The translations under genes and the position numbers were made by a program. This document shows, piece by piece, positions 1-64,000 of a stretch of 64,000 nucleotides of DNA. The stretch lies in the NCBI GenBank assembly GCA_031291675.1, contig JARLIO010000005.1:1-64000 (forward strand). Reading direction: 5' to 3'. Under the pieces are notes generated by a model, which was given only the letters and a program-made list of their open reading frames with translations, did not search any database and was not told the origin of the DNA. Numbering within the stretch: the stretch's first letter is position 1; the number at the start of each line of letters is the position of its first letter. Origin of the DNA: Azospirillaceae bacterium. Its GTDB lineage: Bacteria; Pseudomonadota; Alphaproteobacteria; Azospirillales; Azospirillaceae.

Positions 1-48
1 CACGTCTTCCGTGCTGAATTTGGCAACAAAATCGAGAAGTCCGGCCAT
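1..48 (-). mobile_element. 5' end of a transposase gene, possibly IS1595-type (truncated by window edge)
   Basis: Sixteen codons on the minus strand from the ATG at 48 read MAGLLDFVAKFSTEDV, which resembles the N-terminus of IS1595-family transposases (an 'F-S-x-E-x-A/V' opening before the Cys pair). The rest lies outside the window, so the DDE core cannot be checked. A short chance ORF is the alternative. Confidence 0.4.
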
Positions 49-543
49 CGCTTCACCCCATCAGCAACAGACAGATTCTACTCCAAGGCGAGCCTAGCGC
101 CTAGAACATTTCGCGAACCTGCGCTACCCAGATAGGGAGACTGATGGTTGCTTTACATTCGGGCGCAAGGATTGGAACGGCGTTTACCGAAGCGCCGACG
201 AGGTACACGCGATGTCTCTTGCCAATCTGGACGACGAATACTGCACGGTTCTGAGCACAAATGAGTTGTTGGCGAAAGACTGACCGCTCCTGGCCCGAAG
301 CCGCCGGTGAACGAAGACCCCATTGTCAGCATAAGGTATACCCCAACACCAGGTCAGGAAATGCCCGTCCCCCGCGTCGGAATAGAGCCGAAATCCCATT
401 GATGGGCGCACTTCGTCCACGGGTCAGGGGTTCGTTCTGACACTCGGGAAAGCCGATCATGATCGCTGCCGTTGGCATGTGCTGCCAGCGTTCCCGAAAA
501 CAACCAGCAGTTCTCATTCGACCCAAGGCCCGATCTGCGCGGT
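49..543. other. Intergenic stretch, no supported gene
   Basis: About 500 bases between the transposase edge and the end of the PHP-domain gene. The only reading frames are short, lack ribosome binding sites and give compositionally biased peptides. No repeat family seen elsewhere in the window occurs here. It is probably flanking DNA disturbed by the insertion sequence at the left edge. Confidence 0.5.
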
Positions 544-547
544 GCGG

Positions 548-2944
548 TCAGACGAAACGCACCGCGATCGGCGAGGTATAGACTTTGCTGCCGTCGACCT
601 GCCGACCGACCAGATAGACCTGCCGCAGGCCGTGCGGCCCGTTGTCCGCCGTGACGGTGAAGCGTCCCGCGACATCGCGCGGCAAGGCCCGGTCGCTGAG
701 GCGTTCCAGTGACAGCTCAAGACCCGTGCCACCAAGATCGAGATGATGCCGGCCGGCCCGTAACGCGGTGCCATCAATCGCGGTTCTGAAGGTCGGACCA
801 TGAATGAAGGGCGCCGGGTGCCTGGGGTCGCCGACCTTGACATAGCCACCGATCTCGCCGCTGACCTCGATATGGCAACCGTCGAGTTGATCCAGCTCGA
901 TTTCCAGAGAATCGAGATCACCGAAAGTCTCGGAACGGAAATCGAGGGTGGTGGGCGAGTGGCGCCACACCTGTTCCTCGCGGTGTTCGAAATTGCGCGC
1001 GGTGAAACCACGAATGGTCGCCCCGGTGATGGTGATGCGACCGGACCACACCGCCGCCCGATAGCGATCGCGGATGCGGGCACCACCCCAGCGCAGACGC
1101 AGACGGCGGCTCGACAGACCCGCCTCGGCCAGCAGGTCGCGGCTCCAGAAACAGCCGCTGTGATCGTAGGCCTCAACCGCCTCGAACCCGGCGGCACCGA
1201 GAACCCGATAGTCAAGCTCGAGCAGGCCGGCATGGTCGAAGGCGTCGCCCTGACGATAGGGGCCGTGCCACAGCAGGCCGACCAGCCGTTCGCCGGTGGT
1301 TGCGAAGGTGTGACGGGCACGCAAGGCCTTGGCGATGGTCGGGCGATCGAGGGTGTCAGCGAGGATGCCGGTCAGCCCGCCCTTGGTCCCGAATACCGCC
1401 GTGCCCGGCACGCCGCCGCCGCAGCGCCCGCGATGCTCATCGCTATTGGCGGTGACGCCGAGGCGATAGCCGCGCTGCACCGCATCCTGCAACAGCCACG
1501 GGAATTGCCCCCACGCCGAACCAATCTCAACCAACCGTTCCAGCTCCGGGTGATGCCAGGCGAGATTGCAGCGGCGGCCGCCGACATGCGGGATCATCAG
1601 ATGTCCCTCGGGATCATGCGCATAGGCGGCATAGACCTCGTCGAGCGGCCAGGCACCGGGGGTCAGTGTCGCGCCGGTCCCCATATGCTCGTGCCATTCG
1701 AACGAGCGCACCATCTGGCCGTCCTTGGCGCGCGGAAAATCCGGGGTTTTGCCGTGCAGGAACACGACATTATGGTCGCCCCCGGCCGCGCTGTTGCCGC
1801 ACCATTCGGTGCCGGGATAACAGACGAAGTGGCCCGGCTGGTCAATCGCATCGATCTGCGTGACGGTCCGGGTCCAACGCTCCTCGGTGATCTGGAAATC
1901 ATTCGCGGTGTAGCCGAGGACATCGAGCCCGGCGACATCGCGTCCATAACCGAGATTATAGCGGGTGTCGTTGGTCCCTACCGTATCGTCGGAATGCACA
2001 TGAAGGTCGCCGTAGAACACGCGCGCCACCGGCGAGGCCGGATCGATCGTGACATAGGCGGTAGCCGGGCGGATCGGCGCGGCCTCGCCGCCGGAGACGG
2101 CGACATCGGCGGCGAGGATCAACTCGCCGGCGAGATCGGTCGGCAGATCATCAAGCGCGGCGATCGCCCACCCGGCCGTCGCCAGCGTCACCTCACGCCG
2201 GGCGACCTCGACCCCGTCCCGCCGCGCCGTGATGATCACGGCGCGACCGTCATTGACGGTGGTATTGCCCCAACCGTCTTCGGTGCGCAGATGGACCGGC
2301 AGGGCGGTCCCGGGGCGGATCAGGCGGGGCGCGGTCAGCACCAGCGTTTCGGCCGGTCCGGGCACGACCTGGATCACCACGTCACCGGGCACCGCGGCAA
2401 AACGCGACGTGCCGACCGGATCGATATACAGCCGGAAGCGGAAATCCTGCTCGACGAAGGTCTGGACCCGGGTTCCCGGGCCACCGGCCCGGCGGTCACC
2501 GAGGCGGATGATGATGTGGTCACCGGGATTGAGATAACCGTCGACGACATCGACGATGATGGCTTTCTGGAACGGCCGCTCGTGGCCCTTCTGGTCGAAG
2601 CGACACAGCAAGCCCTGCACCGTCGCCGGTTCCTGGCCGGGGAGCAAGGGCCCCGCCTGATACTCGGCCGAAACATAGTTGGCGGCGCCCGGGTCGCTGG
2701 TCTGGAACAGCGCCCAATCCGAATAGAACTTGAAGGTCGCCTTGATCCAGGCGCCATCGGCAAGACCGGAGGCCCCGACCTGATAGTCGAGGACGATTTC
2801 CTGCCAGCTTCCGGCGATGATCGTCCGGGCCGAACAGGTCACCGCGCCCAGAAACGGCATCGCCCGCGTCGCCTCGTAATAGCCTTCCGGGGCGACATAG
2901 GGTCCAATGACACGATCCCGCGTTGGACGATCCATCTCTTTCAT
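548..2944 (-). CDS. PHP-domain (DUF3604-like) metal-dependent hydrolase
   Basis: A protein of about 798 aa whose central part carries the PHP signature G-D-L-H-V-H-S-D-D near residue 316. Further His/Asp clusters suited to metal binding follow (TEWCGN..GGDHN, PHVGG, NSDEHRGR). This fits PHP phosphoesterase-type proteins of the DUF3604 group. The N-terminal third looks beta-sandwich-like. The ATG at 2944 is preferred over the GTG at 2953 because AAAAGGGG lies 8 nt upstream. It sits 60 bp downstream of the ABC ATPase gene on the same strand and is probably in that operon, so it may act on an imported organosulfonate or organophosphonate-like compound. The substrate is inference only. Confidence 0.75.
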   Translation of the reverse strand: MKEMDRPTRDRVIGPYVAPEGYYEATRAMPFLGAVTCSARTIIAGSWQEIVLDYQVGASGLADGAWIKATFKFYSDWALFQTSDPGAANYVSAEYQAGPLLPGQEPATVQGLLCRFDQKGHERPFQKAIIVDVVDGYLNPGDHIIIRLGDRRAGGPGTRVQTFVEQDFRFRLYIDPVGTSRFAAVPGDVVIQVVPGPAETLVLTAPRLIRPGTALPVHLRTEDGWGNTTVNDGRAVIITARRDGVEVARREVTLATAGWAIAALDDLPTDLAGELILAADVAVSGGEAAPIRPATAYVTIDPASPVARVFYGDLHVHSDDTVGTNDTRYNLGYGRDVAGLDVLGYTANDFQITEERWTRTVTQIDAIDQPGHFVCYPGTEWCGNSAAGGDHNVVFLHGKTPDFPRAKDGQMVRSFEWHEHMGTGATLTPGAWPLDEVYAAYAHDPEGHLMIPHVGGRRCNLAWHHPELERLVEIGSAWGQFPWLLQDAVQRGYRLGVTANSDEHRGRCGGGVPGTAVFGTKGGLTGILADTLDRPTIAKALRARHTFATTGERLVGLLWHGPYRQGDAFDHAGLLELDYRVLGAAGFEAVEAYDHSGCFWSRDLLAEAGLSSRRLRLRWGGARIRDRYRAAVWSGRITITGATIRGFTARNFEHREEQVWRHSPTTLDFRSETFGDLDSLEIELDQLDGCHIEVSGEIGGYVKVGDPRHPAPFIHGPTFRTAIDGTALRAGRHHLDLGGTGLELSLERLSDRALPRDVAGRFTVTADNGPHGLRQVYLVGRQVDGSKVYTSPIAVRFV

Positions 2945-3004
2945 CGCTTCCACCCCTTTTCCTGGCGCAGGCTTCGTTGTCGCCGGCGTCCCGTGCCGGC
3001 GCTG

Positions 3005-3808
3005 TCAGATATCGGAGGCGATCCAGCCGTCGGGCGGCGGGGCCCGGTCACCGGCGATCAAGGCGCGCAGACGCAGGACCAGCTGTGCCATCCGCGGGTC
3101 GCCACGGTCACGCGGGCGCGGGCCGACGACAAGATCACTGCGGATCGTTGCCGGTTTGCCGCCGAGGACGATCACCCGGTCCGCCAGCAACAACGCCTCG
3201 TCGATATCGTGGGTGACGAACAGCACGGTCTTCCCGGTTTGCTGCCAGATGCGCAGCAGCTCCTCTTGCAGATCGCTGCGGGTGATCGCATCGAGCGCGC
3301 CGAACGGTTCGTCCATCAGCAGCAAATCGGGATCGACGGTCAGCGCCCGGGCCACCCCAACCCGCTGGCGCTGGCCACCGGACAGTTCGCGGGGCCAGCG
3401 TTCGGCATGCTCGGCGAGACCGACCAGGGCCAGGGCGGCACGGGCGCGGGCCTCGCGTTCGGCCAGGCTGAGCCCGAGCCCTTCAAGACCGAACGTGACA
3501 TTGCCGAGCACCCGCCGCCAGGGCAGCAATTTGGCGTCCTGAAACACCAGGGCGGCGATGCGGCGCCCCTTGCCGTTGGTCCCCGACAGCTCGACCGTGC
3601 CCGTGCCCGGCTTCAGCAAGCCCATGACAATCCGCAGCAATGTCGACTTTCCCGCCCCCGACGGGCCGAGCACGGCGACGAATTCACCACGCCGCAGCGA
3701 CAGGGTAATCCCCGTCAACACCGGTGTCCCCTGCCCGCCGCGGCCGTGGCTCAGGCTGACATTTTTCAAGGTGACAACCGGGGCCGGCAGGGCCGTCAGT
3801 TCTGCCAT
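3005..3808 (-). CDS. ABC transporter ATP-binding protein (nitrate/sulfonate/taurine type)
   Basis: A 267-aa nucleotide-binding subunit with Walker A GPSGAGKS (about 48-55), Q-loop VFQDAKLLPW, signature LSGGQRQRV, Walker B LLLMDEPFGALD and H-loop VTHDIDEA. The size and the 'PWR' after the Q-loop match the SsuB/TauB/NrtD family. The ATG at 3808 lies inside the end of the permease gene (13-bp overlap), showing translational coupling. With the permease and binding protein it makes a complete importer. The substrate cannot be fixed from sequence; aliphatic sulfonates, taurine, nitrate or a pyrimidine precursor are all possible. Confidence 0.9.
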   Translation of the reverse strand: MAELTALPAPVVTLKNVSLSHGRGGQGTPVLTGITLSLRRGEFVAVLGPSGAGKSTLLRIVMGLLKPGTGTVELSGTNGKGRRIAALVFQDAKLLPWRRVLGNVTFGLEGLGLSLAEREARARAALALVGLAEHAERWPRELSGGQRQRVGVARALTVDPDLLLMDEPFGALDAITRSDLQEELLRIWQQTGKTVLFVTHDIDEALLLADRVIVLGGKPATIRSDLVVGPRPRDRGDPRMAQLVLRLRALIAGDRAPPPDGWIASDI

Positions 3809-4578
3809 GCCAGCACCCGACGGCGGATCAGCACGAACACGGTATCGGTCATCGCATAGAGCAGGGCCATGGTCAGCATATAGATCAACACCAGATCGGT
3901 GGCCAGCAGGCTGGAGGCCTGCATCATGCGGGCGCCGATCCCCGGGACCCCGAACAGCTCGGCGGCGACCACCGACATCCAGGCCTGGCCAAGGCCGGTG
4001 CGAAAGCCGGCGAGCAGGCCGGGGGCCGACGCGGGCAGCAGGATCTTGACCACCCGGCCCCAGAAATGGCCATGACCGAAGGCATCGGCGACCTCCAGCA
4101 GGTCGCGGTCGACCGCCTGGACCGCGGCATGCGCCGCGTAGAAATTGATCCAGAACACCGAGATCGCGATGACGAACACCGCCCCGGCCGAGCCCAGGCC
4201 AAACCAGAGAATCGCGAACGGCACCCAGGCCAGACCCGGGATCGGCCGCAGCAGGCGGACGATGCCGCCGAGCCCGGCATCCAACCACCCCAGCGTCCCG
4301 GCACAGATGCCAAGGGCGGCCCCGAGCAGCGAACCGATCAGCAGACCGATGGTATAATGCGACAGGGAATCGAGCACCGCCGCCTGCCAGTATCCCCCCT
4401 CGATCTCGCCGATCCAGGCCACCGGCAGGCTGCTGGGGCGGGGCAACAGACGGTCCGGCAACCAGCCGATCTCCGCCGCCGCCTGCCAGATCCCGAACAT
4501 CAGCACCAGCCCGGCGAGGCCCGCGAGCAGTCGCCCGGCACTGCCCGACTGACGCCAGCGCAAGAGAGGCCGGTTCAT
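3796..4578 (-). CDS. ABC transporter permease (SsuC/TauC-like)
   Basis: A 260-aa inner-membrane protein with about six hydrophobic segments. It carries the BPD_transp_1 EAA-type loop (EVADAFGHGHFWGRVVKILLPASAPGLLAGFRTGLGQAW) that contacts the ATPase. The first membrane helix begins near residue 16. The gene overlaps the ATPase gene by 13 bp downstream and the binding-protein gene by 4 bp upstream (ATGA), so the three are a single transcription unit. Length and organisation are normal for the family; nothing is truncated. Confidence 0.9.
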   Translation of the reverse strand: MNRPLLRWRQSGSAGRLLAGLAGLVLMFGIWQAAAEIGWLPDRLLPRPSSLPVAWIGEIEGGYWQAAVLDSLSHYTIGLLIGSLLGAALGICAGTLGWLDAGLGGIVRLLRPIPGLAWVPFAILWFGLGSAGAVFVIAISVFWINFYAAHAAVQAVDRDLLEVADAFGHGHFWGRVVKILLPASAPGLLAGFRTGLGQAWMSVVAAELFGVPGIGARMMQASSLLATDLVLIYMLTMALLYAMTDTVFVLIRRRVLAWQN

Positions 4579-5615
4579 GGCTTCAGCGACGCGTAGGGTT
4601 CAAGATCAAACAGCGTCTCGACCGGGGCCGGATTGCGCAGGATGCCCGCAGCGACCTCGAAATCCTGCAACTGGCGAACCGGTTCGACCAGCACCGCCGG
4701 ATCGGAGATGAAATGGGATCCCGACGACGCCAGGGCTCGTTCGATGGTATCCTGCTTGAGGATCCCGCCCGCCAGCGCCGCGGTAATGAAGGGGGCGGCT
4801 TCCTTGGGCTTGTCATTGATCAGGTCGGTTGCGCGCACGAACAGCGACACCAGGGTCCGCACCCAGATCTTGCGGTCGGCCTGATCGGGATTGTAAACGG
4901 CCAGGACCGAACCCGGCTGATGGTCCAGGATCTGCGTGCCCGTGGCCAGCAGCCGCGCCTCGGGCACGCGGTCGCGGACGACGGTCAGGGCCGGCTCGCG
5001 CAGCACCGCGGCATCGACCGCGCCACTCAGGAACGCCTGCTGTGCGGCGTCGATATCAATGGCAGTGATGTCGGCGGCGGCGGGATCGACCCCGAGGTCC
5101 TTCTGCAACCAGAAGCGCAGCAAGGTATCGGGAACCGAACCCAACGGCTGCGCGGCGATTTTCGGCTTGTGCCCCTGGCTGGCGGTAAAGTCCCGGATCA
5201 GCGTCTTGACCTGCGCCGGATCGGCCCCGGCCGACGGCAGCCCGGCCGCCAGCGGGCCCCGCGCCACGATCTCCAGCTCCTCGACCGCGGCTGCCGCGAC
5301 GACTTTGACATCGACGCCCTTTGATCGTGCCACCAGCAACGGCAGGACGCCGGCAACATAGACATCGATCTTGCCGGACGACAGGGCCTGAATCGCCTGC
5401 GTGCCGGCCTGAAAGCGGACCAGTTGCAGATCCAACCCCGCCTGCCGCGCCCAACCCTCGCCATCAATGACGAACAGCTGCGACGACCCGAGCACCGGAA
5501 TATAGCCCACCTTCAAGGTCTCGGCAGCTTGCGCCATCCCCGCCGTGAATGCCAGGCTGGCGCTGAGAAAGCCGGCCAACATAGCAATTCGCGGGCGGGA
5601 AGATCGTACGGCCAT
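4575..5615 (-). CDS. Periplasmic substrate-binding protein of an ABC importer (NMT1/SsuA-like)
   Basis: About 346 aa from the ATG at 5615, chosen because an N-terminal signal peptide follows directly (basic MAVRSSRPR, hydrophobic core, cleavage near GMAQA-AE). In-frame starts at 5633 and 5669 would only lengthen the basic region. The mature part has the SBP_bac/NMT1 pattern (LKVGYIP, a GKIDVYVAG segment, DAAVLREPA). It is first in the operon with the permease and ATPase. The family binds sulfonates, taurine, nitrate or related anions; the ligand is not predictable here. Confidence 0.88.
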   Translation of the reverse strand: MAVRSSRPRIAMLAGFLSASLAFTAGMAQAAETLKVGYIPVLGSSQLFVIDGEGWARQAGLDLQLVRFQAGTQAIQALSSGKIDVYVAGVLPLLVARSKGVDVKVVAAAAVEELEIVARGPLAAGLPSAGADPAQVKTLIRDFTASQGHKPKIAAQPLGSVPDTLLRFWLQKDLGVDPAAADITAIDIDAAQQAFLSGAVDAAVLREPALTVVRDRVPEARLLATGTQILDHQPGSVLAVYNPDQADRKIWVRTLVSLFVRATDLINDKPKEAAPFITAALAGGILKQDTIERALASSGSHFISDPAVLVEPVRQLQDFEVAAGILRNPAPVETLFDLEPYASLKP

Positions 5616-5696
5616 GGTCGGTCTCTCGGGCATCGCAGCGGTCAATGAGGGTCGCGACGGTACTGACAAAGAATTACTCAGTCAATAGAGATACAT

Positions 5697-5831
5697 CGGT
5701 TCTCATTTTGGCGACGCAGCGTTGGGCTTTCGCCCAAACCCAACGGGGCAACGCCCCAGACCCCTCTGTTTTTGTCAAAAGTGAGGGGGTTCGGGGTTCA
5801 TCCCGAGCGGGTGCGGGCGGCAGCCCGCGCT
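5697..5831. repeat. Family A MITE-like repeat, copy 1 (right end degenerate)
   Basis: Starts CGGTTCTCATTTTGGCGACG and continues with the conserved body (cgttgggctttcgcccaaac, then a GTTTTTGTCAAAA box, then GAGCGGGTGCGGGCGGCAG). The right terminal inverted repeat present in the other copies is lost. It lies between the divergently placed binding-protein gene and the end of a LysR gene. Confidence 0.85.
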
Positions 5832-5864
5832 GGCGGGAACAGCCGCACCCGGTTTCCGGGACGC

Positions 5865-6782
5865 TCAGTCCCGACAGATCGACAGCACCAGGCCACGCAG
5901 CCAACGGTGAGCCGGATCGGCATCAAGGCGCGGGTGCCAGATCTGCGACACCGTGATCGGGTCGGTTGACACCGGCAGCGGAAAGGCGTGCGAGCGTGGT
6001 CGCTCGGCCTCGGACTGACGGCCGCCGGCCACATTGTGAAACGAAGCCGTGACGAGAGCCACTAGGTCGGATGCGCGCGCAATCGCCAGCGCCGCCGAGA
6101 AATCGGGCACGACGGCCAGGATGGCACGCCTGAGCCCGAGGGCGGCCAGGGCCTGGTCGACCGGGCCGTCGGTGTTGCCACGCCGCGACGCCACGACGTG
6201 ACCATACGCGGCATAGCGCGCCGGCGTGATCTCAGCCTCGGCCAAAAGCGGGTGGCCATCGCGCACCACACCGACGAACCGATCGCGGAACAGCGCCTGG
6301 ACGCGCACCTCGGGGCCGGTCTCGCCGAGAACGCCGACCTCAAGATCCACCAGCCCCTCGCGCAGCGCGCGCACGTCCTTGTCGGGCTTCGGTGCGAAAC
6401 GCAGGCGCACACCCGGCGCCGCATCGGTCACCGCAGCGATCAGGCGCGCCCCAAAAGCTTGCACGAAGCCGTCATTGGCCCGAATGGTAAAGCTCCGGTC
6501 CAGCCTGGCGAGGTCCGGCCCCGCGCTGGCCGGCCGCAGCAATGCGAGCGCTTCCCGGGCCGCCTCCCGGACCCGATCGCGAAGGTCAATGGCGCGGGGC
6601 GTCGGCACGAGGCCCCGGCCGGCGCGAACCAGGAGCGGGTCGCCGGTTGCGGCGCGCAGGCGCGTCAGCGTGCGGCTCATCGCCGACGCGCTCAGGCCCA
6701 GCCGCCGCGCCGCGCCCGCCACGCTGCCCTCGGCGAGCAGGGCGTCCAGCGCGGTCAAAAGATTCAGGTCCACGTCGATCAT
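5865..6782 (-). CDS. LysR-family transcriptional regulator
   Basis: A 305-aa protein with an N-terminal winged HTH (DLNLLTALDALLAEGSVAGAARRLGLSASAMSRTL, about residues 4-40) and a LysR substrate-binding domain. The family is activated by small ligands and normally binds upstream of a divergent target. The ATG at 6782 starts directly before the HTH; longer frames would extend through the intergenic region. The divergently transcribed SDR gene begins 155 bp away and is the likely target, possibly with the amidohydrolase after it. Confidence 0.9.
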   Translation of the reverse strand: MIDVDLNLLTALDALLAEGSVAGAARRLGLSASAMSRTLTRLRAATGDPLLVRAGRGLVPTPRAIDLRDRVREAAREALALLRPASAGPDLARLDRSFTIRANDGFVQAFGARLIAAVTDAAPGVRLRFAPKPDKDVRALREGLVDLEVGVLGETGPEVRVQALFRDRFVGVVRDGHPLLAEAEITPARYAAYGHVVASRRGNTDGPVDQALAALGLRRAILAVVPDFSAALAIARASDLVALVTASFHNVAGGRQSEAERPRSHAFPLPVSTDPITVSQIWHPRLDADPAHRWLRGLVLSICRD

Positions 6783-6937
6783 GGCACCGAGCCTACCATA
6801 GTCGCCGACTTGGTTTCGTCTTGAATGCACGGCCCGCAGCAATACACTGCGTTCGCTGCGTCTGCCGCCCCGCATCAGACCTGCTATCTTGGCTTCACCG
6901 GCGACAGGTTGCGTCGTCGCCAAAGGAGTTGATTGCA

Positions 6938-7642
6938 ATGCCCGGTTCAACACCGAAAAAACGTCTTCTGCTGATCGGCGCCTCCCGTGGTCTCGGGTTG
7001 GCAATCACCGAAGAGTATTTGCAGCGCGGCTGGCATGTCGTCGCCACCGCGCGCCAGGGATCCGGGACGGCGCTGCACGGCCTCGTCGGCACGGCCGCCG
7101 GCCGGCTCGACATCGAGATCGTCGACATCACGGATCCCGTCGCTGTGACAACGCTGCGCGAACGTCTCGGGTCCGATCATTTTGACCTGGTGTTCGTCAA
7201 TGCCGGCGTCAAGAACGACGATCGCGAAACCATCGCCGATGTCGCGACCGAAGAGTTCGTCCGCGTCATGGTCACCAACGCCCTGAGCCCGATGCGGCTG
7301 GTCGAGGCGTTCCAGGATCTGGTGCCCCCGACCGGCACCATCGCGGTCATGTCATCGGGTCTGGGGAGCGTCGGCACCAACGAGAGCGGCGGCTATGAGG
7401 TTTATCGGGCCAGCAAGGCCGCCCTCAACACCCTGATGCGGAGTTTTGCCGCCCGTCACCGCGACGACCCGCGCACGCTGCTGCTGCTGGCGCCGGGCTG
7501 GGTTCGGACCGACATGGGTGGCCCCGATGCACGACTGAGCATTCAAGAGAGCATTCCCAACCTGGTCGCGGTGATCGAAGCCCAGCAAGGGAAAGGCGGT
7601 CTGCACTATCTCGATTATCTCGGCCGGACTGTTTCGTGGTGA
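6938..7642 (+). CDS. SDR-family NAD(P)-dependent oxidoreductase
   Basis: A 234-aa short-chain dehydrogenase with cofactor motif GASRGLGLA (about 13-21), NAG motif VNAGVK and active-site Y-x-x-x-K (YRASK) preceded by Ser (MSSGLGS). An AAAGGAG ribosome binding site lies about 10 nt before the ATG at 6938. Size and motifs are those of a classical SDR. The amidohydrolase gene follows after about 80 bp on the same strand, so the two may process one substrate. The divergent LysR gene is the likely regulator. The substrate is unknown. Confidence 0.88.
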   Translation: MPGSTPKKRLLLIGASRGLGLAITEEYLQRGWHVVATARQGSGTALHGLVGTAAGRLDIEIVDITDPVAVTTLRERLGSDHFDLVFVNAGVKNDDRETIADVATEEFVRVMVTNALSPMRLVEAFQDLVPPTGTIAVMSSGLGSVGTNESGGYEVYRASKAALNTLMRSFAARHRDDPRTLLLLAPGWVRTDMGGPDARLSIQESIPNLVAVIEAQQGKGGLHYLDYLGRTVSW

Positions 7643-7721
7643 ACCGGCGGTCTTGGCGCAACAGCCCGGCGGTGGTGCCGCGCCCTCAACACCCCCCAAC
7701 CCGTCCTTGGAAAGCGCCGTG

Positions 7722-8756
7722 ATGCGGATCGTCGCCGTTGAAGAGCATCTCACCTTCCCCTTCCTGCTCGCCGGGATCGGTCCCGAGACCTTGGCGGCCC
7801 ATGGCTGGCCGATACCGGGCACGCCCGGTTTTCGGGCGGTGGTCCCGCCAGCCCTGGAAGACGCCGGTGCGGAAAGGCTCGCGGCCATGGATGCGGCCGG
7901 GGTCACCACGCAGGTTCTGTCCGTGCCCGGACCCGGCGTCGAGCTCGTTCCGGGCCCTGCCGGCATCGACTTGGCCCGGGCGTGCAACGACAGTCTGGCG
8001 CGACTGGTCACGGCGCAGCCCGGGCGCTTCGCCGCGTTCGCTCATCTGCCGATGCACAGTCCCGCGGCGGCGGCGGACGAGTTGGAACGGTCGGTGCGTG
8101 ACCTTGGTCTCAAAGGCGCGCTGGTCAATGGCACGATCGACGGCAAGTTCCTGGACCATCCCGACTTCGAACCGGTGCTGGCCCGCGCGGAAGAACTCGG
8201 GGTCACTCTCTACATTCACCCGGGCATACCGCCGCAAAGCGTCCGGGACGCCTATTACAGCAACCTCCCGGCCGAAGCCCCCTTCATGCTGGCGATCGCC
8301 GGCTGGGGCTGGCACGCCGAGACGGCGGTGCATATCTTGCGCCTCGCCCTGTCAGGCGCGTTGGATCGCCACCCTCGGTTAAAGCTTCTGATCGGTCACA
8401 TGGGCGAGGGACTGCCGGCGATGATCGAACGGGTGGAGCGGGTCTTCTCGCGATACAGCAGTGCCCATCTCAACCGAAACGCGGCACGCGCCATCCTGGA
8501 TCAGGTTTGGGTTTCAACCAGCGGATTCACCAGTCTCCCGGCATTTCTGGCGACGCTCATGACCTTCGGTTGCGACCGGATCCTGTTTTCGGTCGACTAC
8601 CCGTTTGGCGATAACCGGGCGGCCGTCGACTTCCTGACGGCGCTGCCGCTCGCCCCGGCCGACCGCCAGAAAATTGCCCATGCCAATGCCGATGCCCTGC
8701 TTGCGCTGGCGCCGACCGCCGCGTCATCCCCGGCCGCCCCGATAGGCCTGGCTTGA
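7722..8756 (+). CDS. Amidohydrolase family 2 (ACMSD/decarboxylase-like) protein
   Basis: About 344 aa of the amidohydrolase_2 fold: metal motif region EEHLTF at the N-terminus (E-x-H replacing H-x-H), YIHPG, LIGHMGEGLP, and the late Asp segment FSVDYPFGDN. These are typical of gamma-resorcylate/ACMSD-type decarboxylases acting on aromatic acids. The ATG at 7722 is chosen because the conserved MRIVAVEEH opens there; the upstream in-frame ATG at 7653 would add a low-complexity tail. It probably forms an operon with the SDR gene just upstream. Confidence 0.85.
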   Translation: MRIVAVEEHLTFPFLLAGIGPETLAAHGWPIPGTPGFRAVVPPALEDAGAERLAAMDAAGVTTQVLSVPGPGVELVPGPAGIDLARACNDSLARLVTAQPGRFAAFAHLPMHSPAAAADELERSVRDLGLKGALVNGTIDGKFLDHPDFEPVLARAEELGVTLYIHPGIPPQSVRDAYYSNLPAEAPFMLAIAGWGWHAETAVHILRLALSGALDRHPRLKLLIGHMGEGLPAMIERVERVFSRYSSAHLNRNAARAILDQVWVSTSGFTSLPAFLATLMTFGCDRILFSVDYPFGDNRAAVDFLTALPLAPADRQKIAHANADALLALAPTAASSPAAPIGLA

Positions 8757-8922
8757 TGATGATCACGGCGATTGGGACGCGCATCTATCCCAGTCCGCCA
8801 TGACCTTGACTCATCGCGATCTGAGTGGCGCGGGCCTCCGCGCCCGCTCACCGCAAAGCGGTGCCGGCATCTCACTATAGAATTCACGCTGCATCAGCAG
8901 CGCAGCAGCGGCTGAGCCGTGA

Positions 8923-9786
8923 TCATGGCGCCTCGCCTATCGACGTCGCGGCGATCAGCGATTTGATCCTCTCCGCATCCGCCGGCGTCGCCGGATTGTA
9001 GACCACCATGCTGAGATCCGTCCGGCCGTCGACCGAAAAGGCCGAATATTCAAAGGCCAGCGGGCCGAGAACCGGGTGGCGGATGTGCTTGACGGCTTCG
9101 CCAGGGGCGCCGCGAACGTCGTTGTCGCGCCACATCGTCCTGAATTCGGGACTGAGGCGGCAGAGCTCATCCACAAGCGGCGCCACCTCCGCCGCGGCCC
9201 CGGCCCGCGCAGCGTCGACACGGAACGAGCCCACCACGTGGCGCGCCACGCTCTCCCAGTCGTACTGCACGGCGCGGACACGCGGGTCGAGGAAGATGAT
9301 GCGCAACACATTGCGCTGATGCGGCGGCAGAGCGCCATAATCACCCAGCATGACGGTGGCCGCCCGATTCCAGGCGACCACGTTCCAGATCGCCGTCCGA
9401 ATCAGCGCGGGGCTGGGGTCCAGCGCGTCGAGGACGCGCTGCAGCCGCGGCGTGACACCTTCATTCTCCCGATAGCGGACCTCGGGCAGCCGGCCGAGGC
9501 CGAGCAGGAACAAGTGCTCACGCTCGACGTCCGTCAGCATCAGGGCCCGGGCGATCCGGTTGAGCACGTCGGCCGACGGGGCGCCGCCCCGTCCTTGCTC
9601 CAGCCAAGTATACCAGGTCGGGCTGATATGGGCCCGTTGCGCCACCTCCTCGCGGCGCAGGCCGGGCGTGCGCCGCCGCTCCAGGGCAAGACCGAACGCG
9701 GCCGGATCGAGCTTGAGGCGCCGATCGCGCAGATAGGTCCCGAGGAGGTTTTCGACGGCGAGAGGCTCGCTCATCCTGTTAGTCAT
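8923..9786 (-). CDS. XRE-family regulator with MmyB-like ligand-binding domain
   Basis: 287 aa. The N-terminal HTH has the diagnostic RTPGLRREEVAQRAHISPTWYTWLEQGR pattern (about 38-66), followed by a MmyB-like C-terminal domain with ALIRTAIWNVVAWNRAA. The family is thought to sense fatty-acid-like ligands and commonly regulates a neighbouring SDR gene. An alternative start is the ATG at 9774. It is divergent from the epimerase gene at 10041, but a family A repeat occupies the intergenic region, so any shared promoter has been reshaped by that insertion. Confidence 0.9.
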   Translation of the reverse strand: MTNRMSEPLAVENLLGTYLRDRRLKLDPAAFGLALERRRTPGLRREEVAQRAHISPTWYTWLEQGRGGAPSADVLNRIARALMLTDVEREHLFLLGLGRLPEVRYRENEGVTPRLQRVLDALDPSPALIRTAIWNVVAWNRAATVMLGDYGALPPHQRNVLRIIFLDPRVRAVQYDWESVARHVVGSFRVDAARAGAAAEVAPLVDELCRLSPEFRTMWRDNDVRGAPGEAVKHIRHPVLGPLAFEYSAFSVDGRTDLSMVVYNPATPADAERIKSLIAATSIGEAP

Positions 9787-9860
9787 CTTACTATGATAAA
9801 GTCACTACTTTACCAGAATAGACCGCGAGCCGAGATTTGTCTGCAACGAACCCTGGCGCG

Positions 9861-10024
9861 CAGCGGTTCTCATTTTGGCGACGGACGCGTTGGGCTTTCG
9901 CCCAAACCCAACCGGGGCCATGCCCCAGACCCCCTTGTTTTTGTCAAAAGAGAGGGGGATTCGGGGTTCACCCCGAGCGGGTGCGGGCGGCAGCCCGCGG
10001 CCGACAGCCAAAATGAGAACGGCT
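9861..10024. repeat. Family A MITE-like repeat, copy 2 (full length)
   Basis: About 164 bp bounded by inverted ends CAGCGGTTCTCATTTTGGC and GCCAAAATGAGAACGGCTG. The body is shared with copies 1, 3, 4 and 5. It sits between a divergent XRE regulator and an epimerase, with its right end only 16 bp before the epimerase start codon. Confidence 0.92.
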
Positions 10025-10040
10025 GCCTGGAGACCTGCTC

Positions 10041-10925
10041 ATGCGTGTTTTCGTCACCGGTGCAACCGGATTTATCGGCACTCCTGTCGTCAAGGAACTG
10101 ATCGCCGCCGGACATCAAGTCCTTGGCTTGGCCCGATCGGACGAAGGGGCAAAGTCCCTGGCCGTTCTTGGCGCGGAAGTTCATCGCGGTTCGCTCGACG
10201 ACCTCGATAGCCTGCGTCACGGGGCGACCGCTTCGGATGGCGTCATTCACCTGGCCTTCATTCACGACTGGTCGAATTTCGCGGCGAACTGCGAGATCGA
10301 CCGCCGGGCCATCGAAGCCCTGGGTTCGGTTCTTGCCGGCTCCGATCGGCCCCTGATTGTTACCACGGGGACGGCGGGATTGGCCGGACCGGGTCAGGTT
10401 GCGACCGAAGACGATGACGTGCCGCCGAATTTCCCATTTCCCCGGGTTTCGGAACAGGCGGCCCTGTCGCTGAAGGGCGTTCGTGCTTCGGTCATGCGTC
10501 TGCCCCAGGTTCACAACACGGTGCGGCAAGGGCTTGTCACTTACGCCATCGCGGTGGCGCAGCAGAAAGGTGTGTCGGCCTATATCGGGGAAGGACGCAA
10601 CCGCTGGGCCGCGGCGCATATCTCGGATGTCGCCCGCCTTTATCGGCTGGTGCTGGAAAAGAACGAAGCGGGCGCGAAGTATCATGCGGTGGCCGAAGCG
10701 GGCGTGGCGATGCGCGATATTGCCGAAGCCATCGGTCGCAGCTTGAAGATACCGGTGAAATCCATATCTGCCGAAGACGCATCGACCCATTTCGGCTGGC
10801 TGGCGATGTTCGCCAGCCAGGACCTTCTGGCCTCAAGCGAGAAGACGCGCAAGAAGCTGGGTTGGACTCCGACGGGGCCGGGGCTGATCGCCGATCTCGA
10901 ACAGCTGAACATAGCCGATCGCTGA
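10041..10925 (+). CDS. NAD(P)-dependent epimerase/dehydratase-like SDR
   Basis: 294 aa starting MRVFVTGATGFIGTPVV, the glycine-rich Rossmann motif of extended/atypical SDRs at residues 4-13, with a later helical C-terminal domain (AEAIGRSLKIPVKSI). The catalytic Tyr-x-x-x-Lys is not obvious; the region FPRVSEQAALS occupies that place, as in atypical SDRs of the nucleoside-diphosphate-sugar epimerase group. The divergent XRE/MmyB regulator is the probable controller. The start codon lies just after a family A repeat, which may supply or block the promoter. Confidence 0.82.
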   Translation: MRVFVTGATGFIGTPVVKELIAAGHQVLGLARSDEGAKSLAVLGAEVHRGSLDDLDSLRHGATASDGVIHLAFIHDWSNFAANCEIDRRAIEALGSVLAGSDRPLIVTTGTAGLAGPGQVATEDDDVPPNFPFPRVSEQAALSLKGVRASVMRLPQVHNTVRQGLVTYAIAVAQQKGVSAYIGEGRNRWAAAHISDVARLYRLVLEKNEAGAKYHAVAEAGVAMRDIAEAIGRSLKIPVKSISAEDASTHFGWLAMFASQDLLASSEKTRKKLGWTPTGPGLIADLEQLNIADR

Positions 10926-10947
10926 AACCAGCAAGCCAATCCCGGGG

Positions 10948-11111
10948 CAGCGGTTCTCATTTTGGCGACGCAGCGTTGGGCTTTCGCCCAAACCCAACCA
11001 GGGCCATGCCCCAGACCCCTTTGTTTTTGTCAAAATAGAGGGGGTTTGGGGTTCACCCCGAGCGGGTGCGGGCGGCAGCCCGCGGGCCGATAGCCAAATT
11101 GAGAACGGCTG
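10948..11111. repeat. Family A MITE-like repeat, copy 3 (full length)
   Basis: Same structure as copy 2, with ends CAGCGGTTCTCATTTTGGC and GCCAAATTGAGAACGGCTG. It lies between two convergent epimerase genes. The right end is 5 bp beyond the stop codon of the minus-strand gene. Confidence 0.92.
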
Positions 11112-11116
11112 GTTCT

Positions 11117-12007
11117 TCAGAGTTTGACGTAGTGTTGCCAGGGATGGGCTTCGCGGAAGCCAAGAACTTCGCGGGCCTTGCGATTGGAGAGCGGCGCCTC
11201 GTCGCGGCCCATCGGGCGGGTGATCGGCGTGTTCGGGCAATACTTCGCCAGGAACGCCGCAGTCGGCATGTCGGCGGTGATGGTATCGTTCACGGCGTTG
11301 AAGACCTGATAGCCGAGGCCGTCTTTTTGGAGACAGAGATGAACAATCTCGCCCAGGTCGCGCGCGTCGATATAGCTCCAGGCGTTGCGCTTGCGCGACA
11401 ACGGGTTGGCAAGATAGCCAGGAAAGTTCACGTATTCGTGCGGCTCGATCACATTGGCGATGCGTAGCGCGTAGATGTCGGCGCCGTAGCGCATCGCGAA
11501 GGCGCGCGCGGTTTTTTCGTTGACGACCTTCGACAGGCCGTAGCTGTCCATGGGGTCGCTATCATAGTCCTCCTCCAGCGGGAAGGCGTGGAAGTCCTTG
11601 TCACCCTCGGCGAAACAGACGCCGTAGGTCGTTTCCGATGACGCCACGATCACCTTGCGCACCCCCAGTTTCATCGCCGCCTCGATGACATTATAGGTGC
11701 CGACGGTGTTGACGACGAAGGTGCGGTTGTCGGGCTCGATCATCACACGGGGAATCGCGGCGAAATGGACCACGGCGTCGGGCGCGCGCGGCGGCCGGCC
11801 CTCGTCAAAACCATCAAAACCAAAATGGGTGGTGAGCGCATTGAACACCGCGCCACTATCGCTGGTATCGGTGATCAGGGTGTTGACGCCGGGCAGGTCG
11901 AGCGGCTTGAGATCGAGGTTGAGAACGGCGTAGCCCTTGGCCAGCAGATGCTGCACCGCATGCCGCCCGGCCTTGCCGGTTCCCCCGGTGAAAATAACTC
12001 TCTTCAT
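11117..12007 (-). CDS. NAD-dependent epimerase/dehydratase (extended SDR)
   Basis: 296 aa starting MKRVIFTGGTGKAGRHAV, a GxxGxxG cofactor motif, with the extended-SDR active site S-S-E-T-T-Y-G...Y-G-L-S-K (YxxxK), followed by the substrate-binding C-terminal part. The ATG at 12007 is chosen because the Rossmann motif starts there; the 12034 frame adds a spurious 9 residues. The protein resembles nucleotide-sugar or aldose-type epimerases; the exact sugar is not predictable. The neighbour on the 3' side is repeat copy 3. Confidence 0.87.
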   Translation of the reverse strand: MKRVIFTGGTGKAGRHAVQHLLAKGYAVLNLDLKPLDLPGVNTLITDTSDSGAVFNALTTHFGFDGFDEGRPPRAPDAVVHFAAIPRVMIEPDNRTFVVNTVGTYNVIEAAMKLGVRKVIVASSETTYGVCFAEGDKDFHAFPLEEDYDSDPMDSYGLSKVVNEKTARAFAMRYGADIYALRIANVIEPHEYVNFPGYLANPLSRKRNAWSYIDARDLGEIVHLCLQKDGLGYQVFNAVNDTITADMPTAAFLAKYCPNTPITRPMGRDEAPLSNRKAREVLGFREAHPWQHYVKL

Positions 12008-12264
12008 CGCGTCAGTCTCCGTTGTTCCTGGCATTCCGGCCTGCGTTGCAGGTCGATCGTCCGACTGTTATCGCCGCCACTTCGGTGGCCCGGTTCACGC
12101 CGACGCTACCCTGGCTCAGGACAGGGGTCAACGTACGCCGCTGTGCCAATGACGATCCCCCGTTTGCTCAAGCGGTTCCGTCTCGAACACCGGAGGCCGC
12201 ATGCAAAACGGCTGGGGATTGCACCACGTCACGCCCCGATACACCTCGTTCGTGGCGCTTCTCA

Positions 12265-12621
12265 TCATTCCCCTTTCCGGCCCGTTCTCGACGACACCGC
12301 CAGGCCGAGGAACACCAGCACGGCTTGGTTGAGCCGAACCATGTCCTCGACGTCCAGCCGGCCGATCCGCTCGCCCACCATGGATTTCGGGACGGTGGTG
12401 ATCTTGTCCACCATCAGCCGGGAGTAAGAACGCAGTCCGTTGCGCTCGTTCGGTTCGACCGGCAGCCGGAACAGGGGCGCCTCTGTCGGGTCCGTGGTGA
12501 AGGAACAGACTGTGATCGAGTCCGTTGCGTCGAAGGCGTCGTCCTGGACGATGACGACAGGGCGCAGCTTGCCCGCATCGTCCTTGCCGCCTGAGACGGT
12601 CCAGATGTCGCCCCGCCTCAT
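12265..12621 (-). CDS. mazF: PemK/MazF-family endoribonuclease toxin
   Basis: 118 aa beginning MRRGDIWTVSGGKDDAGKLRPVVIVQDD, the PemK/MazF fold with the conserved RPVVI and the later P-x-x-x-N-G-L-R-S and VDKITTVPK segments. MazF-type toxins cut mRNA (or tRNA/rRNA) at short motifs and are held inactive by a cognate antitoxin. The start overlaps the antitoxin stop as ATGA (12618-12621), the usual coupled arrangement. The toxin frame looks intact, whereas the antitoxin frame upstream is broken. Confidence 0.88.
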   Translation of the reverse strand: MRRGDIWTVSGGKDDAGKLRPVVIVQDDAFDATDSITVCSFTTDPTEAPLFRLPVEPNERNGLRSYSRLMVDKITTVPKSMVGERIGRLDVEDMVRLNQAVLVFLGLAVSSRTGRKGE

Positions 12622-12843
12622 TCATCATCCCCGTCAGACACCGCGTCGATGAACGCCTGATCCTCGGCCGCATGGGCGCTCGCCGCCACCGCCGCTGACT
12701 GTCGGTGCGCCTCCCGCCTGGAAGGACGACGCCCGCACATCCGGCACCCAAATCTGGATCGGCCGCAGGCCTTGGGCGCGCAGCCGGTCGCGGTGTTCCT
12801 GAACCTTCACCTTGGTGGGCTTCGCGCCCCTTCCCTGCGCCAT
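12618..12843 (-). pseudogene. MazE-like/DUF3018-type antitoxin, frameshifted
   Basis: The ATG at 12843 opens [20 protein letters not shown]...[11 protein letters not shown], the pattern of DUF3018-type antitoxins paired with PemK/MazF toxins. After ...SSFQA near 12715 the frame fails: one extra base in the C-run (forward CTCCC at 12711-12715) sends translation to a stop at about 12634. Removing one base restores [19 protein letters not shown]... ending in a TGA that overlaps the toxin ATG. The C-terminal half, which normally neutralises the toxin, is therefore not made unless this is a sequencing error or slippage occurs. Confidence 0.75.
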
Positions 12844-13002
12844 GACTCGATCCCCCAAACTTAGTTACATGTCACTTTTCGCGAGCCCCCTCGGCAAGGG
12901 GGCGATTCGGTTCGGGCGGCCGGTCGTGACCGTGCCCGCCGCAAAATCGGCGGTTCTTGCCGATAGGGGCGCCGGCGGTTCGCCGACGAGGGCGGGGCCG
13001 TC

Positions 13003-13298
13003 GATCCGCATGTCCCGTCTCCGACATCGTTTGTCTGAACGTCGTTATTTAGCGCAATTGGGCCATACTGTATATCCCGAACCATCAAAGGCAGATGATG
13101 GAGATCGTCCGATGCTCGATAACTGGATCGACGTGCATGCGCACTTCACGCCGCCCCTGACTCCCGAAGAAAGCGATGCGCGCTGGAAGTCCATGCAGGA
13201 CGCCGATTGGACGGGTCCGAAGCCGCCCGATTGGAATCTTGAATACACGTTGGATTACATGGATCGCGCCGGATTTGCGATGCAAATGCTCAGCAATA
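13003..13298. repeat. 296-bp direct duplication, copy 1 (5' end of an amidohydrolase gene)
   Basis: Bases 13003-13298 recur at 23393-23688 (offset 10,390) with six mismatches seen by eye. This copy holds the promoter region and first 62 codons of the intact amidohydrolase gene. Confidence 0.95.
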
Positions 13299-14074
13299 TT
13301 CCCAGGAATTTGGAGCTTTTGCGGCGTTCCAACGACTATGGCGCCTCAATTGTCAGGCGACATCCGTCGCGGTTCGGGCTCCTCGCCGCACTTCCAACCG
13401 ACGCCCCGGAAGCGGCGCTTGGCGAAATCGCGCGGGGTTACGGGATATTGGCGGCCGACGGCTTTGCCGTGACGTGCTGCTACAATGGCGTCTATCTGAG
13501 CGATCCCCGTCTGGAGCCGGTTTGGGCCGAGCTGGACCGACGGGAGGCTGTCGTCTTTGCCCATCCGAATGCCTACGGGCCTGGCTCGTTCGGCCGTCCG
13601 AGCGCCCTTCTGGAAGTCGCGTTCGAAACGACCCGTACCGTCGTCGACATGCTCTACGCCGGGATCTTTCGCAGGTATCCCAACGTCAAGCTTGTCCTCG
13701 CCCATTGCGGCGCGGCGCTGCCAGCGCTTTCTGGCCGCCTTCTCTTGCTTGGCACCCAGCCCTGGGTGCCCAATCCGAATCATCTCAGCAGCGACGAGAT
13801 GCGGGAACAGTTGCGGCGACTTTTCCTTGATACCGCGATGACGGGTTCGGCCCACACGCTTGCGCCGGCGTTGTCCATGACCACATGCGATCATGTCGTC
13901 TACGGTTCTGACTGCGGTGTGCCGTGCACGGTGGAGGCTACGGCGTTGGCGAACATCAAAGCCCTCTTGAATTTCGCCGGACTGACATCGGAGCAAATTG
14001 AACAGATCGGTCACAACGCCAAGCAGTTGTTCCCAAAAGCGGCAAGACGGATTGCGGGCGGAACGGTCGCGTAA
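13112..14074 (+). CDS. Amidohydrolase family 2 (ACMSD-like) metal-dependent hydrolase/decarboxylase
   Basis: 320 aa from the ATG at 13112. The N-terminal metal motif H-A-H-F (IDVHAHFTPP) is intact. Later motifs are VVFAHPN, LVLAHCGAALP and the catalytic Asp segment VVYGSDCGVP. This matches ACMSD/gamma-resorcylate-decarboxylase-type proteins that act on aromatic carboxylates. The longer frame upstream (from 12812) is not supported because the domain starts with this Met. The first 62 codons are duplicated at 23.5 kb in a truncated copy. Confidence 0.88.
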   Translation: MLDNWIDVHAHFTPPLTPEESDARWKSMQDADWTGPKPPDWNLEYTLDYMDRAGFAMQMLSNIPRNLELLRRSNDYGASIVRRHPSRFGLLAALPTDAPEAALGEIARGYGILAADGFAVTCCYNGVYLSDPRLEPVWAELDRREAVVFAHPNAYGPGSFGRPSALLEVAFETTRTVVDMLYAGIFRRYPNVKLVLAHCGAALPALSGRLLLLGTQPWVPNPNHLSSDEMREQLRRLFLDTAMTGSAHTLAPALSMTTCDHVVYGSDCGVPCTVEATALANIKALLNFAGLTSEQIEQIGHNAKQLFPKAARRIAGGTVA

Positions 14075-14134
14075 CAAGCCACGGCGCGAATCAAAGTGAT
14101 CGAATGCGGCGACAGCTCTGTTCAATATTATTGC

Positions 14135-14698
14135 TCAGCGGTCCGCCTTTCCTGAATTCCAATAGTACAGTGCGGCATCTCGCCCAAGGCCGCGGCGACC
14201 TCGCGTCGCTGCCGGCTTTCTGTCCCGAAACCAAAAGGTCAGCGCCACAACAGGCGTACCCGGCTGGAGTTGGGTATCGAAAAGGCTTGCCACCTTGGGC
14301 ATAGGCTTGATCATCAGATAGCAAGTCGCCGCATCAGCGTCGGTCAAATCGCAACAATAGAAATCACCGCGAGTTACGGTCACCCGGGAGAGCTGTCGCG
14401 TCCGAAACCTGGCGACCCAGTACGGCAAAGGCGAGATCTCAATCCCGCGGATCTGCGCCGAAGGGAACGCTCGCGCTACGGCGATGATCAAGGATCCCCA
14501 CCCGCAGCCCAAATCATAGATGATCGCGTCGGCAGGAAGCGTCGCTTCCCGGAGAAGCGCGACGACATCGGACGCCTCCGCGGCGCCCGACGGATGCGGC
14601 GGGACACCGGTGATGAATTGAAAGAGCAGGAGCGACAGGCCAAGGGCGAGAACGGCAGATAGAACAAGGATCGACAAGAGGCCCGCCATCACCCTCAC
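14135..14698 (-). CDS. Membrane-anchored class I SAM-dependent methyltransferase
   Basis: About 187 aa: one hydrophobic N-terminal segment (residues 5-30), then the SAM-binding motif YDLGCGWGSLIIAVARAFP and an acidic loop GIEIS. This is the motif I/II pattern of Rossmann methyltransferases, without clues to substrate. The GTG start at 14698 overlaps the TGA of the ABC transporter remnant (GTGA); an ATG at 14689 is the alternative. The gene was therefore the distal cistron of an operon whose first gene is now broken. Confidence 0.78.
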   Translation of the reverse strand: MRVMAGLLSILVLSAVLALGLSLLLFQFITGVPPHPSGAAEASDVVALLREATLPADAIIYDLGCGWGSLIIAVARAFPSAQIRGIEISPLPYWVARFRTRQLSRVTVTRGDFYCCDLTDADAATCYLMIKPMPKVASLFDTQLQPGTPVVALTFWFRDRKPAATRGRRGLGRDAALYYWNSGKADR

Positions 14699-15150
14699 GC
14701 CCTCGCGAACTGGCGCCGATAACGGCCGCCGGTGACCCCGTCGCGGGCAGGAAGGTCGCTATGGGTTCCCTGTTCGACGATGCGCCCGTCCTGGACGACG
14801 AGGATCTGATCCGCCTTTTTGGCGGCAGCGCTTGTCATTTTAGCGACGAAGCGTTGGGCTTTCGCCCAAACCCAACGGGGGCAATGCCCCAGCCCCCTTT
14901 GTTTTTGTCAAAATGGCGGGGGATTCGGGGTTTACCCCGAGCGGGTACGGGCGGCAGCCCGCGGGCCGAAAGCCAAAATGAGAACCGCTGGTTTGGCATA
15001 GAGAAGATTGTTTCGCATGGTACCGTGGAACAGGTGAGCGTCCTGGGTGACGACCCCGATGCGTTCGCGCAGAGACGCCCGCGTCGCCGCTCGGATGTCC
15101 TGGCCGGTGATGTTCACGACGCCTGAGATTGGATCGTATAGGCGAGACAC
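14695..15150 (-). pseudogene. ABC transporter ATPase remnant interrupted by a family A repeat
   Basis: Reading on the minus strand, 15150-14991 encodes an ABC exporter segment (SRLYDPISGVVNITGQDIR...LRERIGVVTQDAHLFHGTMRNNL), the region between Walker A and the signature. After the 165-bp repeat, 14831-14695 encodes the C-terminal end (ADQILVVQDGRIVEQGTHSDL...). The signature motif, Walker B and all membrane helices are missing. This was probably an HlyB/MsbA-type fused exporter. Confidence 0.85.
14826..14990. repeat. Family A MITE-like repeat, copy 4, inserted in an ABC transporter gene
   Basis: Ends CAGCGCTTGTCATTTTAGC and GCCAAAATGAGAACCGCTG. Coding sequence of one ABC ATPase lies on both sides, which shows the element has moved, although host sequence was also lost at the site. 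Confidence 0.92.
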
Positions 15151-15363
15151 CTGGAAAGGGGAAGGGGCTGTCCCTCAGCCTCATTCTGCCTTGTTTGCCG
15201 GGGGAGGCTTCACCAGATGAGCCGGAGCCATCTGGCGCGCAGGAGCGCCGAGGCCACCCGAATCCGAGGGCAGGATAGAAGCCGGCAATGTGCGTGCCCT
15301 CGACAGGCGGAAACATCAAACCGAAGCCGTCTGAACAGCCGTCTGAACAGAGGGACGACAGAC

Positions 15364-15816
15364 ATGGTCGAAACAATCCGGTTGGCGACGCCCGACGACG
15401 TTGCGGCCGTCACGTCGCTGACCAGAGCGGCCTATGCAAAATGGGTCCCCGTGATTGGACGCGAACCTTTGCCGATGAAGGCCGACTATGCCGTCGCGAT
15501 CAGAGACCACCGTATCGACCTGCTCTGTGACGAGTCGGAAGTGGCGGCGCTGGTCGAGACGATACAGCGCCCCGGCGATTTGCTGATCGAGAACGTGGCC
15601 GTCGCGCCGCATTTTCAGAAGCGCGGCTATGGGCGGCGAATGCTGGCCCATGCCGAGCAGATCGCCATTCAAAGCGGTTTGCCGGAAGTCCGATTGTACA
15701 CGAACGCCAAATTCGCCACCAATCTGCGCCTCTATGAATCGCTTGGATATGCGGTGGAGCGCGTGGAACCGCTGTATGGCGGCATCATCGTCCACATGCT
15801 CAAGCGCGTTCCATAG
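15364..15816 (+). CDS. GNAT-family N-acetyltransferase
   Basis: 150 aa with the acetyl-CoA binding motif A region NVAVAPHFQKRGYGRRMLAHAEQIA (V-x-P-x-x-Q-x-x-G-x-G) and the motif B end LYESLGYAVERVEP. The ATG at 15364 starts the domain directly. The substrate is unknown; similar small GNATs act on amines, toxins or antibiotics. The next gene, a TetR regulator, is convergent. Confidence 0.88.
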   Translation: MVETIRLATPDDVAAVTSLTRAAYAKWVPVIGREPLPMKADYAVAIRDHRIDLLCDESEVAALVETIQRPGDLLIENVAVAPHFQKRGYGRRMLAHAEQIAIQSGLPEVRLYTNAKFATNLRLYESLGYAVERVEPLYGGIIVHMLKRVP

Positions 15817-15877
15817 GCACCAGGTCCGCCGCATCGCTCGACATCGCGTTCCTGATGCCGTCCGCCCCATCACCCTG

Positions 15878-15968
15878 GTGGGGTGCGTCGCTGACAATGA
15901 GAGGATCTCTCGCCAGCGTCATGCTCGCGTTCGCGAGGGCGACGCTCGCAAATTCGATGACGCCCCCT
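15878..15968. repeat. Family C palindromic repeat, copy 1
   Basis: Contains GTCGCTGACAATGAGAGGAT and GCGAGGGCGACGCTCGCAAA, which recur in the intergenic spaces near 21.9, 25.5, 29.9-30.15, 35.3, 38.8, 45.7 and 58.15 kb. Here it overlaps the 3' end of the TetR gene. Confidence 0.8.
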
Positions 15969-16536
15969 GATCGCTCCTGAATTTTTGGACGAGAATGTTC
16001 AATCGAACCTCGGCGCCTTCCGTCGGGATCCGTTCAGATTGCACGAGGACGACCATTCCATGCAACGCGCTCCACAGCACCTCGGCCAGGAAGACCCGCT
16101 CTTGCCGATCTGGCCCAAGCGCGGTGACCAACGCGGCGAAGGCGGCACGGAGGGCGGGCGGCGTTTCCTCGCTGGCGAATTTGATCCCCGTCGGCAAGAC
16201 GAACATCGCCTCATAGACAACCGGCCGCGAACGGGCAAAATCGAGATAGGCGGCACAGACGTTGCGGAGAACATCCGGCGCGTCCGTGACGTTCGCCGTT
16301 GCCATTTCCAATCGCGTCGCAAGTTCCTCGAAGCCTCTCGTGGCCACGGCGGCCATGATGTCGGCCTTGCCCTTGAAGTGGCTGTAGAGAACCGGCTGGC
16401 TATAGTTGATGAGCTCCGCGAGACGGCGCGTGGTGACAGCGTCCCAGCCCTCGGCTTCGGCCAGCTCGCGCGCTGCCACCAGGATGAGTTCATAGCGCTC
16501 CGCACGCTGGCGCTCTTTGCGTTCGGCGATTGACAT
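15919..16536 (-). CDS. TetR/AcrR-family transcriptional regulator (C-terminus run into a repeat)
   Basis: 205 aa with a TetR HTH at residues 14-60 (AARELAEAEGWDAVTTRRLAELINYSQPVLYSHFKGKADI) and a WHG-type C-terminal ligand domain. The last 14 residues (ASSNLRASPSRTRA) are encoded by repeat family C, so the native stop codon has been lost and replaced. It is divergent from the DUF4267 gene at 16638, the probable regulated target together with the SnoaL-like gene after it. Confidence 0.88.
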   Translation of the reverse strand: MSIAERKERQRAERYELILVAARELAEAEGWDAVTTRRLAELINYSQPVLYSHFKGKADIMAAVATRGFEELATRLEMATANVTDAPDVLRNVCAAYLDFARSRPVVYEAMFVLPTGIKFASEETPPALRAAFAALVTALGPDRQERVFLAEVLWSALHGMVVLVQSERIPTEGAEVRLNILVQKFRSDQGASSNLRASPSRTRA

Positions 16537-16637
16537 CCAGAAATCCTATCAACGAACGAAATTATGTCAATGCTAGATTTCTGTTGACGCCAAATCCTAG
16601 CACCGCTAGTTTATATACAGATGACAGGAGATTCCTC

Positions 16638-17021
16638 ATGATCCAAATCGGCTATGTGCTTTCCGGCCTGATCGCGGCCGCAATTTTGTTCCTCGGCACG
16701 CGCTTCTGGTTGGCGCCTGCCACCGCATCGGCCGCCTTTGGCATCGCCGATTCACCCCCACCATCGACAGGGCTTACCGCGTGGCTGTCTGTAAAGGGCA
16801 CGCGGGATATCGCGGCGGGGCTTTTTGTCATCCTGCTCATGGTCAATGGATCGCCGCGCGTGCTCGGCGAATTCATGCTCGTGGCGAGCCTGATCGCATT
16901 TGGCGATATGGCGACAGTCCTTCGGTCGGGCGGCAGCAGAGCCCTCGCCTTCGGCATGCATGGCCTTACGGGGCTGGTCATCGTCGCAACGGGCGCGTGC
17001 CTCATCTTCGCCGCCACGTAA
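16638..17021 (+). CDS. DUF4267-type small membrane protein
   Basis: 127 aa with four hydrophobic segments (about 4-22, 48-65, 73-95, 102-125), matching the layout of DUF4267 proteins, a family of unknown function often controlled by an adjacent TetR gene. The ATG at 16638 follows ACAGGAG. The divergent TetR gene is 101 bp away and the SnoaL-like gene follows 39 bp downstream, suggesting a small TetR-controlled operon. Confidence 0.72.
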   Translation: MIQIGYVLSGLIAAAILFLGTRFWLAPATASAAFGIADSPPPSTGLTAWLSVKGTRDIAAGLFVILLMVNGSPRVLGEFMLVASLIAFGDMATVLRSGGSRALAFGMHGLTGLVIVATGACLIFAAT

Positions 17022-17060
17022 AATCTGATCCAACGACTTAAAACGGGAAAGGAACGAAAA

Positions 17061-17498
17061 ATGACGACCACAATGCCGGATGATCTGGTCAAACTCGGCT
17101 ATCTCTTCGCCGAGATCATGTCCAGCCACGATGTATCGCGCTTCGACGAGATCAAGGCGCCCAACTATGTCAACCACAACGCCTTCGCCGAACCGGGCCT
17201 GGAGGGTTCAAAGAAGGTCCTCGGCGCCATCATCGCGGCTGTGCCCGACCTCACGGTGACTGCGGAAGACGTCTTCGTCTCGGCGGATGGCTCCCGCGTC
17301 GTCGGCCGCTACCGCTACGACGGCACACACACCGGAAACCTCCTCGGCTACGCCGGCACCGGCAGGCCTTTCGCAATGCGCTCGATCGACATCTGGCGGG
17401 CCGAGGACGGTAAATTCGTCGAGCATTGGGACGAGCTCAACACGCTCGACGTCTTCATTCAAATCGGCGCCGTCTCCCCGCCCCGCCAGCCGTCATAA
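17061..17498 (+). CDS. SnoaL-like/ester cyclase-family protein
   Basis: 145 aa of the NTF2-like SnoaL fold, with NHNAF, the VVGRYRYDGTHTG strand and EHWDELNTLDVFIQIG at the C-terminus. These pockets isomerise or cyclise small ketones, or simply bind them. GGAAAGGAACGAAAA precedes the ATG, a good ribosome binding site. It probably shares a transcript with the DUF4267 gene upstream. The substrate is unknown. Confidence 0.82.
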   Translation: MTTTMPDDLVKLGYLFAEIMSSHDVSRFDEIKAPNYVNHNAFAEPGLEGSKKVLGAIIAAVPDLTVTAEDVFVSADGSRVVGRYRYDGTHTGNLLGYAGTGRPFAMRSIDIWRAEDGKFVEHWDELNTLDVFIQIGAVSPPRQPS

Positions 17499-17644
17499 CC
17501 CCGCGCGCCGCAACGGCCCAGGATCCCGGTCACGACACGGGTTGGCGCGCAGGGAAGCCCCACACGCTTGCTGGTCGCGGTGGCGAGACTGATCGCCATC
17601 GCGACGGGGGCGCCTGACTGATCAGCCCTCGACAGGAGACCGCC

Positions 17645-17968
17645 ATGCGAACCTATGAGATGAGAGTCTACTCGCTGCGCACGAAAGAGGCGCTCGATTT
17701 CTACATCTCCACAGTCTATCCGCGCCACCTCGATAATTTCGGACTGTTCGGCGTCCAGGCGCATGGCTTATGGACCCGGAAAGATGATGTCGCGAACCGA
17801 ATCTTGGTGTTAGTTTCTTACGCAGAGGGCGACGATCCTGGTGAGGTCGCCAGGCGCTACATACAAAGCCCGGAGGCTGCTCACGATGCCAGAGGCTTTG
17901 ATGTCGCCGACATTCTAAGCGTCGAATCAACGATCCTGATTCCGTCAGCGGGTTCACCGCTCAAATAG
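17645..17968 (+). CDS. NIPSNAP-family protein
   Basis: 107 aa beginning MRTYEMRVYSLRTKEALDFY, the NIPSNAP/dimeric alpha-beta barrel signature, with the typical HLDNFGLFGVQAHGLW and the basic-acidic second half. The family is of unknown biochemical role, often next to small-molecule oxidoreductases. AGGAGACCGCC precedes the ATG. The 3' end overlaps a broken recombinase gene by a few bases, so the last residues may be altered. Confidence 0.82.
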   Translation: MRTYEMRVYSLRTKEALDFYISTVYPRHLDNFGLFGVQAHGLWTRKDDVANRILVLVSYAEGDDPGEVARRYIQSPEAAHDARGFDVADILSVESTILIPSAGSPLK

Positions 17969-18174
17969 CAAAGGACAACAGCCTCCGCCGCCTGCCTGCC
18001 GCCGTCCGGGGCGTCGAGCGCCTCGGCCCCGGAGATGGCGGCGTCCTGATAAGTGCCGGCGACGCTCCACCGTTCCCGCTTGGCCTGCTCCCGACAGATG
18101 CGGAACTGGTCCTCGATCGAGCATGCGCTCTGGTTGTCGGAAAAATAGCGGGCGTAAAGCGCGACACGGGTCAT
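17961..18174 (-). pseudogene. Serine recombinase, N-terminal fragment
   Basis: From the ATG at 18174 the frame reads MTRVALYARYFSDNQ...SIEDQFRICREQAKRE...GTYQDAAISGAEALD, the resolvase N-terminal domain around the catalytic Ser (here S12 in YFSDNQ). After AISGA the frame jumps to a segment unlike the family and ends. The recombinase and zinc-ribbon domains are absent. A deletion within a large serine recombinase is the simplest reading. Confidence 0.8.
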
Positions 18175-18248
18175 GATCGCCAGCGTCACATTACTTTCGC
18201 GACGAATTGCAAAGGCTTGATCAATGAAGCCAATTCAGAATCGGACTC

Positions 18249-18842
18249 TCATCGTGCCCCGGTTCCGTCCACAACGATGTAGAACTCGACCGGATCATCC
18301 GTCTCGTTGTGGAACTCGTGCGTATAGTGGCCATGATAAAATAAAGAACTGCCCTGGCCGACGATGAAGCGCTCACCGTTCACGACGACAACCAATTGGC
18401 CGGAGCTGACAAACAAGTACTCTTCGATACCACGGTGATGGGGCGGGAATGCCGCCACGGCTCTCGCCGGCAGCGTATTGAACGCGAAATCCACAAAGCG
18501 ATCAGGAAATAACGGCGAGAGCGAGCGACGTTCGAATCCTGTGTCGGGATCCCGAAACAGGGGTTGAGAGGCGGGCGGCAGCAGCACCGGGGCACGGGTC
18601 CGCTGATCGCCCACAAGTTGGGATAAGCCTACGCCCATCCCCGCTGCGAGTTTGCCCAGCACGGTCGCGGTCGGAACAGCGGTCCCCCGTTCGATCTTGG
18701 AAATCATGGCGCGGCTGACGCCACAGCACAGCGCGAGGGCGTCCAGCGTGAGCCCGCGCTCCCGGCGCAGCTGGCGCAGGTTCATGGCCAGGCGCCCGTC
18801 CAAATGACCCCGATCGGGCTCCGTTCGCCGCAACAATTCCAC
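18249..18842 (-). CDS. XRE-family regulator with C-terminal cupin domain
   Basis: 197 aa: HTH_3 at about 22-75 (LRQLRRERGLTLDALALCCGVSRAMISKIERG) and a double-stranded beta-helix cupin at about 125-195 (GIEEYLFVSSGQLVVVVNGERFIVGQGSSLFYHGHYTHEFHN). The family senses a small molecule through the cupin, often controlling an adjacent efflux or amino-acid gene. The GTG at 18842 follows AAGGAGAG by 8 nt. Its former target may be the broken genes at 19.0-19.5 kb. Confidence 0.87.
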   Translation of the reverse strand: MELLRRTEPDRGHLDGRLAMNLRQLRRERGLTLDALALCCGVSRAMISKIERGTAVPTATVLGKLAAGMGVGLSQLVGDQRTRAPVLLPPASQPLFRDPDTGFERRSLSPLFPDRFVDFAFNTLPARAVAAFPPHHRGIEEYLFVSSGQLVVVVNGERFIVGQGSSLFYHGHYTHEFHNETDDPVEFYIVVDGTGAR

Positions 18843-19015
18843 GATGATATCTCTCCTTCATCTGCCGGAATCTAGCCGAAATAGGCCGACCAACGCAACG
18901 GTTGCGCATGAATTTCTATTATAGTAGAATTTGCTGCGAAGAAGGCCCGCGCCTGATTGATATCGTCGCGGACCCATGCCCCTGGATGGTTGTGCAAGCC
19001 CGCGAGGAGGACGCC

Positions 19016-19258
19016 ATGTCGTTTCAAGATCACGACGCCATTTCCGGCCGAGCCGCGACGGTGCCGGATGCTCCCCTGTCGCTGCGGTCGAATATCGTGG
19101 CTGCGCTCAAACGCTGGCGCCGACGATATGAATCGGTCCATCTGAGCAACATCATCGCGGAAGCGTGTCGCCAGCTATGGCGTGCCCAGTTCGTGCAGCC
19201 GTCCCGGGATTCTGCCGCCCATCTCAGGGAACGCGGCCGTTTCGGAGGGCGGCCATGA
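19016..19258 (+). CDS. Small hypothetical protein (possibly DUF1127-like remnant)
   Basis: 80 aa from the ATG at 19016 after GAGGAGG. The middle part has LRSNIVAALKRWRRRYES, reminiscent of basic DUF1127-type small proteins, but the match is weak. The frame overlaps the next start by 4 bp (ATGA). It is divergent from the XRE-cupin gene. Whether it is expressed is uncertain because it lies in a scarred segment. Confidence 0.45.
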   Translation: MSFQDHDAISGRAATVPDAPLSLRSNIVAALKRWRRRYESVHLSNIIAEACRQLWRAQFVQPSRDSAAHLRERGRFGGRP

Positions 19259-19521
19259 ACATGGGCTTGTTGGTACGCGGTGCGGGAGGGGTCGGTGGTC
19301 ACTTTGGAGCACAGCAGGCGGCTGCGGGTGTCGACCTGACCTTTTTGGTGTGGCCTGCCCGCGCCGAGAGAGACAAGACGCCGGCCGAATTAGCGCCGCA
19401 ATTTGACGTCCACCCGAATCAGATGCCGAAACCCGTTTCCGTGCAACCCTACCCATTTGGCCCGTCCTTCCTCGGGTCGGAATTGGCTTATCATTGTGTC
19501 CGATTTTCCGGGGCCACCTGA
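19255..19521 (+). pseudogene. Chimera: N-terminus of ketopantoate reductase (PanE/ApbA-like) joined to an IS3 OrfA fragment
   Basis: The frame opens MNMGLLVRGAGGVGGHFGAQ...GVDLTFLVWPARA, the glycine-rich NADPH motif and following strand of PanE-type reductases. It then switches without stop at about 19371 to DKTPAELAPQFDVHPNQ, the HTH helix of IS3-family OrfA proteins. Neither protein continues. This looks like a deletion or insertion scar. Confidence 0.72.
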
Positions 19522-20903
19522 CATTCCTGCTTCCGATCATCGACCACCAGAGCCCACCAAACCAGGACCGCAGCCGAAATGCCGGCGGCGATCCCCAGGG
19601 CAGAACGCATCCCAAGATCGAAGGGATGGAGCGCGGCCACCAGCGCGCCAAAGACCGCGACGCCAAGGGCGGCGCCGGTTTGCCGGGCCGAATTGAGCAC
19701 GCCCGCCGCCATTCCCACCCGGCCTTTCTCCACGGTCGCCAGCAATGCGGCCGTCGCCGCCGGGGTGATGAGCCCGCCACCCAATCCGATCGCCAGCAAA
19801 GGCAAGCCCACAAGCCAATAGGGTGACGCCGGGCCGGAGGGCAGCATCCCCAGGAAACCGACAAGGGAGCAGCATAAGCCGGCGAGCACCGGCCAACGCG
19901 GGCCACGAGCCTTGGTCCATCGGCCGGAGATCATGTTGCCGGCCGTCACCACAGCCGTCAGCGGCAGGAAGGCGAGGCCGGTGCGGAGCGGTGAATAGCC
20001 GCGAACCTGTTGGAAATAGAGGCTGAGCACGAAGATCAACCCGAAGAAGGTCAAGGTCGTCGCCAGCGCAACGATCGCCGCGCCGGAGAAAATGCGGTTC
20101 TTGAAGAAGGACAGCGGCAGCATCGGCTGAGACCGGCGCACTTCGATCGTCAGGAATAGGATCCAGGCTGCCGCGCAAACCGCCATCCCGGCCAGGATCA
20201 CGGGTTTCTCCCAACCGAGCGCCGGTCCCTCGATCAGCACCGCCACCAATGTACCGAGCGCGAGGATCGCGGCGAGCTGGCCTGACAAATCGAAATGACG
20301 GGCGGGCACGGGTTTTTCGTCATGGCCGATATGCCAGGTCATCGCAAGACCGATCAGCCCGATCGGGACGTTCACCAGGAAAATGCTGCGCCATCCGAGC
20401 AGGTCGATCAGAACCCCTCCCGCCAGCGGGCCGGCGGCGAGCGCGGCTCCCCCGCAGCCCGCCCATACACCGATCGCCCCCGCCCGCTCACCGGCGTCGG
20501 GATAGGCATGATTGAGCAAGGTCAGGGCGCAAGGCACCAGCAGGGCCGCGCCAATCCCCTGCACGGTACGCGCCGCCGTCAGGATGGCGAGGCTCGACGC
20601 CAGGCCGCAAAGGCCCGAGGCGAGCGTGAACACCGCGAGCCCGATCAAATAGACATTGCGTGCCCCCCCGCGATCTCCCAGCGTTCCGCCGGCCAGAAGC
20701 AGGCTGGCGAACGCCAGCGTATAGGCGTTCACCACCCATTGGAGGCCGGCAATGTCTGTGGCGAGCGCGGTCGAAATGCGGTCCAGGCCGACATTGACGA
20801 TCGCGGTGTCGAGAATCACGACAATGTAACTGATGCTGGTCGCGGCGAGCACGCGTCGCTGAACCAGACGGGTCTGAGCAGCCCTGGCGTTCCCGGTCAT
20901 CAT
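19491..20903 (-). CDS. MFS drug-efflux transporter (DHA2/EmrB-like, 14 TMS)
   Basis: 470 aa with about fourteen hydrophobic segments and the DHA2 motif LDTAIVNVGLDRI in TMS1 (motif D1), RTVQGIGAALLVP in TMS4-5 (motif C-like) and GVLNSARQTGAALGVAVFG near the end. The family exports drugs or dyes by proton antiport across the inner membrane. Two adjacent ATGs at 20903 and 20900 follow GGAGGGC. The divergent ArsR-type gene begins 124 bp away and is the likely repressor. The 3' end overlaps the panE/IS3 scar, so the last ten residues may be non-native. Confidence 0.9.
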   Translation of the reverse strand: MMTGNARAAQTRLVQRRVLAATSISYIVVILDTAIVNVGLDRISTALATDIAGLQWVVNAYTLAFASLLLAGGTLGDRGGARNVYLIGLAVFTLASGLCGLASSLAILTAARTVQGIGAALLVPCALTLLNHAYPDAGERAGAIGVWAGCGGAALAAGPLAGGVLIDLLGWRSIFLVNVPIGLIGLAMTWHIGHDEKPVPARHFDLSGQLAAILALGTLVAVLIEGPALGWEKPVILAGMAVCAAAWILFLTIEVRRSQPMLPLSFFKNRIFSGAAIVALATTLTFFGLIFVLSLYFQQVRGYSPLRTGLAFLPLTAVVTAGNMISGRWTKARGPRWPVLAGLCCSLVGFLGMLPSGPASPYWLVGLPLLAIGLGGGLITPAATAALLATVEKGRVGMAAGVLNSARQTGAALGVAVFGALVAALHPFDLGMRSALGIAAGISAAVLVWWALVVDDRKQECQVAPENRTQ

Positions 20904-21026
20904 GCCCTCCTGCATCGTCTTGAGGACCCAGGCATACAGGACCGGAAGCATCCGATGTTTCGACCCCTGTCGAAGCATGCGGACGATTTCGGTGCTATCA
21001 TCAGGGGAACCGCTGGAGACCGAGAC

Positions 21027-21743
21027 ATGAACCCGCAGCCGAATGTCGCCGCCGTCGCGTCCCTGATCGCCGATCCGGCCCGTGCCGCCATGCTCATGGC
21101 GCTCGCAGACGGCCGGGCCCATCCTGCCGGGGAACTGGCCTATGCGGCGAGCGTGACGGCGCAGACAGCCAGTTCCCATCTTGCCAGGCTGCTGGCCGGC
21201 GGGCTGCTGGCGGTCGAAACCGAAGGCCGACACCGCTATTATCGTCTCGCCGGCCCTCAAGTGGCTCTCGTGCTTGAAAATCTTGCATCGATCGGCCCGG
21301 CGGCGGCGTTGCGCAGAAAGCCCCTGACGCCCGAGGCGCAGAAACTCCGGTTTGGCCGTTGCTGCTACGACCATTTGGCGGGTCGCCTCGGCGTCGCCGT
21401 TGCTTGCGGGCTACAGGCGCGGGGCCTCCTTGTCGCTGTGGCCGACAAACGATTCGAGGTCACGCCTACGGGCGTGGAATGGTTCTGCCGCATGGGGCTG
21501 GACATCACGAAAATCAAACCGACGCGACGCGGCCTCGCCCGGCAATGCCTCGATTGGACGGAACGGCAGCACCACCTTGCCGGCCCCCTGGGGGTTCAGT
21601 TCACAGCGCTTCTTTGTACGAAGGGATGGATACGGCGGATGACGTCGTCGCGTGTCGTCGAGGTGACCCCGAACGGGTGGTCCGGGCTCAAGGACTATCT
21701 CGGGGTCGAAATGCAGGCGTTGTGTTCGCAACTTCTGCCATAG
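21027..21743 (+). CDS. ArsR-family winged-helix regulator with extended C-terminus
   Basis: 238 aa. The N-terminal 90 residues form an ArsR winged helix (VASLIADPARAAMLMALADGRAHPAGELAYAASVTAQTASSHLARL). A second region from about residue 105 contains RFGRCCYDHLAGRLGVAVACGL and is typical of longer ArsR-like regulators controlling divergent MFS genes. Cys residues C111 and C112 are candidate sensors. Its position opposite the EmrB-like pump argues for repression of that gene. Confidence 0.88.
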   Translation: MNPQPNVAAVASLIADPARAAMLMALADGRAHPAGELAYAASVTAQTASSHLARLLAGGLLAVETEGRHRYYRLAGPQVALVLENLASIGPAAALRRKPLTPEAQKLRFGRCCYDHLAGRLGVAVACGLQARGLLVAVADKRFEVTPTGVEWFCRMGLDITKIKPTRRGLARQCLDWTERQHHLAGPLGVQFTALLCTKGWIRRMTSSRVVEVTPNGWSGLKDYLGVEMQALCSQLLP

Positions 21744-21811
21744 ACCGCGGCTTTTCCCCCGGCACCGACGTAAAGCTCGCAACGGCCCCGATGGCCAGAA
21801 CGGGACGGTGA

Positions 21812-21952
21812 TTGAGTGATTTGCGACCGTCGCCTTCGCGAACGCGGGGGCCCGGAGCCGCAAGCTCCGAACGATCGCGCCTGTGGCCCTGGATGCAAGC
21901 GTTCGCGAGCATGCCGGTCGCGGGAGATCCTCTCATTGTCAGCGACGCAGGC
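21812..21952. repeat. Family C palindromic repeat, copy 2
   Basis: Carries TTGCGACCGTCGCC, the CCGGAGCCGCAAGCTCCG stem and GAGATCCTCTCATTGTCAGC. It is related to the 15.9-kb copy in reverse order. It lies between the ArsR gene and the recombinase remnant. Confidence 0.75.
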
Positions 21953-21992
21953 CACGCGAGCATTTTCCGAGCCAACGTGATCGGAAACAGCT

Positions 21993-22193
21993 CTAACGGC
22001 ATAGCCGCTCTATGTAGCCGGTACGAATGGTCATGGCCCCGCCGCACTTGGCACAATGGATCAGGCCGGTGAGCATCGTCGGGCCGCTGATGACAGCGGA
22101 TGGCATGATCCTGGGATTGCGAGCCTGCCGCGCCGTCGAGACGCGCAGGTAGAGGGCGGCGCGTCGTGGAATTGCGGAAGAGGAAGCGGTCAT
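21993..22193 (-). pseudogene. Large serine recombinase remnant (start fused to zinc-ribbon region)
   Basis: Starts MTASSSAIPRRAALYLRVSTARQA, the resolvase N-terminus including the catalytic Ser motif, then passes directly to RNPRIMPSAVISGPTMLTGLIHCAKCGGAMTI, the recombinase zinc beta-ribbon with a CxxC pair. The domains in between are deleted. The ATG overlaps the VapC stop (ATGA), so it was the third gene of that operon. Confidence 0.8.
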
Positions 22194-22651
22194 GCCGGGC
22201 CTCCTTCGGCAGCGGCCTCGTCAGGCGACAATACGGCGACACCGAACGGCAGGAAATGCTTCGTGTTGCAGGTGACAACGACGAGTTCATGCGCGGCGGC
22301 GATGCCCGCGATCACGGCATCGGCCATGGCGGGATCATGACCGGCTGCGAGCGCCTTTGCTTCCAATCGCCCACCGATCGCGGCAGCCTGCGCGTCGAAG
22401 CCAATGATCTTGTCATCGTATGTGGAGACAAGGCCACTGAGCCATGCTTTCAGGCTCGCGGCTTTCGCCGTCGCCCCCTTGTGGTCAAGGAGCGCGATCC
22501 CCTTCTCGATTTCATGAATGGAGACAACCGACAAGAATAATCGGCCGTCGCCGTCCATGCAATCCAGCCAGGTGAGGAAGTCGGCGGATGCTTCCGACTT
22601 CGACGGCGCCAGCATGGAGACGACGTTGGTGTCGAGAAGATAACCGCTCAA
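22190..22651 (-). CDS. vapC: VapC-type PIN-domain ribonuclease toxin
   Basis: 153 aa. PIN-fold acidic residues are visible: LLDTNVVS (D7), a mid Glu in SIHEIEKG, and the C-terminal MADAVIAGIAAAH plus CNTKHF. These coordinate Mg2+ for RNA cleavage in VapC toxins. The gene overlaps the antitoxin gene by 4 bp (ATGA) and should be co-repressed with it through the palindrome upstream. No damage is seen, so the module is probably functional. Confidence 0.9.
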   Translation of the reverse strand: MSGYLLDTNVVSMLAPSKSEASADFLTWLDCMDGDGRLFLSVVSIHEIEKGIALLDHKGATAKAASLKAWLSGLVSTYDDKIIGFDAQAAAIGGRLEAKALAAGHDPAMADAVIAGIAAAHELVVVTCNTKHFLPFGVAVLSPDEAAAEGGPA

Positions 22652-22896
22652 AGCTCGACATCCCGCGATGGTTTGCGGTTCCGTGTGAACTCACTGCCTG
22701 GGAACGTCCTGAGATAGCTGACAAGACCCGCCCGTTTGCGTTCGAGCGCCTTTCGCGCGATCTCCGCCGCCTCGACCGAGACCAGGGCCGCGACAGGCTT
22801 GCCATGGCGGGTGATGGTCACGATCTCACCTTTGATGGCTTCATCAACGAGGCTGGAAAACCCAGCCTTGGCGTCTCTGACGTTGATGGTCAGCAT
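22648..22896 (-). CDS. Phd/YefM-type antitoxin
   Basis: 82 aa: MLTINVRDAKAGFSSLVDEAIKGEIVTITRHGKPVAALVSVEAAE, the Phd/YefM DNA-binding domain, then a basic and disordered tail that would neutralise the PIN toxin. The ATG at 22896 is preferred over 22920 because GGAGGGCGCAAC precedes it. As a rule the antitoxin, with the toxin, represses its own promoter; an inverted repeat sits just upstream. Confidence 0.88.
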   Translation of the reverse strand: MLTINVRDAKAGFSSLVDEAIKGEIVTITRHGKPVAALVSVEAAEIARKALERKRAGLVSYLRTFPGSEFTRNRKPSRDVEL

Positions 22897-22910
22897 GTTG
22901 CGCCCTCCAT

Positions 22911-22932
22911 ATGTAGCCATATGTGACTACAT
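22911..22932. promoter_or_regulatory. Candidate operator of the vapC-antitoxin operon
   Basis: ATGTAG (22911-22916) and CTACAT (22927-22932) form an inverted repeat around an ATATG-rich centre, 15 bp upstream of the antitoxin start. This is the usual place for Phd/YefM autoregulation. Confidence 0.6.
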
Positions 22933-23149
22933 GTAATCTATTGGAGGGCGGATTTCAACGCCGATTTCAAATCCCCGAGGCGTCAGCCCTCGGAGCCGAA
23001 CAGGTCATGTTTGGGCGGCCTGATGCGCCGGGAGCGGGGCAACGCGCCGCGATTAGACGCCATTGAGGTCGCGCCCGCTTCCGGTCCGCCATGCCACAGG
23101 GTTGGTGACCCATCGGTTGATGTCGGATTCCCGCCCGCCCGCGCCTCTG

Positions 23150-23285
23150 GATCGTTGGCGTGCGCGCCTTCCAGCACCAGGCAGCCGGCAGCGTCGGGAT
23201 CGGCGGCATAACGCCGGGCGGCCTCCTCCAGCAGTTCCGAGAGCGATTCGGCCACCGGGCGGTCAGAGTGACCGGGGCGATGCAC
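23150..23285 (-). pseudogene. TetR-family regulator, C-terminal fragment
   Basis: The frame contains VAESLSELLEEAARRYAADPDAAGCLVLEGAHANDPEAR, resembling the ligand-domain segment of TetR regulators with a conserved GCLV motif. No HTH precedes it and the sequence after it is not TetR-like. Confidence 0.6.
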
Positions 23286-23392
23286 AGGATTGACGGCGCG
23301 TTTGGCGCCTGACCAGCGGAGGCGCGGGGTTGGCCGGGGCGCAGACTGCCCTCGTCCCGTATTTATGCTCTCCCTCTACGCTGCGGGCCTTT

Positions 23393-23688
23393 GATCCGTA
23401 TGTCCCGTCTCCGACATCGTTTGTCTGAACGTCGTTATTTAGCGCAAATGGGCCATACTGTATATCCCGGACCATCAAAGGCAGATGATGGAGATCGTCC
23501 GATGCTCGATAATTGGATCGACGTGCATGCGCTCTTCACGCCGCCCCTGACTCCCGAAGAAAGCGATGCGCGCTGGAAGTCCATGCAGGACGCCGATTGG
23601 ACGGGTCCGAAGCCGCCCGATTGGAATCTTGAATACACCTTGGATTACATGGATCGCGCCGGATTTGCGATGCAAATGCTCAGCAATA
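23393..23688. repeat. 296-bp direct duplication, copy 2 (truncated amidohydrolase start)
   Basis: Nearly identical to 13003-13298. It carries the upstream region and 5' end of the amidohydrolase gene (ATG at about 23502) and then stops at the edge of the LysR gene. One change converts the metal motif H-A-H to H-A-L, as expected in a non-functional copy. Confidence 0.95.
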
Positions 23689-23691
23689 CTG

Positions 23692-24600
23692 TCATGGCCC
23701 GGACTGGCGCGGCGCAAATGTTGCGCCCGCCCAGTCGAGAAACGCGCGCAGCTTGGGGGCTTGCGCGCGGTGGCCCGCGAAGATGATCTGCATCGGGCGC
23801 GCCGGGCCTTCGTAGTCCGCCAGCACGCGGACGAGCCGGCCAGCGGCGAGATGGGCAGACAGCAGCAGTTCGGCGGCAAGGATGATGCCGGCCCCGTTCA
23901 ACGCGGCCTCGATCAAAGCCCGGCTATCGTTGACCAGGAGGCGCCCCCGGGGCGCAATCCCGATCGACGCGCTGGCGGATCGAAAGTGCCAGAGCGCCGG
24001 CGCGGGATGGACGGCGAAGGCATAGTCCAGGCAGTCGTGATCGCGCAGGTCGCTCGGCTGCCTTGGCATGCCTTTGCGGCGCAGGTAGTCGGGCGACGCA
24101 CAGGGAATCAAACGGTAGGGCGCGAGTGCCCGGGTGACGAGGCTGGAATCGGAAAGCTCGCCGATCCGGATCGCGGCATCGAACCCCTCCTCGATCAGGT
24201 TTACCCATCGGTCGGTCAGCTCGAAATTCAGGCTGACTTCAGGATACATCGCGAGAAAGCGGGTTGAATCGGGAACGAGGCGCACGGTCCCAAAGGCCAC
24301 CGGCGCCGTGACACGCAGCGTTCCGCGCGGGGTTTCGCCTTGCGCGGCGACGCGGGCCTCCGCGGCGTCGACTTCGGCCAGGGCGCGCTTGCACCCCTCG
24401 AAATAGAGCGAACCCGCCTCGGTCAGGCTTTGGCGCCGGGTCGAGCGGTTGAGCAGCCTGACACCGAGCCGCCGCTCGATCGTGGCCACCTGCTTGCCGA
24501 CCCGCTGCGCCGACAGGCCGAGGCAAGCCGCAGCCGCGGCGAAGGAGCCCATCTCGACTGCTTTGACGAACACCTCCATCCCGGCCAACCGATCCGTCAT
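23692..24600 (-). CDS. LysR-family transcriptional regulator
   Basis: 302 aa: HTH at about 8-62 (MEVFVKAVEMGSFAAAAACLGLSAQRVGKQVATIERRLGVRLLNRSTR) and a type-2 periplasmic-binding-fold effector domain. It fits the group of LysR proteins that control divergent oxidoreductases. The ATG at 24600 starts the HTH. It is divergent from the NADP-oxidoreductase gene at 24691 and probably regulates it. Its stop codon sits 4 bp from the end of the 296-bp duplication. Confidence 0.9.
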   Translation of the reverse strand: MTDRLAGMEVFVKAVEMGSFAAAAACLGLSAQRVGKQVATIERRLGVRLLNRSTRRQSLTEAGSLYFEGCKRALAEVDAAEARVAAQGETPRGTLRVTAPVAFGTVRLVPDSTRFLAMYPEVSLNFELTDRWVNLIEEGFDAAIRIGELSDSSLVTRALAPYRLIPCASPDYLRRKGMPRQPSDLRDHDCLDYAFAVHPAPALWHFRSASASIGIAPRGRLLVNDSRALIEAALNGAGIILAAELLLSAHLAAGRLVRVLADYEGPARPMQIIFAGHRAQAPKLRAFLDWAGATFAPRQSGP

Positions 24601-24690
24601 TCACGCCCCCTGGTTTCGAAAATCGCGCCGATTATAGCTCTAATCGCGGCCAAGGGCCGGGCTTATCTGTGCTGTGCAAACAGGAGGGAC

Positions 24691-25350
24691 ATGATGAAGA
24701 TTGGTATTTTTGGCGCGGGGTTCATCGGCGCGGCCGTGGCAAAGCTCGCGACGGATCAGGGCCATGCGGTGATGATCAGTTCCCGGCACCCGGAAAGCCT
24801 GGGCGCGCTTGCCGCCGAGATCGGCTGCACCGCGGGGACGATCGGCCAGGCCGCGGCGTTTGGCGCGTTATGCGTCGCAGCACTTCCCTTCAAGGCGCTT
24901 GACAGCATCCCTTCCGGGCCCTTGTCGGGCAAGATCGTCATCGACGCGATGAATTATTACCCCGAGCGCGATGGCCAGATCCCGGCGCTGGACCGGCGCG
25001 CGACCACGACCAGCGCCCTGGTGGCCGAGCATCTGCCGCAAGCGCGGATCGTCAAGGCGTTCAGCGCCATCCTGGCCAGGGATCTGCCCCTGACGGCACG
25101 GCCTGCCGTGCCGTCAGGCCGCCAAGCCCTGCCGATCGCCGGGGATGATGGCGAGGCGAAACGGATCGTGGCGGCGTTGCATGACGAATTCGGCTTCGAC
25201 GTCGTCGATACCGGGCCGCTGGCGGAGAGTTGGCGCTTCGAGCGGGCCAAACCGGCCTATTGCATTCCCTTCGACAGGGACGGACTTCGCGCGGCGCTGG
25301 CTTCGGCGACCCGCGAGGGCGAACTGCCGCACGGCTCGTGGCGGCGGTGA
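24691..25350 (+). CDS. NADPH-binding oxidoreductase (F420-dependent NADP reductase-like)
   Basis: 219 aa starting MMKIGIFGAGFIGAAVAKLA with a Rossmann GxGxxG motif, then SSRHPES for NADPH 2'-phosphate recognition. The rest matches NAD_binding_10/F420-reductase-like proteins (VIDAMNYYPERDG, IVKAFSAI). AGGAGGGAC precedes the ATG. The divergent LysR gene is the likely regulator. The substrate is unknown, and true F420 use would be unusual in this type of bacterium. Confidence 0.82.
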   Translation: MMKIGIFGAGFIGAAVAKLATDQGHAVMISSRHPESLGALAAEIGCTAGTIGQAAAFGALCVAALPFKALDSIPSGPLSGKIVIDAMNYYPERDGQIPALDRRATTTSALVAEHLPQARIVKAFSAILARDLPLTARPAVPSGRQALPIAGDDGEAKRIVAALHDEFGFDVVDTGPLAESWRFERAKPAYCIPFDRDGLRAALASATREGELPHGSWRR

Positions 25351-25425
25351 CGATTTCTGGACGGTGACCACAGCAAGCGGCGACGGGTCCTCCTTGGTGA
25401 TGTTCCAAGTCGCTTTGGGGGACTC

Positions 25426-25508
25426 GTGGGGTGCGTCATCGAATTTGCGACCGTCGCCCTCGCGAACATGACGCTGGCGAGAGATCCTCTCATTTTCAGC
25501 GACGCGAG
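25426..25508. repeat. Family C palindromic repeat, copy 3
   Basis: Contains GTGGGGTGCGTCATCGAATT, TGCGACCGTCGCCCTCGCGA and GAGATCCTCTCATTTTCAGC. It lies between the oxidoreductase gene and a convergent acetyltransferase gene. Confidence 0.8.
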
Positions 25509-25517
25509 CCCCTCGTC

Positions 25518-26051
25518 TCAGAACAAATATCCCAACAAATCGATGTCACCATCGGGCCATGTCACCGGTTTGAGACATTTATACAGAAAACAGTAAGTCA
25601 TATCGCGCTCGATCAGGTCGACACTTCGTCGTTCGTCAATTGCAAGCCAGCGACACCGGGCGGGGTTCAGGTTGCGGTATCCCTTCGCGGCGTAGAGGTC
25701 ATGCCGGTCGGCCATGGCAACCATCGCATCAACCTGCCCCGCCGCCGCCAGGCGTTCCGCCTCATCAATCAGGAACGAACCGATCCCGCGCCCTCGGCTC
25801 TGCGGGGCCACGCAGAGATCAACGATGCCAAAAATATTCATAAACGAGTCACCCACCCCGATAACTCTGAAGTCGATGCCCATTTGGCCGATCAACGCCC
25901 CCCTCGACTCCGCAAAAATCCTGAAATGCGGCCTTTGCTTGAAATAGGTCCTCCCTTCAAATGTATCAGGAAAGCATGAATCGAGAAGCCTGGCCAGAGC
26001 CGCATTCCGATGACGGTTCAACGAGAACTCGGCCTCTTTTGTCAGTATCAT
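25518..26051 (-). CDS. GNAT-family N-acetyltransferase
   Basis: About 177 aa from the ATG at 26051 (26072 is an alternative). Motif A is seen as IVDLCVAPQSRGRGIGSFLIDEAERLA (V-x-P-x-x-R-G-x-G-x-G), with the motif B strand after AMADRHDLYAAKGYRN. The base composition is richer in A+T than its neighbours, and the upstream region is A+T-rich, so recent transfer is possible. The substrate is unknown. Confidence 0.82.
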   Translation of the reverse strand: MILTKEAEFSLNRHRNAALARLLDSCFPDTFEGRTYFKQRPHFRIFAESRGALIGQMGIDFRVIGVGDSFMNIFGIVDLCVAPQSRGRGIGSFLIDEAERLAAAGQVDAMVAMADRHDLYAAKGYRNLNPARCRWLAIDERRSVDLIERDMTYCFLYKCLKPVTWPDGDIDLLGYLF

Positions 26052-26612
26052 GCCGTCTCCAGAACGCATCATATCGTCCCCGAAACATTATTGTACGTCT
26101 ATTTGACAAGATGATAACGGGAAATTTCCCGATTCTGGCGACAATCGTGTCATCGGCATGTCCGTATCAAAAATACAGCGTCGAAACATAAATTTTCTAA
26201 CCTTCGACCGGCGGTGCCGGCAATGTCACCTGATTTTCGGGTTACCTTCCCACCAACGCTGTTGACCGCGTTCGCCGCGACATGCGGCGACGGGCCCGTT
26301 TTCGGGCTGCCCATGACTGCATGGCGCGGCCTATCGATGTATTCTTGCAAATTTTTGTTATCACCACACGCGGCAAAATCAGCGATCGCTGCGCGTTCAC
26401 TTCGACTCCCGGGTCAGTAACTTTTGTTCCTGATTCAGGCATCCCGCTGCACGATCAGCAGGTCTATCGACAAAACTGACAAATAGTATAGATTCAGCGG
26501 CAGGAGATCGCGACGGATACGGATCAAACCGCCAAAGGTAGGCACCGCTCGGGTCCCGCGGGATGACCGGTGTACCCCCGGTGTCGACGGATCCGGGGAG
26601 AAGGAACCAGGA
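26052..26612. other. Intergenic region upstream of the hybrid histidine kinase
   Basis: About 560 bp with no supported gene. The part near 26060-26200 is A+T-rich and likely carries the acetyltransferase promoter. The stretch 26200-26600 leads to the kinase; a weak GGGGAGAAGGAACCAGGA lies just before its ATG. No repeat copies are present. Confidence 0.55.
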
Positions 26613-29600
26613 ATGAGGTCCCAAGCCTACTGGCGTCCCTTCTTTGCGCTGTTCCTGCCGGCCGCGATCCTGATCCTTCTCGGCGTCATCCTTTACGGCC
26701 AGGCGGAGATCCGCCGTGAAATCGCCCAGAGCGGCTCGGTTCAGCGCGCCACCATTGCCGGCGGTAGCGATGTGCTGCGCCACAATCTACGCGATGTTAC
26801 CGCCGACATCAGCTTCCTGGTCCGGCTCCCCAGTCTGCGCCGCACCATCACCGATCCCAGCCCGGACAATCTCATGTCCGTGGCCTCGAATTTCATCGCC
26901 TTTGCCGAGACCAATGCCGTCTATGATCAAGTCCGCTGGATCGACGAAACGGGCCAGGAACGGATCCGCGTCAACTATGCCGATGGCCAGGGCGTGGCGG
27001 TGCCGGCGGCACAGCTCCAAAATAAAGCCGATCGCTATTATTTCATAGAAAGCAATCGCCTGCCCGCCGGTGCGATCTATTTATCGCCGTTCGACCTCAA
27101 TGTTGAGAACGGCGCGATCGAACAGCCCTTCAAGCCGACGCTGCGCTTTGCGATGCCACTGGTTGATGCCGTGGCACATCGGCATGGTATTCTGATCCTC
27201 AACTATCTGGGGCGGGATCTTCTGGAAGCCTTCAGCGGCACCGCCAGCCGCGCCGCCGCGCCGCTGATGCTGGTCAACAAGGACGGTTTTTGGTTGCACG
27301 CCCTGCAGCCGCAGGACGAATGGGGTTTCATGCTGGGCCACGCCGACACCGGCCTGGCCCGACGCAATCCCCAGGCCTGGGACCGGATCCGCACGCAGAC
27401 CGAAGGCCAGGTTGAGCTGTCCGACGGTCTCTGGACCTGGGAGACCATCGATCCCGCCGCGGAGGTCAGCCGCGGCTTTCACCGCCCGCCATCGATCGAC
27501 CCGGCGCCCCACGAGCCACAACCCGCCGTCAACGCCAGCGAATTCTGGAAGGCGGTGGCGCAAATCCCGGCGTCCCGCCTCGACGCCATCCGCGCCGGCG
27601 TCTGGAGCACTCTCGTGCCGGTCGCGATCGTGCTGATCGGAGCCACCGCGCTGGGGATCGCGCTGCTGGCCCGATCCCAGCAGCGCATCCTGGCGCTCAA
27701 TGACGACCTGACCCGCAAGGCCGCCGAGGCCGAGGCCGCCAACCAGGCCAAGGCCCGCTTTCTCGCCAATATGAGCCACGAGATCCGGACACCGATCAAC
27801 GCGATCCTGGGGCTGACCCATCTGCTGGAGAATGCCCCGCTCGGCGCCGACGAGCTGGATCTGGTCGCCAAGATCCGGGTCGCCGGGCGGCTGTTGCTGG
27901 GCACGGTCAATGACATCCTCGATGTCTCCAAAATCGAGGCCGGGCGGCTGGATCTGGAGCAGACACCGTTCCGCCTCGCCGATGTCCTCGATCATGTCGC
28001 CGCCCTGCTGGCGCCCAGCGTGGAAAGCGACGCGCTGGAGCTGATCATCGGGCCGCCGCCGCCTGATGCCGCCATGGTCGTCGGTGATGCGCTCCGTTTG
28101 CAACAGGTCCTGGTCAACCTGGTCACCAATGCGATCAAGTTCACGCGATCCGGTGAGGTCAGCGTCCAGGTTGCCACGGTCGCCCGCGACGGCGATCGAC
28201 TGACCCTGCGCTTCACGGTGTGCGATACCGGAATCGGGATCGCGCCCGAACAACTGGCCGTGATTTTCACGCCCTTCACCCAGGCCGACAGCTCGACGAC
28301 GCGGCGCTTCGGCGGCACCGGCCTGGGTCTGACAATCTGCCGCCACCTCGTCGCCGCCATGGGCGGCACGATCGGTGTCACGAGCGAACCCGAGCTGGGC
28401 AGCGAGTTCTGGTTCACCGTGTCTTTGCGCATCGAGCCGGACGAGCCGCCGGTCGCATCGGTGGTGGCGCAACGTCACCTGCTGATCGTCGACGACAAAG
28501 CGAGGACGCGCGAGGTTCTCGCGGATATCGTCCGCTCGCTGCACGGCACCGCCGAGACGGTCGCCGACGGCGACGCCGCGATGGCCCGGCTGCAAACCCA
28601 GGCCGCACGACCCGTTGATATCGTCCTGATCGACGCGATGATGCCCGGTCGCGACGGCGTGGCCACCGCCCAGGCTTTGCGCCGCATCGCGCGCCCGGCG
28701 GCGCGGCCCTGGCTGCTGATCATGGTGGCCCCGTTCGCGCGCGCCGCGCTCGTCGACACCCTGGCGACCCAACCGGGCCTGATCGACGCCGTGGTGACCA
28801 AACCGGTCACCGGCTCGGCGCTGTCCGACGCCGTGGGCCGGCTGGTGGGTCGGCGCGACGGCGCCGCGGCGCCACAGGCCGGCGGCCGGGTGGCGCGACG
28901 CCAGGTGTTGCCCGGCCTGCGGGTGCTGGTTGTTGACGACAGCGACATCAACCGTGAGGTCGCCTGCCGGATCCTGGAAAGCCAGGGCGCCGTGGTCACC
29001 CTGGCCGCCGATGGCCGGGCGGCGCTCACCGCTTTGTCGGCGCGCCCGGCGGCGATCGATGTCGTTTTGATGGACGTGCAGATGCCGGTAATGGACGGTT
29101 ATGAGGCCTGCCAGCGCATCCGCAGTGATCTTGGCCTCCACGACCTGCCGGTGCTCGCCTTGACCGCCGGTGCCATGCCGGCCGAACACCAAGCCGCGCT
29201 GGCCGCCGGCATGAACGGCTTCATCGCCAAACCGATCGATGTCGGCCTGATGATCGCGACGCTGCAACGTGTGACCGGCTGCCGGCCACAGGTTGAGACG
29301 ATCCCGCCAGCCGCCGCGCCCGACGCGTCGCCCGCCACTGACGCCCGCGAACCCACGGCGCCCGCCGCCATCCTGGACTTCGCCGCCGGGATGGAGGATT
29401 GGCAGGACGACGCGCTCTATCGCCACTATCTGCACCGCTTCATCGACGGCTACGGCGATGCCGGGCGGCGGGTTATTGCGGCACTGGCCGCGGGCGACCG
29501 GCACGGCGCAGCCCAACTGGTGCACCAGCTCAAGGGGATGGCCGGCAATCTGGCGCTGCCCGAAGTCGCCCGCCTGGTTGGCGCGCTGCAGGCCGCGCTG

Positions 29601-29741
29601 GCCGATGACCCGGAGGATCCGGCGTCCCCCAACCCATGCGGCGCGGCCGCGATCGTGAAACTGGCGGTCACGTTGCAACAGGCGCTGGACGCGGCGCGCC
29701 CGGTGATCGCCGCGTTGCCCGAGACCTCACCCCTGCCATAG
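26613..29741 (+). CDS. Hybrid sensor histidine kinase (BarA-like phosphorelay)
   Basis: 1042 aa in order: TM1 (about 8-28), a periplasmic sensor region with a CACHE-like look (about 30-320), TM2 (about 325-350), HisKA with phospho-acceptor His389 in NMSHEIRTP, HATPase_c with N and G boxes ([20 protein letters not shown]), receiver 1 (D674), receiver 2 (D821 in LMDVQMP) and an Hpt domain with His971 in LVHQLKG. This is a full His-Asp-His relay, so it must pass phosphate to an outside response regulator. Receiver 1 is diverged and may be regulatory. GGAGAAGGAACCAGGA precedes the ATG. No partner gene is adjacent. Confidence 0.93.
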
Positions 29742-29834
29742 CGTCGCAGCTTGGCGGTCCGATTTGCGTACCACCACCGTGGTGCGAGCCCTGACAAGGA
29801 CCAATACCCGCGACGCGCGGTCGCCGTCGCGACC

Positions 29835-29875
29835 ATACCAGCCCGCCATGAGCCAAGATTATGGCGGGCTGGTAT
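29835..29875. terminator. Perfect 15-bp inverted repeat, terminator-like hairpin
   Basis: ATACCAGCCCGCCAT (29835-29849) and ATGGCGGGCTGGTAT (29861-29875) with an 11-nt loop, 93 bp after the kinase stop codon. No T-run follows, so it may be a repeat or RNA-processing structure. A related hairpin is at 45587-45615. Confidence 0.55.
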
Positions 29876-29912
29876 CAGAGTTCTGCGGCCGAATAACCTG
29901 CCGGCCTGGTGG

Positions 29913-30151
29913 CTCGCGTCGCTGACAATGAGAGGATCTCTCGCCACCATCATGCCCGCGACCGCGGGCATCCAGAGTCGCAACCTCCGTGGTTCCAAGC
30001 GGAGGTTCTGAGCACGTGGCACTGGACCCACGCGGTCGTAGCGGTGACGAAAAAGACGCTTGAAATGGCTGGTTAGCGAAAAGCAACGCTTATCTTAGCG
30101 CCTATGCGCGTTCGCGAGGGCGACGGTCGCAAATCCGATGACGCCCCCCAC
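29913..30151. repeat. Family C palindromic repeats, two partial copies
   Basis: GTCGCTGACAATGAGAGGAT at 29926 onward and GCGAGGGCGACGGTCGCAAA near 30114. With the hairpin upstream these fill the gene-free space of about 450 bp between the kinase and the collar locus. Confidence 0.78.
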
Positions 30152-30193
30152 TGGTACCGATCCGCCGTCGAGTGACGCGTTGACCCGCAAGGG

Positions 30194-30517
30194 TCAGGTG
30201 AAGGCCGCCTGATAGCGGTAGCCTTTTCCCTCCGGGTCCGGTCCGACCGGGACCAGGAAGATCGACAGATCACCGAGAACCGGATGGCTCAGGGTGTGGA
30301 TGTGCTGCGGCAAGGAGCCTTGCGATTCCAGGAACTCCAACTGGAACGGCTCGGTACGGATCGGGACCCCCGGCGGGCCCGAGACGGTCCCCAGGGTGGA
30401 CGCCGCAACCAGGGTCAGGGTCACGGTCCGGCCTTCCCAGGCAACCTGAAAAGTTGAGTCTAGGTGGGGTTCGAAATGAGCCAGTGACAGATCAGCCAAT
30501 GACACGGACGCGGGCAT
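30194..30517 (-). CDS. DUF6916-like protein of the tail-collar cassette (locus 1)
   Basis: 107 aa: LSLAHFEPHLDSTFQV, then EPFQLEFLESQG, LPQHIHTLSHPVLGDLSIFLVPVGPD and a YQAAF end. The same layout is seen in the 97-aa protein at 54043-54336. This matches DUF6916-type proteins, which sit beside collar proteins in many Proteobacteria and have no known function. GGAGA precedes the ATG at 30517. It is divergent from the collar genes; the shared upstream region has an ACGATCGT array. Confidence 0.75.
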   Translation of the reverse strand: MPASVSLADLSLAHFEPHLDSTFQVAWEGRTVTLTLVAASTLGTVSGPPGVPIRTEPFQLEFLESQGSLPQHIHTLSHPVLGDLSIFLVPVGPDPEGKGYRYQAAFT

Positions 30518-30643
30518 ATCGGTTCTCCGCTCAAGGGTTACAACACCATCTTCCGTCGTCGGGAACGGAAAGTCTCGTGAAGATGCACGATCATGATCCA
30601 TTTGACAATATCGATCCGTCCTGAGCCGAAAATATTCCAGCAT

Positions 30644-30691
30644 ACGATCGTCATCAAAGTCATACGATCGTGCACAACGACACACGATCGT
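30644..30691. promoter_or_regulatory. Array of three ACGATCGT palindromes at exact 20-bp spacing
   Basis: ACGATCGT starts at 30644, 30664 and 30684. The 20-bp period is about two helical turns, placing the sites on one DNA face. It lies in the 358-bp, A+T-rich space between the DUF6916-like and the first collar gene. It is a good candidate for binding a cooperative regulator. Confidence 0.6.
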
Positions 30692-30875
30692 AAGTAATAT
30701 CCTTCATGACTGGTATGGTATTTCGCCAGAAACGGTAATTTTAATTGTTCACATGCAATTCGCGACATGAAATGTCATGATCTGTTTTGCATGGACATTT
30801 CTTTTGAATTGTGTTTCTTTGAAACGGTCCGCAGGGCGCTTCCTGCCAAGAGCCAATTCAATGACGGAGGAACGC

Positions 30876-31397
30876 GTGACAGACAGTTTCGTCGGCGAAA
30901 TACGGATGTTCGGCTTTCGCTGGGCGCCTTCGGGCTGGGCGCTCTGTGAGGGTACCGTTCTTAGCATTCAACAGAATGCCGCCTTGTATGCCTTGATTGG
31001 CAAAACCTTTGGCGGTGACGGCAAAACAACATTCGCTCTGCCGGATCTGCGTGGCCGCACCTGGCTCGGCGCCGGCGCCGGCTTCGTCGTTGGGACGGCG
31101 TCTGGCGACGAGACCATCGCGCTTGATCTCATCTCGATGCCGCAACACACGCACGCCGTCGAGGCCTATGACGGCGGCGGCAGCTACAATCCCAACAAGG
31201 GTGGCGCGCTTTATGCCACGGCGCCGTCGACCGCGCCGGTGACCAACCTGTACGGCGCGGCAAGCGGCACACCCCAGTTGCTGAATCCCGGCACGGTCGA
31301 CACCGCCGGCTCCGGGGCCAAACATAACAATATGCAACCCTTTGCCGTCGTCAATTTCTGTATCTGTACTGCGGGAGATTTTCCCACGCGGCCATGA
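30876..31397 (+). CDS. Phage tail-collar (MdpB-like) protein, locus 1 copy 1
   Basis: 173 aa from a GTG at 30876: GGAGG lies at 30866-30870, and starting here aligns VTDSFVGEIR with the openings of the other copies (MTDYFLGEIR, MADAFIGEIR), whereas the ATG at 30861 adds five residues. The collar-domain motif is F-x-G-E-I-R...P-x-G-W...C-E-G...YALIGKTFGGDGKTTFALPDLRGR, ending in NNMQPFAVVNFCIC. These domains occur in phage tail fibres and microcystin-dependent proteins; here no other phage genes are near. It is the first of three tandem copies. Confidence 0.88.
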   Translation: MTDSFVGEIRMFGFRWAPSGWALCEGTVLSIQQNAALYALIGKTFGGDGKTTFALPDLRGRTWLGAGAGFVVGTASGDETIALDLISMPQHTHAVEAYDGGGSYNPNKGGALYATAPSTAPVTNLYGAASGTPQLLNPGTVDTAGSGAKHNNMQPFAVVNFCICTAGDFPTRP

Positions 31398-31441
31398 TGC
31401 CATTGATATCGACAACCTCATCGAATCGGGGATGTTAAACT

Positions 31442-31972
31442 ATGACTGATTATTTTCTGGGGGAGATTCGCCTGTTTTCTGGCAACTATGCGCCAGTAGA
31501 CTTCCTTCCCTGCGATGGCCGATCGCTTTCCGTGTCGGATAATCAACCTCTGTTTGCGTTGATCGGCACGATCTGGGGCGGGGACGGTGTCACAAAGTTC
31601 GCGCTTCCCGATCTGCGCGGCCGCGCGCCGATTGGCCAGGGATCGGGACCGGGGCTGACCTCCCGCACGATCGGTCAGACCGGCGGCGCGGAAACCGTCG
31701 CGCTGACCGACGCTTCGATGCTTCCGGCCCATTCTCACGGCTGGAACATCCAGGCGACGGAGGCGAAGTCCGTGACACCGACCAAAAACCTGTTGGCGCA
31801 ACTGCCGACCGGCACCGCCGGTTTTGTAAAATCAGCTGACGTGGTGGGCACGATCGCGTTCAGCGATACGATGTGCGCATTCGATGGCGGCAACCAGTCT
31901 CACACCAACATGATGCCAAGTCTGGCCCTGACTTACATGATCTGCACCAACGGGCTGTATCCGAGCTCGTAA
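31442..31972 (+). CDS. Phage tail-collar (MdpB-like) protein, locus 1 copy 2
   Basis: 176 aa: MTDYFLGEIRLFSGNYAPVDFLPCDGRSLSVSDNQPLFALIGTIWGGDGVTKFALPDLRGRAPIGQG, the full collar motif. The variable middle (about 80-150) and the NQSHTNMMPSLALTYMICTNG end follow. It lies 44 bp after copy 1 and is probably co-transcribed. Sequence differs markedly from its neighbours outside the motif, so these are old paralogues, not fresh duplications. Function is unknown; surface fibre-like trimers are possible. Confidence 0.88.
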   Translation: MTDYFLGEIRLFSGNYAPVDFLPCDGRSLSVSDNQPLFALIGTIWGGDGVTKFALPDLRGRAPIGQGSGPGLTSRTIGQTGGAETVALTDASMLPAHSHGWNIQATEAKSVTPTKNLLAQLPTGTAGFVKSADVVGTIAFSDTMCAFDGGNQSHTNMMPSLALTYMICTNGLYPSS

Positions 31973-31994
31973 GCGTGACGGGAGGAAATGCACC

Positions 31995-32561
31995 ATGGCT
32001 GACGCTTTCATCGGAGAAATCCGTGCCTTCGGCTTTTCCTGGGCACCGTACGGCTGGTTCTTGTGTGACGGATCTTTGGTCCCAACCGCACAATACCAGG
32101 CCCTCGCAGCGGTGATCGCCAAAGCATTCGGCAGCCCGGACAACAACAATTTCAACCTTCCAAATCTTGTTGCGCGCACCCCGATCGGCGCCGGAACGGG
32201 GACCAACCTAACCCGCCGTCCCTTTGCCTCGACTGTCGGCGCTGCACAGGTGACTTTGACCGAGGCCGAGATGCCCTCTCATCATCATCAGATGAAATTG
32301 GCCGCCGGGAAATCGGCAGCCATCGAAATCGCCACGCCGGATGCCACCAGCTATCCGACGCGGGTTTCAAATGTCACGGTCTCCCCGGCGGTCTCTATTC
32401 ATGCCTTCGTCGAGGCATCGGCGAGCCCCGCCAACACGACGATGGCCCCGAGCACGCTGGCGACCTCCGGTAGCGGCGGATCGCATCCGAACCTCCAGCC
32501 CCTGCTGCCGCTGAATTTTTACATCTGCTGGATCGGCTGGTACCCGGTTCCCCCCAGTTGA
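31995..32561 (+). CDS. Phage tail-collar (MdpB-like) protein, locus 1 copy 3
   Basis: 188 aa: MADAFIGEIRAFGFSWAPYGWFLCDGSLVPTAQYQALAAVIAKAFGSPDNNNFNLPNLVARTPIGAG. The collar core is slightly diverged (LPNLVAR for LPDLRGR). The C-terminus HPNLQPLLPLNFYICWIG is typical. GGGAGGAA precedes the ATG by 8 nt; the gap to copy 2 is 22 bp. It closes the collar set; a GNAT remnant and the peptide locus follow on the same strand. Confidence 0.87.
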   Translation: MADAFIGEIRAFGFSWAPYGWFLCDGSLVPTAQYQALAAVIAKAFGSPDNNNFNLPNLVARTPIGAGTGTNLTRRPFASTVGAAQVTLTEAEMPSHHHQMKLAAGKSAAIEIATPDATSYPTRVSNVTVSPAVSIHAFVEASASPANTTMAPSTLATSGSGGSHPNLQPLLPLNFYICWIGWYPVPPS

Positions 32562-32635
32562 GCCGAGGCGTTTGTCGATGCCGAATTTCAGCCATAGCCT
32601 GGCGCTGCCGGAGTCCCTGACGACGCAAGGTTATT

Positions 32636-33066
32636 TTGCTGCGGGGCGAGACGGACGCGGACCGGCCGTTCCTGGAACGCCTGTACCAGTCGGTCCGCCG
32701 GGATGGGCTGGCGCAAGCCCCGTGGTCCGAGGAGCAGAAGCAACAGTTTCCCTTGTGGCAGTTTGCTTTGCAACACCGGCACCAGAGCTATTTCCGATCA
32801 CGTTGGATCGGAAATAGCTCTAGATCGTTGTTTTGTCGCATTTTCTACGCCCAACCGGAACCCACCTGGTCGGAAAATGCTCTATCTTGTCCATTACAGC
32901 GATGCCGATTTCGGAATCCTGGATCAGGCCGGTGCCCCGGCGGGCCGGCTTCCAGGAAGTCAGCCGGGATGGCGTCTATGCCCGGATGGAACGGCGATTC
33001 GGCGATACGGGCGCGACGATTGCTATTGCCTCGGCGATCGCCGATGATACTATCGGCACGGGTTGA
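32636..33066 (+). pseudogene. GNAT N-acetyltransferase remnant split by a family B repeat
   Basis: Before the repeat the frame reads LRGETDADRPFLERLYQSVRRDGLAQAPWSEEQKQQF...QHRHQSYF, the N-terminal part of GNAT proteins often linked to collar genes. After the 99-bp repeat (32785-32883), HYSDADFGILDQAGAPAGRL continues the same domain. It then skips to GFQEVSRDGVYARMERR, a GNAT C-terminus, through an internal deletion and frame change. The only start is a weak TTG at 32636. The gene is dead, yet its place between collar genes and the peptide locus suggests it once belonged to the cassette. Confidence 0.78.
32785..32883 (+). repeat. Family B repeat, copy 1
   Basis: Begins with the hairpin GAGCTATTTCCGAT-CACGTTGG-ATCGGAAATAGCTC (32785-32820) and ends TGGTCGGAAAATGCTCT. 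A matching copy in the opposite direction lies at 37429-37528. A weaker hairpin trace occurs near 21961-21993. Confidence 0.92.
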
Positions 33067-33084
33067 TTAGGGTGATGGCCGGAC

Positions 33085-33267
33085 ATGCCAACGGATGATC
33101 GAGAACCGACCGAACGCGGTGACAGTGAGGTTCGCGCGGACAGGGGAGCTGCCGTGGCGCACCGTCCGTTATGGCGACGTCCGGAGGTTTCGGTTTTGAG
33201 TATTGAAATCGGAACGGCGACCGGCAGCACCAGCAGTTCTCAGGACAGCGGGTTTTATTCCTCCTGA
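33085..33267 (+). CDS. Candidate lasso-peptide precursor, locus 1
   Basis: 60 aa; the acidic N-terminus is followed by W30-R-R-P33, then eleven residues to T44-A45, and TGSTSSSQDSGFYSS at the end. In lasso leaders an aromatic-x-x-P motif is read by the PqqD-like protein and a Thr occupies the second-last leader position. With T44 in that place the core is T46-S60, and Asp54 is core residue 9, a normal macrolactam acceptor. If the core starts at G47 the ring has 8 residues. The core is Ser-rich and ends in Ser, as in kinase-modified paeninodin. A GTG at 33154 with AGGGGAG is an alternative start. The cyclase gene follows within 50 bp. Confidence 0.7.
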   Translation: MPTDDREPTERGDSEVRADRGAAVAHRPLWRRPEVSVLSIEIGTATGSTSSSQDSGFYSS

Positions 33268-33315
33268 TGCCTGGTCACAACGGGCCCGCATGATCGGGTG
33301 TCAAGGTCGTCGGCA

Positions 33316-35214
33316 ATGAGTTCATTTCTGGGGGCGGTATCGTTCGCCGGCGCCGCGGCTGACCTTCCCGGTGATATCGGCTCACCACCCGACGAAATCG
33401 GATTGCGGTCCTGCGCACGGTTCCGGGCGGCCCATACGGTCATTGCCTACCGTGACCACGCTGTGACACCGGCGGATCAGAATCGTTCCCGACCCTGCCC
33501 GGCATGGGGCGGGCAGGGCTGGGTGTGTTTCACCGGACGCCTGGACGACCGGGCCGTGCTGGCCGATGCGCTTGACCTTGAATTCGCCGAGGGTATTGCC
33601 GACAGCCTGTTGGCCTGCCGGGCGCTGGAGCGCTGGGGTGAAGAGGGTATCGCGCGCCTGCTCGGCGAATTCGCCCTTGCCGCCTGGCACGATGGTGAAA
33701 GGCGGCTGATCATCGCGGGTGATCTGCTGGGATCGCGGACCATCTATTATTGCCGGCGCGCCGACATGGTCTTGTTTTCGACCACGCTCCGGGGTCTGCT
33801 CGCCTCGCCGCACGTCTCCCGGGCGCTCGATGAATGCCACATCGCCGATTTTCTGGCGCGAAATTGCGGCGATGACGATGCCACCTTCTATCGCGATATC
33901 CGCAAGGTCATTCCCGGCCACGGCGTGGTCATCGAGGCCGAACGGACGCGGACAATCGCCGGCCGTCGTCTCGATCCCGACCGCCGCCTTCGCCTGAAGG
34001 ACGACCAGGCCTATGTCGAGGCGGCGCGGGAACTGCTGGACCAGGCGGTCGCAGATCGCCTGCGCGCCGCAGGGCCGGTGCTGATTTCGGCCAGCAGCGG
34101 CCTCGACAGTGCCTGCATCGCCGTCAGCGCGGCGTCGCGCGGGGTGCCGGTCACGCTGTTGACCGCGGTCCCGGACCCCGGTCTGCCGACCGTCCAGGTC
34201 CGGGGGCGATATGGCGACGAACGCCCGCCGGTCGAGGCCCTGGTGGCCGCGTTGCCCGGTCTGACCGCCGAGTTCCACCCGCCGCCCGTGGACACCGACT
34301 GGAGTCCCGACCAGCTAACCAGTATCGCCGCCGGCGGCATTCCCAGCAAGATCCCGTTCCAGATGCCCTGGTTCGGTGGCGTCCACCGGCGTGCCGCGGC
34401 GCTGGGCGCCAGCTCGATCCTGGGCGGTGCTTTTGGCAATTTCTTCCTCAGCTGGGACGGGATCCGCGGCCTGCAGACCCTGCTTTGTCGCGGAAGGCTG
34501 GTTCCCCTCGCCCGTGAGCTGGTCCTGGGTTCCCACGGCCATCCGAGGCGGTTCCTCGGCCTCGTCAAGCGTGGCCTGGTGCACCCGTTGCTCGGTGGCC
34601 GGATCCGCCCCCTTGACCTGGAGGGCTATTCGGCGCTGGACCCGCAGGTGGTGAAGGATTTCGCGGTCATCGAGCGGCTGCGTCAGCGCGGCAACAGCGC
34701 CCGTTTCGCCTTCCGCGGTGACAGCCGGCAGCTGCGCCTGCACGGACTGCGGCGGAACCGTTTCTGGTCCGCCGACCAGTTGAGCGTGTTGCGCAGCCTC
34801 TATGGTCTGCAGGAAAGCATGCCGCTCGCCGATCCGCGGCTGATCGATTTCTGCCTGGCAATTCCGGAGGATCAGTTTCTGCGCGACGGGACCGACCGCT
34901 ACCTGGCACGACGGTTGTTGCGGGCCGCGGGCGTTCCCGCCGTGATCACCGAAAACCGCCAGCGGGGATACCAGCATCCGGAGTGGTTTGCGCATATGTC
35001 CCGGATCCAGCCCTCGCTGCCCGCCCAGATCGATCGGATTCGCCGGTCACCCACGGCACGACGTCTGATTGACCTTGACCGCCTGGACCATATCGTCGCC
35101 CATTGGCCGCGCGATGCGGCGGAGGCGGAACGCCGGAAAGGCGAGGTCAGGACCTTGCTGAACGGTGCGCTGAGCGCCGGCACTTTTATCGCCTGGGCCG
35201 AAGGCACGAACTGA
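33316..35214 (+). CDS. Asparagine-synthetase-like lasso cyclase (C protein), locus 1
   Basis: 632 aa from the ATG at 33316 (GTG at 33298 possible). The glutaminase-like N-terminal half lacks the usual Cys2 nucleophile, as in lasso C proteins. The ATP-pyrophosphatase half carries the P-loop S-S-G-L-D-S at 260-265 (canonical SGGLDS with one change). C proteins adenylate the Asp or Glu side chain of the core and close the ring on the N-terminal amine. The gene follows the precursor candidate directly and is convergent to the sulfotransferase/kinase/PqqD operon. A true asparagine synthetase would be expected to keep Cys2. Confidence 0.82.
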   Translation: MSSFLGAVSFAGAAADLPGDIGSPPDEIGLRSCARFRAAHTVIAYRDHAVTPADQNRSRPCPAWGGQGWVCFTGRLDDRAVLADALDLEFAEGIADSLLACRALERWGEEGIARLLGEFALAAWHDGERRLIIAGDLLGSRTIYYCRRADMVLFSTTLRGLLASPHVSRALDECHIADFLARNCGDDDATFYRDIRKVIPGHGVVIEAERTRTIAGRRLDPDRRLRLKDDQAYVEAARELLDQAVADRLRAAGPVLISASSGLDSACIAVSAASRGVPVTLLTAVPDPGLPTVQVRGRYGDERPPVEALVAALPGLTAEFHPPPVDTDWSPDQLTSIAAGGIPSKIPFQMPWFGGVHRRAAALGASSILGGAFGNFFLSWDGIRGLQTLLCRGRLVPLARELVLGSHGHPRRFLGLVKRGLVHPLLGGRIRPLDLEGYSALDPQVVKDFAVIERLRQRGNSARFAFRGDSRQLRLHGLRRNRFWSADQLSVLRSLYGLQESMPLADPRLIDFCLAIPEDQFLRDGTDRYLARRLLRAAGVPAVITENRQRGYQHPEWFAHMSRIQPSLPAQIDRIRRSPTARRLIDLDRLDHIVAHWPRDAAEAERRKGEVRTLLNGALSAGTFIAWAEGTN

Positions 35215-35334
35215 CCGGCGGCGACCGCCGCGGCCCGCAAGGGCCGAAGCCTGCGTGGCGTTTGAAAGAAAGTGGCGCGGGCCTCCGTGCCCGCGGTCGC
35301 AAATTCGATGACGCACCCCCCCTCGATCGGATGC

Positions 35335-36180
35335 TCAAAGATAGCCGAAACGGGCCATGACAGCGCCGTGATCGCGCGTAATCCGGGCGATCTGAGCGGC
35401 GGAAAGCTGGTCGCGCCAGCAACCAGCCCTGCCTTCGCGAAAAAATGGCGCGGTGGCGCAGACCAGCCGCTCTCGAAAGCCAGCGGCCTGTTCCTGTCGC
35501 TGCAGATGATCGAACCGGGTGGCCGATACCGCCGAATCAAGCAGCCCGGTCGTCGTGGCAATGCCCAGATGCGCCGCGGCCCGCGCCAGGGACTCCCGCG
35601 GCTCGCGCAGCATGTCTTCATATCTGATCACGAGCGCGGGAATCTCGCCCTGCTCGATCCAGGACAGGACATGACCGCTCCAGGAGCCCAGCGGCTGGGG
35701 CAATTGTTCGGGGCCGCGGGATCCCGGATGCCCCAGCACAACACCATCATCGGCCATGCGCTCGATGATCGCGTCGATGCTGACGCCATAATGGTGGGAC
35801 CAGGAAATCGCGACATCGCGGGGATCGCGGATCAGATAAATCGCCCCGATGCTCAAATCGGGCACGAAGGCGGCGATGCCCGCGGGCGTGCGCCAGAAAC
35901 GGTCATGAACCTTGCGCAGCAGCAGCGCCGCATCACTGTTGGCCAGAAACTCGGCATGAAAGGCCGTCATGGCCGCCGCAATCTCGGTTTCGGTCAGTTC
36001 ACTTGATTCGATCCCCAGGAACTCGTCCATCTCGGCAAAACTGGCGACGCCGGTTTTGGCGGCCGTCGCGTTGATGTTGACCGCCGCACCGCCGGACAAG
36101 ACGCAGGACAGCATCAGGCGCAACCAGGTATTGCCGGATTTCGGGTAGGAAACCAACCACCCGAATCGTCCACCGGTCAT
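35335..36180 (-). CDS. PAPS-dependent sulfotransferase, locus 1
   Basis: 281 aa: the 5'-phosphosulfate loop YPKSGNTWLR at 12-21, the 3'-phosphate motif RDPRDVAIS at 118-126, a likely base in KVHDRFWR (H92), and REGRAGCWRDQLS near the C-terminus. These are the Sulfotransfer_1 signatures, so the enzyme transfers sulfate from PAPS to a hydroxyl or amine. The start overlaps the kinase stop by 4 bp (ATGA), giving a PqqD-kinase-sulfotransferase operon. The lasso core is the attractive substrate, but this is inference. Confidence 0.88.
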   Translation of the reverse strand: MTGGRFGWLVSYPKSGNTWLRLMLSCVLSGGAAVNINATAAKTGVASFAEMDEFLGIESSELTETEIAAAMTAFHAEFLANSDAALLLRKVHDRFWRTPAGIAAFVPDLSIGAIYLIRDPRDVAISWSHHYGVSIDAIIERMADDGVVLGHPGSRGPEQLPQPLGSWSGHVLSWIEQGEIPALVIRYEDMLREPRESLARAAAHLGIATTTGLLDSAVSATRFDHLQRQEQAAGFRERLVCATAPFFREGRAGCWRDQLSAAQIARITRDHGAVMARFGYL

Positions 36181-37106
36181 GGAAGATCCTTCATCATGGC
36201 AATCAGCAGCCGCACAATCTCAACATGTTGCGACGGCTGGTCGGTACGCGTCAGGCTGAAAATCGGAACCAGCCCTGCCAGGCGGGTCAGATCCTGGAAC
36301 AAACCGGCGCGCCGTCCCAGGCGTCGCCCCAATCGCGCGCGATAGAGGATCTCATCCGATTGGCGCAAAGTTGCCATCCCGGACACGCGGGTCAGACACG
36401 GTCCCTCGAGACGATTGTCGGTCTGGAGCCGCACCACCGCACCCAGAGGCACCAACCCGGGTGGCATTGCGGGCAGGACCAGAAGTCGTTTGGGATGCCC
36501 GGAGCGCCCTGGCGCCAGGGCCTCGGGTGAATGGCCTGACATCCGTGCGCCATCCGGCCACAGACGAAGCCGGGACGAACCCGGCACCGTCCAGGTGCGT
36601 GCATCCGAAAAACAGACACGGCAGATATCATCGGTCAACACGGGAAATCCTTGCGCGGCCAGCAGCGCGGCCAGCGTCGATTTACCCCGCCCGGCCGGTC
36701 CGGCAATGACAAGGGCGCGGTCGCCGATGACGACGCAACTGGCATGCAGCGCCAGATCGCCCCGCTGATGCAGGACAATGCCGGCAACGCTGCCCAGCAG
36801 CATCGTCTCGACATCGCCCGCGTCAGGAAGCGCCGCCGCATTGACAATGATCTGCCGTCCCCCGACGACGCGGAACCGGATATGATCGCCGACGCGCAGC
36901 AGAACATCGCCCGCCCCGCCGATTTGCACGAACGGGCCGCGCCAGATCGCGGCGGGCAATTCCACCGGAACATCACCGGAAATCAACTCGATGTCCGCCG
37001 GCCCCTCCCGAGGCAGCGACCGCAAGGAGGTCAACGGCAGATCCGTCCGAAGGCGATAGCCATAGAAAAGGCGGTCTTCCGCCTGTGACAGAATCCGATG
37101 GGTCAT
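36177..37106 (-). CDS. HPr-kinase-like protein (lasso tailoring kinase type), locus 1
   Basis: 309 aa. Walker A GPAGRGKS lies at 136-143, preceded by the family motif LHQRGDLALHAS at 112-123. The C-terminal part lacks the full HPr-binding region of true HprK. Such truncated HprK homologues phosphorylate the C-terminal Ser of lasso peptides such as paeninodin. The gene sits directly after the PqqD gene (no gap) and overlaps the sulfotransferase gene by 4 bp. The Ser-ending core at 33267 fits this role. Confidence 0.85.
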   Translation of the reverse strand: MTHRILSQAEDRLFYGYRLRTDLPLTSLRSLPREGPADIELISGDVPVELPAAIWRGPFVQIGGAGDVLLRVGDHIRFRVVGGRQIIVNAAALPDAGDVETMLLGSVAGIVLHQRGDLALHASCVVIGDRALVIAGPAGRGKSTLAALLAAQGFPVLTDDICRVCFSDARTWTVPGSSRLRLWPDGARMSGHSPEALAPGRSGHPKRLLVLPAMPPGLVPLGAVVRLQTDNRLEGPCLTRVSGMATLRQSDEILYRARLGRRLGRRAGLFQDLTRLAGLVPIFSLTRTDQPSQHVEIVRLLIAMMKDLP

Positions 37107-37415
37107 TCAGGCTGACCGGCCGTCCGCGCTCACGACCACCAGATCGAGTTCGTCGAGGCGATCCAGCAAATCGCAGACATCCTGCCGGATCACCGCCGGG
37201 TCGCCGGAGAACTCGCGCGCGAGCCCCTCGCACAACGTCGCAACCGTCTGTGGCCGTTCCAGGCGACGCCAAATAATCGAGGCGATGTCGTCAAACCCGA
37301 CATAGATGCCCTGTGCCAAACCCATCACCACCACCTGGGCATCAATCTCGGCGGCGAGTTGCCCGGCACGCTGGGCGACGATGGTGTCCGGTTCGAAATG
37401 CGGCGTTTTCACCAT
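37107..37415 (-). CDS. PqqD-like RiPP recognition protein (B1), locus 1
   Basis: 102 aa from the ATG at 37415, chosen because AGGAGCAGAGGCA precedes it and because the start then matches its locus 2 counterpart; the longer frame to 37709 runs through a repeat. The winged-helix PqqD pattern is seen: VVVMGLAQGIYVGFDDIASIIWRRLERPQTVATLCEGL. These proteins bind the leader peptide and bring it to the modifying enzymes. It heads the kinase/sulfotransferase operon. Its promoter must lie in or beyond the family B repeat just upstream. Confidence 0.85.
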   Translation of the reverse strand: MVKTPHFEPDTIVAQRAGQLAAEIDAQVVVMGLAQGIYVGFDDIASIIWRRLERPQTVATLCEGLAREFSGDPAVIRQDVCDLLDRLDELDLVVVSADGRSA

Positions 37416-37428
37416 TGCCTCTGCTCCT

Positions 37429-37528
37429 AGAGCATTTTCCGACCAAGTGGGTTCCGGTTGGGCGTAGAAAACGCGACAAAACAAAGATCTGGAGCCGTTT
37501 CCGATCCAACGTGATCGTAAACGGCTCC
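37429..37528 (-). repeat. Family B repeat, copy 2 (inverted relative to copy 1)
   Basis: Reverse complement of 32785-32883 with several substitutions; the hairpin arms are GGAGCCGTTTACGATCACG and its partner. With copy 1 it brackets the precursor, cyclase, sulfotransferase, kinase and PqqD genes. The rest of 37529-37889 holds no supported gene. Confidence 0.92.
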
Positions 37529-37889
37529 AGCCCCCGAGATCCCGGCGCCGCGGCACCCGGCGACGATGCCAGGCATGCCACCGCAAGGAACCCCAATTGA
37601 TTAAAAACACGCCGCCCCGTCGCGCGACGGACCGGAAAAGCAACACTACGTCGTGAATACCGCAATCATCACAGGATCGGCAACCCCATTCTCGCGGTGC
37701 CCGCGCCACGCCGGCACAGCTGCCATCGCCAGTTGTGCATGCTGTCCCGGAACGGCATCACGGCAACACCAAACCCCGAACCACGCGATCGATATCAACG
37801 GTGTTTCCATCCGGCCCGACGCCACGGTCTCTTGATTTTGCCCCGACGCCGATGGAAACTTGCAGGATCAACGCAGGGAGATGGTGACA

Positions 37890-38738
37890 ATGCCGCCGAC
37901 CGGGACCGACGACGTTCTGCGCGTACGCATCGGCCGCTTCACCGTCGCCGAACATCTGGCCCGTGCGGTTGCAGCCGGCCACCTGATCGCCCATGATGAC
38001 GGCACCTGGGAAGTTTCCCGCAAAACCAGAACGACCGAGGCGGACATCTGGATTCGCGGGGAAGCCCCAAACCCGTTTCCCTGCGACCCCTTGTTTTTTT
38101 TCCTGTTCGGCCTCGCCTATGGCAAGAGCTGTGTCCCCCAGGGCTGCCGGAGCTGCTTCAAGGTCAAGATCGCACCGGCGAACCTGCGCCAGCTCGTGGC
38201 GGTTCGGGACGTCGCCAAGGAAACCGGCTACCCCTTCAAATGCGGGCCCGAGCTTTTCGTCCCCTACTCCACCGGGCTCTATGCCGCCTTCTTCTATCTC
38301 GACAGTCTGGATCACGCCCGCATGGCGTTCGCCGAGCTGCGGCGACGGGTCGATGCCGAACCCCGCCTGGGCCCGGGCGTACCCATGCTGATCAAGCGTG
38401 GCTGCACCGAGTACGAAATCAATTGCGGACCGTCGGACACCTATGCGTTCGCCCCACCGGAAGTGGAAGCGTGGCTGCTGGCGCGGTTGCGGCGGCCGGC
38501 ACCGCCCGCGAAGCCCTTGCCGCGCAGCGCCAGCTTCGCCCGGTGGATCCAGATCGCTTTTCAGATCGGCGACGAGACCTATCTCGATTTCACCGGCGGT
38601 CGGCGCCTTCACCCCAAAGTGGTGACCTACGATCCGATCGACCGGGCGTCACCTCAGGCCGTTGAGCCCGCCGACGAATCCGCGATCGCGTCCGCCCCTG
38701 CGTTATCCGATGCGACGGAGCCGAAGCCGAATCGCTAG
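37890..38738 (+). CDS. Cysteine-rich protein of unknown function
   Basis: 282 aa from the ATG at 37890, which has GGGAG 9 nt upstream; the TTG at 37860 is less likely. A Cys cluster C-x(4)-C-x(2)-C (GKSCVPQGCRSCFKV) is followed by further Cys in YPFKCGPE, KRGCTEYEINCG. This suggests metal or iron-sulfur binding. The N-terminal region (RIGRFTVAEHLARAVAAGHL) looks helical and the C-terminal tail is disordered. I do not recognise the family. It begins beside the lasso locus 1, reading away from it, so a link to the peptide is possible but unproven. It does not show the Cys-His-Asp pattern of a B2 peptidase. Confidence 0.65.
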   Translation: MPPTGTDDVLRVRIGRFTVAEHLARAVAAGHLIAHDDGTWEVSRKTRTTEADIWIRGEAPNPFPCDPLFFFLFGLAYGKSCVPQGCRSCFKVKIAPANLRQLVAVRDVAKETGYPFKCGPELFVPYSTGLYAAFFYLDSLDHARMAFAELRRRVDAEPRLGPGVPMLIKRGCTEYEINCGPSDTYAFAPPEVEAWLLARLRRPAPPAKPLPRSASFARWIQIAFQIGDETYLDFTGGRRLHPKVVTYDPIDRASPQAVEPADESAIASAPALSDATEPKPNR

Positions 38739-38830
38739 TGGGGTGCATCATCGAATTGGCGACCGTCGCCCTCGCGAACGCGGGAGCCCAGAGCCGCAAA
38801 CTCCGAACGATGGCACCCGTCGCCCTGGAC
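38738..38830. repeat. Family C palindromic repeat, copy 4
   Basis: Contains GTGGGGTGCATCATCGAATT, GCGACCGTCGCCCTCGCGAA and the AGAGCCGCAAACTCCGAACG segment. It starts at the stop codon of the cysteine-rich gene. Confidence 0.8.
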
Positions 38831-38848
38831 CCAATCGGCGAAGACGGG

Positions 38849-40030
38849 CTAAAGGCGGACGACTTTCTTTGCAGCGGTGCGCAGCTCGTTTTCACATGCC
38901 GCCACGTCCCACGACAATTCCGTCAGATATGCCGACAATTGATCGCAGGCTGGTTGCAGAGAGTTTTTCTTGCCGCTGGCGAGAACCGCTTCGGCCAAAC
39001 TCATGGCATTGAATTTGCTGAGACGATTGATCCCGTCCCTGCCGATGGCGATGATCTCGCTGGGCGCATCGCCCGCCTTGGCGAGTTTGTGAAGCGCCGT
39101 GAGGCTCTGGTTTACGGCCGCCGCCGAACCGCAGAAGTCCCGCTGAAAGGCCTTCTTGTCATTCAGGTCATCGGCCTTTTCGAGGCGGGTCACCGCAGAC
39201 CCGGCCCGTTTGACCGTCGCGGCGAAATCCTCGAAAGCCTGCAGGCATTCCTGCAGGTCATAAGGCGCGGCCTCCCACTGAACCTTGACCATGCCGCAGG
39301 CCTGTCCGAGATGGTCGGCAATTTCCGCTAAACGATCGGATAGTTCGGTGATGGCTTCGCGATAGATCGGGTCGGGCCCGGATTCCGCGCGGATCGATTT
39401 TTGAAGGAACTGGGTATAGTCTTTCGTGACTTTCTGGAGATCATCCAGCGCGCTTTCCAGTGCCGCGATGCTCTTGCCGGTCATCTCAGTTCCGGCCTTG
39501 ACGACCTGGACTTCGCAGACCGACATGGATTTTTCCACGCCTGACGATTTGCGAAAGGCACCAAAGATCTTTTCGGCCGGTTTCTTGCGCGCCGTCGTCT
39601 TCTCAAAGTCGCGCTTGGCGTCCGCCCACTGGCGGGTCCAAACGCCGGTGATCTTGACCTTGGTGCCTTGAACCGGTTTTACCTGCCACTCTTCGACGGC
39701 GTTTTGACTGAATCCGGAAAGACGGGCGTACATATATTTAAGGGGAACCTCGCCATTCGTCCGCGGCTTCCCGCTACTCTTGGCGACAGCATCGTCGAGA
39801 ATGGCAAATTTTTCCATGCCAACATGGAATTCCTCAGACAGATCATTCAGTTTGTAGGCGAGTTCAAGTGACGGCGTCTTGCTGAATTTTATCATCGTCG
39901 AATGTGCTTTCTCGACAATATCATGCAATTGGTCCCATAATTTGACCAACTTTTTTTGTTCGCTTGATTTTATCAGAGGTAGCCTTTTGCTAATGTCTCC
40001 AACTTCAACGTCCCAGTTGAGTGCCGGCAT
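38849..40030 (-). CDS. Alpha-helical protein of unknown function
   Basis: 393 aa, rich in Lys, Glu and Ala with long amphipathic helices (KKLVKLWDQLHDIVEKAHSTMIKF; IYREAITELSDRLAEIADHLGQA; AVNQSLTALHKLAKAGD). No signal peptide or membrane segment is visible. The A+T content is higher than in adjacent genes, especially near the start, so it may be transferred. It might be a coiled-coil effector or scaffold; I do not recognise the family. No operon partner is close. Confidence 0.6.
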   Translation of the reverse strand: MPALNWDVEVGDISKRLPLIKSSEQKKLVKLWDQLHDIVEKAHSTMIKFSKTPSLELAYKLNDLSEEFHVGMEKFAILDDAVAKSSGKPRTNGEVPLKYMYARLSGFSQNAVEEWQVKPVQGTKVKITGVWTRQWADAKRDFEKTTARKKPAEKIFGAFRKSSGVEKSMSVCEVQVVKAGTEMTGKSIAALESALDDLQKVTKDYTQFLQKSIRAESGPDPIYREAITELSDRLAEIADHLGQACGMVKVQWEAAPYDLQECLQAFEDFAATVKRAGSAVTRLEKADDLNDKKAFQRDFCGSAAAVNQSLTALHKLAKAGDAPSEIIAIGRDGINRLSKFNAMSLAEAVLASGKKNSLQPACDQLSAYLTELSWDVAACENELRTAAKKVVRL

Positions 40031-40329
40031 CGTAACGGCTCCACTTTCACATCATGTCATCAAGTCGCCCGGCTCGGTCTTTATCACAGCACGTGCGCTT
40101 GACCAACGCGATAATGCGCGTATACGTTGCCATCCCTTTTTTTGCCTTCAAGGTGACCGTCTGACGGCGGCCGGCTATTGCGGTGCATCACTCCACCCCG
40201 CCGAGAGCGCGGGAAAGGACAGCGCCGTCGCGTTCGGCTATGACAGCATGATAACGCGCCGGACCAGCAACAGCATTGCCCGGGATCGCCATCGACGGGA
40301 TCCCGGGCGCCAAATACGGAGGGCGGCGC

Positions 40330-41901
40330 TCACGCCGCGGCTTTACCCGTGCGCACCATGCCCACGAAACCGACGATCCGCTCGTGAAGTTCGCCGAACC
40401 GGACCTGCATCTCCCCGCTGATGGAACTGACCTCGCGCGCCGCCTCGCCGGCATCCATAACCTCGGCCGCAACCGTATTGATATTCAGTTCGATCGCCTG
40501 GGTTCCCGCAGCCGCCTGGTTGACGTTGCGTGAGATCTCGCGGGTGGCCGCGCCCTGTTGCTCGACTGCGGCCGCGATGCCGGAAGCGATGGCGTTGGCG
40601 CGATTGGCGACCTCGTTGATCGAACGAATGTCGACCACGGCCCGCCGTGTGGCCGTTTGGATCGCCAGGATCTGACGGTCGATTTCCTCGGTCGCCTTGG
40701 CGGTCTGGTTTGCCAGGCTCTTGACCTCGTTGGCGACCACCGAGAACCCCTTGCCGGCCTCTCCGGCGCGCGCCGCCTCGATCGTTGCGTTGAGCGCCAG
40801 CAGATTGGTCTGGCTGGCAATGCCCTGGATCAATTTGACGATGTCACCGATGCGCTCGGCCTGAACGGCAAGGGTCTCAACGGTCTGCTGCGCCACCTCC
40901 GCGGTCTGGCTGGCGCTGTTAATGATCGCCGCGCTTTCGTTGACCCGGCGGGCAATTTCGCCGATCGAGGCACTCAGTTCCTCGGACGCCGCGGCCACGG
41001 TCTGGATACTGGACGAGGTCTGGCCGATGGCGCGGTTGACGGCGCTGCTCGACCCTTCCACCGTTCCCATTTTTGTCGTCATCACGCCGGATTGATTGCG
41101 CACCGTGACCGCCACCGCATTCACATGGCTCAGCGCGGCGCTGACGGTGCCTTCGAATTCGTCAGCCATGCGCAGCATGATCTGATGCCGGGACGTTCTC
41201 GCCTCCTCCTCCAGTCGCTTGTGCTCGACCTTCATCCGTTCCATGTCCAGCCCGTTGCGCTTGAAGACATCGACGGCCCGGGCCATGAGGCCGACCTCGT
41301 CAATGCGGTCCAGGGCCGGAATTGCGACCGTCAGATCGCCTTGGGCCAGCCGCGACATGGTGCCGGTGATCCGGTTGATCGGCGTGACGACACTGCGGAC
41401 GATCACCCACACCACGCCGCACACCAACGCGAAGACAATGATGGCCACCGCCGTCAAACGCCGCGATCGCGCGACGATCTGGGCATGGATCCGCGCCGGC
41501 GAAACGCGGATCTCCAGACGGCCGATCACCTTGCCGGTCTGCACCCGGATCACATCGCGGGATTGGGCCAGGACGTCGGAACCGGGTTCCGACGCCTTGC
41601 CGTGGTTCACGAACGCCTTGCCCTTGTCGTCCCACACGGTGCTGCCGACATAGTCCTGGTCACTGCTCATCGTTGCCAGAACGGCTTCGGCCTGCTTGGC
41701 GTTGAGATTCCACAGCGGGTCGCTCATGCTGCCGGCGAGGATCTCGCTGGTCAGCGCAATCTTGTCGCCCAGGGCCTGCAGGGCCTCGTCACCGCTGGAT
41801 CGGCTGACCGCGACGACAACGCCAACACCGATGCACACCAGCATCAGCGCCAGGGGAAAGAGGAGTCGTCGCACGATATTTCGTTGAACGAAACGCAGCA
41901 T
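40330..41901 (-). CDS. Methyl-accepting chemotaxis protein
   Basis: 523 aa: TM1 about 13-33, a short periplasmic domain, TM2 about 155-178, HAMP about 180-235, and the MCP signalling domain with the hairpin tip [34 protein letters not shown]. The ATG at 41901 precedes the first basic/hydrophobic segment; the frame to 41940 adds 13 residues without reason. It lies 46 bp downstream of the solute-binding gene, so it may sense that protein or its ligand. It sends signals through CheA/CheW. Confidence 0.9.
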
Positions 41902-41947
41902 GGCATCCCCCGCATGAATAACTTCCAGATCGGCCCGCAAGGCGGGG

Positions 41948-42706
41948 TTACTTGAGATTTTCTTTTAGGTATGCGTCCATGATTGCCTTGACATCGATCT
42001 TCTTGAGCCCTTGATTAAAGGCTTCCGCCATTTTCTTGCCTTCATCGTCCTTTCGGAAGCAGACATGCAAGGTCTTGTTCTCGAATGCCGACCCGTCAAA
42101 CACCAAAGCGCCGCGTTGGGCCTTGAGATCGGCATCGGACGCCAGGTAGTAGGCCATGACATTGCTGTCGATGACGGCGGCGGGAATACGACCCGCGGCA
42201 ACCTTGCGCAGATTGGTGATGTCGTCATCGGCTTCCTCGACACTGATCCGGCCGTCCTTGGCGCGCGTATCGAATTCCGCCGTGTTGACATAGCCCGACA
42301 CGGTTCCGATCGTCACCGTTTTGAGATCGTCGAGGCTTTTTCCAACCAGATTGGCGTCCTTGCGCTCAACCAGGCCAAGCGGGCTATTGCCCATCGAGTC
42401 GGAAAACAGGCAGTCGGTGAGATCGGTCGAATAATACTCCGGATAATAGCCGAAATACGTCTTGTCGGTCTTGCCGACGGTGGTCGCGCGCTGCCACGGC
42501 ATAAAGTCGGTCTGCAGCGAATACCCCATGGCCGCAAACGCCTGCCGCGCCACCGCCTCGGACGCGCCGTGCGGCGCGGCTTCACTGCTGTAGGGCGGCC
42601 AATCCAGCGAGGCCAGGTGGACAGATGTCTCCGCTGCACCCGCGACGCCCGGCAGCATGGCCAGGACGATCGTCGGCGCAGCCCATTCTTTCCAAAAAAC
42701 ACCCAT
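41948..42706 (-). CDS. Periplasmic amino-acid-type solute-binding protein (SBP_bac_3)
   Basis: 252 aa with a signal peptide ([26 protein letters not shown]) and the SBP_bac_3 pattern ([38 protein letters not shown]). No ABC permease or ATPase is adjacent; the only partner is the chemoreceptor after it, so it may act as a periplasmic sensor subunit for chemotaxis more than for import. The reading frame and length are normal. Confidence 0.86.
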
Positions 42707-42957
42707 TCAAAACTCCCCCTTGCCCGGCACGGCAATATCCACCGCAGGAACCCCCTTCGATTGTATTATCAGACGGGCTTCCGGGTTATGATGAATTCAT
42801 GAATTCGTCGCTTGGCACCGGACGAGGCGGCCGATGCTTCTCGCGGTCGTTCCCGACTTATACGAACATTCACGAGAAATGACCGGCGCATTCAAAGCTC
42901 CCGCAGGCTTTGATCCCTGCCATTCGCAATCAACGATCGATCAAGCCTGTCACGGCT

Positions 42958-43123
42958 CAGCGCTTCTCATTTTGGCGGCGAGGCGTTGGGCTTTCGCCCA
43001 AACCCAACCGGGGCCATGCCACAGACCCCTTTGTTTTCGTCAAAATAGAGGGGGAGTTCGGGGTTCACCCCGAGCGGGTGCGGGTGGCAACCCAACGCCT
43101 CGCCGCCAAAATGAGAACCGCTG
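42958..43123. repeat. Family A MITE-like repeat, copy 5
   Basis: Ends CAGCGCTTCTCATTTTGGC and GCCAAAATGAGAACCGCTG; the inner arms beside the ends are longer here (GGCGAGGCGTTGG and CCAACGCCTCGCC). It occupies the gene-free space between the solute-binding gene promoter (about 42707-42957) and the glycosyltransferase. Confidence 0.92.
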
Positions 43124-43208
43124 GTCACGGCTTGATCTTATCGCCAGACGCGCGCGTCTCGCGTACGGTCCGCAGTCCTGTCGAGCCTGGCGCCTGAAGG
43201 CCGGAATC

Positions 43209-45584
43209 ATGGAACCCTCATCCTCCCGTTTTGCCACCGCCCTGGCGGCACATCAGGCCGGGCAGCTTGATCAGGCCGCGCGCGGCTATCAGTCGGTCCT
43301 GGCGCTCGAACCGTGGCACGCTGATGCCCGCCACATGCAGGGTGTCATCGCCTTGCAAAACGGCCAGCCTGAAACCGCGGCGGCGCTGATCCGCCAGGCG
43401 CTGCACCTGGCACCGGGCAACCCGCTGGCCTGGATCAATCTGGCCACAGCGCTCGGGTCATCGGGCCGGCCGGCCGTGGACGCGCTGCACAACGCCGCCC
43501 GGCTGGATCCCGCCAGCGCCGAGGCCTGGCTTGGTCTGGGCAATGACGGTCTGGCGACGCACCAGCCGGCACGGGCCGTGGCGTGCTATCGCCGGGCGCT
43601 GTCCCTGGCACCGCATGATGGGACGATCTGGCTGCAACAAGGCATTGCCCGGGCCGCGCTGGGCCAATGGTCGGCGGCCGAGGCCGCCTATCGCCGCGCG
43701 GCACCCCTGGGCGCCGATCCGATCGCGGTTCTGACCCACCTGGCCGCGGTGCTGCGCCGCCAGCAGCGGCCCCAACACGCTGCGCTCTGCCTGCGCGCCG
43801 CGCTGACCCTCGATCCCGCGGCCGGCGACGCGGTGATCGCCCAGGCCGTGACCGCCCCGACCTGGATCCAACGCGCGGCACGCCTGGCCACGACCGCCGC
43901 GGCGCTCAACGATCTCGGCACCGCCCTGGCCGCGGCCGGTCACGGTGCCGACGCCGCGGCTTTGTTTGCCCAGGCCATCGCCCGGCAGCCCGATCATGCC
44001 GACGCCCGCGCCAATCTCGGCCTGTCGCTGCTGGCGCAATACCGTTTTCGCGAGGCCGCCAATCTGTTTGCCAGCGCCCTGGTGCAGCGCCCGGCGGATC
44101 CCCTGCTGCTGATCAATCTGGGGCTGGCGCGGCGCAGCCAGGGTTTCCGCGATGCCGCCCTGACATTATTGCGCCGGGCCCGGCGGCTGGATCCGACCCA
44201 GCCGCTGGCGCGCTTTGCCGACGCCGTCGCCGTGCTGCCGATCCTGTGCCGCGATGACGCGGAAATCGATGCGGTTCGCCGTGATTATCGCGCCGCCCTG
44301 ACGGAACTCGACCGGGCCTGGTCCGATCCGGACACCGCCGCGGCGGCGGCGCCCGCCATCGGCATCATTCAACCCTTCTATCTGCCCTATCACGGCCGCG
44401 ACGACCGCGCGCTGCAGGAGCAGTATGGCCGGCTGATTTGTCGCATCATGGCGGCGCGCTATCCGCAATGGTGCCGGCCGCTTGATCCACCGCCGCGCAA
44501 CCCCGACGGCCGGCTGCGCATTGGCCTGGTGTCGGGGTGGTTCTGTGAGCATTCGGTGTGGAAGCTGCCCCTGGGCGGCTGGGTCGCCGGGCTCGATCGC
44601 CAACGGTTCCAGGTCACCGGCTATCACACCGGCCCCCGCCACGACGCCCGTACCGCCGAGGCCCAGGCCCGGCTCGACCGGTTCATCGCCGGGACGGACT
44701 TCGAGGCGATGGCGGCACAGATCGCGGCCGACCAGCCCCATGTGCTGCTCTATCCGGAGATCGGCATGGATCCGGTGGCGTTGCGCCTGGCAACATTGCG
44801 GCTGGCTCCGGTGCAATGCAACAGCCTGGGACAACCGGTGACCTCGGGCCTGCCGACACAGGACTGGTTCCTGTCCAGCGACCTGATGGAACCCGCCGGG
44901 GCCGGCGCGCACTATAGCGAGCGCCTGCTGCGCCTGCCCCATATCGCGGTCTATTACGAGGGCCCGGTGGTGGCGCCCAGCCCCATCGATCTCAGCGTCT
45001 TTGGCGTCAAGCCCGACGATGTCAAATTCCTGTGCGCCCAGTCGCTGTTCAAATTCCTGCCGGCCTATGACGGGGTGTTTCCGGCGATCGCGGCACGCCT
45101 GCCCCAGGCCCGGTTCCTGTTCATCGAAAGCTATGGCGAGGCCGTGACCCGCGCCTTTCGCGACAGGCTGGAACGGGCGTTCGCCGCGGCCGGGCTGCAC
45201 GCGGCCGATCATGTGACGATCCTGCCGCAACAACCGCTGCCGCGCTATGCCGGGCTTAACCGTCAGTGCGATGTCTTCCTCGACAGCATCGGCTGGTCGG
45301 GCTTCAACACCACCTTGGAATCGCTGGCCGCGGCGCTGCCCGTGGTGACGCTGCCCGGGCCGCAGATGCGGGCGCGCCACAGCCTCGCGGTACTGCGGAT
45401 GATCGGAATCGACGAGACCATCGCCGATGACGTCGACGCCTATATCGCACACGCCGTCGCCCTGGGCCACGACCGCGCCATCCGCGCCGCCGTCCCGGCG
45501 CGGATGCAAGCGCAGCGGCACCTTGTGTACCGTGACGGCGTGACCATGGCCGCGCTCAACGACTTCCTGGCAGCAGCGGTGTAA
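43209..45584 (+). CDS. TPR-repeat O-GlcNAc-transferase-like glycosyltransferase (GT41/SPINDLY type)
   Basis: 791 aa from the ATG at 43209. About ten TPR units occupy residues 1-330. The catalytic part follows (RIGLVSGWFCEHSVWKLPLGGW, a LLYPEIGMDP segment, LRLAPVQCNSLGQPVTSGL, DVFLDSIGWSGFNTTLESLAAALPVVTLPG), the GT41 hallmark. Bacterial members glycosylate proteins such as flagellin or adhesins. The nearby collar and Ser-rich peptide genes are possible acceptors, but nothing in the sequence proves this. The frame upstream to 42834 passes through a repeat and is not part of the gene. Confidence 0.86.
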   Translation: MEPSSSRFATALAAHQAGQLDQAARGYQSVLALEPWHADARHMQGVIALQNGQPETAAALIRQALHLAPGNPLAWINLATALGSSGRPAVDALHNAARLDPASAEAWLGLGNDGLATHQPARAVACYRRALSLAPHDGTIWLQQGIARAALGQWSAAEAAYRRAAPLGADPIAVLTHLAAVLRRQQRPQHAALCLRAALTLDPAAGDAVIAQAVTAPTWIQRAARLATTAAALNDLGTALAAAGHGADAAALFAQAIARQPDHADARANLGLSLLAQYRFREAANLFASALVQRPADPLLLINLGLARRSQGFRDAALTLLRRARRLDPTQPLARFADAVAVLPILCRDDAEIDAVRRDYRAALTELDRAWSDPDTAAAAAPAIGIIQPFYLPYHGRDDRALQEQYGRLICRIMAARYPQWCRPLDPPPRNPDGRLRIGLVSGWFCEHSVWKLPLGGWVAGLDRQRFQVTGYHTGPRHDARTAEAQARLDRFIAGTDFEAMAAQIAADQPHVLLYPEIGMDPVALRLATLRLAPVQCNSLGQPVTSGLPTQDWFLSSDLMEPAGAGAHYSERLLRLPHIAVYYEGPVVAPSPIDLSVFGVKPDDVKFLCAQSLFKFLPAYDGVFPAIAARLPQARFLFIESYGEAVTRAFRDRLERAFAAAGLHAADHVTILPQQPLPRYAGLNRQCDVFLDSIGWSGFNTTLESLAAALPVVTLPGPQMRARHSLAVLRMIGIDETIADDVDAYIAHAVALGHDRAIRAAVPARMQAQRHLVYRDGVTMAALNDFLAAAV

Positions 45585-45586
45585 CA

Positions 45587-45615
45587 GCCCGCCCTGATCT
45601 TGACTCATGGCGGGC
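45587..45615. terminator. GCCCGCC/GGCGGGC hairpin after the GT41 gene
   Basis: GCCCGCC (45587-45593) and GGCGGGC (45609-45615) with a 15-nt loop containing CTTGACTCAT, 3 bp after the stop codon. It is similar to the hairpin at 29835-29875. Confidence 0.5.
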
Positions 45616-45671
45616 CAGCAATTCTCATTTTGACATTTGATGTGTTTACCGCACCCACAAACCTACCACCG

Positions 45672-45767
45672 TCATGCTCGCGAAAGCGGGCATCCAGGGC
45701 CACAGGCACCAACGTTCTGAGCTTGTGGCCCTGGACCCAAGCGGTCGCGGGGGTGACGGAGACTTAT
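45672..45767. repeat. Family C palindromic repeat, copy 5
   Basis: Contains GTCATGCTCGCGAAAGCGGG, AGGGCCACAGGCACCAACGT and TGGCCCTGGACCCAAGCGGT. It is the larger form of the family and lies in the space between the GT41 gene and the oxygenase gene. Confidence 0.72.
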
Positions 45768-45867
45768 TTTACAAGATAAGGATATTTGTTCCACCAGGTA
45801 CAAGTTGCGAGCCGGTCGCATTGAGAATTGCCGATGGCGGGCCGATCTTCTTGACGGCGGGGCGACG

Positions 45868-46914
45868 TCAGCGACGAAGATCGGGCAAGTGGAAATGCGG
45901 CGGTCCGACGCGATCGGCGCCGAGACTGATGTCCTTGAGTTCTTGCCCGTGCCGCTCGAAATCCAGGCGGGAAACGTTTCCGGTGCGAGCGTTCGGCACC
46001 AGATCCGCCAGATCAATCTCCGCCACCAAGGCATGCAGGGCCTGCTTGAGTTCGTGCAGGTGCTCGCCCGCCGCCCTCTCTCCGGCGAGCCGGGGGGCGT
46101 CCTGGCGGAACAAGGGATTGCCGATGGCGCGGCGGCGCAGCGCATGGACAAGGTCGACCCCGCGCACCGGCTGGACGCCGATGGTGAGATGGACGCTGGG
46201 AACCTCGCCCGCACCGACATTATGGGCACCATGCCACTCACCGCGCGGCACGAACAGCAGGTCGCCGCTGTTCAACGGGAACTCTTCGACCGGCATGTCG
46301 ACGGTGCGGTCCAGTTTCCCCCATTCGGCGACGGTTTCGGGGGTCGGCAGATGTTCCGGTTGGTCGTAGAGGCGCCAATATTTTGCCCCCGACACCTGCG
46401 CGACGATGACGTCATGGTCGTCGAAATGCGGATCGAAGCCAAATCCGGGGCCGAAGGTCAGATAGGCATTGATCCAGACCCGGGCCCGCAGGATGACAGA
46501 CAGATCGTTGCGCAGCCGCAGCAAGGGCGGATGCATCCCGTGGATGCCGTTGATGATGAGGGTGGCGCCTTGCCGCAACAGGTCGCACAGTGCGGTCGGG
46601 TTGATCCGCGGTCGCGGAAAGGGGGCAAACCAGAACCGGCTGGAAATCGCCACACCATGGCGAAACAGCCTCACATCCGCGTGTTGCTCCTCCACGGCCA
46701 GGCGATCGCTGTCCAGGATGGCGTTAACCGCCGGCCAGTCGAGCAGAGTGGCAAAGCGCGGTGCTTCGCCACGCAGCAGCAGACGCTTCCCGGCGGCCGT
46801 CGCCGCGACAAAGTCGCCAACCTCGACAGGCGCGATCAGCGCGCCAAATCGTTCAACAGAACCAGGATCATGCACGAGACGATTTCCTTGCAGAATCACA
46901 TTGGCGAAGATCAT
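45868..46914 (-). CDS. JmjC/cupin_4-type 2-oxoglutarate Fe(II) oxygenase-like protein
   Basis: About 348 aa with the metal motif H-x-D (GFDPHFDDHDVIVAQVSGAKYWRLY) and the distal His (FVPRGEWHGAHN), the facial triad of JmjC/ribosomal-oxygenase-type cupins that hydroxylate protein side chains. The start is uncertain: ATG at 46914 or a GTG at 46875 with AAGGA. The divergent kinase gene begins at 46937, so the promoters must overlap the 5' ends. Its place at the edge of locus 2 suggests a peptide or protein modifier, but an unrelated role is possible. Confidence 0.8.
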   Translation of the reverse strand: MIFANVILQGNRLVHDPGSVERFGALIAPVEVGDFVAATAAGKRLLLRGEAPRFATLLDWPAVNAILDSDRLAVEEQHADVRLFRHGVAISSRFWFAPFPRPRINPTALCDLLRQGATLIINGIHGMHPPLLRLRNDLSVILRARVWINAYLTFGPGFGFDPHFDDHDVIVAQVSGAKYWRLYDQPEHLPTPETVAEWGKLDRTVDMPVEEFPLNSGDLLFVPRGEWHGAHNVGAGEVPSVHLTIGVQPVRGVDLVHALRRRAIGNPLFRQDAPRLAGERAAGEHLHELKQALHALVAEIDLADLVPNARTGNVSRLDFERHGQELKDISLGADRVGPPHFHLPDLRR

Positions 46915-46936
46915 AGCCCGAGCGGTCAGGCCCGTC

Positions 46937-47875
46937 ATGGAAGAGATGTCGCAGGCATCAGGGGCGGAATTGCCTGATTATTGGTTCTACGGCCTGCGCC
47001 TGCGCACCGATCTGCCATTGACCGCGCTGTCGCCCTGGCCGGACAATCGGGGAGCGGCGGACATCGACTGTCGCCTCGGCGCGGTTCCCGAACGGCTGGA
47101 AGCCCCGGTCTGGGCCACCCAAGGCATGGCGATGGCATCCGACGGCTCGATCCTGAGACGGTTGGGCGATATGGGACGCGCCCTGATCCGCAACGGCGAT
47201 ACCCTCCGCATCGCGCTGTCCCGGCCGGACCCGCCGGAACTGGCAATGGACGCCTACCTCCTGGCCGGCTTGGCCACCACGCTGTTGCATCAGCGGGGTG
47301 ACCTGCCGATGCATGCCAGCGCGGTGGAGACGGCGGGACGCGCCCTGCTGTTCGCCGGCCCTGCCGGTGGTGGCAAATCGACCCTTGCCGCCTGGCTGGC
47401 GCAGGAGGGCTACAGGTTGTTGAGCGACGACATCACCGTCATCCGCTTCCAGGCGGACGGAACGCCGCTGGCCGTTCCCGGATCACCTCATCCAAGGCTG
47501 TATGATGATGCGGCGGCACTGGTCGGCGTGTCGGAGCTGAGACTATCCGCCCGCCGGTCGGTCGGAAAGCGGATCTGGCTGCGGCCGGCGCAGGAACTCG
47601 CCCCCCGGCCCCTGGCCGCCATCATCCGCCTGGCCAAGGATCCCGCCCTTGCCAAACCGACCCTGGAGCGGCTGCGCGGGCTCGCAGCGATCATGCCGTC
47701 TGAGGAACTCTGGCATGGCATGCCGCTGGCCCGCCGGCTAGGCCGCTCCCTGGTTTTGGCCGGGGAGATGGCGCGGATTGCCGCCACCGTGCCGGTCTAC
47801 CGCCTGACCCGTCCCGCCGCTCGACCCAATCTGCCGGCCATCGCCGATCTGGTGCGCAATCTGCCGGTGTTATGA
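46937..47875 (+). CDS. HPr-kinase-like protein, locus 2 copy a
   Basis: 312 aa: Walker A GPAGGGKS at 141-148, preceded by LHQRGDLPMHAS at 117-128 as in the locus 1 kinase. The ATG at 46937 is followed by the SQASGAELPDYWFYGLRLRTDLPLTAL segment, which parallels FYGYRLRTDLPLTSL in locus 1. It is closer to the locus 1 kinase than to the second locus 2 kinase, judged by eye. It stands 95 bp upstream of the precursor candidate on the same strand. The likely reaction is phosphorylation of the precursor Ser. Confidence 0.84.
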   Translation: MEEMSQASGAELPDYWFYGLRLRTDLPLTALSPWPDNRGAADIDCRLGAVPERLEAPVWATQGMAMASDGSILRRLGDMGRALIRNGDTLRIALSRPDPPELAMDAYLLAGLATTLLHQRGDLPMHASAVETAGRALLFAGPAGGGKSTLAAWLAQEGYRLLSDDITVIRFQADGTPLAVPGSPHPRLYDDAAALVGVSELRLSARRSVGKRIWLRPAQELAPRPLAAIIRLAKDPALAKPTLERLRGLAAIMPSEELWHGMPLARRLGRSLVLAGEMARIAATVPVYRLTRPAARPNLPAIADLVRNLPVL

Positions 47876-47970
47876 TTTCGCCACAAGCGGAAGGGTTGCA
47901 GCAGCGAGGATCGTCATTTATAGATCCTAAATAGCAAGAGGCCCGTGAACCAAGACCCTGGAGGATGTTG

Positions 47971-48135
47971 ATGGAAGAGCGTGATAACGACAAGGAATCC
48001 GCCGATGCCGTCAACCTGGCCGCGCCCGCCGCCCGCCGCCCCTGGCACCGGCCGGTTATGGATGTGGTGCCGATCGCGGTGGCCACCGCGCTAAATTCCA
48101 ACCACACTTCAGATAATGGCAACAGCCTGTCCTGA
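47971..48135 (+). CDS. Candidate lasso-peptide precursor, locus 2
   Basis: 54 aa, with GGAGG (about 47960) 6 nt before the ATG. The acidic N-terminus leads to W25-H-R-P28 and, eleven residues on, T39-A40, exactly the spacing found in the locus 1 candidate. The predicted core is LNSNHTSDNGNSLS (L41-S54), in which Asp48 is residue 8, the usual ring acceptor, and the last residue is Ser. Leu at core position 1 is uncommon but known lasso peptides tolerate several residues there. The kinase gene is upstream and the cyclase gene 80 bp downstream. The two candidates share no obvious similarity outside these positions, which argues for selection on the motif. Confidence 0.75.
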   Translation: MEERDNDKESADAVNLAAPAARRPWHRPVMDVVPIAVATALNSNHTSDNGNSLS

Positions 48136-48215
48136 TGCGTCCCCGGTGACAGGGCGGCGCACGGGCGCGGGGTCCATGGTGAGGGGGACGGGCGACAAGG
48201 CGGGAGTGGCGCGCC

Positions 48216-50117
48216 GTGGCGATTGCGGGGTTGGTTTTCTTTTCAGGGGAGGATGAGCGGGCGGACGCCCGGCGGTCCCTGCGTGCGATGGGCGGGGCCG
48301 GACCGGTCGTGCTGGCCCGGTCTCCTGGTGTTTCCATTGCCACCGCCGGCTGCGGTCCCCTGGCTCCCATCGAAGGGGAGGGGGGCCGCTATCTCGCCGC
48401 CTTCGCGGGCCGTCTGGATAACCGGGAGGGGCTGAGCCGGCGATTGCAGATCGCCGAGGGTCGCAAATGCCGCGACGCCGAGTTGCTGGTGCGCGCCTGC
48501 CAGCGCTGGGGGGATGATTTCGCCGATCAGATGATCGGAGAGTTCGCGTTCGCCCTGTGGGATGAGACGCGGCGGCGGCTGGTGCTGGGCCGGGACGCGC
48601 TGGGTTGCCGGCCGCTGCATTTCTGGCGCGGCCCGAATTGTCTGTTTTTCGCCTCGGAGCCACGGGGACTGCTGGCCCAGCCGGCGGTCCCCCGGGCGAT
48701 CGATCCCGTCGGGGTGGCCCGTTGGCTGGCCTTGCTGCCGGCGACGGGAACCGGCAGCCTCCATGCCGGGATCGAGCGCGTGCCACCCGGGCATGTCGTG
48801 ATTGCCGATGAAGGGGGCTGCCGGCTGTACCGCTATTGGCGGCCGGAAAATTTGGCGCCGGTCCGGCTGCGCGGCGACGCCGACTATGCGCGGGCCCTGC
48901 GTGATCTGCTGGATCAGGCGGTCGCCTGCCGGCTGCCGGCGACCGGGGAAACCGGGATCAGCATGAGCGGCGGTCTCGACAGCACCAGCGTCGCCGTTCT
49001 CGCGGCCCGCCACCTGGCCGAACAGGGCCGGCGGCTGACCGTGTTCACGGCGGTGCCGTCCGCCCCCGTCGATGCCGGCTGGTTTCCCGGCCGGATCTGT
49101 GATGAAGGAGCCGCCGCCGCCTCGGTCGTCGCCCGCCATCCGAATATGGATCATGTGCTGATCCCCAATGACGCCCTGTCCTGGTTCGACGCCCAGGATC
49201 GCGCCGCTTGCGGCAGCGACCGTCCGGTGCTCAATCCCGGCAACGCGATGTGGGCGGAGGCGATCCTGCGGGCGGCGAAGGCGCGGCGATTGAGCGTGCT
49301 GATGGATGGCGGGATGGGAAATATGACCATCAGCTATGATGGCCTGCCCTGGCTGGCCCAGCTTTGCCGCGCCGGCGACGGGGTGCAACTGGCCGGACAG
49401 ATTTTCGCCCTGTGGCGCAACGGTTATTCTCTGGCGTCCTTGCTGAACCAGGCGGTCGGCCCGATCCTGCCCAGGGCGTTGCGCCACCTGGCAGTCCGGG
49501 CCATGGGCCGCCGCCCGCCGCCCGGACTGCATGATTTTTCCGCCATCCATCCCGATTTCCTCCGGCGGCTCGGTCTGGCGGATGAGGCGCTGGAGATTGC
49601 CGGCAGCATGCACAATACCGAGGCCGGACGGCGCGGCGACCCGCGCCTGGCCGTGATACAACGCAACGACCGCGGCCTCTCCTATCCGCACCAGCGGCGG
49701 AATGGCGGGGTGGAGCGCGCCGACCCGACCTGCGACCGGCGCGTTGTGGAGTTCTGCCTGGCCATTCCGCCCGGGCAGTTCCTGCGCGGGGGTCAGCCAC
49801 GCTCCCTGATCCGGCGGGCCATGGCCGATCTGTTGCCCGCGCCGTTGCTGCGGGATCGCCGCCGCGGGCTGCAAGCCGCGGACTGGCACCGGGCGGCGAC
49901 GGCGGCCCGGCCGGAAATGCTGGCCGAGATCGACCGTTTGCAGCGCAGCGCCTTTGCCCGGGAATGCCTGGATTTGCCGCGCTTGCGGCGGCTGCTCGAA
50001 AACTGGCCGGCAGACGGCTGGAGCGACCCGGCGATCGTCGACCAGTACCAGCATCTGCTGGGCCGAGGCTTGTCCCTCGGACGTTTCGTGCGCCGCTTTG
50101 AAGGCGCAAACGAATAG
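48216..50117 (+). CDS. Asparagine-synthetase-like lasso cyclase (C protein), locus 2
   Basis: 633 aa from a GTG at 48216 (the ORF opens with AIAGLVFFSG). The N-terminal half has no Cys2 nucleophile; the ATP-binding half keeps SGGLDS at 251-256 and LMDGGMGN later. This matches C proteins that form the isopeptide ring after ATP activation of the acidic side chain. The precursor ends 80 bp upstream; the sulfotransferase gene is convergent with only 10 bp between the stops. The paralogue in locus 1 is clearly related in domain layout but distant in sequence. Confidence 0.84.
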   Translation: MAIAGLVFFSGEDERADARRSLRAMGGAGPVVLARSPGVSIATAGCGPLAPIEGEGGRYLAAFAGRLDNREGLSRRLQIAEGRKCRDAELLVRACQRWGDDFADQMIGEFAFALWDETRRRLVLGRDALGCRPLHFWRGPNCLFFASEPRGLLAQPAVPRAIDPVGVARWLALLPATGTGSLHAGIERVPPGHVVIADEGGCRLYRYWRPENLAPVRLRGDADYARALRDLLDQAVACRLPATGETGISMSGGLDSTSVAVLAARHLAEQGRRLTVFTAVPSAPVDAGWFPGRICDEGAAAASVVARHPNMDHVLIPNDALSWFDAQDRAACGSDRPVLNPGNAMWAEAILRAAKARRLSVLMDGGMGNMTISYDGLPWLAQLCRAGDGVQLAGQIFALWRNGYSLASLLNQAVGPILPRALRHLAVRAMGRRPPPGLHDFSAIHPDFLRRLGLADEALEIAGSMHNTEAGRRGDPRLAVIQRNDRGLSYPHQRRNGGVERADPTCDRRVVEFCLAIPPGQFLRGGQPRSLIRRAMADLLPAPLLRDRRRGLQAADWHRAATAARPEMLAEIDRLQRSAFARECLDLPRLRRLLENWPADGWSDPAIVDQYQHLLGRGLSLGRFVRRFEGANE

Positions 50118-50127
50118 GCCAAGCCAG

Positions 50128-50964
50128 TCAGGCCAGATAACCCAGCCGCCGCATCACCGGCCCATGGTCGCGCTCAATTCTGGCTGCCTGTGCAACGGAC
50201 AGGCGGTCGCGCCAGGCGCCGGCGATGCCCTGGCGGAAAAAACGGGCACCGGGATTGAGCCGCGCTTCACTGAAGCCGTCAGCGGCTTCGGCCGCCCGCA
50301 GGACATCGAATCGGCTGGCCGCCACCGCCCGGCCGACGCGGACGGCGTCATGCGGGAAACCGGCCACCCGGGCGATGGCCTGGAACCGGCTTATCGGGTC
50401 GGCCAGCAGATCCTCGTAACGGAACAGGAACAAGGGCAAGCCGGACTCCAGCCAACTCAGCGCGTAGGCACTCCAACTGGAGACAAATTGGGGAATCTGG
50501 GCCCAGATCCCGTCCGATTGCTGTGGCAGGGGATAGGCGGGATCGGCCATCCGATCAATGGCGGCGTCAATGTCATAGCCGCCGCGATGGGCGAGGGACG
50601 GGGCAACGTCGCGAGGATCGCGCACCAGAAAGACGACCGCATCGATCATATCCGCCGGCAAGGGAAAGGCGCAGGTTCCCGGAAAGGGCAGCCAGGCGTC
50701 ATGCAGCTTCAGAACGACCGGTGGCGGACAGTCACACAACATAGCCCGGCAGGCTTCGCCGCGATATCGGGCGAATTCGGCGGGCAGAAGGTCGGATGTA
50801 TCCACATCAAGGGCATCGTCGTAATGCGCACGGCTGAGACGACCGTCACCGTAAAGCGCATTGATATCAACCGCGCCGCCGCCCTGGCGCAAGCTGGTGA
50901 GACAGGCGCGGACCCAGGTGTTGCCCGATTTTGGATAGGAGGCGACAAGCGTGACGCCGGTCAT
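50128..50964 (-). CDS. PAPS-dependent sulfotransferase, locus 2
   Basis: 278 aa: SYPKSGNTWVRAC at 9-21 (PAPS 5' loop), LVRDPRDVAPS at 113-123 (3'-phosphate motif), KLHDAW with the likely base His88, and RQGIAGAWRDRLS near the end. The start at 50964 overlaps the kinase stop (ATGA). It is the last gene of a collar-PqqD-kinase-sulfotransferase operon. The locus 2 core has no Tyr, so if the core is the substrate, sulfation must occur on Ser, Thr or a terminal group. Confidence 0.88.
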   Translation of the reverse strand: MTGVTLVASYPKSGNTWVRACLTSLRQGGGAVDINALYGDGRLSRAHYDDALDVDTSDLLPAEFARYRGEACRAMLCDCPPPVVLKLHDAWLPFPGTCAFPLPADMIDAVVFLVRDPRDVAPSLAHRGGYDIDAAIDRMADPAYPLPQQSDGIWAQIPQFVSSWSAYALSWLESGLPLFLFRYEDLLADPISRFQAIARVAGFPHDAVRVGRAVAASRFDVLRAAEAADGFSEARLNPGARFFRQGIAGAWRDRLSVAQAARIERDHGPVMRRLGYLA

Positions 50965-51896
50965 TGCTGAACCATCTTTTCCACCGCCGCGACCGTATCG
51001 GACAGTCCGGCCAGGCCGTGGCTGCGGATCAACCGCCCGGTCTGGCACTGATTGGCGATGCTGGCCATCGACAGGAACAGCCGGGGCGTCATGCCCCAGC
51101 GGTCGGCGACCCTTTGACGATGGACCAGACGATGCAGTTCCGCCGCGCCGGCCACTCCGTCCAGGGGGATGAAGGCCGGCATTTGCATGCGACCCGCCCA
51201 GGACAGCACGGCCACAGCGGCGAGCGGCACCGGTTGGCGGGGGAACGCATGGTGGTCGCCGATGACATGGCGGTGCTTCGCCAGTCCCGAACGGGTCGGC
51301 AACCGCCCGGATTCCGGCAGGCCCAGGGCCGTCGCCGCATCCCGCCACAGGCTGATGGCCGGGAAAGAGGGCAGCACCTGCGGACCCCCGGCGGCGAAGG
51401 CGTCGATGACGCAAAAACTGTCGGCCAACGGCACATGTCCACGCAGCGCCAGCGCCGCGGCCAGCGTTGATTTCCCATAGCCGGAATCGGCGGCAAGAAG
51501 AACGGCCCGACCGTCGATGGCAACACCGGCGGCGTGCAACGGACACAGATCCCGCTGAAGGCATAGCAGACTCAACACCGTTCCCAGCAGGAAGGTGCGG
51601 ATATCCGCGGCACCGGCACCGGTTTCCGGATCAATGATCACCTCCCGGCCATCCTGCACCAGATAGCGGGCGACACCATCAATGGCCAGACGTGCCGTGC
51701 GATGCTGATCAATTTCCAGCATCGGCGAGCGGTGAATGGCACCGGCCAAATGGCGAGGCACCGTTCCCCGGCGGACAACAATATCCGGCACAGCCTGTCT
51801 TTCCCCCGAACGAAGCAGCTCCGGCAAGGCCAGGTCCGACCGGACCTGCCACCCGCACAGAAAATGATCCGCCGTCAGGTCCCCCTCGCCGGCCAT
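50961..51896 (-). CDS. HPr-kinase-like protein, locus 2 copy b
   Basis: 311 aa: Walker A A-D-S-G-Y-G-K-S at 136-143, which differs from the GPAGxGKS of the other two kinases, and a weaker motif LCLQRDLCPLHAAG at 111-124. This copy may have another acceptor residue or be less active. Its start overlaps the PqqD stop by one base (TAATG) and its stop overlaps the sulfotransferase start by four. Locus 2 therefore has two kinases where locus 1 has one. Confidence 0.84.
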   Translation of the reverse strand: MAGEGDLTADHFLCGWQVRSDLALPELLRSGERQAVPDIVVRRGTVPRHLAGAIHRSPMLEIDQHRTARLAIDGVARYLVQDGREVIIDPETGAGAADIRTFLLGTVLSLLCLQRDLCPLHAAGVAIDGRAVLLAADSGYGKSTLAAALALRGHVPLADSFCVIDAFAAGGPQVLPSFPAISLWRDAATALGLPESGRLPTRSGLAKHRHVIGDHHAFPRQPVPLAAVAVLSWAGRMQMPAFIPLDGVAGAAELHRLVHRQRVADRWGMTPRLFLSMASIANQCQTGRLIRSHGLAGLSDTVAAVEKMVQQ

Positions 51897-52195
51897 TAAG
51901 AGCGGACGTCGATGATGCCCTGCGCCCGCATCTGCTCCAACAGGGGCAACACATCCGCCTCGATCACGTCAGCGGTCGCCTGATAATCCCGAACCAGGGC
52001 CGCACACAGGTTGGCCACTGTCGCTGGCCGGGCCAGACGCCGCCAGATATCGCTGCCGATATCGTCAAGCCCGCAATAGGTGCTGGCGGATAGGCTCATC
52101 ACCACCGTCTGGCCGCAAATGTCAGTGGCGAGTTGACGGTCCGACCAGGTGACGGTGTCGGCCAATGTGACCGGTGGAAGCTCTGGTGTCGGCAT
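51896..52195 (-). CDS. PqqD-like RiPP recognition protein (B1), locus 2
   Basis: 99 aa from the ATG at 52195; a TTG at 52219 overlapping the collar stop is possible. The PqqD pattern is SLSASTYCGLDDIGSDIWRRLARPATVANLCAALVRDY, aligning residue by residue with the locus 1 protein (YVGFDDIASIIWRRLERPQTVATLCEGL). It binds the W-x-x-P leader by analogy. It follows the last collar gene by 20 bp or less, which puts it in the collar operon. Confidence 0.86.
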   Translation of the reverse strand: MPTPELPPVTLADTVTWSDRQLATDICGQTVVMSLSASTYCGLDDIGSDIWRRLARPATVANLCAALVRDYQATADVIEADVLPLLEQMRAQGIIDVRS

Positions 52196-52215
52196 GGCTG
52201 ATCCGGGCGTGGAGG

Positions 52216-52797
52216 TCAATATGAGAATTCAGGATAGATGCCGGACAAGCAAATGCAATAATTCAGCGTCAGATAGGGCTGCCTATTGTCATGAGGAACC
52301 GTGGCACCACCCCGCCCGCCGCCGGTTGCCGCCAACATGAAGGGAAGGGCGGTGTTGGAGTTGGCCGCATAAGCTTCCGCGGTCCCGGCATTTTGTCCGG
52401 TCCAATGAAGGGAGTTCGCCAGATAGGATGCTGTCGATGGCTGATTGACAGCTTCGGCCGGTTTGCCAAGGGCAACGGCATGGCTGTGACCCGGCATCTG
52501 TCCGAGGCTTAACGTCACGGCGTCCGTTCCCCCGTTGCTGGCGAGCCTCGTCGAGCCGTTCCACCCGGGAAGGGCGCCGTTGGAGCTTCCCACCACGACC
52601 TGCCCGCGAAGATCCGGCAACATGAATGTAGAATTCGGCGGGGTCCCACCGCTTGACCCTGTCCCATAGATGGTGCCAATGAGGCTGTACAGCGCTAGCT
52701 GCTGTGACACCTGCATCGTCGCGCCATTGCAATAAGCCCAATCGCTTGGTGGGAACTGATAGGGCAATATGCGGATTTCGCCTACGAAACTGTCCAT
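52216..52797 (-). CDS. Phage tail-collar (MdpB-like) protein, locus 2 copy 3
   Basis: 193 aa: MDSFVGEIRILPYQFPPSDWAYCNGATMQVSQQLALYSLIGTIYGTGSSGGTPPNSTFMLPDLRGQVVVG, with a small insertion in the YGGDG loop, and DNRQPYLTLNYCICLSG at the C-terminus. AAAGGAGATAAGGACCA precedes the ATG. It lies directly upstream of the PqqD gene with 20 bp or an overlap between them, so its transcript continues into the peptide-tailoring genes. Confidence 0.88.
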   Translation of the reverse strand: MDSFVGEIRILPYQFPPSDWAYCNGATMQVSQQLALYSLIGTIYGTGSSGGTPPNSTFMLPDLRGQVVVGSSNGALPGWNGSTRLASNGGTDAVTLSLGQMPGHSHAVALGKPAEAVNQPSTASYLANSLHWTGQNAGTAEAYAANSNTALPFMLAATGGGRGGATVPHDNRQPYLTLNYCICLSGIYPEFSY

Positions 52798-52859
52798 TGG
52801 TCCTTATCTCCTTTCCATATCCGGCGAATGAACGGGATCCGTGCCACGGGGCAGCATCC

Positions 52860-53423
52860 TCAAGAGGTTGGGCGGTCGGGAAAAAGACCCCGGAGACAAA
52901 TGATATAATTCAGAATCAGATAGGGCATGCGGTTGTCATGAGGCAGGTTGCCGCCGACAGTACTCGGCACTGAGGTATCGCCACCCTCAATGATGTCGTT
53001 GCCAGAGACCTGGGTCCGTTTCCCGGTGGGGGTTGGCGAAAAAAAGCCAAAATTCGCTGACGGTTTACAGACCACCATGCTTTCCCCCAGCTGGTTGGTC
53101 GTTCCCGCAGCCGTGGACACCCGCAGACCATGCCGGTGGCTTGGAAGCGTTGCCTCGGTCAATTCAACGACACTACTGCCCCCGGTACTGGCCAACGCCC
53201 TGTTGGACAATCCTTGCCCCTGCCCCATATTGACCGGGATCCGGCAGCGCAGATCGGGAAGAGCAAAATTATTTCGACCATCCCCACCATAGCTGGTTCC
53301 AATCAGGTCGAACAGAGGTTGATTGTCAGCGACTGGAAGCATCGATCCGTCGCAGACGGCCCAGCCTTCCGGAATTCTCGGACAGGGCCAGATTCTGATC
53401 TCACCCAGATACGCCTCAACCAT
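52860..53423 (-). CDS. Phage tail-collar (MdpB-like) protein, locus 2 copy 2
   Basis: 187 aa from the ATG at 53423: MVEAYLGEIRIWPCPRIPEGWAVCDGSMLPVADNQPLFDLIGTSYGGDGRNNFALPDLRCRIPVNMG, then the variable part and HDNRMPYLILNYIICLRG. The 53471 start would place 16 extra residues before the conserved opening. The next collar gene is 62 bp downstream. A Cys replaces Gly in LPDLRCR, a minor deviation. Confidence 0.87.
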   Translation of the reverse strand: MVEAYLGEIRIWPCPRIPEGWAVCDGSMLPVADNQPLFDLIGTSYGGDGRNNFALPDLRCRIPVNMGQGQGLSNRALASTGGSSVVELTEATLPSHRHGLRVSTAAGTTNQLGESMVVCKPSANFGFFSPTPTGKRTQVSGNDIIEGGDTSVPSTVGGNLPHDNRMPYLILNYIICLRGLFPDRPTS

Positions 53424-53448
53424 GATACACTCTCCACGGGCATTTTGA

Positions 53449-54015
53449 TCAAGGGCGGGCGGGATAGACACCCGTTATCGCGACCAGGAAGCCAACCGTC
53501 AGGAATGGCTGCATATTCTCATGCGCGAAAGAGCCGCCGACCACCGTCTTGTCCGATGAAGGAGCAACCCCTGTCGTATTCAAGGTCATCATACCGGCCT
53601 GAACCTCGGTTGCCGTGGACAGGCCGTACAGATTGGCGGCTGGACTTGCCGGAGTTTGATTGATCGTCGCCAGAAAATGATTAACGCCCGCGACAACGCC
53701 GGCCGGATTGCTGTTCCCCAACAGGGGATGGGTATGCAGCGGCATTTGGTTCGGCGCCAAGGAAACCTGTTCCTCTCCGCCATGGAATCCTTGAACATGG
53801 TTGGGATCAGCGGGATCGGCGCCCAACGGGGTGCGACCCTGGAGATCGGGCAGCAGAAACGTTGTGTGGCCATCGCCGCCGAATGTCGTTCCATAGAGCG
53901 AATACAGGGCTTGATACTGGCTGATCGGCATTGCTTTCCCATTCGCCGCGAGCCAGCCCGTAGGGGCGAAATTGAATGAGACCATGCGGATCTCACCCAA
54001 AAATTGGTCGGACAC
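53449..54015 (-). CDS. Phage tail-collar (MdpB-like) protein, locus 2 copy 1
   Basis: 188 aa from the GTG at 54015. AAGGAGG sits 5 nt upstream of this codon, while the GTG at 54021 overlaps that site, so 54015 is the real start; it also aligns VSDQFLGEIR with the other copies. The core YGTTFGGDGHTTFLLPDLQGRTPLG and the ENMQPFLTVGFLVAITG end are intact. It is the first collar gene of the operon, 27 bp after the DUF6916-like gene. Confidence 0.88.
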   Translation of the reverse strand: MSDQFLGEIRMVSFNFAPTGWLAANGKAMPISQYQALYSLYGTTFGGDGHTTFLLPDLQGRTPLGADPADPNHVQGFHGGEEQVSLAPNQMPLHTHPLLGNSNPAGVVAGVNHFLATINQTPASPAANLYGLSTATEVQAGMMTLNTTGVAPSSDKTVVGGSFAHENMQPFLTVGFLVAITGVYPARP

Positions 54016-54042
54016 AGTCACCTCCTTCTTGAGTGCAGATGC

Positions 54043-54336
54043 TCAATTGAAGATCGCCTCATAGATCACACCGTCCCGATCACGGGCGAGCGGAACGATA
54101 AAGATGTCCAGCTTGCCTAAATCCGCATTTTCAAAGCCATATGACCCCTGAGGCAGGATGACCTGACGGGCGCAGTGGAAACGCAGACGGAAAGGCACAC
54201 GAACTTGCCCCGGATAGGGCCGGTTCGTCAGTCTCTGTACCATCGCCAGGGTCATCTCAAGCACGGCGTCACCGACCCGCACACGGAAGGCCTCGTGGAC
54301 GAGAGGGCCAAAACTCTCAAATTGCAGAAAAGTCAT
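54043..54336 (-). CDS. DUF6916-like protein of the tail-collar cassette (locus 2)
   Basis: 97 aa: MTFLQFESFGPLVHEAFRVRVGDAVLEMTL, VPFRLRFHCARQ, LPQGSYGFENADLGKLDIFIVPLARD, YEAIF. It parallels the locus 1 protein (30194-30517) in every conserved element. It heads the operon DUF6916-collar-collar-collar-PqqD-kinase-sulfotransferase. Function is unknown; a structural or chaperone role for the collar proteins is a guess. The promoter must lie in 54337-54570, shared with the methyltransferase gene; no ACGATCGT array is seen there. Confidence 0.76.
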   Translation of the reverse strand: MTFLQFESFGPLVHEAFRVRVGDAVLEMTLAMVQRLTNRPYPGQVRVPFRLRFHCARQVILPQGSYGFENADLGKLDIFIVPLARDRDGVIYEAIFN

Positions 54337-54570
54337 AATCGCTCACATCGATTCACGCAAAATGATAACCTGAGGACCACATTCGAGGGAATACCAAAAT
54401 ATCTGAGAGTTTGCGCACCATACGGCATGTTGCGGAGATGCACCTTTGGGGGCACGCAAGAAGAAGCTTATTGTCTGCCGAACGCCTCGGTGGTGCCCTG
54501 CCAGGTCAATGGTGACAAGTATCGGTCCGCCCCCCCTTCTCCCCTCCTCCCGTCACCGGAATCCTGTCGC

Positions 54571-55395
54571 TTGCCTCCGATCATCCCCATCACCGATCCC
54601 GACGATCCCCGCATCGCGCCCTATTGCCGGATTCGCGAGCGCGATCTCGTCGGCCGTGACGGCCAATTCATCGCCGAAGGCGCCGTGGTGCTGAATGTGC
54701 TGCTGCGCAGCCGGCGCCATCAGGCGGTGTCGCTGCTGATCGCCGAGAAACGGGTGGCAACCCTGGCACCGCTGCTGGCCCAGGTCCCGGAAGCGGTGCC
54801 GATCTATGCCGCAGGCCAGGCGGTGCTCGACGCCATCGCCGGATTTCCGCTGCATCGCGGCATCCTGGCCCTGGGCCGGCGCGCGCCCGACCCGGCGATC
54901 CCCGACCTGCTGGCCGGGCCGGAACCGGGCGCCCTGGTGCTGCTGCTATACGGCATCGCCAACCATGACAATATCGGCGGCATCTTCCGCAATGCCGCCG
55001 CCTTCGGGGTCGATGCCGTGATCCTCGACCCGGACTGCTGTGATCCGCTCTATCGCAAGGCGATCCGGGTGTCGGTTGGTGCGACCTTGATTGTTCCCTT
55101 CGGCTTTTGCGCGTCCGGCGACGACCCGATCGCGTTGCTGAGCGCCGCCGGGTTCGAAGCCCTGGCCTTGAGCCCGGCCGGGGCCACCCCGCTGGCCCGT
55201 CTGGCCCGCCCGGCCCGGACCGCGGTGCTGCTGGGCGCCGAGGGGCCCGGCCTGCCCGCCACGGTCCTGGCCCGGACCCGGACGGTGGCCATCCCGATGG
55301 CCGGCGGCTTTGACTCGCTCAATGTCGCAACGACCAGCGGCATCGTGCTGCACCATCTGGCCTGCGTCGCACCACGGCCCGGCGCCGATTGCTGA
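54571..55395 (+). CDS. TrmH/SpoU-family RNA 2'-O-methyltransferase
   Basis: About 274 aa with an N-terminal substrate-binding domain (EGAVVLNVLLRSRRHQAVSLLI) and the knotted SpoU methylase domain: NHDNIGGIFRNAAAFGVDAVILD (motif 1, N and R), VLLGAEGPGLP (motif 2) and IPMAGGFDSLNVATTSGIVLHH (motif 3). These make 2'-O-methyl ribose in rRNA or tRNA. The start is not secure; a TTG at 54571 just before the domain is used here, with an upstream ATG at 54427 possible. It is divergent from the collar operon and is probably a housekeeping gene that marks the edge of locus 2. Confidence 0.86.
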   Translation: MPPIIPITDPDDPRIAPYCRIRERDLVGRDGQFIAEGAVVLNVLLRSRRHQAVSLLIAEKRVATLAPLLAQVPEAVPIYAAGQAVLDAIAGFPLHRGILALGRRAPDPAIPDLLAGPEPGALVLLLYGIANHDNIGGIFRNAAAFGVDAVILDPDCCDPLYRKAIRVSVGATLIVPFGFCASGDDPIALLSAAGFEALALSPAGATPLARLARPARTAVLLGAEGPGLPATVLARTRTVAIPMAGGFDSLNVATTSGIVLHHLACVAPRPGADC

Positions 55396-55428
55396 CGGTC
55401 GGCGGCCACCACCGCGGCGGGGTCCGGC

Positions 55429-57504
55429 TCAACAGGCGAGCGCGGCGTCGATCTGCGCGATCAGCGCCGTCGGATCGGGTTTCGACCGCCAGATCCCGCG
55501 GGCGTGACCGATCAGGCGCATTTCCTGCTGAAACATCCAGCGCCGTCCCGGATTGACCAGGTCGCGCACCGCGGCGGTTTCGATGATGTCGGTGGCGACA
55601 TCCTTGCGAACCGCCCGGCGGCCATCACCGCCCTTGGTTTCGACCGTCATGCACAGGAAGTCATCGGACCCGGCGGTGACCCGGATCCGATGAAAATCCT
55701 TCGGTTCGGGAAACAGAGCCCAGATCAGCCCGTTATCAATCGCCTGCCAGGTGAAATTCCGCGCCGGCGACAGCCGCCGGTGCGAAATATAGAAGGGATA
55801 TCCCTGGAAAATCCGGCAGCGGAAGTGGTCGGTGTCGGGAAAGATCAGGGCCGTCAGATCGTCAGGCACGGTCGTGTCGCCCGGCCAAACCAGCCGATCG
55901 CCGAGCCGCGGGTGAAGATCGGTGAACGCGGCATCGATCAGGCGCCGCGGATCCAGCGAGAAATCGCCCCGCGCCAGGTCGCGCACGACCATGGTGCGCG
56001 CCAGCGACGCCGGCGACAGCGCAAAAGGCAGTCCGAAAACCGTGTCACAATCGGCCCGCCCGGCCAGCAACGCGAGGTGCGCCAGGGAACCAGGCGTGAA
56101 AATCAGGTCGGCGGCCAGGAACAGAATGTCGGCGTTTTTGTAATAGGCTGAAAAAACGCCAAAATGATGCAGGAAACCAAAAATCGTATTGGCAAAGCCG
56201 GGATATTTGGTGATCTCCAGGATGGAGGGCGGAATGATCTCGTACGTCACATCGCAAAAGTTCTTCAACATCGCGATGCTCGGCGAATTCTCGAATTGGC
56301 CGCGGCCCGCCGCATCCGTAAAGATCGACATTGCCAGGTGGCGCCCCATCGCGAGCCGGGGCAGATTGTCCCGATGGAGCAGGCTCGGCAAGCCGTAGCG
56401 CAGTGCGTTCGTGACATGTTCGGGACCCCAGACCACCATGACGGCCAGAATCGTCCCCGACCCGCCCGCCACCGCCCCCTGATGCCGCCATTGGTCGATC
56501 AGCGCCCGGCCGTAGCCCAGCACCTGCGCCAGCCAATCATCGGCCCCGATCTGGCGGCGCAGCGGCAGCGCCGCGGCAATTCCGTGGCTGGTCAACATCT
56601 TCAGGCTGACGGCACTCAGGATCTGCCGAACCTCCTGACGCAGCGGTGCCGGGTCCGACAGTGCACCGGCGGTCGCGGCGGCGGCGCCAAGATAATCGCT
56701 GATCACCCGATCGCGAGCCGCCGCATCGGCCGCCGTCGCCAGCAGCGACGGCAGGAGTTTTCGATCCGGGCTCCACGCGAACCGTTGCCGCAGGAACCGG
56801 AAAGCGCGGTCCGGCTGCCGCGCCGCGATCAGCGCATCGGCCTTGATGACCGCATAGTCGACGACGTTTTCGTCCAGCGCGATCAGGCGGTCACTCGCCT
56901 GTTCGGCCTGTTGCGGGCGGCCGCGCGCAATGTCCAGAACCGCCAGATTGAACAGCGCCCCCCGATGGTCGGGAGCCGCCTGCAGCACGGCGCGCGTGGC
57001 CGCGACGGCGCGGTCGAGATTATGCAGCTTGATGTGGCACAGGCTGATGCCAAGAACCGCCTCCACCACCCCGGCCCCCAGGCGCAGCACCCGGGAAAAG
57101 GCGGCCAGACTGTCGCGCAGCCGGCCACAGGCCGAAAGATAATGGCCAAATTCCAGCCAGAACGCCGCGATTGCCGGGTCCCGCTCGATCGCGGCGCAAA
57201 ACAAACGATCGGTGTGCCGGTCCTGGACCCCGGATCGGCCCCGGATCACCGCCAACAACTGATAAGGCAGCGCGTCGCTGGTGCCGGCCGCGACCGCCCG
57301 GGTCAGCATGGCCCGGGCAGGCTCGACCGCGCCGGCATGGAACAACGCATAGCCCCGCAGTCCCAGCACCGTACCGGTCTGCGCGTCGGCCGGCGCGACA
57401 CGATCGAGCAGGTCGCGCGCCGCCGCCACATCGCCCCGATCAATCCGGCGGCGGATCGTCGCGAGCAGGTCCGGGGCGTCGCCCCGGCTGACATCGTCTG
57501 TCAC
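55429..57504 (-). CDS. TPR protein with glycosyltransferase-like C-terminal domain
   Basis: 691 aa. The N-terminal 330 residues have TPR-like helix pairs (GYALFHAGAVEPARAMLTRAVAAGT, AALFNLAVLDIARGRPQQAEQASDRLIAL). The C-terminal part contains TILAVMVVWGPEHVTNALRYGLPSLLHRDN and AYYKNADILFLAADLIFTPGSLAHLALLA, which has the look of a nucleotide-sugar transferase core with an acidic LAAD motif. No clear GT family is recognised. It may decorate a surface polymer or protein, like the GT41 protein 10 kb away. The MTH1187-family gene lies just upstream on the same strand (30 bp). Confidence 0.7.
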   Translation of the reverse strand: MTDDVSRGDAPDLLATIRRRIDRGDVAAARDLLDRVAPADAQTGTVLGLRGYALFHAGAVEPARAMLTRAVAAGTSDALPYQLLAVIRGRSGVQDRHTDRLFCAAIERDPAIAAFWLEFGHYLSACGRLRDSLAAFSRVLRLGAGVVEAVLGISLCHIKLHNLDRAVAATRAVLQAAPDHRGALFNLAVLDIARGRPQQAEQASDRLIALDENVVDYAVIKADALIAARQPDRAFRFLRQRFAWSPDRKLLPSLLATAADAAARDRVISDYLGAAAATAGALSDPAPLRQEVRQILSAVSLKMLTSHGIAAALPLRRQIGADDWLAQVLGYGRALIDQWRHQGAVAGGSGTILAVMVVWGPEHVTNALRYGLPSLLHRDNLPRLAMGRHLAMSIFTDAAGRGQFENSPSIAMLKNFCDVTYEIIPPSILEITKYPGFANTIFGFLHHFGVFSAYYKNADILFLAADLIFTPGSLAHLALLAGRADCDTVFGLPFALSPASLARTMVVRDLARGDFSLDPRRLIDAAFTDLHPRLGDRLVWPGDTTVPDDLTALIFPDTDHFRCRIFQGYPFYISHRRLSPARNFTWQAIDNGLIWALFPEPKDFHRIRVTAGSDDFLCMTVETKGGDGRRAVRKDVATDIIETAAVRDLVNPGRRWMFQQEMRLIGHARGIWRSKPDPTALIAQIDAALAC

Positions 57505-57533
57505 AGCGCCATCCCCTCAAGCCCGGGCGACGG

Positions 57534-57866
57534 TCATTGGCCCCTGTCGTCATTGGCCCCGGTCGAAAGCTTGCGCCCGAGCTTCTGCTCCACCGAGGCG
57601 ATCTTGGAGATCAGGCGGCCGCCGGGCCCGGACCGATAGTCGATCTTGATGCTGGTTTCGATCCGGTTGTGGTCGAGCCGCAGCGCCTCGAAGCACGCGG
57701 TCACGACGGCCATCACCGCGGCCCATTCGCCCTCGATAATTGTCCCCATCGGGGTGAGCTGATAGGGCAATCCGCTCTTGTCAATAATGTCGAGCAAACG
57801 GGCAACGGACGCGCTGACGCTTTCACCCTGGCCCAGCGGCCACATCGAGAATTCGAGCAGGATCAT
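57534..57866 (-). CDS. MTH1187/YkoF-type thiamine-binding-family protein
   Basis: 110 aa: MILLEFSMWPLGQGESVSASVARLLDIIDKSGLPYQLTPMGTIIEGEWAAVMAVV, the ferredoxin-like MTH1187 fold that binds thiamine or a similar small molecule. The ATG at 57866 has GGAAAAGGATC upstream. It is 30 bp before the TPR-glycosyltransferase gene in the same direction. The real ligand and role are unknown. Confidence 0.84.
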   Translation of the reverse strand: MILLEFSMWPLGQGESVSASVARLLDIIDKSGLPYQLTPMGTIIEGEWAAVMAVVTACFEALRLDHNRIETSIKIDYRSGPGGRLISKIASVEQKLGRKLSTGANDDRGQ

Positions 57867-58387
57867 CCTTTTCCTCCGGATCACGCAACAACAGGTCTCG
57901 ACAACACAGCCAAGACCGGCGGCACGGCCATCCTACACCGGGAGCGCGCAGGGGCTGCCACCCGAAATCGCGGCAACACGCCTTCTTGGCCGCGAACATG
58001 CGCGCATGGCGCGCAAAGCCCCTGACCGTCGGCTCCCGCATCTGGCGGAGGCGCCCCCCCCCCCGCGCGCGCTCCAATGGGGCTGGGGGCCGCCCCTCAA
58101 CCGTGTTGACGATTGCTGTCGCGGCACCAGACGGTTGCGACCGTCGCCCTCGCGTTCGCGAGCATGACGGTGGCGGGAGATCCTCTCATTCGGGGAACCT
58201 CTGCTGTTCAAGGGCGGCGACTTCACAGACACCGACATAACGCCGGTACGGCGCTGATAGCGCTAAAATTGGATTGCAATCCCGTCCCTCTCTCCTCGGG
58301 AGAATTGCGTGGGGTCGCCCCACCGGCTATTGTCCCGCGGCAAGGAATGCGGCGGTCCGACCGCCTCCATCCAGGGAATAGCTGATC
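57867..58387. other. Intergenic region with an 11-C tract and a family C repeat
   Basis: About 520 bp between divergent genes with no supported ORF. It contains a run of 11 C at about 58054-58064 next to a GCGCGCGC run, and a family C repeat at about 58132-58202 (GGTTGCGACCGTCGCCCTCG, GAGATCCTCTCATT). The rest leads to the S41 protease gene. Confidence 0.6.
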
Positions 58388-61300
58388 ATGAGTGGCTGCG
58401 TGCTCAAATCCCTCCGGCGCCCGCTTTGGTGCCTGCTGGTCCTGGGTCTCCTGGGCAGCGGGGCGCATGCGGAGAACCAGCCGCTTTGGTTGCGCGAGCC
58501 GGCGATCTCGCCCGATGGCACGCACATCGCGTTCCGGTTCCAGGGCCAGATCTGGCTGGTCGCGGCCGACGGCGGCGATGCGCGGCCGCTGACGCCCGCC
58601 GGTTTTCACGCCGCCGCCCCGGTCTGGTCGCCGGACAGCACATCGATCGCCTTCGCCGCGGACCGCTTCGGGTCGATGGATATCTTCGTCGTCCCCACGC
58701 GTGGCGGCACGGCAAAAAGGCTGACCTGGGACTCGGTTGACGAGAGGCCGTCGAGCTTCACACAAGATGGCACGGCCGTTCTGTTTTCGGCCCGGATGCT
58801 CGGCGACGCCGTCGAAACCGCCGCAATTCCCACCCGTTTCGAGCAGGGAAACCAGCTTTACCAGGTCCCTGTTGCCGGCGGTCGCGAGACGCTGGTGCTG
58901 CCCAATGCGGCTCTCGACGCCCGTTGGGATGCGGCGGGCCGCCATCTGCTCTATACCGGTGCCAGTATCGAGCAATCGTTCCGCAAGGGCCAGACGTCAA
59001 GCGCGGCGCGCCAGGTCTGGCTCTATGATGCGGCCAGCGGTCAGCACGAACGTCTGACCAGCGACAGCCATGAATCGCGCGACGCGGTCTGGTCACCGGA
59101 CGGTGATGTCTATTACCTCGGCGAAGCCTCGGGCTCGCTGAATATCTGGCGCCTGTCCTTGACGGATCGCAAGCCGCAACAGATCACGTCGCTGAGCGGC
59201 GACCCGGTGCGGTCCTTGTCAATCTCCCGCGATGGCGATCTGGCCTTTTCCTGGGGCGGGGCACTGTACCGGTTGCGCCACGGGGCCACGGATCCGCAAC
59301 CGGTCGCGGTCGCCATTGCCCAATCGGTTGTCGCCGGGGAGAGTCCGAGCGACCGCAGCCATTTCGACGATCTGGTGCTGTCGCCCAATGGCAAGGAAAT
59401 GGCCCTGGTGACGCTGGGCAACGTCTACGTCACCTCGATGGACGGCCGGCATGTCAAGCGCCTCACCAACATCATGGGCGAAGAACGTGACCCGAGCTTC
59501 GCCCCCGACGGCCATAAGCTCGCCTACGCCGCGGAACGGGATGGCCATTGGAGCCTTTATGAAGCCAGCATCGCCGATCCCGAGGAAAAAACATTCTACG
59601 ACGCAACCGTGATCGCAGAGAAACTGCTTCAGCCGGGAAGCGATGACGCCATGTCCCCGAGCTACGCACCGGACGGCAAGCACATCGCCTATGTTGCCAA
59701 TCGCGAGTCCTTTCATGTGCTCGACACCACAAACCATAGCGATCGCGAGGTCCTGCCCAAGGGACTGAACTATTTCTATGATGATGGGTCGTGGTGGCTG
59801 TCCTGGTCGCCGGATTCGAAATGGCTGGCGCTGCCGGTTCAACCCAGCGGCGAGATTGCGAACATCGCCGTCGTCCCCGCCGACGGCCATGGTCCGGCGA
59901 TCCGCGTCGCACCATCGGGCGAGGATCAAGTCCTGGCCGAATGGAGCAAAGATGCCGGCTTGCTGTTCTGGATGTCCAATCCCGATGGCCTGCGCTGGAT
60001 TGCCGGGACCCCCTGGAGCGTCGATATCGCCGGCGTCTTCACATCGCGCCTGGCCCGCGAAGCGTTCGAGAGGAAATTGCGCATTCCCGTGATCGGCGAC
60101 GAGCCGCCGCCGGATCGGGATGACAAGCCGGCCACGACACCGGACCCGCAAGACGAGGGTGCGACAGCAAAGGAAGCGGTAAAACCCCACGCGGCCGCCG
60201 CGGACATCTTCGCGTTCGAGCCCGATGGCGTGGAGCAGCGAACGATCCGGCTGTCGCAGCAGCCGGCGCGACTGGTGTTCGACGATCTGCTTGCCGACGG
60301 TGTCAGCCTGCTGTCCGTCGAAGTGGCGCCCAGTCCCAAGACCAGCAATTTGCAGGGCAGCCCGCTTGTCGTCACCGGTGTCGTGCGCGATCTCCGGCGC
60401 GAGCGGCGCCGGGTCCTGTTCTCCGGGCTGGACTATCAGGACGGCAGTCCCGTCCGCCTCAGCAAAGACAAGAAGAAATTGTACTTCCTGTCGGCGGACG
60501 GAATAACCGAGATCGACACGGCAAAGGGCACGTCACGGACCATCAAGGTCGATGCCGATACCACGCGCGATGCCGCGGCGGCGCGGCAGGCGGCGTTCGA
60601 TCAATTCTGGACCCTGACCAAGAAGAAATTCTACGACCCGATGCTGAACGGCGTCGACTGGGAGGCGATCCACGCCAAATACCGCCGCTTCTTGCCGTCG
60701 ATTGTCGACACCCGCGACCTTGCCGAACTGTTGTCCGAGATGGCCGGCGACCTCAATGCCTCCCATACCGGAGGCCGGCTGCGCCAGCAGATGCCCGCGA
60801 CCGGGCAAAGCGCATCGCTGGGCCTTTATTACGATGAACGCTATCCCGGCCCCGGGATGAAGGTGGCGGAGATCCTGACCAATGGTCCGTTCGACGATGG
60901 CACTTCCGCGCTGAAGCCCGGCGACATCATCCGCGACATCGACGGTCAGCCGGTGCCCGACGACGGCGGTGTGCGCCGCCTGCTGCGGGGCCGTGCCCAA
61001 CAAGAGCTCGCGATCACGGCGCAGCATCCCAACGGCGAGAGTTTCACCGAAAAGCACATCGCGATCAGCCTCGACCAGGAGCGCGACCTGGCCGCCGACC
61101 GCTGGGCCCGACGCAAGCGGGACTATGTCATCGCGACGTCCTGCGGCCATCTGGGTTACGTCCATGTCGCGGGGATGGATGCAAAATCCTACAGGACGGT
61201 GTTTTCCGATATTTTCGGGCGCTTCCAGCAAGCCGACGGGTTGATCGTCGATATTCGCTACAATGGCGGCGGCAATCTCCACAACCAGTTGCTGACCTTG

Positions 61301-61723
61301 CTTTCGGGCAAGAATTACATGAGCTGGTCGCCGCCGCGCGGCGGCCCGGTCCAGCAGGAACCGCGTGATCGTTGGATCAAGCCATCGGCCGTGATCATGA
61401 ATGCCGCCAGCTATTCCGACGCCTCGGTGTTTCCGCAAGCCTATCATGATCTGAAATTGGGGCCGCTGATCGGTGATCCGGTTGCCGGGACCGGGACCGC
61501 CGTGTGGTGGGCTGAATCGAACATCATCCCGGGCCTGATTTACGGTGTGCCGCAACTGCCGATTCGCAAGATGCAGGGCGAGCTGATCGAAAATCACCAG
61601 ACCTTTCCGGATATTCCGGTGCCCTCCAACCCGACCGCCTGGGCCCGCGGCGAAGATCCGCAGTTGGATGCCGCAATCCGGGCGCTCATGCCAACCGGTG
61701 TCGCGACCTGCCCCGGCCCTTGA
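58388..61723 (+). CDS. Tricorn-like S41 serine protease with beta-propeller and PDZ domains, secreted
   Basis: 1111 aa: signal peptide (about 1-28, ending AHA-EN), a WD40/PD40 beta-propeller region with repeated W-S-P-D and A-P-D-G motifs (about 30-560), a C1-like linker, a PDZ domain (about 830-910) and the S41 catalytic domain with the nucleophile region VIMNAASYSDASVFPQAYHDLKLGPLIGDP. This order is that of Tricorn-type proteases, which trim peptides after entry through a propeller. The signal peptide points to the periplasm. It could degrade imported or damaged peptides. It is the only large peptidase in the window, but no link to the lasso loci is shown. Confidence 0.88.
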   Translation: MSGCVLKSLRRPLWCLLVLGLLGSGAHAENQPLWLREPAISPDGTHIAFRFQGQIWLVAADGGDARPLTPAGFHAAAPVWSPDSTSIAFAADRFGSMDIFVVPTRGGTAKRLTWDSVDERPSSFTQDGTAVLFSARMLGDAVETAAIPTRFEQGNQLYQVPVAGGRETLVLPNAALDARWDAAGRHLLYTGASIEQSFRKGQTSSAARQVWLYDAASGQHERLTSDSHESRDAVWSPDGDVYYLGEASGSLNIWRLSLTDRKPQQITSLSGDPVRSLSISRDGDLAFSWGGALYRLRHGATDPQPVAVAIAQSVVAGESPSDRSHFDDLVLSPNGKEMALVTLGNVYVTSMDGRHVKRLTNIMGEERDPSFAPDGHKLAYAAERDGHWSLYEASIADPEEKTFYDATVIAEKLLQPGSDDAMSPSYAPDGKHIAYVANRESFHVLDTTNHSDREVLPKGLNYFYDDGSWWLSWSPDSKWLALPVQPSGEIANIAVVPADGHGPAIRVAPSGEDQVLAEWSKDAGLLFWMSNPDGLRWIAGTPWSVDIAGVFTSRLAREAFERKLRIPVIGDEPPPDRDDKPATTPDPQDEGATAKEAVKPHAAAADIFAFEPDGVEQRTIRLSQQPARLVFDDLLADGVSLLSVEVAPSPKTSNLQGSPLVVTGVVRDLRRERRRVLFSGLDYQDGSPVRLSKDKKKLYFLSADGITEIDTAKGTSRTIKVDADTTRDAAAARQAAFDQFWTLTKKKFYDPMLNGVDWEAIHAKYRRFLPSIVDTRDLAELLSEMAGDLNASHTGGRLRQQMPATGQSASLGLYYDERYPGPGMKVAEILTNGPFDDGTSALKPGDIIRDIDGQPVPDDGGVRRLLRGRAQQELAITAQHPNGESFTEKHIAISLDQERDLAADRWARRKRDYVIATSCGHLGYVHVAGMDAKSYRTVFSDIFGRFQQADGLIVDIRYNGGGNLHNQLLTLLSGKNYMSWSPPRGGPVQQEPRDRWIKPSAVIMNAASYSDASVFPQAYHDLKLGPLIGDPVAGTGTAVWWAESNIIPGLIYGVPQLPIRKMQGELIENHQTFPDIPVPSNPTAWARGEDPQLDAAIRALMPTGVATCPGP

Positions 61724-61777
61724 AGCGCTCTTGAGGAATTCGCGGGCGTCGTCCAGACCCGGCGATCAGGAAGACAC

Positions 61778-62908
61778 TCAAGGGGCCGTTGCCGGCAGCA
61801 CGAATTGGTTGAGGATGGCATCACCGACCCAGTGCTGCATCGCCTTGGTATAGAGCCCGGCATGGACCAGCACCGTCAGGTCAAGCGACGGCACGATATA
61901 GAGCCGTTGCCCGCCATAGCCGACGCCGGCGATCCAGTCCACCGCGCGGCCCGCCACCAGCGACCGTCCCAGCCAGAACTGGAACCCGTAGAAGAAGGCG
62001 CTGGGACCGTTGATCCGCGGTGCGACCGCCGCGTCGATCCACGCGGGCGGGACGACGCCGCGGCCCTGCCAGGCCCCCTTGTCCAGCACGAGCTGGCCGA
62101 ATTTCAGCGTGTCGCGGGGCCGCAGGCGAAGCCCCGATGCCGCCACCGGATCACCGGCCTGGGGATAGCGCGCCCATTCGACCCGGGTGATGCCGAGCGG
62201 TTCAAACAGGTTCTCCCGTGCCAGTTCGTCGATCGGCTTGCCGGTCGCCTGGCGGAGCGCGCAGGCGATCAGCGCCGCCGAGCCGCCGCTGTAGTTCCAC
62301 ACCGCTCCCGGCGTGGTGACGACCGGCTGTTCCAGCACGAAGCGGCAGGGATCGGCCGCCTGATCCATGCGGGTTTCGCTGTTGGCCGGGTCGGCATAGG
62401 GCAGGTCCTCGTTCCAGGCCAGCCCCGCCGACATGGTGAGCAGATCGCGCAGGGTGATGGCGGCCTTGTCCGGCGTCCGCAGATCGGCATAGTGCGGCAG
62501 CAGCGAAAACACCGGCTGCTCGACATCGGCGATCCAGCCCTTGGCAATGCCGATCCCGAGCAGCAGGGACACGACGCTTTTGGTGATCGAGCGCAGATCA
62601 TGGGGCACGTCCGGGCCGAACGTCACCGCAACGGCCGGATCGCCCCAACGCTGGTCGAAACCGCTATAATAGCGCTCGAACACCAGCTTGCCATGGCGCG
62701 CCACCAGAATGGCGTGGATATCCGCCTCCTGCCACGCGGCGAAGCGCGTCTCCAATCGGCACAGCAGGGCGGGATCGATCCCGACGCTGGCCGGTGCCGT
62801 CGTGGCCCAGCCATCGGGCTGGTCGCCGGGGACGCCGCAGGGCGTTTCGGCCCGGGCTGCCGTGGCCAGGAGGCAGACAAGACTGGTTGCCAAAAGAACG
62901 CTTTTCAC
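61778..62908 (-). CDS. Beta-lactamase-fold serine hydrolase (class C/EstB type), secreted
   Basis: 376 aa with a signal peptide (MKSVLLATSLVCLLATAARA). The S-x-x-K motif is S107-I-T-K110 (RSITKSVVSLLLG), the Y-S-G motif is WNYSGGSA near residue 210, and the K-T-G equivalent is near LVHAGLY. Such enzymes are esterases or peptidases; true beta-lactamase activity is not implied. It lies convergent to the Tricorn-like gene. A run of eight G sits just before its start region (62932-62940). Confidence 0.86.
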   Translation of the reverse strand: MKSVLLATSLVCLLATAARAETPCGVPGDQPDGWATTAPASVGIDPALLCRLETRFAAWQEADIHAILVARHGKLVFERYYSGFDQRWGDPAVAVTFGPDVPHDLRSITKSVVSLLLGIGIAKGWIADVEQPVFSLLPHYADLRTPDKAAITLRDLLTMSAGLAWNEDLPYADPANSETRMDQAADPCRFVLEQPVVTTPGAVWNYSGGSAALIACALRQATGKPIDELARENLFEPLGITRVEWARYPQAGDPVAASGLRLRPRDTLKFGQLVLDKGAWQGRGVVPPAWIDAAVAPRINGPSAFFYGFQFWLGRSLVAGRAVDWIAGVGYGGQRLYIVPSLDLTVLVHAGLYTKAMQHWVGDAILNQFVLPATAP

Positions 62909-62968
62909 GCGGGCTCTCCCTTTTTCTTCACAGGGGGGGGCGGCAGGTCGCCGGGGTGCGGGACGGTG

Positions 62969-63820
62969 TTATCGTCGCCGGACCGGTACCAGCAGATCGG
63001 TCACGCAATCCCGGCCGCGGCGCGACGACGGGTGATAGAATTCCAGGGCCGGCCGGTCGTCGCGCTCGAAACCGCTGCGCGGCAGCCAGCCGCTGAACAA
63101 CACCCGGAAGGTCGGCGCGATCAGCGCCCAGGGACCCACCAGCCGGTAGCGCGCGTAAAGGCCGCCTTCCACGGGCACGGCGCTGACCATACCACCCGGC
63201 GCGATCGGCCCGGCCGCGGCCATCCCGGCGAAATAGTGAAACCCCGCCGCCGTCCCCGGATCGTGGATGCACACCCCGACCGGGGGCCGCGGTGGGGGAA
63301 AACCCGACCCCAGCGCTTGGCTCAACCGGCGATAGGTCACGCCAATCGTGCCGACCGGTCCCTGGTGGCGCAGGCACCACAGATCCAGGGGCGCCAGTTC
63401 GACAAGCTCGACCGCGTCCGGGAGGCTCGCTTGCGGCGGAACAAGGTCGGCGCCGCAGCCGGGACGTTGCGCCAGTCCAGCCTGACGGGCGCGAAACCCG
63501 CTCGGGCTGAGCCCGGTGAAGCCGCGAAAGGCGCGGGCGAAGGCCTGGGGACTGTCGTACCCGGCGTCCAGGGCAGCGGCGGTCACCGTCTCCCCCGCGT
63601 CATTCAACTGATGCGCGGCCTGGGTCAGGCGCAAGCGCTGCACCGTCTCGGCGAGGCGCTCACCGGTCAGGGCATGGTAGATGCGGTGAAAATGGTACGG
63701 CGACAGGCACGCCACCGCGGCCAGGCTGTCCACGCTATGCGCCGCCGCCGGATTGGCGACGATGGCCTCAACGACCCGGGCAATTCTGCGATAATGGCTC
63801 TGTTCGGTGACGGGCTTCAT
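62969..63820 (-). CDS. AraC-family regulator with GyrI-like effector domain
   Basis: 283 aa: two HTH motifs in the N-terminal 110 residues (VDSLAAVACLSPYHFHRIYHALTGERLAETVQRLRLTQAA and VTAAALDAGYDSPQAFARAFRGFTGLSPSGFR) and a GyrI-like C-terminal domain (YRRLSQALGSG, GVCIHDPG, GGLYARYRLVGPW). The family (Rob/SoxS-like with GyrI sensor) responds to small hydrophobic molecules. It is 60 bp downstream of the serine-hydrolase start on the same strand, so an operon or autoregulated pair is possible. Confidence 0.9.
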   Translation of the reverse strand: MKPVTEQSHYRRIARVVEAIVANPAAAHSVDSLAAVACLSPYHFHRIYHALTGERLAETVQRLRLTQAAHQLNDAGETVTAAALDAGYDSPQAFARAFRGFTGLSPSGFRARQAGLAQRPGCGADLVPPQASLPDAVELVELAPLDLWCLRHQGPVGTIGVTYRRLSQALGSGFPPPRPPVGVCIHDPGTAAGFHYFAGMAAAGPIAPGGMVSAVPVEGGLYARYRLVGPWALIAPTFRVLFSGWLPRSGFERDDRPALEFYHPSSRRGRDCVTDLLVPVRRR

Positions 63821-64000
63821 GATGGCGCGATTATAGCGCTGTGATCGGCGCCGCGCGGTGCCGGCTTTGCTGTTTCCGGCGAATTTCAGGAAAGGGGTCG
63901 TGTCCCCGTCCGTGGTGTCGCAGAGGGCCTCACCAGACGGCGGTGGCCATCGTGGATCTTCGTACGCGGTAACCAGCGCCCACCTTGCGGACGTTTTCAG
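63821..64000. other. Right-end intergenic sequence, no supported gene
   Basis: 180 bp after the AraC start; no open frame with a ribosome binding site is visible and the window ends. It may contain the regulator promoter. Confidence 0.5.

What the first reader, a model, noticed from the sequence alone, without database searches (positions are those of the whole stretch)
47971..48135. Small lasso-peptide precursor candidate in locus 2
The 54-aa ORF ends in LNSNHTSDNGNSLS and has W25-x-x-P28, then T39-A40 just before the core, Asp at core position 8 and Ser at the end. It sits between an HprK-like kinase gene and an asparagine-synthetase-like cyclase gene with a good ribosome binding site. The features together are those of a lasso precursor of the kinase-modified paeninodin type. 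The Leu1 start would be unusual.
Basis: partly seen in the sequence, partly recalled or inferred. Interest (0 to 1): 0.9.

Follow-up and report, generated by a model that had tools for sequence, protein, structure and literature searches.

The report
Lasso-type peptide precursor, shared protease
This 54-codon gene very probably encodes the precursor of a small ring-closed ("lasso"-type) peptide tagged at its last serine; the class is known, but here the enzyme that would cut the precursor is encoded elsewhere in the genome and three tail-fibre-like genes sit next door.

Summary
In detail: an ATG ORF at 47971-48135, 6 nt behind GGAGG, encodes ...RRPWHRPVMDVVPIAVATA|LNSNHTSDNGNSLS between an HprK-like kinase and an asparagine-synthase-type cyclase. 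It is not chance: a profile of 18 precursor-like ORFs (17 from other genomes, one from another contig of this genome, none from the window) ranks it second of 1320 window frames (E 3.4e-6); first is a matching ORF in the window's other locus (33085-33267, 1.6e-8); the next frame scores 0.39. In 16 cores outside the window, Asp/Glu sits at position 8 or 9 in 13; 0 of 20,000 shuffles reach that. The window cyclases group with a paeninodin-locus cyclase, apart from 21 AsnB rows (100/100). The kinase-modified lasso reading is supported, although the curated paeninodin precursor model does not hit it. Two features differ from usual loci: no B2 protease in either window locus, the genome's only B2 over the Pfam cut-off being on another contig; and a tail-collar gene triple, near 23 of 42 such cyclases and 0 of 20 AsnB controls. 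Threading, phosphorylation, sulfation and B2 action in trans are predictions. New variant of a known kind.

The parts
47971..48135 (+). Precursor A2 (54 aa): leader 47971-48090, core 48091-48132 (LNSNHTSDNGNSLS), stop 48133-48135
   Evidence: profile without window rows E 3.4e-6
47960..47964 (+). GGAGG, ribosome-binding site 6 nt before the ATG at 47971
   Evidence: sequence
48216..50117 (+). C protein (lasso-type macrolactam synthetase, asparagine-synthase fold); SGGLDS at residues 251-256; no Cys at residue 2 of the frame as called
   Evidence: best NCBIfam model NF033535, 238 bits, below cut-off 525; alignment; tree; fold search
46937..47875 (+). HprK-like kinase K2a, directly upstream of the precursor; GPAGGGKST (Walker A, label recalled)
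   Evidence: BLASTP E 5e-19 to the kinase-like gene (RefSeq name 'aldolase') of a paeninodin-family locus
50961..51896 (-). Second HprK-like kinase K2b
   Evidence: BLASTP E 5e-31 to the same gene
50128..50967 (-). Sulfotransferase; YPKSGNTW (PAPS-binding motif, label recalled)
   Evidence: Pfam Sulfotransfer_1 3.3e-16, over cut-off
51896..52219 (-). B1, PqqD-type leader-binding protein
   Evidence: Pfam PqqD 1.8e-15, over cut-off; NF033536 52 bits, below cut-off 80
52216..54021 (-). Three tail-collar genes (52216-52797, 52860-53471, 53449-54021); relatives' copies are named 'tail fiber protein'; the last overlaps the B1 gene by 4 bp
   Evidence: Pfam Collar over cut-off for all three; names
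54043..54336 (-). DUF6916 protein at the head of the collar module
   Evidence: Pfam 7.4e-25
45868..46938 (-). JmjC_2/cupin oxygenase-like gene, divergent from K2a; candidate tailoring enzyme
   Evidence: Pfam 3.8e-20; same family near 8 of 42 cyclases
33085..33267 (+). Precursor A1 of the second window locus (60 aa, core TGSTSSSQDSGFYSS)
   Evidence: sequence; E 1.6e-8
33298..35214 (+). C protein of locus 1
   Evidence: NF033535 177 bits, below cut-off; tree
35335..36180 (-). Sulfotransferase of locus 1
   Evidence: Pfam 4.4e-25
36177..37106 (-). HprK-like kinase of locus 1
   Evidence: Pfam Hpr_kinase_C 0.0042, below cut-off; TIGR04352 36.9 bits, below cut-off
37107..37418 (-). B1/PqqD of locus 1
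   Evidence: Pfam PqqD 53.2 bits, over cut-off; NF033536 39 bits, below cut-off
30777..32561 (+). Three tail-collar genes of locus 1; a DUF6916 gene lies divergent within 30194-30685 (-)

Best explanation
The ORF is the precursor (A) of a lasso-type RiPP of the kinase-modified kind. Inferred pathway: B1 (PqqD-type) binds the leader through its W-x2-P-x-M element; a B2 cysteine protease encoded outside the locus cuts after T39-A40; the C protein activates the side chain of core Asp8 and joins it to the amino group of Leu41, giving an 8-residue ring and a 6-residue tail; one or both HprK-like kinases phosphorylate, and/or the sulfotransferase sulfates, the C-terminal Ser before folding; the JmjC-type enzyme may hydroxylate a residue. 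Shown here: gene content, homology, leader and core geometry shared with relatives, absence of B2 from the locus and its presence elsewhere in the genome. Inferred: every catalytic step, the cut site, threading, the tags, and that the off-locus B2 serves this precursor.
For: A profile with no row from the window ranks the two window ORFs 1 and 2 of 1320 frames. A fixed pattern rule near 42 cyclases gave 23 hits in 19 loci, 18 ending in Ser, against 46 of 352 frames in the same stretches. D/E at core 8 or 9 in 13 of 16 cores from outside the window (0 of 20,000 shuffles), 15 of 18 with the window's two. Leader kept while core varies: locus 1 and its nearest relative share RPLWRRPEV (cyclases 60% identical) but not the core. 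Kinase near 34 of 42 cyclases, B1 near 33, sulfotransferase near 18; 0 of 20 each in AsnB control loci. The cyclases group with a RefSeq-named lasso cyclase, apart from AsnB (100/100). A search of the own genome with a precursor profile gave three strong ORFs (E 1.1e-14 or better, next 0.013; that profile contained all three), each just upstream of one of its three high-scoring cyclases. The off-locus B2 passes the curated NF033537 cut-off (82.5 against 33 bits). In Azospirillum oryzae a homologous precursor is an annotated 'hypothetical protein', with a 'lasso peptide biosynthesis B2 protein' in the same locus. Proteobacterial HprK homologues phosphorylate the precursor's C-terminal Ser (PMC8498205, passages).
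Against: No B2 in either window locus. Cyclases, B1 and kinases score below NCBIfam cut-offs, and the curated paeninodin precursor model does not hit. No close relative of locus 2 was found (best cyclase 41%), so conservation of the frame by synonymous change could not be tested. The tail NGNSLS has no aromatic or other large residue; F, Y or W occur in 7 of 18 tails, so threading is uncertain. No transporter among the 19 window proteins scanned with Pfam. C-terminal Ser is not universal: 39 of 44 profile hits at E<0.02 end in Ser; of the other five, one credible precursor ends in Gly and one in Thr, three look like noise.
Confidence: 0.87

Rival explanations
1. A macrolactam RiPP whose ring is closed but whose tail is not threaded (branched-cyclic, not lasso); the tagged serine is the functional end.
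For: Short polar tail NGNSLS; 7 of 18 tails carry F, Y or W.
Against: The cyclase groups with a lasso-locus cyclase; a phosphate or sulfate on the last Ser could itself act as a plug (inference).
Confidence: 0.25
2. The locus is decaying: without B2 the precursor is made, perhaps phosphorylated, but never matured.
For: B2 absent from both window loci; a GNAT-like stretch beside locus 1 looks truncated (my reading; not tested).
Against: The listed genes are open reading frames; a B2 with a B1-like gene before it exists on C42; other genomes also have fewer B2 than cyclases, for example 1 B2 and at least 5 cyclases in G114.
Confidence: 0.08
3. The ORF is a chance frame between two genes.
For: Short; no Pfam or NCBIfam hit.
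Against: Profile, ribosome-binding site, core geometry and the same kind of ORF before cyclases in relatives.
Confidence: 0.03

Closest known systems
Paeninodin-type kinase-tailored lasso peptides of Firmicutes (PMC8498205, passages; annotated paeninodin-family locus of Priestia aryabhattai)
   Same: HprK-like kinase (named 'aldolase' in the Priestia record; kinase likeness), B1, asparagine-synthase-type C, C-terminal Ser, W-x2-P-x-[L/M] leader element
   Different: Gene order; A upstream of C; no B2 or ABC transporter seen in the window loci; two kinases, a sulfotransferase and a JmjC-type gene; collar module; precursor not hit by NF033524
Proteobacterial kinase-lasso loci: S. yanoikuyae SyanK (Zhu 2016b as cited in PMC8498205 and PMC10368454) and Bradymonas bsf (PMC10368454, abstract and passages)
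   Same: Kinase, B1, C; C-terminal Ser as target for SyanK; YxxPxL leader element and Asp8 in Bradymonas
   Different: bsf encodes BsfB1 and BsfB2 together, has Ile at -2 and phosphorylates Ser3; the passages seen mention no collar genes
Citrulassin, whose peptidyl arginine deiminase is encoded outside the cluster (PMC8498205, passage)
   Same: An enzyme of the pathway acts from outside the locus
   Different: There a tailoring enzyme; here it would be the leader protease

Membership tests
Lasso peptide (class) | Precursor with leader, Thr at -2 (Ile/Val in some) and D/E at core 7-9 | tested here: met
   T39 at -2, D48 at core 8; pattern in relatives
Lasso peptide (class) | Asparagine-synthase-type C protein | tested here: met
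   By homology and tree: best NCBIfam model is the lasso cyclase NF033535 but below its cut-off; groups with a lasso-locus cyclase, apart from AsnB
Lasso peptide (class) | B1 (RRE) protein | tested here: met
   PqqD over the Pfam cut-off; lasso-specific NCBIfam model below its cut-off
Lasso peptide (class) | B2 transglutaminase-like protease | tested here: inconclusive
   None in the window loci; one in the genome on contig C42, NF033537 82.5 against 33 bits. Whether it acts on this precursor is untested; residence in the locus is usual, not defining.
Lasso peptide (class) | Threaded macrolactam product | not testable with these tools
   needs MS, protease, ion-mobility or NMR data
Kinase-tailored lasso peptides | HprK-like kinase in the locus and a C-terminal Ser | tested here: met
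   two HprK-like genes, below Pfam and NCBIfam cut-offs but similar to the gene of a paeninodin-family locus; Ser54
Kinase-tailored lasso peptides | Phosphorylated precursor or product | not testable with these tools
   needs an assay
Paeninodin precursor family (NCBIfam NF033524) | Precursor over the curated score of 27 | tested here: not met
   no NCBIfam hit for either window precursor at E<=10; positive control, the Priestia precursor, 57.7 bits
HPr-rel-A system (TIGR04352) | Kinase over the curated score of 200 | tested here: not met
   48.6, 42.6 and 36.9 bits

The most novel reading that the evidence does not exclude
Lasso-type peptides of this alphaproteobacterial branch work together with the three-protein tail-collar module, for example as a peptide carried by, bound to or released with a secreted fibre, and one B2 protease elsewhere in the genome matures several such peptides.
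Probability: 0.28. Interest if true: 0.8.

Novelty: new variant of a known kind. Interest (0 to 1): 0.5.

Why it matters
It describes a multiply tailored lasso branch (kinase, sulfotransferase, oxygenase-like gene) whose members fall below current curated models; the relatives' cyclases that I looked up are named only as asparagine synthetase or synthase-related. One B2 for several loci is directly testable and would change how clusters are mined. The recurrent collar triple is an unexplained partner that could show what these peptides do.

Tried and rejected
Considered and rejected: the HPr-rel-A system (kinase scores far below cut-off); ordinary asparagine synthetase (tree; neighbourhood control); a recent tandem duplication of the two window loci (their cyclases lie in different starred subclades).

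Led nowhere: a genome-contig scan with the locus 2 cyclase found no relative, and one with the L066 cyclase found only that same record, an uncultured Rhodospirillales MAG. The collar monomer model was poor (mean pLDDT 66.4) and I did not search it. PDB sequence and fold searches of the cyclase gave members of the asparagine-synthetase superfamily on top (TsnB9 hydroxyamidotransferase, beta-lactam synthetase, AsnB). A paper search for 'lasso peptide', 'in trans' and 'B2 protein' gave two listings, not opened.

Weak points of the counts. The 40 fetched loci are most of the strongest hits, not all (for example G114:C6:118701, G032:C41:184874 and G050:C174 were skipped). Several end at contig edges, and some are near copies (L046 and L047), so the loci are not independent. 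One search keeps one family per overlapping stretch, and its profiles were iterated on the same loci: B2 is near 20 of 42 cyclases there, 23 of 42 when I compare the places with the fetched ranges by hand. The tree used 39 of 42 lasso-type cyclases (L048, L058 and L061 were dropped because the aligned stretch was under 1.2 kb). The 20 control loci were picked by me from the weaker hits; G072:C41 was left out because collars and B2 lie close to it, and it proved to be a lasso locus (L104). The 18 training precursors were picked by eye. The fixed rule lists 23 hits; the five that do not end in Ser (two with W, three with F) look like wrong frames and I left them out of the cores, as also L068 and L069, which that rule missed. 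In the own genome three further cyclase-like hits (C92, C34, C23; 67-81 bits) score like AsnB on my profile (182-233 bits, against 459-764 for the 42), and no PqqD hit lies on C92, C34 or C23; I did not put them in the tree.

Full report
Observation. The ORF and the stated features are there. It starts at ATG 47971 behind GGAGG with 6 nt spacing and ends at 48135. The leader has high third-position GC (0.82, second position 0.50); the 14-codon core does not (0.57 and 0.43).

Surroundings. On the + strand: HprK-like kinase 46937-47875, precursor, cyclase 48216-50117. On the - strand, in one run from 54336 down to 50128: DUF6916, three collar genes, B1/PqqD, a second HprK-like kinase, a sulfotransferase, with overlapping or closely spaced ends. 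Divergent on the left is a JmjC_2/cupin gene, 45868-46938. A second locus at 30.2-37.4 kb has a cyclase, sulfotransferase, one kinase, B1, collar triple and DUF6916, no JmjC gene, and its own precursor that the finding did not mention: 33085-33267...HRPLWRRPEVSVLSIEIGTA|TGSTSSSQDSGFYSS.

Is it more than chance. I searched 145 genomes (own and 144 relatives) with the cyclase; 99 have a hit at E<=1e-20, many of them weaker AsnB-like ones. I fetched 40 loci, 39 from relatives and one more from the own genome, and looked for short ORFs before the cyclase. A profile from 18 such ORFs (17 from other genomes, one from own contig C13, none from the window) put the two window ORFs on top of 1320 frames at 1.6e-8 and 3.4e-6, the next at 0.39. 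A fixed pattern rule near the 42 cyclases gave 23 hits in 19 loci; 18 end in Ser, against 46 of 352 frames of those stretches. Counting core residues from Thr+2 in these 18, D/E falls at 8 or 9 in 15 and at 7, 8 or 9 in 17; within-core shuffles reached 15 in 0 of 20,000. Without the two window cores it is 13 of 16, again 0 of 20,000. This is the geometry of a lasso precursor.

The cyclase. NF033535 (lasso cyclase) is the best NCBIfam model for both window cyclases and for the third on C13, at 238, 177 and 170 bits, all under the cut-off of 525. In a tree of 39 lasso-type cyclases, 21 AsnB rows from 20 control loci and the cyclase of an annotated paeninodin-family locus, the AsnB rows are one side of a branch (100/100) and the named lasso cyclase falls with the window's, on a long branch. 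Locus 1's nearest row is 60% identical (L066), locus 2's 41% (L040). The 20 control loci carry no hit for kinase, sulfotransferase, B1, B2, collar, JmjC or precursor; the 42 lasso-type loci carry them in 34, 18, 33, 20, 23, 8 and 35.

B2. The own genome (5.87 Mb, 97.7% complete) has one Transglut_core3 gene over the cut-off, on contig C42 just after a PqqD-like gene, with no cyclase in the 19.9 kb fetched around it; it passes the curated lasso B2 model. So three high-scoring cyclases and three precursors face one B2. Other genomes also have fewer B2 (E<=1e-6) than such cyclases: G114 1 for at least 5, G027 2 for 4, G032 4 for 5, G045 1 for 2, and G085 none for 2. Where I fetched a single cyclase locus of a genome, 18 of 21 have B2 inside it; of the other three, G005 and G020 sit on short contigs and G041 has its B2 genes on other contigs (compared by hand). 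Sharing one B2 in trans is the simplest reading for the own genome; draft contigs weaken it for some others, and G085 is unexplained.

Collar module. The six collar hits of the own genome are the two triples of these two loci. Collar genes lie within 9.5 kb of 23 of 42 lasso-type cyclases, three copies in 21, the other two being cut by contig ends; 0 of 20 controls (Fisher p 9.8e-6, loci not independent). In G114 two triples have a precursor-like ORF upstream (about 40 nt in L100, E 4.5e-6; 445 nt in L099, E 0.0032, with a B1 gene) and no cyclase in the 16 kb fetched. Against a strict tie: of 19 further collar regions that I fetched, 12 show none of the lasso-locus genes (L087-L095, L097, L098, L102), two of these, L097 and L098, in a genome with lasso loci, as also L095. 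Collar genes occur in 86 of 145 genomes and B2 in 36, so the module clearly has a life without lasso peptides. I found no paper that joins the two in the open library: 'lasso peptide' with 'tail collar' 0 and 'lasso' with 'microcystin dependent protein' 0; with 'phage tail' 18, ten seen as listings, and with 'tail fiber' 3, listings only.

Known or new. Kinase-tailored lasso peptides of Firmicutes and Proteobacteria are known, with phosphorylation of the C-terminal Ser shown (PMC8498205, passages). A putative sulfotransferase gene in some lasso clusters is noted there and in PMC4289311 (passages); of the 15 papers with 'lasso peptide' and 'sulfotransferase' I saw passages of these two and listings of the rest. 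Ile at -2 and Ser3 phosphorylation were shown in Bradymonas (PMC10368454, abstract and passages). This locus is therefore a new variant of a known kind. Unusual are the off-locus B2, two kinases with a sulfotransferase and an oxygenase-like gene in one locus, and the collar partner. The window's family is probably that of Azospirillum: contig G062:C7 has the length of plasmid p1 of Azospirillum sp. TSH100 (325,924), and G062 is marked same family (inference).

Noticed in passing
window 33085-33267 (+): A second lasso-type precursor, in locus 1 and not in the finding; core TGSTSSSQDSGFYSS with Asp9.
   Followed up: yes
L055 (G000:C13:1-12000), precursor at C13:2633-2785 (-): A third precursor and cyclase of the same genome, core NNSTRVNDSTSDQHS, with kinase and sulfotransferase beside them.
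   Followed up: partly
window 30194-32561 and 52216-54336: DUF6916 plus three collar genes form a module that also occurs without lasso genes in relatives, in some with a GNAT gene.
   Followed up: partly
window 42834-45584: Large TPR protein with a family-41 glycosyltransferase domain left of locus 2.
   Followed up: no
window 32636-33070: GNAT-like stretch between the collars and precursor 1 that looks truncated beside the GNAT genes of named relatives (by eye).
   Followed up: no
L099 and L100 (G114): Precursor-like ORFs upstream of collar triples with no cyclase in the fetched 16 kb.
   Followed up: partly
G000:C49:393-593 and C96:17240-17428: Two further PqqD-like genes of the own genome, without a cyclase in the stretches fetched.
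   Followed up: partly
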